Virus record (IMG/VR): IMGVR_UViG_3300027971_000255
Span: 1 to 21,247 of that record
Strand: one strand, 5' to 3'
Length of the DNA: 21,247 nucleotides
Source: a virus
Position numbers and translations under genes: made by a program. Below, in pieces: positions 1-21,247 of this stretch. The notes below the pieces were generated by a model, which saw nothing but the letters and a program-made list of their open reading frames with translations, was not told where the DNA came from and made no database searches. The first letter of the stretch is position 1, and each line of letters starts with the position of its first letter.

Positions 1-59
1 GGTTCCGACCGCAAACTTTTTGTACGAGTTTAGTCTAAAACCTTTATCTCAACACACTT

Positions 60-1115
60 ATGCAAACAGAATCTCTAAAAATTAATAAGAATAAATTTGG
101 TCGCACAATTTATGATGAGGCCAAAGTTTTAGAGCTTCGGGCAACTGGGCTAGGTATGAGAAAAATTCACAATCAAACGCTTATTCCCAAAACGACACTT
201 CATAGAATCTTTAAGCGCAACAACATTGAAACTTTTCCATATCAGACAAAAAGATGGGGCAACGCATTCCGGATTAAGGAAAGAAAAAGGATGGTTGGGC
301 AAATATTCAAAAGGGGATCAGAGGCAAGAACTATAACGGCCAAAGTTATTAGGGCAATTAGGGTTGGTTCTTCTTTGTTTGAATCAATAGAAAGATGCGG
401 GGCTTGTCCAGAAATAGCCTTACGATGGCTCAAAAAAACAAAAAGCTATGATGCCCTTAAATGGAGAGAGCAAAAAAGAAAGATATCACTTGGCCTATCG
501 GCAGAACAGATGGAGCTACAAAAAGAACATCGCATTAAGAAAACGATGGAAATGCGAAAGGCAAAGTATATAGAAGCACGAAAAAATACCGCCATTCTGA
601 TCAAATCATTAAGGGCTGGGATACCGATTGAGATCACGGCAAATCAACTCGGCCTAAACAAATCAACCGCATGGAATTGGGTATATAAAACAAAAGCGTA
701 TAAAATTTTGCGGAATAAAATGAATTGCAATTTGAAATACCCCCGCAAAAAGAATATTGGGGTCTTGTCTAAAAAATACACATCGGAAAAGAAAATGATG
801 CCCGATGCTCGCCAATATGTTGTTGCGGCAAACATCGGCAAGGGCGTTGTCGAGGAAAAGGAAACATGGAAAACAAACCAAATTGGGCAGGGGAGATCGG
901 GACTAAGGGCGGATTTTTTTGTAAAAGAAGATAACCATATATACGAATGCAAGCAAAGGTGTGATCCCGGAACATCTCAAAGAATGATAGGGCAAATTTT
1001 CATTTATATAATGGCGGGGTATAGGGTTTCGGCAATAATGCCAAACGACATTATTATCCCAAGCTACCTATCTGAAGCCCTTGAAAGAATGAAAGTCGAA
1101 ATGATTCTTATATGA
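60..1115 (+). CDS. HTH-repeat protein with C-terminal PD-(D/E)XK-like nuclease domain
   Basis: A 351-residue basic protein, probably a DNA-binding nuclease. Three helix-turn-helix-like segments are visible at about residues 22-53, 94-135 and 178-217. The second and third share a W-x-x-KTK-[SA]-Y-x-x-L ending, so they look like an internal duplication. The C-terminal part (about 275-330) has the layout of a PD-(D/E)XK nuclease: D285 in RADFF, then E296 and K298 in YECK, then Q312 in a following helix. The start ATG has no obvious Shine-Dalgarno sequence. The stop overlaps the next gene as ATGA. The gene is visibly more AT-rich than the terminase genes, which suggests separate acquisition. It could be a homing-type endonuclease, a recombination nuclease or a packaging accessory; the sequence does not decide. 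The nuclease fold is inferred from motif spacing only. Confidence 0.6.
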   Translation: MQTESLKINKNKFGRTIYDEAKVLELRATGLGMRKIHNQTLIPKTTLHRIFKRNNIETFPYQTKRWGNAFRIKERKRMVGQIFKRGSEARTITAKVIRAIRVGSSLFESIERCGACPEIALRWLKKTKSYDALKWREQKRKISLGLSAEQMELQKEHRIKKTMEMRKAKYIEARKNTAILIKSLRAGIPIEITANQLGLNKSTAWNWVYKTKAYKILRNKMNCNLKYPRKKNIGVLSKKYTSEKKMMPDARQYVVAANIGKGVVEEKETWKTNQIGQGRSGLRADFFVKEDNHIYECKQRCDPGTSQRMIGQIFIYIMAGYRVSAIMPNDIIIPSYLSEALERMKVEMILI

Positions 1116-1576
1116 AATACCCACAACTTCTAACAAAAAGAATCAGCGAACTTTCTCCCGCAAAATACAATCCCAGAAAAATTACTTCTGATGCTTTGGG
1201 TAGGCTCACAAAATCTTTGAGCGAACTTGGGAATCTTCAGCCGATAACTTGGAACGCCAAGACCGGGAACATAGTCGGAGGCCATCAGCGGCTGAAATGC
1301 TATCAAGCCCTCGGCAAAGATGAAATCGAGGTATGGGCGGTCTGGTTGGATGAGGCAAAAGAGAAGGCGGCGAACCTAGCTCTTAATAAATTGAGTGGCG
1401 AATTTGATATGCCCCAACTCAAAGACATCCTAGAGGAACTGGACGCAGGGGAGATCGACATAGATATTACCGGGTTCAGCTTGGATGAGATTGGAAAGAT
1501 GATGGAGGCCACTAGCCCAGAAGATGAGAAGGGTGGAGAGGGCGAGAAATGCTTGGCGTGTGGGAAGCCCTTGTGA
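1112..1576 (+). CDS. ParB/sulfiredoxin-like domain protein
   Basis: A 154-residue protein with the N-terminal ParB-like fold. YNPRKI (19-24), the LGNLQPI stretch (39-45) and the signature GGHQR (56-60) followed by a helix with LKCYQALG are all present. In the family this fold binds nucleotide (CTP or ATP) or acts as a nuclease. Phage copies commonly sit beside DNA methyltransferase or terminase genes. The C terminus is acidic and ends with a CxxC pair (C147, C150) only a few residues from the end, so no complete zinc ribbon is visible. Its ATG overlaps the upstream stop (ATGA), and the next gene starts 3 nt after its stop, so it is translated with the packaging genes. There is no HTH domain of the plasmid-partition type, so a chromosome-partition role is unlikely. 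Function in the phage is unknown. Confidence 0.75.
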   Translation: MKYPQLLTKRISELSPAKYNPRKITSDALGRLTKSLSELGNLQPITWNAKTGNIVGGHQRLKCYQALGKDEIEVWAVWLDEAKEKAANLALNKLSGEFDMPQLKDILEELDAGEIDIDITGFSLDEIGKMMEATSPEDEKGGEGEKCLACGKPL

Positions 1577-1579
1577 GAA

Positions 1580-2179
1580 ATGATAAGACAAAAAGAGCTA
1601 TGCGAGAAGTGGGGGCTAACAAGGGGGGCAATCTCCCAGTTAGTAAAAGCGGGTATGCCCCTTACGAGCGTAGTCGATGCAGAGCGTTGGAAAATAGCCA
1701 ATCAAAAGAAGCCAAGCAGGGCGAGGCCGATCTTGTCAGCATCAGCGAACTTATCAGAGACATCAGAGAACTCGGATGCCGAGTCGATCAAATTGGGAAA
1801 TCCGCTTGGACGATTACATCGGGCGAGGAGAGCCGAGTTAGTTGCCTACTCGTTAGTTCAGAGGGCGGCCAACGAAAAAAACCCAGTCGCTATGAGGGCG
1901 GCGGTGCAAGGATGGGGCGAAGCAAAAAAGCGAGTCGCAGAAGCCGAAATGGAACACGCTCGATGGGAAGAAGTGAGCCGAGTCACAGTTCGGATGGGGG
2001 AAGTGCAGGAATGGATAACGAAGTGGCACGGAGCAATCAGATCGCTTCTGGATGCCCTTCCTTCGAGCCTAGCGGCCAGAGCAAACCCATCAGACCCAGA
2101 GTGCGCCAAGCAAGCCATCCAAGACGGAATCAATCAAATCTTCGTTACCATCCAGAAAGCAGAGGGGGCGTTTAAATGA
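1580..2179 (+). CDS. Terminase small subunit (Nu1-like)
   Basis: A 199-residue protein that fits a small terminase, the subunit that recognises the packaging site and recruits the large subunit. Residues 5-29 form an HTH (KELCEKWGLTRGAISQLVKAG), as in lambda Nu1 and related proteins. The middle (about 78-140) is a long charged helical region suited to oligomerisation. The C-terminal part is helical as well and may contact the large subunit. Position supports this: the gene lies upstream of the large terminase, separated only by two membrane peptides and an HNH gene, a common arrangement. An overlapping frame at 1549-2175 is open but encodes a low-complexity Ser/Arg-rich product, so it was discarded. 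The stop overlaps the next start (ATGA). Confidence 0.75.
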   Translation: MIRQKELCEKWGLTRGAISQLVKAGMPLTSVVDAERWKIANQKKPSRARPILSASANLSETSENSDAESIKLGNPLGRLHRARRAELVAYSLVQRAANEKNPVAMRAAVQGWGEAKKRVAEAEMEHARWEEVSRVTVRMGEVQEWITKWHGAIRSLLDALPSSLAARANPSDPECAKQAIQDGINQIFVTIQKAEGAFK

Positions 2180-2313
2180 TACTAGGGCTAAAAATAGGTG
2201 TCGGAATAGTGCTTGGAATCGTGCTACTCAATGTGGCATTCTGGACTTGCATTATTCTGGCCTATCTACTCGCCACTTTATTTGAGTGCATCGGGAAGTG
2301 GATAAACAAGTGA
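2176..2313 (+). CDS. Small membrane protein (45 aa)
   Basis: A short reading frame starting at the ATG that overlaps the small-terminase stop (ATGA) and ending TGA at 2311-2313. The product begins MILGLKIGVGIVLG and is almost entirely hydrophobic from residue 7 to 37, ending in a charged tail (GKWINK). This is enough for one long or two short membrane segments. Junctions on both sides follow the overlap pattern used throughout the window, which supports translation. No family is recognised. It could be a holin-like or superinfection-related membrane peptide, but nothing in the sequence distinguishes these. Confidence 0.5.
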   Translation: MILGLKIGVGIVLGIVLLNVAFWTCIILAYLLATLFECIGKWINK

Positions 2314-2384
2314 ATGAATGTTTCCTCGTCATCATCGCCACCCTCGGCTTGCTAGGATTGATTCTGCCGTTCTTTGACGAATGA
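2310..2384 (+). CDS. Tiny membrane peptide (24 aa)
   Basis: A GTG-started frame that overlaps the preceding stop (GTGA at 2310-2313) and whose own stop overlaps the ATG of the HNH gene (ATGA at 2381-2384). The predicted product is a single hydrophobic segment (FLVIIATLGLLGLILP) with an acidic end (FFDE). The perfect chain of overlaps on both sides is the main argument that it is translated. The alternative ATG at 2314 gives only a 13-residue Ser/Pro peptide. Function is unknown. Confidence 0.35.
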   Translation: MNECFLVIIATLGLLGLILPFFDE

Positions 2385-2686
2385 AACGCTCGCCCCTCAA
2401 ACGCAAAACCCCACTCAAGCGAGGGGGGAAACTACTCCGAGTGTCTGCCAAGAGACGAAAGCAAAACGAGGTCTATTCTGATGTGCGAGAGAAGTTTCTA
2501 GGCAACACACCAGTCTGCCAAGTTTGCCAAAACAAGATGGCGAGCCAAGTTCACCATAGGCGAGGGAGGTTCGGGGATAGGCTTAATGAGGTTGAGTTTT
2601 TCTTGGCGGTTTGCTTTGAGTGCCATCACAAAATCCATATGAACCCAGCGTGGGCGTATGCAAAAGATTATCTGGTTAAGAGATGA
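2381..2686 (+). CDS. HNH endonuclease
   Basis: A 101-residue HNH nuclease. The N terminus is very basic (MKRSPLKRKTPLKR). The structural zinc site is visible as C46xxC49 and C78xxC81. The catalytic His-Me core is H58-H59 (VHHRRGR), a candidate N69, and H82/H86 in the CHHKIH end. Small HNH proteins beside terminase genes are known in cos-type phages, where they work with the terminase in genome end cleavage. That role is inferred here from position. The gene is placed between small and large terminase and overlaps the large terminase start by ATGA (2683-2686). Length is normal for this family. Confidence 0.85.
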   Translation: MKRSPLKRKTPLKRGGKLLRVSAKRRKQNEVYSDVREKFLGNTPVCQVCQNKMASQVHHRRGRFGDRLNEVEFFLAVCFECHHKIHMNPAWAYAKDYLVKR

Positions 2687-4458
2687 ACATCGGGGCGTTC
2701 AGCCGTAGTTTCTTTGAGCCAAGAGAGCAACTATCAATTCCAGAATGGGCAGAGAAAAACCTTACGCTCTCGGCAAGGGTAACGAACATACCCGGAGCAT
2801 ATTCGACAACACTCACGCCCTATGTTCGTGAACCCCTAGGGGCTTTTGGTGATGATTCAATTCGGAGGGTGGTGTTGGTATGGGGGGCGCAGACCTCAAA
2901 GACTACAACGATTCTCGCTGGCCTAGCCTACCGAGTAGCAGAGCGGCCTTGCCCGGTCTTGTGGGTGATGCCCTCGGAACATCTAGCCCGATCATTTACA
3001 GAAACCCGCTGGCTTCCGATGGTGGACGATTGCCCAGCCCTAGCCAAAGAACGGCCAGAAAATACAGACCGAATCAAAATCCTAGAGCAACATTTTAAGC
3101 GATGCTCAGTCTGGTGGGCGGGAACAAGTGCCTCGGCTCTTTCTAGTCGCTCGATTGCTTTGCTCTGTATGGATGAGGTGGACAAGTTTCCAGAGCAAGC
3201 AGGGTCGGGGAGGGAGGCCAATCCGGTGCAGTTAGCGGAAGCACGAGTCAGCACCTACCCCAATCATTTAATCATAGCAACTAGCACCCCGACAACTGCC
3301 GACTCAATAATTTGGGCTGAATGGCAGAAGGGCGATATGCGTTTCTATTTTGTGCCTTGCCCCCATTGTGGATTAAAACAAAAACTAATCTGGGGACAAG
3401 TGAAGTGGGACGAGGCCGCCAAGATAGAAGATGGCGTTTATGATTATGCCCTAGTGAAATCCTCGACCTACTACGAATGCGAGGGATGCAAGGGCAAGAT
3501 TCAGGACGGCCAAAAAACCAAGATGCTCAGAGAAGGGGAGTGGAGGGCAACCAATCCCAAGGGCGAACCAGCCAGACGCTCGTATCACCTCAACGGCCTA
3601 TACGCTCCGTGGGTTAGCTTCGGGAGCTTGGCGGTCAAGTTCCTACAAGATAAGCACAGCGGGATTATCGGCCTGCAAGATTTCGTGAACCGAGTTCTTG
3701 CCGAGCCTTGGATGGAACACGAATCAGAAAAGATGCAGATCGTTCCCGGTGCTTACAAGATGGGCGAGGTTCGGATGGGCGATAAGCTGATTATGAGTTG
3801 CGACATTCAAGAGGCTGGGGGCTTCCACGCTTGGTGCGTTGTGAGGGCTTGGGATTTAGAGGGCAAACCAAGGCTTGTGTGGGCGGGTAGGCTAGAAACT
3901 TGGGGCGACATAAAGGCAAAACAAGACGAGTTTGGTGTTGAGGATAAATGTGTCTTAATTGATTCGGGCGATCAAACCAGAGATGTATATTTGAATTGTT
4001 GCAAGAACGGCTGGGTGGCGTTGGTTGGCTCGGACAAGACCAGCTTCTCCGAGATCGTCAATGAGCAGAAGGTGCAAAGGCCATACGCTCGAATCGCAAA
4101 TGGCGACCCCTTCTCTGGTAAGGCAGTTCAATCAAGGGCGGGGTGGAAGTGGAAGCTCTGCCCGATTTGGAGATGGTCGAACCCATCCATCAAAGACATA
4201 CTCTCCCAGCTTCTCAAAGAGGAGGGATTCATCGCCCTAGATACGCCGGATGTTTGGAAGGTGCATATCGAAGCAGAGGTGAAGGTAAGAGTGAAAAATC
4301 CTATGACTGGCAGGGAAAGACTTGTATGGAAGCAAGTCGGGAAGCACAATCATTTAATGGATTGTGAGTGCATGAATATCGTGGGGGCGGCACTCCACGG
4401 AAGGCTCAAAGTTTCCCCCGCAAGTTTGACAGAGGAGGTTGAGAATGGCGAAGGGTGA
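2683..4458 (+). CDS. Terminase large subunit (lambda gpA family)
   Basis: A 591-residue packaging motor and nuclease that cuts concatemeric DNA and pumps it through the portal. The ATPase domain has a Walker A-like WGAQTSKTT (67-75). It departs from GxxxxGK[ST], as is usual in the gpA family. Walker B is ALLCMDE (159-165, with D164/E165). A zinc-finger-like insertion follows: C226xxC229 and C266xxC269. The C-terminal nuclease shows the expected acidic residues in SCDIQ (D374), LIDSGD (D427) and NHLMDCE (D560/E562). Length fits the family. The last 14 nt overlap the gpW-like gene. This is one of the firmest calls in the window. Confidence 0.95.
   Translation: MNIGAFSRSFFEPREQLSIPEWAEKNLTLSARVTNIPGAYSTTLTPYVREPLGAFGDDSIRRVVLVWGAQTSKTTTILAGLAYRVAERPCPVLWVMPSEHLARSFTETRWLPMVDDCPALAKERPENTDRIKILEQHFKRCSVWWAGTSASALSSRSIALLCMDEVDKFPEQAGSGREANPVQLAEARVSTYPNHLIIATSTPTTADSIIWAEWQKGDMRFYFVPCPHCGLKQKLIWGQVKWDEAAKIEDGVYDYALVKSSTYYECEGCKGKIQDGQKTKMLREGEWRATNPKGEPARRSYHLNGLYAPWVSFGSLAVKFLQDKHSGIIGLQDFVNRVLAEPWMEHESEKMQIVPGAYKMGEVRMGDKLIMSCDIQEAGGFHAWCVVRAWDLEGKPRLVWAGRLETWGDIKAKQDEFGVEDKCVLIDSGDQTRDVYLNCCKNGWVALVGSDKTSFSEIVNEQKVQRPYARIANGDPFSGKAVQSRAGWKWKLCPIWRWSNPSIKDILSQLLKEEGFIALDTPDVWKVHIEAEVKVRVKNPMTGRERLVWKQVGKHNHLMDCECMNIVGAALHGRLKVSPASLTEEVENGEG
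4433..4438 (+). promoter_or_regulatory. Strong Shine-Dalgarno deciding the gpW-like start
   Basis: A perfect AGGAGG lies inside the end of the terminase gene, 6 nt before the ATG at 4445. It rules out the in-frame TTG at 4439, which would touch the Shine-Dalgarno sequence directly. A TTGACA hexamer sits just upstream (4426-4431). Confidence 0.75.
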
Positions 4459-4678
4459 TTTCATTGGGCTACCCCTTGCCACCCTAACTTCTCTGCGTGA
4501 TAAGTATGTGACTTGTCTTGAGGCGATTGCGGTGGCTGGGTCTAGCTATTCGATAGCGGGACGCTCTTTTTCTAGGGCGAATCTTGGGGAAGTTCGTGAT
4601 ACTATCGCAGAGCTAACCCTTGCCATCCAGTCTGCCAACGGCACTCGTATCCGCACGACCTACGCCAACTTCTCGTGA
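4445..4678 (+). CDS. gpW-like head-completion / head-tail joining protein
   Basis: A 77-residue protein in the gpW slot, between large terminase and portal. The sequence reads as helix (LATLTSLRDKYVTCLEAI), a beta hairpin (SYSIAGRSFSRANL), then helix (GEVRDTIAELTLAIQSA). This helix-hairpin-helix layout is that of the gpW fold, which plugs the portal and supports tail attachment. The ATG is chosen by the AGGAGG upstream. The end (TYANFS) overlaps the portal GTG start (GTGA). The family call rests on length, predicted layout and synteny, not on a strong motif. Confidence 0.7.
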   Translation: MAKGDFIGLPLATLTSLRDKYVTCLEAIAVAGSSYSIAGRSFSRANLGEVRDTIAELTLAIQSANGTRIRTTYANFS

Positions 4679-7600
4679 AAAAAGCCCAGCTAAACTTAAT
4701 CGATAAAGCTGTTGCCTTTCTGAACCCGCAGGGGGCAGTTAATCGTATGATTGCACGGCAAAAGCTCGTCAACTTCTCTTACGATGCGGTCAAATATACA
4801 AGGGAACGCAAGGGGCCGAGTTCGCTTTCTGGTGCGGAAGATTATCGTTCTAACTATGACCGAGTGGAGCTGATGAAAAGGGCGAGGGACTTGGCAGAGA
4901 ATGTCGGCCTTGTTCGCTCCATCCTTATGAAGTTCGCCAGCCACACCGCCGCAAACATTTCCTACCAAGCCCGAACAGAAAACCCCGAGGTCAATACAGA
5001 GGTTGAGGCATATTGGGCAGAGTGGTGGGACAAGTGCGACATCTCCACAAGGCACACCGGCTCAACCCTTATGCAGGTCGCAATGATGAGTATGCTCCGG
5101 GATGGTGACTTCCTTTTCGTTTTGGTTCGCGATAAGGATGGCAACTTAAAGATTCAGGGCATCGAGGCAGATAGAGTAGGCGACCCATTTAAGGTTTATA
5201 CAAGCCTAGATTTGATCGGTGGAATCCATATTGATCGGGATACTGGTGCGCCGAGTGCCTACGATATTTACAACCGAAGCATCGGGGACTTCTACACCTA
5301 CCAAGCAACAATCCCCGCAAGCCAAGCCTTTCACCTATTCGACCCGCTCCGCATCGACCAGTACCGAGGAATCTCCGCTTTCCATACGGCCATAAATGAT
5401 TGCACAGACATTTACGATATCGTGAACTTTGAGAAGATGGCGGCACGAGTTGCCTCTTCTCAATCCGCAGTTGTTCGCAGGAATAACAACAATGCCTCTG
5501 ATCTCTCCACGCTCACAAACGATGAGAATGTTAATGGTGATACTATCAAGCTAGAAGCGATTGAGTCTGGCAAAATCTCCTACCTAGAGCCGGGTGAGGA
5601 CATCGTGTTTCCCGATGGGCCGAGCCGTCCCTCTGGTGCGTTCGCAGAGTTCCACAAGATTCTCCTCCGCAATATCTGCCTTGGCCTTGGCATCCCTTAC
5701 AGCTTCGCCGTTGACCCTTCCGCTATGAGTGGCCCGACTGCTCGCCTTGAGATGCAACAAGCAGGGCGAACCTTCCGCAGATACCAGAAGCTCCTAGATG
5801 ATAAAGTTCTTCGACCCATTAAGAACATCGTGATTGCCGATGGGGTGGCAAGGGGATTGATTGAGAACAATGTTGGAACAAGAACGACGAAGGGCATCTT
5901 TAACTTTGGGGCGAATGTATCTATTGATTTAGGGAGAGAATCTGCCTCGGCCATCTCCGAGTTCAAGACCGGCCTCAGAACTGCCGCCGATATTTACGCA
6001 GAGAGAGGCCAAGATTTTGAGAGTGCTATGCGACAAAGGGCGATTGAGGCCAAGCTAGTGAAGGATTTGGCTGGAGAGTACGAAGTGTCGGCAGACACGA
6101 TTTCCGACATTGCCGCAGAGGGATTGACCAGAGATTCACAAAAAGCACAAGCGACCCCAACAGAAGGCGAACAGACACCCGCTGGACAACCTTCGGACGA
6201 GGATATGCTCGGTGGTGCTTCACTCAATGGAGCGCAAGTTGCCTCCCTTATCAATGTTATCAATGCCGTGGCGATGGGTGCAGTTTCCAAGGAGGGTGCA
6301 GTATCTATCATCACCGCCGCCTTCCCGACCATCAGCCCAGACCAAGCAAGGGCAATCGTGGCGGGAGTCAACATTGGGACAACTATCCCCACGACCAAAG
6401 AAGAGAAACAGCAGATCGCAAAAGACCAAGAAGGGGATTCTTCGGGAGGCTCAACACCCCCAGCCCCAGAACCTACTATGCCCCCGACCGCCCCCACGGC
6501 AACCTCACAAAAAAAAAGTAGTTTAGAGATTTTAGAAAGCCTCGACCCAGCTTCTATTAAGATGCTGATTGAGGGGATGATGGGCGGGATTGAGTTAGCA
6601 AAATACGATGGGATTGATTTTACACCCCCAGAAGGAGCTAGGGATGCCGCTAAAAGAGCCTTAGATGTGCGGGAGACAAAACCACCCAGCCAAAGGGGAA
6701 TGACCCCTGTTGGCCTTGCTAGGGCGAGAGATTTAATCAATGGGGTTAAGATGTCTCCCGACACCATCAAAAGAATGAAAGCCTTTTTCGATAGGCACGA
6801 AGTGGACAAGAAAGGCTCGACCTTTGCGGAGCAAGGAAAGGGCTGGCAAGCGTGGAATGGATGGGGTGGGGATGCTGGATATTCTTGGGCTAGGAAAGTA
6901 GTTGGACAGATGGAATCTAGGGACAAGAAAGAACTAGCAGAACCAGAGACTTGCCCCCTGCCCACTCAAGACATCAAAACAAATCTAGCCAATAGGCAGA
7001 CAGCCGTGGACGATGCAAACTACGGCCCAGCCAATCCTAACGAACCCAACGAGGACTACTGGAAAGCCAAGGCAGACGAGTTCCAAGGCGATGTAGACAC
7101 GGCAAAGAAAATGCTTTGCGGAAATTGTGCGGCTTTCAACCAAACCAGCAAACTTCTAAATTGCATAAAAGGCGGGATAGGGATTGATGCTGATGAGGTT
7201 GCGGTGGCTGGCGATCTAGGATATTGCGAGATTTTTGACTTTAAGTGTGCGGCCAAAAGGACTTGTGACGCTTGGATTGTTGGTGGGCCGATTACCGATA
7301 AGAAAGAAGAACTAGCCCGACCAGTCTCCCAAACCCCAGCCCCTCCTAAAGAAAGAATCAAAGGCTCGAAAGAAAACCCCGAAGGCACGGCATCCACAAG
7401 AAGCAAAGCAGGGGACATTGAGATTTCAGAGCAGAACGAAGAAGCCCTCAAGAACAAGATCGCCGAGTTCAAGGACAAGCACCCCGCAAGAAAAGCCCCC
7501 ACCATTGGGGCATTGAAGAAAGTTTTTCGCAGGGGGGCGGGTGCGTTCTCTACCAGCTTTAGGCCAACGATTACCGGTGGGAAACCCAACTCACGCAACG

Positions 7601-9150
7601 CTTGGGCGATGGCTAGGGTGAATAAGTTTCTCAAGATGGCTGGTGGCGGTGAAGTCAAAGACTCCTACCGCCAAGCAGACGGCGATTTGTTAGAGGAAAT
7701 ATGTAGCGAGAAAACCGAGTTCGTTGCAGGCAGGGATTGTGGACAAGATGATGGCGGTACTTTCGGGCCAGATAATAAGTGTGCTGTTGGCTATGGGAGA
7801 CCACCACTCAAGGGAGGCTATACTCCAACCAGACCCGGAGGGAAATTCCCCAAAGATTATAAAAGGCCAACCCAACAAGACGGCAAAGGCAAGAAACCAC
7901 TTCCTCCAAAACCACCAGCACCAAAGCCACCCCTGCCACCACCGCCCCCGCCACTCCCTGCTGGAACAAAAAAGCCAACAGAAGAAAAGCCAACCATAAA
8001 ATCTAAATTCCCAAATGCGACCAAGGCATATGACAGCAAAGAGAGAGCATCGCTAGACCCAGTTATTAAAGAAAATCAAAAAGAATTTGATTCGATTAGA
8101 GAAAATATAATTAAAGAGACAGCAAATGCACAGAAAGAATTAGTATCCGCAGAAAGCAAATACCAAGAAATACAACAAAATCTAAAGGAAACTCAACTTA
8201 AAATTTCAAATCTAGTCGAAACACGAGACAAGCCCGGTGTAGATGCCAAAAGTTATGCCGAGGCCAAGTCACAGCTAGAGCAAGAGTTTAATAAAAGACA
8301 AGCCTTAAAAGAGGAATTGCAAAGGCCAGAAAAACTTATGCAAGAGGCAAGGCAAAAAGTTAGGGAAATTGGGCTTAATGCCATTCGCAAGGATATGCTA
8401 GATATAAACAAACAAGACGGATTTACCCCAGAACAATTAAGCAAGGCCACAGAAGAATTAAAACAAAAACAACAAGTGGCAATAGCAACAGACAAAAGAT
8501 CAATAAGAGAAAGCAAGGGCGATCTTGCAACAAAAACAAGAGAAAAAGGACAAGATGTTTTAAGATCAATCTTCAATCCCAGCATACACTCCGAATCGCT
8601 TTCAAAACCAATAAAATATTCAGGAACAAGCAGAGAATATTCAGATGGACAAACAATAGAATTTATTGATGGGACGAGAGCTGGGGCATTAAATGGAATA
8701 GTAATTAATAAAAATACAACCTTAAAGACAATACTTCACGAATACGGACATCAAGTTGAAAACGGAAGCCCAGAGGCACACGACTTGTGTTCTGACTTCC
8801 TTAAAAAAAGAACTAAAGGAGAAAAGATTGAAAGATTCCAAAGGGTTTTTAGGGGGTATGGGTTTGGAAAGAGTGAGCAAGGATCGCCAGACGATTTTGA
8901 AAAATCTTTTAAGGCTGTATTTCCAGAAAGAGAATCAAAAAAAGCCGCTTATTATGCCGGAAAGGTATATCGAGAGACAACTGTTGGGGCAAGCTCCAAG
9001 TCATTGGCAAGCACAGAGGTTTATTCTATGGGGCTAGAATTACTGCATCACAACCCAGTTAAGTTTGCTCAAGCCGACCCAGAGTGGTTTGATCTTGTGT
9101 CTGGGATTGCAACTGGTAGGCTACTCAAGAAGACAAGAGGACTTAAATAA
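4675..9150 (+). CDS. Giant multi-domain portal protein with C-terminal metallopeptidase-like domain
   Basis: Residues 1 to about 490 are a lambda gpB-type portal, the dodecameric DNA gate. Examples of the fit are the NYDRVELMKRARDLAEN stretch near the N terminus and the GIPYSFAVDPSAMSGPTARLE region. The usual length is about 500-550 residues; here the frame runs uninterrupted to 1491. After a Pro/Thr-rich linker come, in order: a helical domain (about 620-740) with HEVDKKG at 708; a Cys-rich domain with C815xxC818 through C864; a basic domain (about 923-1005) starting KHPARKAPT and ending ADGDLL; a short GRDCGQDDGG-type motif region (about 1019-1043); a polyproline hinge (about 1075-1096); a coiled coil (about 1123-1222); and an HExxH domain (H1355, E1356, H1359, with a candidate third ligand E1448 in STEVYSMG). 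It starts at a GTG overlapping the gpW-like stop. The extra domains are probably virion-internal cargo; that is inference. The part after about 8000 is clearly more AT-rich. Confidence 0.85.
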   Translation: MKKAQLNLIDKAVAFLNPQGAVNRMIARQKLVNFSYDAVKYTRERKGPSSLSGAEDYRSNYDRVELMKRARDLAENVGLVRSILMKFASHTAANISYQARTENPEVNTEVEAYWAEWWDKCDISTRHTGSTLMQVAMMSMLRDGDFLFVLVRDKDGNLKIQGIEADRVGDPFKVYTSLDLIGGIHIDRDTGAPSAYDIYNRSIGDFYTYQATIPASQAFHLFDPLRIDQYRGISAFHTAINDCTDIYDIVNFEKMAARVASSQSAVVRRNNNNASDLSTLTNDENVNGDTIKLEAIESGKISYLEPGEDIVFPDGPSRPSGAFAEFHKILLRNICLGLGIPYSFAVDPSAMSGPTARLEMQQAGRTFRRYQKLLDDKVLRPIKNIVIADGVARGLIENNVGTRTTKGIFNFGANVSIDLGRESASAISEFKTGLRTAADIYAERGQDFESAMRQRAIEAKLVKDLAGEYEVSADTISDIAAEGLTRDSQKAQATPTEGEQTPAGQPSDEDMLGGASLNGAQVASLINVINAVAMGAVSKEGAVSIITAAFPTISPDQARAIVAGVNIGTTIPTTKEEKQQIAKDQEGDSSGGSTPPAPEPTMPPTAPTATSQKKSSLEILESLDPASIKMLIEGMMGGIELAKYDGIDFTPPEGARDAAKRALDVRETKPPSQRGMTPVGLARARDLINGVKMSPDTIKRMKAFFDRHEVDKKGSTFAEQGKGWQAWNGWGGDAGYSWARKVVGQMESRDKKELAEPETCPLPTQDIKTNLANRQTAVDDANYGPANPNEPNEDYWKAKADEFQGDVDTAKKMLCGNCAAFNQTSKLLNCIKGGIGIDADEVAVAGDLGYCEIFDFKCAAKRTCDAWIVGGPITDKKEELARPVSQTPAPPKERIKGSKENPEGTASTRSKAGDIEISEQNEEALKNKIAEFKDKHPARKAPTIGALKKVFRRGAGAFSTSFRPTITGGKPNSRNAWAMARVNKFLKMAGGGEVKDSYRQADGDLLEEICSEKTEFVAGRDCGQDDGGTFGPDNKCAVGYGRPPLKGGYTPTRPGGKFPKDYKRPTQQDGKGKKPLPPKPPAPKPPLPPPPPPLPAGTKKPTEEKPTIKSKFPNATKAYDSKERASLDPVIKENQKEFDSIRENIIKETANAQKELVSAESKYQEIQQNLKETQLKISNLVETRDKPGVDAKSYAEAKSQLEQEFNKRQALKEELQRPEKLMQEARQKVREIGLNAIRKDMLDINKQDGFTPEQLSKATEELKQKQQVAIATDKRSIRESKGDLATKTREKGQDVLRSIFNPSIHSESLSKPIKYSGTSREYSDGQTIEFIDGTRAGALNGIVINKNTTLKTILHEYGHQVENGSPEAHDLCSDFLKKRTKGEKIERFQRVFRGYGFGKSEQGSPDDFEKSFKAVFPERESKKAAYYAGKVYRETTVGASSKSLASTEVYSMGLELLHHNPVKFAQADPEWFDLVSGIATGRLLKKTRGLK

Positions 9151-9158
9151 GGCATTCT

Positions 9159-9407
9159 ATGACTAAAATTACAATTTCTTTTTTAGGGGAAAACATCTCA
9201 ATCATCATAGATGATGGAGAGATTTCAATAAACACGAAAAACAAGGCTGTTTTAGAGCTAATAGAATCCATATATTCTGACCTATTGGCATCATACAGCC
9301 CCGCAGACGGCTCTCTAGGCGGCAATCTAGCACAAGAACTGGTCAAAGTTGGGGCAAAAATTATAGAAGTCGCCGAGCCATCTATGGAAGAAGACCTAGT
9401 TTATTAG
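9159..9407 (+). CDS. Small hypothetical protein (82 aa)
   Basis: An 82-residue acidic protein with no recognised family. It starts with beta-like strands (KITISFLGENISIIIDDGEISI) and continues as a helix (AVLELIESIYSDLLASY), then a Gly-rich turn and a second helix. It starts 8 nt after the portal stop, with only a weak AAGG-like ribosome site, and shares the AT-rich composition of the portal C terminus. It may therefore have arrived with the portal extension. Lying between portal and protease, it could be a head accessory protein. The overall pattern is too plain to assign more. Confidence 0.6.
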   Translation: MTKITISFLGENISIIIDDGEISINTKNKAVLELIESIYSDLLASYSPADGSLGGNLAQELVKVGAKIIEVAEPSMEEDLVY

Positions 9408-9432
9408 GTGCTTTTGACATATAGAAAGCCTT

Positions 9433-10527
9433 ATGCCCCTGCCCCTACCTTCCGCAGACGAATCCGAACAAGACTTTGTATCCCGCTTTATGGGTGACGA
9501 AGAGGCAGTATCCAAGTTCCCAGATGAAACTCAGAGGGCGGCGGTTGCCTATTCTACTTACAGGGATGAGGAGATGGAGGAAATGGAGCTAGGCGGGGTG
9601 AGCATTTTGGAGGTGGGAGAGGCTAAAGGACACGACCTTTTTGTGGATAAAACAAGCCTAGAGACTGCCCTCAAACTTATGCAAGAGGCTAAAAATGGCA
9701 CTAAGGCAAAGATGAATCATGGCTCTGGATTGGAGGCCGTCGTAGGTTTTTTAAGGAATCCCCGCATCGATGGAGACAAGCTGGTGGCCGACCTTCGCTT
9801 ACTACGCAACTCCCCCCACTACGGCCTAATCAAAGAGATGGCATCCGAAGCCCCCGACCAGTTCGGCGTTTCCCTAGCCTTTGTGAACGAATCCGAAACC
9901 ATCGAAGGCAAGGATTACATTCGCCCCCAGAGCATCGCCTCTGCTGATTTAGTTTCCAGCCCAGCCGCCACAAACGGATTGTTTGAGGAGATGGTGAAGT
10001 TTATGGAAAAACTCGGTTATGTGCAGGGAGGCAAGACCATCCCAGCCGTAGCCAAAGAAGCCGTGGAGGAAGCTCCATTTGACAAAAAGGACAAAACAAA
10101 TATGGAAAACAATTATATGAAAGATATCGAGGACATCAAGGTTCGCCTAGCGGCCATTGAAGATTCGATGAAACCCAAGAACGAAAAGATGGCCGAAGCC
10201 CCTGTAGACGAGCAAGCTGTTGCCAAAGAAGATAAGGCAGTTGCCGAGGGTGCAAAAGCCGAAGGCGAATCTGTTGATGAGGAAAAGCAAGAGGAGATGA
10301 GCGAAGTCGTGAAGAAAGTTCTGACCGAGTTCGGCATTAAGCCCATCCCCGCCTCTCCTTCAATCGAAGTTCCTTCCCAGAAAAAGGAAGAACCCAAAAC
10401 TTTTGAAGCTCTCGTGGCCGCCCATAGCGACTACGGAACAAGCAAGCTCAAGGCAATGAAAGCCGTGATGCTCTCTAACCCAACCGAATACACCGAGGCT
10501 CTGTCTCGTGGTATTACCAAACTCTAA
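9433..10527 (+). CDS. Prohead protease with C-terminal scaffold region
   Basis: A 364-residue protein. The N terminus (about 1-45; SEQDFVSRFM, KFPDETQRAAVAYS) is a short module I recognise from other phage prohead proteases. The following domain (about 55-190) is protease-like: H96 in KMNHGSG, S147 in FGVSLAF and D172 in SADLVSSPAAT give a plausible His/Ser/Asp set, as in assembly-type serine proteases. From about 200 to 364 the protein is rich in Glu, Lys and Ala with helical stretches, and it ends in a small helical domain (LSNPTEYTEALSRGITKL). This is typical of a scaffolding core that is degraded after capsid assembly. The position matches lambda C/Nu3, between portal and capsid. An internal start at 10102 may give free scaffold. 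The exact peptidase family is unsure. Confidence 0.8.
   Translation: MPLPLPSADESEQDFVSRFMGDEEAVSKFPDETQRAAVAYSTYRDEEMEEMELGGVSILEVGEAKGHDLFVDKTSLETALKLMQEAKNGTKAKMNHGSGLEAVVGFLRNPRIDGDKLVADLRLLRNSPHYGLIKEMASEAPDQFGVSLAFVNESETIEGKDYIRPQSIASADLVSSPAATNGLFEEMVKFMEKLGYVQGGKTIPAVAKEAVEEAPFDKKDKTNMENNYMKDIEDIKVRLAAIEDSMKPKNEKMAEAPVDEQAVAKEDKAVAEGAKAEGESVDEEKQEEMSEVVKKVLTEFGIKPIPASPSIEVPSQKKEEPKTFEALVAAHSDYGTSKLKAMKAVMLSNPTEYTEALSRGITKL
10102..10527 (+). CDS. Possible nested scaffold product from an internal start
   Basis: An in-frame ATG at 10102 inside the protease gene would give a 141-residue acidic helical protein (MENNYMKDIEDIKVRLAAIE...), exactly the scaffold-like part. It follows an AAAAAGG stretch (10085-10090) and a TTGACA at 10079-10084. 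In lambda, Nu3 scaffold is made the same way within gene C. A second in-frame ATG lies at 10117. The spacing of the Shine-Dalgarno-like element is long, so this is an inference. Confidence 0.35.
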   Translation: MENNYMKDIEDIKVRLAAIEDSMKPKNEKMAEAPVDEQAVAKEDKAVAEGAKAEGESVDEEKQEEMSEVVKKVLTEFGIKPIPASPSIEVPSQKKEEPKTFEALVAAHSDYGTSKLKAMKAVMLSNPTEYTEALSRGITKL

Positions 10528-10545
10528 AAAGAAAGATTAAATAAA

Positions 10546-10905
10546 ATGGCTACAAATATTGACGGTGGTGCAGTTCGCACCTTTAACTTTGCTTCAGCGA
10601 TCTCGGCTTACCGATTCGTTGAGGTTCATACGGATGGCACGGCTCGTGCGGCTGTTTCCGGTTCTGCTCGTTGCGTTGGCTCTACCATCAGCGATGTGGC
10701 GGCTGGCGACAACGGTGCAGTTAAGCTGTTCTACCCAACCTTTTTCGCAACTTCCGAGTATGGAATCACCGCTGGTAACCTCGTTGCTACGACTGGTTCT
10801 GGCCTCGTAACCACGGCGGCGGCTAATCTCGGCGTTGTTGGCGTTGCTCTCGAAACTGCTCTTGCTGATGCAGTAATCGAAGTTGCAGTTCCCTTAACCC
10901 AGTAA
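10546..10905 (+). CDS. Head decoration protein
   Basis: A 119-residue protein rich in Ala, Gly, Val and Thr, with an alternating beta pattern and almost no charged residues, directly upstream of the major capsid gene. This is the lambda gpD slot. Small beta-rich capsid decoration proteins here stabilise the expanded shell from outside. Segments such as RFVEVHTDGTAR, CVGSTISDVAAGD and GVVGVALETA resemble the beta-barrel repeats of decoration proteins annotated next to lambda-type capsids. The ribosome site is a weak AAAGA run within an A-rich leader. An alternative role as an adaptor is less likely from the order. Confidence 0.7.
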   Translation: MATNIDGGAVRTFNFASAISAYRFVEVHTDGTARAAVSGSARCVGSTISDVAAGDNGAVKLFYPTFFATSEYGITAGNLVATTGSGLVTTAAANLGVVGVALETALADAVIEVAVPLTQ

Positions 10906-10934
10906 TTTAACCAACCAAGAAAGAATATAAATAT

Positions 10935-11900
10935 ATGGCATATGTAAGCGGTGGAACGACTATTCGGGCAGATCTAAACCAAGCGTTGATCGAAGCCCCT
11001 CAAGCCGATGTCGGTTTGATTGGAGCGAATTTGCTCCCTTTGCAGAATGTTGATGCAAAGGCTGGAACATACCTCAAAGTTCAATTAGCTGGTGGAGAAT
11101 TGCTCTCCAACAATGCACTCGCTCGTGAAAGTGGTTCTAGCTACAGCCGAGGGATTCGTTCCTTCGCCTCTGCAAACTACGCAACGAACGAGGTAGGACT
11201 TGAGGAACTCGTACCGGATGATAGTGCAAAAGATTTGAATAGGTTTTTTGCATATGAGGCCGAAACTGCGAAGTTCTTGCTTCGTCAGTTGAAGCTCTCC
11301 CACGAGAAGCGGGTGGCCGATCTTCTCTGGAACGCAACGACTCCCTTCACAATCGCTGACCAGACTCGTGCAGTTGCCTATACGCAAGCGTTAGTTGCAA
11401 CAGTCGATGTGGCTCGTGATGTGGCGGCGGCCAAGTTGGCTCTTGCCCAATACGGCTATGAGTCCAACTGCGTTGCGATGTCTGCCAATGTGTTTGAGTT
11501 AATCAGACGCTCCACCCTTCTCCAAAATCAGTTCTTCGGAGTTGTCTCGAATACTGGTGCTCGTTTGCTCTCTGAACAAGAGATTGCGGCGGCTCTGGGA
11601 GTTCAGAATCTCCTTGTTGGTCGTGCGGCTTATAATACCGCTGGCAAGAACAAGACCTACTCTGGTTCGTTCATCGTTCCGGACACCAAGATCATCGTTG
11701 GTCAAGTGTCTGGTGGTGAGTTCACCGCTGGTGGAATCGGACGCACCTTGGTCTGGTCGGGTGACTCGGCTGGTGGTTTCGTCTCTGAAAGCTATCGTGA
11801 CGAATCTCGCCGTAGCCAAGTGTTGCGTGTGCGTATGAACACCGACGAGGTCGTGATTGACCCGAATGCGGCGGTTCGTATCACCACAAACTTCGCCTAA
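10935..11900 (+). CDS. Major capsid protein (HK97 fold, lambda gpE type)
   Basis: A 321-residue shell protein. The N-terminal part (ALIEAPQADVGLIGANLLPLQNV) and the region RGIRSFASANYATNEVGLEE are typical of capsid proteins of the gpE-like group. A P-domain-like helix (ARDVAAAKLALAQYGYESN) is followed by VAMSANVFELIRR, then LSEQEIAAALGVQNLLVGRAAYN, a pattern I know from phage capsids of the HK97 fold. The C-terminal YRDESRRSQVLRVRMNTDEVVIDPNAAVRI stretch is the usual beta end. Codon use is GC-richer and smoother than in neighbours, consistent with high expression. The gene is followed by a strong terminator, as expected for a highly expressed capsid gene. An AAGAAAG ribosome site precedes the ATG. 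Confidence 0.9.
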   Translation: MAYVSGGTTIRADLNQALIEAPQADVGLIGANLLPLQNVDAKAGTYLKVQLAGGELLSNNALARESGSSYSRGIRSFASANYATNEVGLEELVPDDSAKDLNRFFAYEAETAKFLLRQLKLSHEKRVADLLWNATTPFTIADQTRAVAYTQALVATVDVARDVAAAKLALAQYGYESNCVAMSANVFELIRRSTLLQNQFFGVVSNTGARLLSEQEIAAALGVQNLLVGRAAYNTAGKNKTYSGSFIVPDTKIIVGQVSGGEFTAGGIGRTLVWSGDSAGGFVSESYRDESRRSQVLRVRMNTDEVVIDPNAAVRITTNFA

Positions 11901-11926
11901 AGAATTGTTGGTTGTTTCATAGGAAT

Positions 11927-11963
11927 GGGGGGAGGGCGAAAGCTCTCCCCCCTTTTCTTTTTT
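11927..11963 (+). terminator. Rho-independent terminator after the capsid gene
   Basis: An 11-bp stem (GGGGGGAGGGC paired with GCTCTCCCCCC, one G-U pair) closed by a GAAA tetraloop at 11938-11941, followed at once by TTTTCTTTTTT. It lies 26 nt after the capsid stop. It should end or strongly reduce transcription into the downstream sugar cassette, leaving read-through or another promoter to supply the tail genes. Confidence 0.92.
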
Positions 11964-12003
11964 GACATCCTTATGAGCTAAAATCCTCAACTCCGAAATC
12001 CCC

Positions 12004-13656
12004 TTGAAATATCCTATCTCCACCTATTTAATTGCTGGCAATGAAGAAGAATACATTGGCAGATGTTTGGAAAGTTTCAAACCCATTTCAGCGGAGCTTG
12101 TTGTCTGCATCGCTAGGGGGAATCTTGTCCCAGACAAAACAGAAGAAATTGCCAAAGGTCTGGGTGCGAAAATCGTTCACTACCAGAATCAAAGAACTGA
12201 TTGGCCTCACATAGACGATTTTGCAACCGCAAGGAACACGGCTCTTGGTGCGTGTTCAAATGAATGGTGTTTATGGGTCGATGCTGACGATATAATGGCC
12301 GAGGATGGGGCGAAGGTTGTCGAAGAAGCTATTGACCTTGCCGTTGAGAAAGACGCTCACCTCGTAGCGTTAAAGTACAATGTGGACAACGCCGGACTCA
12401 TTCCCCTCCGAGAAGAAATCTCAAAGAGGGGAACTTGCCATTGGAAGAACCGAGTCCACGAAATGCTTGTTACTAAAGAGCCAAACAAAACTATTGGGCT
12501 AGATAAGATTTTCAGAATCCACAAACCTAACGGCTATAAGGCCAAAAGTGCGGAAAGGAACTTCAACATCCTAGCCGACACGCTTTCCACCGCCCCAAAC
12601 GCCCTTTACTACCAAGCTCAAGAATACTTCTTATCGAATCAGATGGACAAGTGTATTGAGTCCAGCTTGCGAGCCTTAACCTTTTCAGAGCTAGAAGATA
12701 CGCTTCGCTATGATGTGCTTTGCAATCTTGGCCGATGCGTTCCAGACAATGAGAGGCTTTCTTATCTAGGGCAAGCAGTAGCCCTGCAACCAGACCGCCG
12801 AGAGGCTTATTTTTATATAGCGAATCATTGGGCGGGGAAGGGCAACTGGATAAAGACCTACGGCTCGGCAAGGGCTTGTATGACTTTGCATAGACCAAAA
12901 ACCCACTACTGGAATCTTGTCGAGGCAATCTACAACTGGCAAGCGATGGACTTATATGAGACGGCCTCGGTGTGTGTGGGAGAGGCTAGCGAAGCTGAAA
13001 AGATTAAGAAGATGCGACCAGCCCCTAAGATCAGCATTATCCACGCCACCAAAGGAAGGCCACAAGTCGCTTGGCAAAGACGCTGGCAATGGCTTTCCCT
13101 AGCCCAAAAGCCCCTAGAGGTTGAATGGTTGTTTATGGTCGATCACGATGAGGCCGTCGACTACACCCCCCACCAAGCCATTAGGTGCAATCCCGGAGGC
13201 ATCGTCAACGCTTGGAACGCAGGGGCAAAGTTAGCCAAGGGGGACATTATCATTCAAATGAGCGATGATTGGACACCACCCCGCCATTGGGATGCCCTAA
13301 TTTCGACCGCTATGGGGGATACAGCGGAGGAGAAAGTGTTGGCAGTATCAGATGGCCTCCGAACCGATAAACTGCTTTGTATGGCGATTCTGACGCAATC
13401 TAGGCTCAAGAAACAGGGGGAGATGTTCTGCCCAGAATATCAAGAATCCGATGGCATATATTCCGACAACGAGGTGACCGACCGAGCTTATGAGGATAGG
13501 GTAATAGTTGAGGCTAGACATATCCAATTCAAACACGAGAATCCGATGTTCACCGGAGGCAACCCCGATGACCTACTTAAAAACCACAATAAACCCGAAC
13601 ACTACCAAAGGGGGAAAGCAATCTATGAAAAACGCAAAGCAAATAATTGGATGTAG
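12004..13656 (+). CDS. Two-domain glycosyltransferase (GT2-TPR-GT2)
   Basis: A 550-residue protein with two GT-A folds. The N-terminal GT2 domain (about 1-190) begins ISTYLIAGNEEEYIGRCLES and has the metal-binding motif WVDADD (D93, D95, D96), then CHWKNRVHE. Residues about 196-330 are helical repeats of TPR type (NALYYQAQEYFLSN, AVALQPDRREAYFYIANHW). A second GT2-like domain begins at PKISIIHATKGRP (341-353) and has GGIVNAWNAGAKLAKGD followed by IIIQMSDD (D421/D422). It probably adds two sugars or polymerises a short glycan; the acceptor is unknown. The TTG start is used because the fold begins at once and no upstream ATG is open. No clear Shine-Dalgarno sequence is seen. It is the first gene of the accessory cassette, after the capsid terminator. 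Confidence 0.8.
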   Translation: MKYPISTYLIAGNEEEYIGRCLESFKPISAELVVCIARGNLVPDKTEEIAKGLGAKIVHYQNQRTDWPHIDDFATARNTALGACSNEWCLWVDADDIMAEDGAKVVEEAIDLAVEKDAHLVALKYNVDNAGLIPLREEISKRGTCHWKNRVHEMLVTKEPNKTIGLDKIFRIHKPNGYKAKSAERNFNILADTLSTAPNALYYQAQEYFLSNQMDKCIESSLRALTFSELEDTLRYDVLCNLGRCVPDNERLSYLGQAVALQPDRREAYFYIANHWAGKGNWIKTYGSARACMTLHRPKTHYWNLVEAIYNWQAMDLYETASVCVGEASEAEKIKKMRPAPKISIIHATKGRPQVAWQRRWQWLSLAQKPLEVEWLFMVDHDEAVDYTPHQAIRCNPGGIVNAWNAGAKLAKGDIIIQMSDDWTPPRHWDALISTAMGDTAEEKVLAVSDGLRTDKLLCMAILTQSRLKKQGEMFCPEYQESDGIYSDNEVTDRAYEDRVIVEARHIQFKHENPMFTGGNPDDLLKNHNKPEHYQRGKAIYEKRKANNWM

Positions 13657-13879
13657 GAAAGCAAAAAAGGGGGAAGATACCAAGGGGCTTGGTATGATTA
13701 AATTCGGGAAGTCTCGCCCCGACCCCACCAAGTATGTGAAGGTTGATATTACCTATGACGAAAAAGCAGAGAAAGATTTGTATGAGTGCGGGATGATTGC
13801 GTTAAAGCACGACAAGGAAGCAGTCATTCAATATGTGATCGTGAAGGCTCTTACTGGATACGCAAAGTGCAAGAAATAA
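13625..13879 (+). CDS. Small hypothetical protein (84 aa)
   Basis: An 84-residue basic protein starting inside the end of the glycosyltransferase gene. I chose the ATG at 13625 rather than further upstream because a purine-rich AAAGGGGGAAAG lies just before it and the earlier part of the frame is only a shadow of the glycosyltransferase. The product has an N-terminal Lys-rich stretch, then KYVKVDITYDEKAEKDLYECGMIAL and a helical end with VIQYVIVKALTGYAKC. No family is recognised. The strand-helix pattern could form a small adaptor. It is likely co-translated with the methyltransferase that follows. Confidence 0.6.
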   Translation: MKNAKQIIGCRKAKKGEDTKGLGMIKFGKSRPDPTKYVKVDITYDEKAEKDLYECGMIALKHDKEAVIQYVIVKALTGYAKCKK

Positions 13880-14475
13880 GCATCCACGACCCCTTCGGCC
13901 AAGCCCTTGCAAAATATAGCGAGGGACTAGAAGTAGGGCTAGAGATCGGGGGAGGAACTGGGGACGGCTCGACTCAATGTATTAGGACGAAAAGACTATT
14001 CAGCATCGAGAACCACCCCGATCGCATCGGAAGGCATTCGATGAATCTATCTGCAAGGGGAGGCGTTGCTATCAATGGAACGGCAACCCTATCAAAGCTC
14101 TGGATGAACAAGAACGACATCGAGGAATTTTATCGAACCATCAAAACAAACCTAAACCAATACCCGCTCGAAACAGTTCTGGGTTGGCATAATGTCTGCC
14201 TAGAAACCGCCTTTCCATATTCAACCAACGCCATAGAGGATATTCACTTTGAACATAATGTAGATTTTAACTTTGTTCTAATTGATGGCTCGCCTTTTTC
14301 GGGTGAGGCAGAGTTGCGTTGCGTCCGTCCCTTCCTAGCAGAGAAAGCAATCATCGCATTGGACGATGTGAACGACATTAAGAATTTGGCGAACTATAAC
14401 AAGCTCAAGGGATTTGCCAAACTGCTTTGGGAAGATTGGTCGGTTCGTAATGGTGCGGCCATCTTTGAGCTATGA
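13867..14475 (+). CDS. SAM-dependent methyltransferase (class I, MT24-like)
   Basis: About 203 residues from the GTG at 13867. The fold signature is clear: motif I GLEIGGGTGDG (about 24-34), FNFVLIDGSPFSGEAE (about 134-149) and AIIALDDVND (about 161-170), the pattern of Methyltransf_24-type enzymes. These transfer methyl groups to sugars or other small acceptors. The frame is open 81 nt further upstream, but that part is the other-frame image of the preceding gene, so a start at or near 13867 fits better; the Shine-Dalgarno sequence is weak. The end overlaps the next gene as ATGA. Flanking glycosyltransferases suggest that it caps or decorates a glycan. Acceptor unknown. Confidence 0.75.
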   Translation: MQEISIHDPFGQALAKYSEGLEVGLEIGGGTGDGSTQCIRTKRLFSIENHPDRIGRHSMNLSARGGVAINGTATLSKLWMNKNDIEEFYRTIKTNLNQYPLETVLGWHNVCLETAFPYSTNAIEDIHFEHNVDFNFVLIDGSPFSGEAELRCVRPFLAEKAIIALDDVNDIKNLANYNKLKGFAKLLWEDWSVRNGAAIFEL

Positions 14476-14984
14476 CCAAGGGAATCATCACATCGGAATC
14501 ACCCGAAATCCATTGGGAACATCTTAATGTAGCTGGCGGCAGGGTGCTTGACTTGGGGTGTGCGTTCTGGACTGAATCAGAAAGGCAAGAGGCCAACGGA
14601 ACGACTAAGTATTTTCTATCACAAAAGCCAGAGTTTTATATGGGGGTGGACATAAACCAAGGAGACATTCAAACCCTTTCTCAACAATACCCACAAGGAA
14701 AGTTCTTGTGCGAAAAGGCAGATTCCGCATTCCAAATGGATACTTGGATAACAGAGAACTCTATCACCCACATTAAGTGCGACATCGAGGGAGACGAGAC
14801 TCAACTTCTGCAAATTGGGAATGTCCACAATCTAAAAGAAATTGCCATCGAGCTACACTATTCAGACGCTTGGTTAGAGGAGTTTATGGCTTGGTTTGAT
14901 TCGATTGGGTTTGAGTGCTACCGGCACGACTCAATTTCTTTCTGTCCAGAGATTAGCGTTATTTATGGTCGCTTGAAATGCTAA
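14472..14984 (+). CDS. Methyltransferase-like protein (FkbM-type)
   Basis: A 170-residue class I methyltransferase. Motif I is GGRVLDLGCAFW (22-33), the ribose-binding acidic position is D60 (YMGVD) and the later motif is HIKCDIEGDE (100-109), which closely matches the K-x-D-[VI]-EG-x-E signature of FkbM-type O-methyltransferases. It is shorter than most family members (200-280 residues). The C-terminal strand-helix pairs (EIAIELHY, AWFDSIGFECYRHD) are present, so it is probably a compact but complete enzyme. It overlaps both neighbours by a few bases. It likely methylates a sugar hydroxyl on a product of the adjacent glycosyltransferases. Confidence 0.7.
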   Translation: MTKGIITSESPEIHWEHLNVAGGRVLDLGCAFWTESERQEANGTTKYFLSQKPEFYMGVDINQGDIQTLSQQYPQGKFLCEKADSAFQMDTWITENSITHIKCDIEGDETQLLQIGNVHNLKEIAIELHYSDAWLEEFMAWFDSIGFECYRHDSISFCPEISVIYGRLKC

Positions 14985-15745
14985 CCATCTTTACCATCGT
15001 CCTCAATGGGATGCCCTACATCCAAAGGCATCTATCAGAATTTCAGAAACTCAAGATTCCGTGGGAGTGGAGGATTGTCGAGGGAGTGGCCGAGCCTCTT
15101 GGATGCACCCGCTGGTGCAAGCAAGTTCCAGAGAAGTACCATAAGAACTTTGTGAGCGTAGATGGAACGCACGAATATCTTGAGAGCATTAAGGACAAGA
15201 ATGTTTCAGTTTGTTGGCAAGCCAAGCCCTTCCCCGGCAAGCTGGCGATGATTGGCGAAGCGTTGCGAGGAGTGGAGGGGGGAGTTGTGATGGAGATCGA
15301 CTCTGATGAGATATGGAGAGCCGACCAGCTAGAGGCAATCTTCGGGCATCTCAAGGGATGCGAGGAGGGGCGAGCGATGCAGTTCCATTGTAACTATTAT
15401 GTGGGGCAGAATAAAAAAGTAGTGACTAGGGAGGGCTTTGGCTCGAACTGGTACGAATGGTTTAGGGCTTGGAAGTGGGGGAAGGATATTCACTTTACCA
15501 GCCACGAACCGCCCAAACTAAATGTCCAGTCAATGATGATTCCAAGGGGAGTGACTGAAACTTGGGGGCTAACCTTTGACCACTTCGCCTACGCCACAAA
15601 GGAGCAAGCACAATTCAAGGAAGATTTCTATGGGTATAAAGGGCTAGTCGAGGGATGGGAGAGGCTACAACAAACAACCAGCCCAGTTCGGTTGAGAGAT
15701 TATTTGCCATTCATAACAGACAAGAGCGTTGCCGATGAGTGTTAA
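14978..15745 (+). CDS. Glycosyltransferase, GT2-like (GT-A fold)
   Basis: A 255-residue protein. The start LTIFTIVLNGMPYIQRHL is the nucleotide-sugar-binding beginning of a GT-A enzyme, and MEIDSDEIW (105-113) carries the DxD-type metal site (D108, D110). Between them lies CWQAKPFPGKLAMIGEALRG, where GT2 proteins track the donor. The C-terminal part has many aromatics (NWYEWFRAWKWGKDIHF, WGLTFDHFAYAT), usual for acceptor binding. The ATG lies 7 nt inside the end of the preceding gene. It resembles predicted phage and bacterial GT2 proteins that glycosylate surface polysaccharides; donor and acceptor cannot be told. Confidence 0.7.
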   Translation: MLTIFTIVLNGMPYIQRHLSEFQKLKIPWEWRIVEGVAEPLGCTRWCKQVPEKYHKNFVSVDGTHEYLESIKDKNVSVCWQAKPFPGKLAMIGEALRGVEGGVVMEIDSDEIWRADQLEAIFGHLKGCEEGRAMQFHCNYYVGQNKKVVTREGFGSNWYEWFRAWKWGKDIHFTSHEPPKLNVQSMMIPRGVTETWGLTFDHFAYATKEQAQFKEDFYGYKGLVEGWERLQQTTSPVRLRDYLPFITDKSVADEC

Positions 15746-16409
15746 AACTATTAAGTATTCGCAAAGGTTGGGGGATGTGCTTCGTTGCCTGCCAGCCGCC
15801 AAGCATCTAGCCGACCAAGGCCACGAAGTTTTCTTTGATTGCCTCGCTCAATACCACGGAGTTTTTGAACTGACTAGCTATGTGAAGGCTGGGCATAGGA
15901 TGGGTGATGTTATTGATCTTGAGGTATGGCCGAACCAGTACGAGGCTTATCGGAAAAGCAAAAGAAGCTGGACTGACTTTATTTATAGCCATCCAGAGAT
16001 TAAGGAAGCAGACAAGACTAACATTGTCCTAGATAAGCTAGACGACAAACCAGCCGAGGGACTTCCAGAGTCTTACAACCTAGTTGCCCCATTTGGGCTA
16101 TCTCAAGGATACTATCGAAACCCACTAGAACTAATCGTAAGGGCTAGGCAAACTATGGGCAAAGACAATTTCTTTGTCCTATGCCCAGCCGACATAAAGA
16201 TTCAAGGGTTAAGCACCTACACCGCCCCATCGGTTGAGCAGATGGCAAAGGCAATCCGAGGGGCTACGGACTTTTGGGCAATCAATAGCACCCCGATAAT
16301 CCTTGCTTCGGCAACTAGGAAAGACAAGCAAACCGGCTTCTTCCCCCAGAAGAACGAGTGGGAAACTGACAACATTTTCGACTTTGAGGGGCTAACAAGG
16401 ATGGATTGA
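15735..16409 (+). CDS. Glycosyltransferase family 9-like (heptosyltransferase fold)
   Basis: A 224-residue protein. The beginning VKTIKYSQRLGDVLRCLPAA matches the GT9 start (a GDVL...LP stretch before the first helix), and PSVEQMAKAIRGATDF followed by WAINSTPIILASA matches the GT9 site where an Asp/Ser-Gly-Pro-His-like motif binds the donor. Here it reads NSTPIILA, so the usual His is absent. The protein is shorter than LPS heptosyltransferases (over 300 residues), so it may be a compact or partly inactive enzyme. The ATG at 15735 is preferred to the in-frame TTG at 15729. It ends the sugar cassette, 16 nt before the connector genes. Confidence 0.6.
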   Translation: MSVKTIKYSQRLGDVLRCLPAAKHLADQGHEVFFDCLAQYHGVFELTSYVKAGHRMGDVIDLEVWPNQYEAYRKSKRSWTDFIYSHPEIKEADKTNIVLDKLDDKPAEGLPESYNLVAPFGLSQGYYRNPLELIVRARQTMGKDNFFVLCPADIKIQGLSTYTAPSVEQMAKAIRGATDFWAINSTPIILASATRKDKQTGFFPQKNEWETDNIFDFEGLTRMD

Positions 16410-16412
16410 CAT

Positions 16413-16422
16413 AGGAGGTGAT
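16413..16422 (+). promoter_or_regulatory. Near-complete Shine-Dalgarno before the connector gene
   Basis: AGGAGGTGAT, almost the full complement of the 16S rRNA 3' end, with 7 nt between AGGAGG and the ATG at 16426. It is the strongest ribosome site in the window and marks the return to structural genes after the sugar cassette. TTGACA precedes it directly at 16406-16411, overlapping the upstream stop codon. Confidence 0.8.
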
Positions 16423-16425
16423 TTT

Positions 16426-16743
16426 ATGGCGGGGACAATCGACACCTCTTACTTCTCAACTGATCTGCAATTTATGATTGCCGATATGTTCCAAACAGTC
16501 ACCGGGCTTGCCTCTTCCGCAGTTTCCGCATCAGTCACAGACCTCACCACCGCTAGTGAACTTGAGATAGGCGGGGAGGTATTTAGAGTCACCCAGTCTG
16601 TCGTTGTCTTGGCTTCAGCAATCTCTGCTCCCACGATTGGCTCACTCTGCACCGTGAGCGGGGTGGAGCGTATGATCGGAGGATTTTCGCAAAGCACCGA
16701 TGGTTTGTCCTTCACTATCGAGCTTGCGGAAATTACTACCTAA
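16426..16743 (+). CDS. Head-tail connector protein (gpFII slot)
   Basis: A 105-residue protein with an N-terminal helix (SYFSTDLQFMIADMFQTV) then beta strands (ASELEIGGEVFRVTQSVVVLASA, SFTIELAEITT). Length and layout fit small connectors that bind the neck after packaging, such as lambda FII, and the position after capsid and before the two Z/U-slot genes agrees. No motif is diagnostic. Strong Shine-Dalgarno upstream. The stop overlaps the next ATG (TAATG). It could also be a tail completion protein. Confidence 0.55.
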   Translation: MAGTIDTSYFSTDLQFMIADMFQTVTGLASSAVSASVTDLTTASELEIGGEVFRVTQSVVVLASAISAPTIGSLCTVSGVERMIGGFSQSTDGLSFTIELAEITT

Positions 16744-17159
16744 TGGCCTCAATAGAAAGGGAGGTGGAGAACGCCCTCCTTAATGTTGTTTCTGGCGTTA
16801 CTGGGGTGAACTTTTTCACCAGCGAGAGGGGGACGGCTCGCACGATGCCAAGCGTAACGGTTCAAGCCAGCATCAGCGGGGAGGAGCTTGTGCCTTTCTC
16901 TGGTGTATTCAAAACCCCCGCCTCAATAACCTATGTAGCAAGGGCAGACACCACGGCAAGAGCCGACTTCGACGCCAAATTCTATGACATCCTAGAACAA
17001 CTCTATCGTGACCCAGACCTAGCGAGCTACCTCACCGACCACTCAAACATCACCTTCTATGTGGCAAAGGTGACTGGGGACAACCCTGCCGTGATTGGGC
17101 AGAACAGAACTTGGTCAAGGGCTATGACCCTAGACATCACCGCAACGGCAAAGAAATGA
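16743..17159 (+). CDS. Tail terminator / neck protein, paralog A
   Basis: A 138-residue protein in the lambda Z/U slot. It begins with a helix (SIEREVENALLNVVSGV), followed by PSVTVQASISGEELVPFSGV, a beta layer, a helix with FDAKFYDILEQLYRD, then ITFYVAKVTGDNPA and WSRAMTLDITATAK. This helix-strand-helix-strand design suits a tail terminator or neck ring protein. The next gene is a clear relative of it. Start and stop overlap neighbours by 1 and 4 nt. Which of the two acts as gpU-type terminator is not decidable. Confidence 0.6.
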   Translation: MASIEREVENALLNVVSGVTGVNFFTSERGTARTMPSVTVQASISGEELVPFSGVFKTPASITYVARADTTARADFDAKFYDILEQLYRDPDLASYLTDHSNITFYVAKVTGDNPAVIGQNRTWSRAMTLDITATAKK

Positions 17160-17647
17160 ACAACAGCGTTCAAATCAATGTGGAGGATGCTTTAGACAAT
17201 CTCCTAGCCAACATCCCCAGTCTCAATGTCTATAAGACTAATAGGGTAGGTGCAAAGCTATTTCCATCAGCCACAATCTCTGCATCGGTTGGGGGTCAGC
17301 TTCTTGGCAATTATACAGGGGTTTATGAAGTTTCTGTTTCAATCGACTACTCCGACACGGCGGCCAAGATTAGCCAAGAGGCTTTTGACTCCGAATACTG
17401 CTCTATATTCGAGGCTTTCTATTCTGAAACTCCACCCCTCTTTACCAAGATTCAAAACAATATAGTCGATACAAAGGTTTATACGGCACGGATTACTGGT
17501 CAAACCCCGACGATTAGGACGGCTAAAAGGGCTTGGCAGAGGGGCTTGAAGATGAGCTTAATTTGCACCCCATCAGAACTAGACGATGGCTTGCGGTTCT
17601 TGGACTTTCACGAAAAGAGAAACTCAATGTATGTGGGTGTGATTTAA
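17156..17647 (+). CDS. Tail terminator / neck protein, paralog B
   Basis: A 163-residue protein (ATG at 17156 overlapping the upstream stop). It matches paralog A along its whole core: VEDALDNLLANI against VENALLNVVSGV, PSATISASVGGQLL against PSVTVQASISGEEL, YTGVYEVSVSIDY against FSGVFKTPASITY, YTARITGQTP against YVAKVTGDNP, and W-x-R-x-M-x-L near the end. It carries about 25 extra C-terminal residues (ELDDGLRFLDFHEKRNSMYVGVI). The frame is open upstream to 17111, but that part is a shadow. The two probably form one or two rings of the neck/tail-end structure. Confidence 0.6.
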   Translation: MNNSVQINVEDALDNLLANIPSLNVYKTNRVGAKLFPSATISASVGGQLLGNYTGVYEVSVSIDYSDTAAKISQEAFDSEYCSIFEAFYSETPPLFTKIQNNIVDTKVYTARITGQTPTIRTAKRAWQRGLKMSLICTPSELDDGLRFLDFHEKRNSMYVGVI

Positions 17648-17663
17648 CAAGGAGCTTGAGAAT

Positions 17664-18680
17664 ATGGCACTTTCCATTTTAGACGGCAATCAATCGGCAA
17701 CCACGCTCTCAACCATCCTTTCTAGTGGGCAACACATCACCGCCCACACGGTTATTAGCCTTGGCACTCAAGCGATTACAGATATGCGGAGCGCAGTCAG
17801 CGGGAGCGTTGTTTCAATCTCTAACTTTCCTGCCTCACAATCAACTACCTTCGGTGCAGTTACCGGAAGCGTGTCCGTTTTGAACTTCCCCGCATCGCAA
17901 GCGGTAACCTTTTCTGACGCATCTCTAACTAACACCCAACTCCGAGCAAGCGCAGTTACCGTGGGCGGGACAGTCACGGTAGGGAATAGCGTCACCATCT
18001 CGTCCATCCCCGCCATCTCTGGCACGGTGACGGCTAATGTTTTTGGAACAAACGGACTTGGTGGGGTTGGTGGAGCGATAATACCGTTTCAAATGGCTTA
18101 TAATGACGAAGCTTTTTCAGACGGGCGAAGGCTTGCTGTAGCAATAGTCAATTCTCAAGGGGAAGAATACATCTCTGGCACAGTCACCATCGGCTCTGCT
18201 CTCCCTGCTGGCACAAACAGAATCGGAGTGGTGACGATTGGCGGCGGGACAGTCACCATCGGAGCGGGCACGGCACAGATCGGCACAGTCACCGCATCTA
18301 TCAGCGGAACGGTTCCAATCTCCATCTCCTCCGTCACGGTTGGCAATTCGGTAACCATCGCTTCGCTCCCCGCGATTAGCGGGACGGTTACCGCCAACAC
18401 CTTCGCCCTGCAAGGCACGGCAGTAACCACCTCTAACTTCACCAGCACAACGGCATCTACCGTTCTGGCTAATTACAATGCGACAAGGGAAGTGCTGACT
18501 ATTTTTAACGAGGGAGCGGGTAACCTTCATGTGAGCGTTGGGGCAACTTGCACCACCATCGCCTATCAGGTGCGCCTATCGGCGGGAGATTATTACGAGG
18601 TGCCCAATCATCAAACGACGATCACCCACTCGGCTGTATTCGCCACCGCAGGCACGGCCAGGGTGACGGAAGTTAGTTAG
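17664..18680 (+). CDS. Repeat-rich beta fibre-like virion protein
   Basis: A 338-residue protein, nearly free of charged residues in its repeat part, made of short strands and turns. Two NFPASQ units lie at 54-59 and 74-79. A longer block with VTVGNSVTI and PAISGTVTAN occurs at about 103-125 and again at 223-245, with SGTVTIG-type units between. Such Val/Thr/Gly/Ser repeats build triple beta-helix or beta-prism shafts in phage fibres. The C-terminal part (about 260-338; TREVLTIFNEGAGNLHVSVG, RLSAGDYYEVPNH) looks like a compact beta-sandwich head domain. It could be a tail or head fibre or a capsid ornament. An AAGGAG site lies before the ATG. It is not at the usual tail-tip fibre position. 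Confidence 0.6.
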   Translation: MALSILDGNQSATTLSTILSSGQHITAHTVISLGTQAITDMRSAVSGSVVSISNFPASQSTTFGAVTGSVSVLNFPASQAVTFSDASLTNTQLRASAVTVGGTVTVGNSVTISSIPAISGTVTANVFGTNGLGGVGGAIIPFQMAYNDEAFSDGRRLAVAIVNSQGEEYISGTVTIGSALPAGTNRIGVVTIGGGTVTIGAGTAQIGTVTASISGTVPISISSVTVGNSVTIASLPAISGTVTANTFALQGTAVTTSNFTSTTASTVLANYNATREVLTIFNEGAGNLHVSVGATCTTIAYQVRLSAGDYYEVPNHQTTITHSAVFATAGTARVTEVS

Positions 18681-18689
18681 GAGTAGGCG

Positions 18690-19514
18690 ATGCCCTTGTA
18701 TTCGGCAGTCTGTCCGTTGCCAGTAAATCGGATTAAGAACAGATTATTCGACGCAGACGCAAGGGACTATATTCTGCGAGTTGAAGCGGCAGACGGCCAA
18801 AGGCTCGAATCTCAAGTGCGGGGGGCTATTAATAGTTTTGTGATTGGTTGTAAGGCTGACGGAATCTGGACTTCACTTGTCACTTCTTGCATTATGGCTG
18901 GAGCAAGAACTGTGGCTGGGGCGATTATTCCGTTACGAGGAAACGCGCCGACAAACAATAACTTTGTAGCTGGTGATTATAGCAGAACGCTTGGATTGCT
19001 TGGCAATGATTCAAATAAATATCTGGCTACTGGCTACAATAATAACGATACAACAAATTTTCCTCAAAATGACTCGCATATTTCTTGTTATGTTTCAGCA
19101 ACTCAGACAGATACCGCTGGAATATTTGTTGGCACTCAATCTACTATTGGAAATATCTTAACCCTAGGTTACTCATCAACAACGCAAATTTTTTTCAGAA
19201 ATAGGGCGGGAACTCAAAGACTTTTCAGTACGGCTCCACTTGGATTTCAAGCAAGCACAAGAAATAATAGTACAAATTTTTCAAGCAGGGCAACTCAATC
19301 TGGTGGGACTATTTCAGATGTTAACTCAACTCTTGCATCTGGCACACCTGCCAGTCAATTATTTGGAGTTTTCTGCGGATTTTCTGGAACAACTGCTAAC
19401 CAATTTTCAGCGTCTCGCATGTCTTTCTACTCAATCGGGAAAAGCCTTACGATTGCAAACTTAGACACCAGAGTGACAACCCTAATGTCCACTCTTGCGA
19501 GGGTTATAGTATAA
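18690..19514 (+). CDS. Putative virion appendage protein
   Basis: A 274-residue protein. The first part (about 20-80) is helical (ADARDYILRVEAADGQRLE, AINSFVIGCKADGIW, TSCIMAGARTVAGAIIPL), then a long Asn/Thr/Ser-rich beta region follows (about 88-270), with SRTLGLLGNDSNKYLATGYN and later HISCYVSATQTDTAG. This layout, a small helical N-terminal module and a sandwich-like C-terminal domain, recalls adsorption or appendage proteins in phage tail regions; I do not recognise the exact family. The gene turns AT-rich from about 18960 on, unlike its neighbours, which fits frequent exchange of a host-binding region. Start 10 nt after the fibre-like gene. Confidence 0.5.
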   Translation: MPLYSAVCPLPVNRIKNRLFDADARDYILRVEAADGQRLESQVRGAINSFVIGCKADGIWTSLVTSCIMAGARTVAGAIIPLRGNAPTNNNFVAGDYSRTLGLLGNDSNKYLATGYNNNDTTNFPQNDSHISCYVSATQTDTAGIFVGTQSTIGNILTLGYSSTTQIFFRNRAGTQRLFSTAPLGFQASTRNNSTNFSSRATQSGGTISDVNSTLASGTPASQLFGVFCGFSGTTANQFSASRMSFYSIGKSLTIANLDTRVTTLMSTLARVIV

Positions 19515-19636
19515 TGCCCCTCCTCCTCCTCACCCTCTTACTCTGCTCCTGCTCACCAAAGTCAGCAAGTAACACACTGCCAAACTACAGCGATATGCAA
19601 GCCGCCGAGGACGCCGGGCAAACGCCAAGCAAGTAG
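19514..19636 (+). CDS. Small lipoprotein (40 aa)
   Basis: A 40-residue frame starting in a TAATG overlap with the preceding stop. It has a short hydrophobic signal (PLLLLTLLL) and a lipobox ending in L-C-S-C, so cleavage before C13 is expected, giving a mature peptide of 28 residues (CSPKSASNTLPNY...). This is a signal-peptidase-II lipoprotein as used by Rz1-type spanins and by some superinfection-exclusion proteins. No partner Rz is nested around it, so the spanin role is not shown. It lies just ahead of the XhlA-like gene. Confidence 0.6.
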   Translation: MPLLLLTLLLCSCSPKSASNTLPNYSDMQAAEDAGQTPSK

Positions 19637-19643
19637 AGTCGGT

Positions 19644-19784
19644 ATGATGCACCAATATACTTATGAGGATTTTATGTCCTCGCTCAAATGGCTTGAGGCT
19701 GAGGGCTACATAGAGAAGTTCTACGATAACAACGGCGATCTATGCGTTCGCGTGTGCGAAGGGGCAGAAGATTGTGAAGTATGA
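19644..19784 (+). CDS. Small hypothetical protein (46 aa)
   Basis: A 46-residue acidic protein (MMHQYTYEDFMSSLKWLEAEG...). It ends exactly in an ATGA overlap with the next gene, which is the best support for translation. The ATG at 19644 is immediately followed by a second ATG; an internal ATG at 19674 is preceded by GAGGA and could be the true start, giving MSSLKWLEAEGYIEKFYD. The helix then beta pattern (LKWLEAEGYIEKFYDNNGDLCVRV) resembles a small winged-helix-like piece. Function unknown. Confidence 0.5.
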   Translation: MMHQYTYEDFMSSLKWLEAEGYIEKFYDNNGDLCVRVCEGAEDCEV

Positions 19785-20035
19785 GTGCAGACCAAGTTGC
19801 AGATTTGAGGGAGAGGCTCGCAAGAATCGAGGAGAGGCAAGTAGGGTTAATTTCAATTTTAGAGCGTCATACCAGCGAAATAGCCCAATGGACAGCCAAG
19901 ATTAACGGCAAGGTGGACACCCTAGAGAGGGAGTCGCACACCATCAAAACTAAGCTCTGGTTGGTTGCCTTGGTGTCGGGAGCGGTCTTTTCTACGATTT
20001 GGGAACTTATAAAGGTGCGGGTGTTCCCACGATAA
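19781..20035 (+). CDS. XhlA/holin-like membrane protein
   Basis: An 84-residue protein with a coiled coil over about 4-57 (DLRERLARIEERQVGLISILERHTSEI in pieces) and a single membrane segment at about 59-77 (LWLVALVSGAVFSTIWELI), then a short basic tail. This coiled-coil-then-TM layout is that of XhlA-type proteins, which act with holins in host lysis; other membrane-anchored virion proteins look similar. Its neighbour is the small lipoprotein. Finding it within the tail module, and not after the tail fibre genes, is unusual. ATG overlaps the upstream stop (ATGA). No endolysin lies in the window. Confidence 0.55.
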   Translation: MSADQVADLRERLARIEERQVGLISILERHTSEIAQWTAKINGKVDTLERESHTIKTKLWLVALVSGAVFSTIWELIKVRVFPR

Positions 20036-20047
20036 TTTGACACAAGC

Positions 20048-20054
20048 AAAGGAG
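20048..20054 (+). promoter_or_regulatory. Shine-Dalgarno of the leader peptide
   Basis: AAAGGAG 3 nt before the ATG at 20058. It would load ribosomes on the 11-codon leader that runs into the tail tube start. TTGACA lies just upstream at 20037-20042. Confidence 0.6.
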
Positions 20055-20057
20055 ATT

Positions 20058-20093
20058 ATGAAAAACACACTTTCTAACGAGGTTTCAATCTAA
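20058..20093 (+). CDS. Leader peptide (11 aa) coupled to the tail tube gene
   Basis: ATG followed by codons for KNTLSNEVSI and a TAA whose last base is the A of the tail tube ATG (TAATG at 20091-20095). The good Shine-Dalgarno sequence belongs to this mini-ORF; the tail tube start itself has only a weak GAGG about 10 nt upstream, inside the leader. This arrangement suggests translational coupling that ties tube output to leader translation. It is also possible that the leader is only an upstream start that terminates early. Confidence 0.45.
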   Translation: MKNTLSNEVSI

Positions 20094-20440
20094 TGGCCGC
20101 CGTCACGATTGGCACGCAGGGCTTGTCCTTCGGCTTAGTTGGGGAAGCTGGCATCGGACTGGTTCAGAGCTTTTCAGAGGCTCGTAATGTGGAAAAGAAT
20201 GAAGTCCGCAATAATGCAGGCGACATCGTTGCCATCGGATACTATAACGCCACGACCTCCTACTCACTCTCGGTTGCTATTACTGGTGCTTACAATGTGA
20301 CCGCAGGGGCGGCCTTGTCTGCTCTCGCAAACGCAACCACCCTCGGCACAACTCGCATCGATTCCATCACGCTGAACAAGTCTAACGATGCGTTTGTGAC
20401 CCTTGATATCTCGGCGACCGGCTATCCGAATGTAAGTTAA
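20093..20440 (+). CDS. Major tail tube protein
   Basis: A 115-residue protein, Ala/Gly/Thr/Ser-rich with regular beta strands (AVTIGTQGLSFGLVGEAGIGL, ATTSYSLSVAIT, DAFVTLDISATGYPN). Length and pattern suit the stacked ring subunit of a siphovirus tail, and its place before the frameshift chaperone pair is that of the lambda V gene. The ATG overlaps the leader-peptide stop (TAATG). A short hairpin follows its stop. The protein is smaller than gpV, as in many non-lambda siphophages. Confidence 0.65.
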   Translation: MAAVTIGTQGLSFGLVGEAGIGLVQSFSEARNVEKNEVRNNAGDIVAIGYYNATTSYSLSVAITGAYNVTAGAALSALANATTLGTTRIDSITLNKSNDAFVTLDISATGYPNVS

Positions 20441-20461
20441 AGAGGTTCTACACCTCTTAAC
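20436..20461 (+). other. Hairpin after the tail tube gene
   Basis: GTTAA-A-GAGGT and ACCTCTTAAC form a roughly 10-bp stem with one bulged A around a 5-nt loop (TCTAC). It overlaps the tail tube stop. It is not followed by a T run, so it is not a standard terminator. It may stabilise the abundant tail tube message or slow read-through. Confidence 0.5.
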
Positions 20462-20475
20462 GAAATCCTAAACTT

Positions 20476-20853
20476 ATGACCGAAGCCTACTGGGGAACTA
20501 CTAATATAAAAGTGGCGAGTGCCGTTGCTTCCTTTGGGGCAAAGCCAAGACAACTCGACCCGGTAACGAGGACAATCAAAGAGGACGGAAGCACCCAAGC
20601 TACCTTCTGGTTTGAGGCTGGGGCTGGGGCAGAGGCAAAAGCAGAAATGGAACGCCCTTGGTCAGAAATGAAAAGCGACCCAGAAAGCCCTATTAGGTAT
20701 GTTAGGGCGGCACTAGAAAACAGAGAGACTTTTCTCGGATTACTCAAGAGATCGGTCGCTTTGAGGGTGGTGCAGACAAAGGGCGGGCAAACTCTACTCA
20801 TCTCAGAAAACGCAACCTCGGAACAAAGAAGGGCAATCCTAAAGCATCTATGA
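20476..20853 (+). CDS. Hypothetical tail-module protein (125 aa)
   Basis: A 125-residue protein between tail tube and the gpG-like chaperone. The N-terminal half is beta-like (NIKVASAVASFGAKPRQLDP, STQATFWFEAG), the second half helical (AKAEMERPWSEMK, IRYVRAALENRETFLGLLKR), ending LISENATSEQRRAILKHL. I do not recognise the family. The position suggests a tail assembly role, possibly an additional chaperone or a tube partner. No clear Shine-Dalgarno sequence precedes the ATG. Its stop overlaps the next start (ATGA). Confidence 0.65.
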   Translation: MTEAYWGTTNIKVASAVASFGAKPRQLDPVTRTIKEDGSTQATFWFEAGAGAEAKAEMERPWSEMKSDPESPIRYVRAALENRETFLGLLKRSVALRVVQTKGGQTLLISENATSEQRRAILKHL

Positions 20854-21230
20854 GCATCTCCCTCGATGAAGAACTAAACTCGGCCTTTATATCCCCAGAC
20901 AAAGAATATATGGGGGAAAAACTAGCCCCCTACACGGAAGGCTCTCGCTTGCTCCTTTTGCAAGTAAGGGATGACAACGACTCCTCAATCTATTTTATCT
21001 GGTCGTTCATCTATATGCACATCCAAATTGCCAAGGGCAGGAAAGAGGCGATCAAACTAGCTTGGAATCGAGACTTGTTTCGTGAAAAGATTATGGACTT
21101 TATTGAGGGCAAGACAGAAGCAGATCGAGATGCGGCCACTCAAATCGTATCTAACATCTTGGACGAAGCCCAGAAAGGCAAGGTAGAGGCCATACCAGCA
21201 CCTCACCAAGCCGAACCGGGAAACGCCTAA
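20850..21230 (+). CDS. Tail assembly chaperone (gpG-like), frameshift donor
   Basis: A 126-residue protein, mostly helical (IWSFIYMHIQIAKGRKEAIKLAW, RDAATQIVSNILDEAQKG), close in size to lambda gpG (140), and placed right after the tail tube region and before where the tape measure should be. Its end carries a perfect -1 slippery heptamer, G GGA AAC, at 21218-21224, one codon before the TAA. Lambda G uses GGGAAAG in the same place to make the gpGT fusion that helps the tape measure assemble. No sequence motif is needed for the call; length, order and slip site agree. The main product should be the short form. Confidence 0.7.
   Translation: MSISLDEELNSAFISPDKEYMGEKLAPYTEGSRLLLLQVRDDNDSSIYFIWSFIYMHIQIAKGRKEAIKLAWNRDLFREKIMDFIEGKTEADRDAATQIVSNILDEAQKGKVEAIPAPHQAEPGNA
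21218..21224 (+). promoter_or_regulatory. -1 programmed frameshift slippery heptamer
   Basis: GGGAAAC read as G GGA AAC in the zero frame, i.e. the X XXY YYZ form used for -1 ribosomal slippage. The zero-frame stop follows at 21228-21230. Whether a stimulating downstream structure exists cannot be seen because the window ends 23 nt later. Confidence 0.7.
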
Positions 21231-21247
21231 CGCCAGCGGGAACAGCT
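21224..21247 (+). CDS. Start of the -1 frame extension (gpT-like part of gpGT), partial
   Basis: After slippage on GGGAAAC the -1 frame reads R-L-T-P-A-G-T-A and is open to the window edge, passing the zero-frame TAA. It would be the beginning of the T-like domain that is fused to gpG. It is only 8 codons here, so the rest cannot be judged. Confidence 0.55.

What the first reader, a model, noticed from the sequence alone, without database searches (positions are those of the whole stretch)
4675..9150. A portal protein three times the usual length, fused to a chain of extra domains
Lambda-type portals have about 500-550 residues. This frame continues without a stop to 1491 residues through a HEVDKKG domain, a Cys-rich domain, a KHPARKAPT...ADGDLL domain, a polyproline hinge, a coiled coil and an HExxH domain. 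If it is one polypeptide, up to twelve copies of each extra domain would hang at the portal, inside or at the neck of the head, and could be carried with or injected before the DNA. Such a string resembles the multi-domain virion proteins of other phages, but fusion to the portal itself is uncommon.
Basis: partly seen in the sequence, partly recalled or inferred. Interest (0 to 1): 0.75.

Follow-up and report, generated by a model that had tools for sequence, protein, structure and literature searches.

The report
Phage portal carrying swappable effector tails
This freshwater phage has welded an exchangeable protein-cutting domain, with a matching small neighbour gene like a toxin's antidote, onto the ring protein through which its DNA leaves the capsid, and close relatives carry different enzymes at the same place, so the portal looks like a loading dock for proteins aimed at the infected cell.

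Summary
The 1491-codon frame at 4675-9150 is one intact gene: it recurs at 99.98% identity in two other assemblies, and every part is under purifying selection in that frame. Residues 1-480 are a complete lambda-type portal core; about 1010 residues follow it. Near relatives with 76-100% of the same core end in different tails: a second zincin-like domain, several ADP-ribosyltransferase-like domains, a ParB-like domain, or no effector. On the core tree the tail class changes 24 times. Cassettes enter at three slots; in slot 2 they split the Cys-rich and DUF5824-like modules onto a separate gene. The window's terminal HExxH domain belongs to a phage family otherwise found mainly at the C-terminus of MuF minor head proteins. 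It is almost always followed by a fast-diverging 70-110 aa partner gene (window 9159-9407), as toxins are by immunity genes. A Cys/Gly tag also links effector-like tails to portals of two other Pfam families. Best reading: a portal-tethered polymorphic effector, held inside the capsid and delivered to the host. Delivery, toxicity and immunity are inferred. Portal-effector and portal-MuF fusions are already reported; the near-clonal cassette exchange, tag and partner family are the new part.

The parts
2683..4458 (+). terminase large subunit (gpA type), context
   Evidence: Pfam GpA_ATPase 2.3e-61, GpA_nuclease 4.2e-15
4439..4678 (+). gpW-like head-tail adaptor, overlaps the portal start, context
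   Evidence: phrog_118 2.8e-8
4675..6114 (+). portal core, residues 1-480 of the 1491-aa protein
   Evidence: Pfam Phage_portal_2 9.8e-54; solved portals incl. lambda-type 8k38
6115..6594 (+). linker A, residues 481-640; slot 1 for cassettes in relatives; in-frame ATG ATG with GAGGGG upstream at residues 635/636
6595..6930 (+). module B (HEVDKKG...WNGWGG), residues 641-752; in cultured phages on the N-terminus of protease-capsid genes or in archaeal virus portals; slot 2 lies after it
   Evidence: phrog_2859 2.7e-22
7000..7389 (+). module C, Cys-rich, residues 776-905; stand-alone gene annotated 'high potential iron-sulfur protein' in other phages
   Evidence: 52% identity to Actinomycetia phage DSL-LC01
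7390..7689 (+). module D, DUF5824-like, residues 906-1005, ends ADGDLL where tail-less relatives stop; slot 3 follows
   Evidence: Pfam PF19141 E 0.0045, below cut-off
7690..8004 (+). linker E with the tag and polyproline hinge, residues 1006-1110
7738..7785 (+). Cys/Gly tag CGQDDGGTFGPDNKCA, residues 1022-1037, variant of the CGxGxGGFxxGNxCA tag that precedes cassettes
   Evidence: relatives
8005..8574 (+). segment F, helical, probably coiled coil, residues 1111-1300 (its last ~60 residues are in the AF2 model, helical)
   Evidence: sequence; model m9e35fd92ff58
8575..9147 (+). domain G, predicted zincin-like metallopeptidase, residues 1301-1491; HEYGH at residues 1355-1359 (nt 8737-8751), third ligand Glu1448 (nt 9016-9018)
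   Evidence: invariant in 69 sequences; AF2 pLDDT 85.6, pTM 0.86; same family at C-termini of MuF proteins
9159..9407 (+). 82-aa partner gene of domain G, candidate immunity/inhibitor protein
9433..10527 (+). putative prohead protease/scaffold gene, context; identity by position only
   Evidence: no family match; homologues in the same place in MuF phages
10935..11900 (+). major capsid protein, context
   Evidence: phrog_1005 2.7e-26

Best explanation
The gene encodes a lambda-type portal used as an anchor for exchangeable effectors. Up to twelve portal subunits place their C-terminal chain (modules B, C, D, a Cys/Gly-tagged hinge, a helical stalk and a zinc peptidase-like head) inside the capsid beside the DNA. 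Shown: one continuous selected frame; a conserved core with tails that swap between near relatives; a terminal HExxH...E domain shared with MuF minor head proteins of many unrelated phages; and a co-inherited, fast-diverging small gene directly downstream. Inferred: the tail, or a piece cut from it, enters the host with or before the DNA and cleaves a host protein (a defence or housekeeping target); the 82-aa protein binds and blocks the peptidase while virions are being made; and relatives swap cassettes because targets and host counter-measures differ.
For: Tail classes among 68 distinct closed relatives: H zincin-like 21, no terminal effector 19, G 16, ART-like 8, others 4; 24 changes on the core tree (least possible 8). 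The window's nearest core relative, L005 (94% nt), carries an ART-like tail, and the next, L004, has none. Window vs L010: dS 0.69 in the core, 0.00 in B, 0.01 in C, 0.64 in D, a mosaic. One relative's tail (L081) is an ART by Pfam (5.5e-10, above cut-off). G: H, E, H and the distal E invariant in 69 sequences and present in 65 of 65; 33 of 47 carriers outside the window lineage have a MuF domain; three other portals carry G (L133, L136, L233). Partner: 67 of 80 non-redundant C-terminal G genes are followed by a 60-120 aa ORF at -20..+15 nt; a profile built only from partners outside this lineage finds 13 of 15 partners of this lineage at E<0.05 (window 8.5e-6), while the best of the other ~3150 ORFs scores 0.87. 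Tail-less relatives lack the gene; the next gene starts 16-17 nt after the stop. Partner diverges faster than G in 2045 of 2080 pairs. [quoted passage not shown] MuF toxin Bxa is antibacterial and blocked by the adjacent Bsi (PMC11699363).
Against: No virion proteomics, toxicity or binding data. The G model has no fold match in the PDB, so 'zincin' rests on motif and family; the partner model also has none. Not every tail has a partner gene: L034 and L055 have 17-21 nt to the next gene, and L033/L045 have a gap with no ORF. No integrase or resolvase family was found in 15 related records of 31-39 kb, whereas MuF toxins are reported from temperate phages. The portal ring itself stays in the virion, so injection needs a release step that is not shown.
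Confidence: 0.6

Rival explanations
1. The G peptidase works in head maturation: it cuts the portal chain (its own or its neighbours') inside the prohead to release B-C-D or the stalk, and the small partner is a timing inhibitor. The tail is morphogenetic, not an injected effector.
For: Portal processing during head maturation exists: SPN3US portal gp81 loses a 254-residue N-terminal propeptide to its prohead protease (PMC10052503). Polyvalent-protein metallopeptidases are suggested to self-process, as for P1 DdrB (PMC5512222).
Against: Near-identical cores manage with an ART-like tail, another zincin-like domain, or no tail, so G is not needed for assembly. A separate gene in the usual protease/scaffold position exists at 9433-10527, though its function is unproven.
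Confidence: 0.15
2. The tails are host-directed but not toxic: anti-defence or take-over enzymes, and the small gene is a chaperone or loading factor that keeps the peptidase inactive or soluble until packaging.
For: No sign of a temperate lifestyle; T4 Alt is a packaged, injected ART used for take-over (described in PMC5512222); ART tails here fit that use.
Against: Fast divergence of the partner and the published toxin-immunity pairs of MuF proteins fit an immunity gene at least as well.
Confidence: 0.2
3. Two products are made: full-length portal-tail and a separate B-to-G protein from an internal start at residue 635/636, with only the second entering the head as cargo.
For: In-frame ATG ATG preceded by GAGGGG exactly at the border of module B, and B begins its own gene in Vibrio and Roseobacter phages. 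In slot-2 relatives C/D are made from a separate start.
Against: Codons around the site are conserved beyond the Shine-Dalgarno-like bases, so the signal is not specific; 12 of 68 relatives lack the exact motif.
Confidence: 0.12
4. The long frame is an assembly or sequencing artefact.
For: None found.
Against: Two other assemblies at 99.98% identity; purifying selection through the whole frame; more than a dozen diverged relatives with the same tail and partner.
Confidence: 0.01

Closest known systems
MuF polymorphic toxins of phages (Zhang 2012 PMC3482391; Jamet 2017 PMC5576092; Bxa PMC11699363)
   Same: Conserved head protein at the N-terminus, variable enzymatic C-terminus (ART, metallopeptidase), small ORF directly downstream, head gene cluster. 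The G domain and its partner family are shared with MuF carriers.
   Different: The carrier is the portal itself; no MuF domain in the protein; cassettes also enter internally and can split the host gene; no sign of lysogeny in 15 related records.
Effector domains fused to portal proteins / polyvalent proteins (Iyer 2017 PMC5512222; Iyer 2022 PMC9503650)
   Same: Those papers report ART, 2H, PBECR and Nudix domains fused to MuF or portal and propose packaging and injection; zincin-like MPTases are their commonest domain.
   Different: Here many tails swap on one nearly identical portal, with defined slots, a recurrent Cys/Gly tag and a dedicated small partner gene.
Portal-MuF fusions (Microbacterium phage clusters EA/EB, PMC7302621; Halorubrum tailed virus 28)
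   Same: An extra head domain welded onto the portal; HRTV-28 also carries module B between portal and MuF.
   Different: The extra domain there is MuF, a structural protein; no swapping effector series shown.
T4 Alt and other packaged injected enzymes
   Same: Enzyme carried in the head and injected.
   Different: Separate proteins, not part of the portal.

Membership tests
Lambda-type portal protein (PF05136) | Full-length portal domain above the curated cut-off | tested here: met
   183.3 bits vs 32.9 cut-off, residues 58-371; solved portal relatives. TIGR01539 'portal_lambda' equivalog cut-off not reached (117.5 vs 172.7)
Polymorphic toxin system | Constant N-terminal carrier with C-terminal domains that vary among close relatives | tested here: met
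   68 distinct proteins, 9 tail classes, 24 changes on the core tree
Polymorphic toxin system | C-terminal domain shared with other carrier families | tested here: met
   G domain on MuF proteins and on three other portals
Polymorphic toxin system | Small gene directly downstream, present only with the toxin domain | tested here: met
   Present after G tails in this lineage, absent after tail-less portals; conserved partner family. Not found for all other tail classes
Polymorphic toxin system | Toxicity, neutralised by the downstream protein | not testable with these tools
   Needs expression experiments
MuF toxin | N-terminal MuF domain (PF04233) | tested here: not met
   Full Pfam scan of the 1491-aa protein finds only Phage_portal_2 and a weak DUF5824
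MuF toxin | Carried by temperate phages | tested here: inconclusive
   No Phage_integrase or Resolvase match in 15 related records of 31-39 kb; completeness not certified
Zincin metallopeptidase | HExxH plus distal Glu zinc ligand | tested here: met
   Invariant in 69 aligned sequences incl. the window; 65 of 65
Zincin metallopeptidase | Zincin fold | tested here: inconclusive
   Good AF2 model but no PDB fold match and no sequence match to a solved peptidase
Head maturation protease | Required head-protease function in all members | tested here: not met
   Most close relatives lack G
Polyvalent protein | Several different effector domains in one polypeptide | tested here: inconclusive
   Window has one recognisable catalytic domain plus modules B, C, D of unknown function; relative L055 has an ART-like and a ParB-like module in one chain (by sequence)

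The most novel reading that the evidence does not exclude
Portals of at least three Pfam families share one loading code: a Cys/Gly tag (CGxGxGGFxxGNxCA) C-terminal to the portal domain marks where effector cassettes are attached, and possibly where they are cut free or handed to the DNA channel. Lytic phages exchange these cassettes, with their partner genes, faster than the portal itself diverges, as a portal-borne polymorphic effector system.
Probability: 0.35. Interest if true: 0.85.

Novelty: new variant of a known kind. Interest (0 to 1): 0.68.

Why it matters
It shows a portal ring used as a carrier for a changing set of host-directed enzymes within one nearly clonal phage lineage, so the fate of a portal-tethered effector (kept, cut or injected) becomes a direct experimental question. 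It gives a family of cognate small proteins for the metallopeptidase tails of many phages, including cultured Lactococcus, Bacillus and Flavobacterium phages, in which toxin-immunity can be tested. The Cys/Gly tag offers a search handle for effector cassettes in unannotated virome data.

Tried and rejected
Rejected: assembly artefact; HExxH as the head maturation protease (absent from most relatives); presence of a MuF domain in the window protein. Led nowhere: PDB fold search with G and with the partner; PDB sequence searches with the tail and with the G profile; Pfam/PHROG on the partner; tblastn of the partner and of the 9433 gene against cultured phages; host or prophage search with the portal core in genome contigs (none); hhalign of the 9433 gene against annotated proteases. 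Inconclusive: internal start at residue 635/636. Pfam did not recognise the ART1, ART2 and ParB-like tails; those names rest on reading the sequence, only L081's ART is family-supported. A DNA-level explanation of the cassette breakpoints beyond mosaic dS was not worked out.

Full report
CHECK OF THE OBSERVATION. The frame 4675-9150 is real and codes for 1491 residues. Its first 480 residues are a complete lambda-type portal: Pfam Phage_portal_2 at 9.8e-54, PHROG 21 over residues 1-505, and solved portals aligned to query residue 469 close to their own C-termini. TerL and a gpW-like adaptor lie upstream; a putative protease/scaffold, a decoration-like protein and the major capsid protein lie downstream. 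Two other IMG/VR assemblies carry the same frame at 99.98% identity. Against relatives, dN/dS is 0.02-0.22 in each region with measurable divergence, from core to tail. The frame is therefore one selected gene and not a join.

WHAT THE RELATIVES SHOW. A scan of IMG/VR found 233 relatives of the core, 80 of which were kept. Closed ORFs run from 800 to 1491 aa. The cores are 90-100% identical in that first set and down to about 76% in the further G-tail relatives, but the rest differs. Cassettes sit at three places. Slot 1 lies between linker and module B. In slot 2, between B and C/D, the cassette ends in a stop codon and C/D continue on a new gene, usually starting with a 4-nt overlap and a new leader. 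Slot 3 lies after D and is the window's type. Relatives without a terminal effector stop at ...ADGDLL and the next gene starts 16-17 nt later. Among 68 distinct closed proteins the terminal class is an HEYGHNxH zincin-like domain (21), none (19), the window's G domain (16), ART-like (8) or other (4); the classes need 24 changes on the nucleotide tree of the core, with 8 the minimum. The window's nearest core relative, L005, has an ART-like tail; the next, L004, has none. Between the window and L010, dS is 0.69 in the core, 0 in B, 0.01 in C and 0.64 in D. The locus is a mosaic assembled by recombination.

THE WINDOW'S OWN TAIL. Domain G (residues 1301-1491) has HEYGH at 1355-1359 and Glu at 1448. 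In a 69-sequence alignment the invariant positions are H, E, H, YxGxxY, the distal E and one D, all present here. AlphaFold2 gives a confident model (pLDDT 85.6, pTM 0.86); Foldseek finds other phage head proteins but no PDB match, so 'zincin-like peptidase' is an inference from motif and family. Most other carriers are MuF minor head proteins (33 of 47 by Pfam), with G at the extreme C-terminus. Three other portals also end in G (L133 with Phage_portal_2; L136 with Phage_portal plus MuF; L233 with Phage_portal).

THE PARTNER GENE. Eight nucleotides after the tail's stop lies an 82-aa gene (9159-9407). Of 80 non-redundant C-terminal G genes, 67 are followed by a 60-120 aa ORF starting at -20 to +15 nt. 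Similarity was tested two ways. Holding out each partner and everything more than 50% identical to it, 45 of 66 were still found at E<0.05. A profile from partners outside the window lineage only found 13 of 15 partners of this lineage (window 8.5e-6), against 0.87 for the best of the remaining ORFs in a set of 3217. The partner diverges faster than G in 2045 of 2080 pairs, and its predicted fold, beta-beta-beta-alpha-alpha-beta (pLDDT 79.7), has no PDB match. Firmicute carriers have a different, helical small gene in the same place. [quoted passage not shown]

THE TAG. Cassettes in this lineage begin with a Cys/Gly motif, CGTGAGGFKEGNTCAGGG or, in the window, CGQDDGGTFGPDNKCA. Of 50 ORFs taken from it, 20 are portal proteins: 6 of the window lineage and 14 from outside, spread over Pfam families Phage_portal_2, Phage_portal and Portal_Mu. 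The tag always lies C-terminal to the portal domain, followed by 118-612 residues. Some tag proteins match ART-PolyVal, ADPrib_exo_Tox or Zeta_toxin. What the tag does is unknown.

MODULES B, C, D. In Roseobacter and Synechococcus phages the portal is an ordinary gene of about 500 aa and B begins the next gene, a protease-capsid fusion. In Halorubrum tailed virus 28 the portal is 1139 aa, with B and a MuF-like region, and in Haloarcula tailed virus 3 it is 761 aa with B. C and D occur on separate genes in Actinomycetia phage DSL-LC01. These look like phage head modules of unknown function. D is not essential, since L036 lacks C and D.

MECHANISM. Shown: the architecture, its exchange, the family of G and the linked partner. 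Following from general knowledge of portal structures: chains after the portal C-terminus face the capsid interior. Inferred: packaging with up to twelve copies, release (perhaps by a prohead protease; processing of a portal is known in SPN3US, PMC10052503), passage into the host, cleavage of a host protein, and inhibition by the partner until assembly. No integrase or resolvase was found in 15 related records of 31-39 kb, so a role in take-over or anti-defence during lytic infection is at least as likely as competition between lysogens.

NOVELTY. Fusions of effectors to portal or MuF are published (PMC5512222 and PMC9503650), and so are portal-MuF fusions (PMC7302621). What I did not find described in the papers searched is rapid cassette exchange on a near-identical portal, the splitting of a portal gene by such a cassette, the partner family of G, and the tag shared by portals of several families. 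The literature held is partial, so this is a statement about what was searched.

Noticed in passing
L272, L286, L290 and slot-2 loci such as L007, L008, L032: The HEYGHNxH tails are followed at about -4 nt by a ~28-aa leader (MIxxKDFxxxKYxxAMxxYIxxLFG), a tiny stand-alone ORF in three contigs and otherwise fused in frame to the C/D protein; it may be that tail's own partner.
   Followed up: partly
L322 (IMGVR_UViG_3300044858_004394): An array of proteins with H-like zincin domains, followed by genes with a related tag FCPTGSGGGVDNSC: the tag idea may extend to stand-alone effectors.
   Followed up: no
L076:5596-7095: The gene in the protease/scaffold position itself contains a Cys/Gly tag with an insertion (500 aa vs 364 in the window), so cassettes can also enter that gene.
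   Followed up: no
L105 (Planktothrix phage PaV-LD ORF079-081): Two adjacent proteins end in the G domain and the preceding one carries two ART-like repeats, all three with a different Cys motif (CVKPTxYNCGxxCIN); ORF081 is annotated as a virion structural protein.
   Followed up: partly
L056 and L075, second polypeptide after the portal: The separate C/D protein carries its own tag and a further C-terminal domain, so one genome can hold two effector cassettes.
   Followed up: no
window 12004-16409: Between the capsid gene and the tail genes lie several genes that read like glycosyltransferases and methyltransferases (by eye), unusual inside a head-tail block.
   Followed up: no
window 1112-1576: A stand-alone ParB-like protein (by eye) near the terminase genes; ParB-like modules also appear as portal cassettes in relatives L047 and L055.
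   Followed up: no
window 6565-6600 (residues 630-642): In-frame ATG ATG with GAGGGG six bases upstream, at the border of module B, kept in 56 of 68 relatives; possible internal start.
   Followed up: partly
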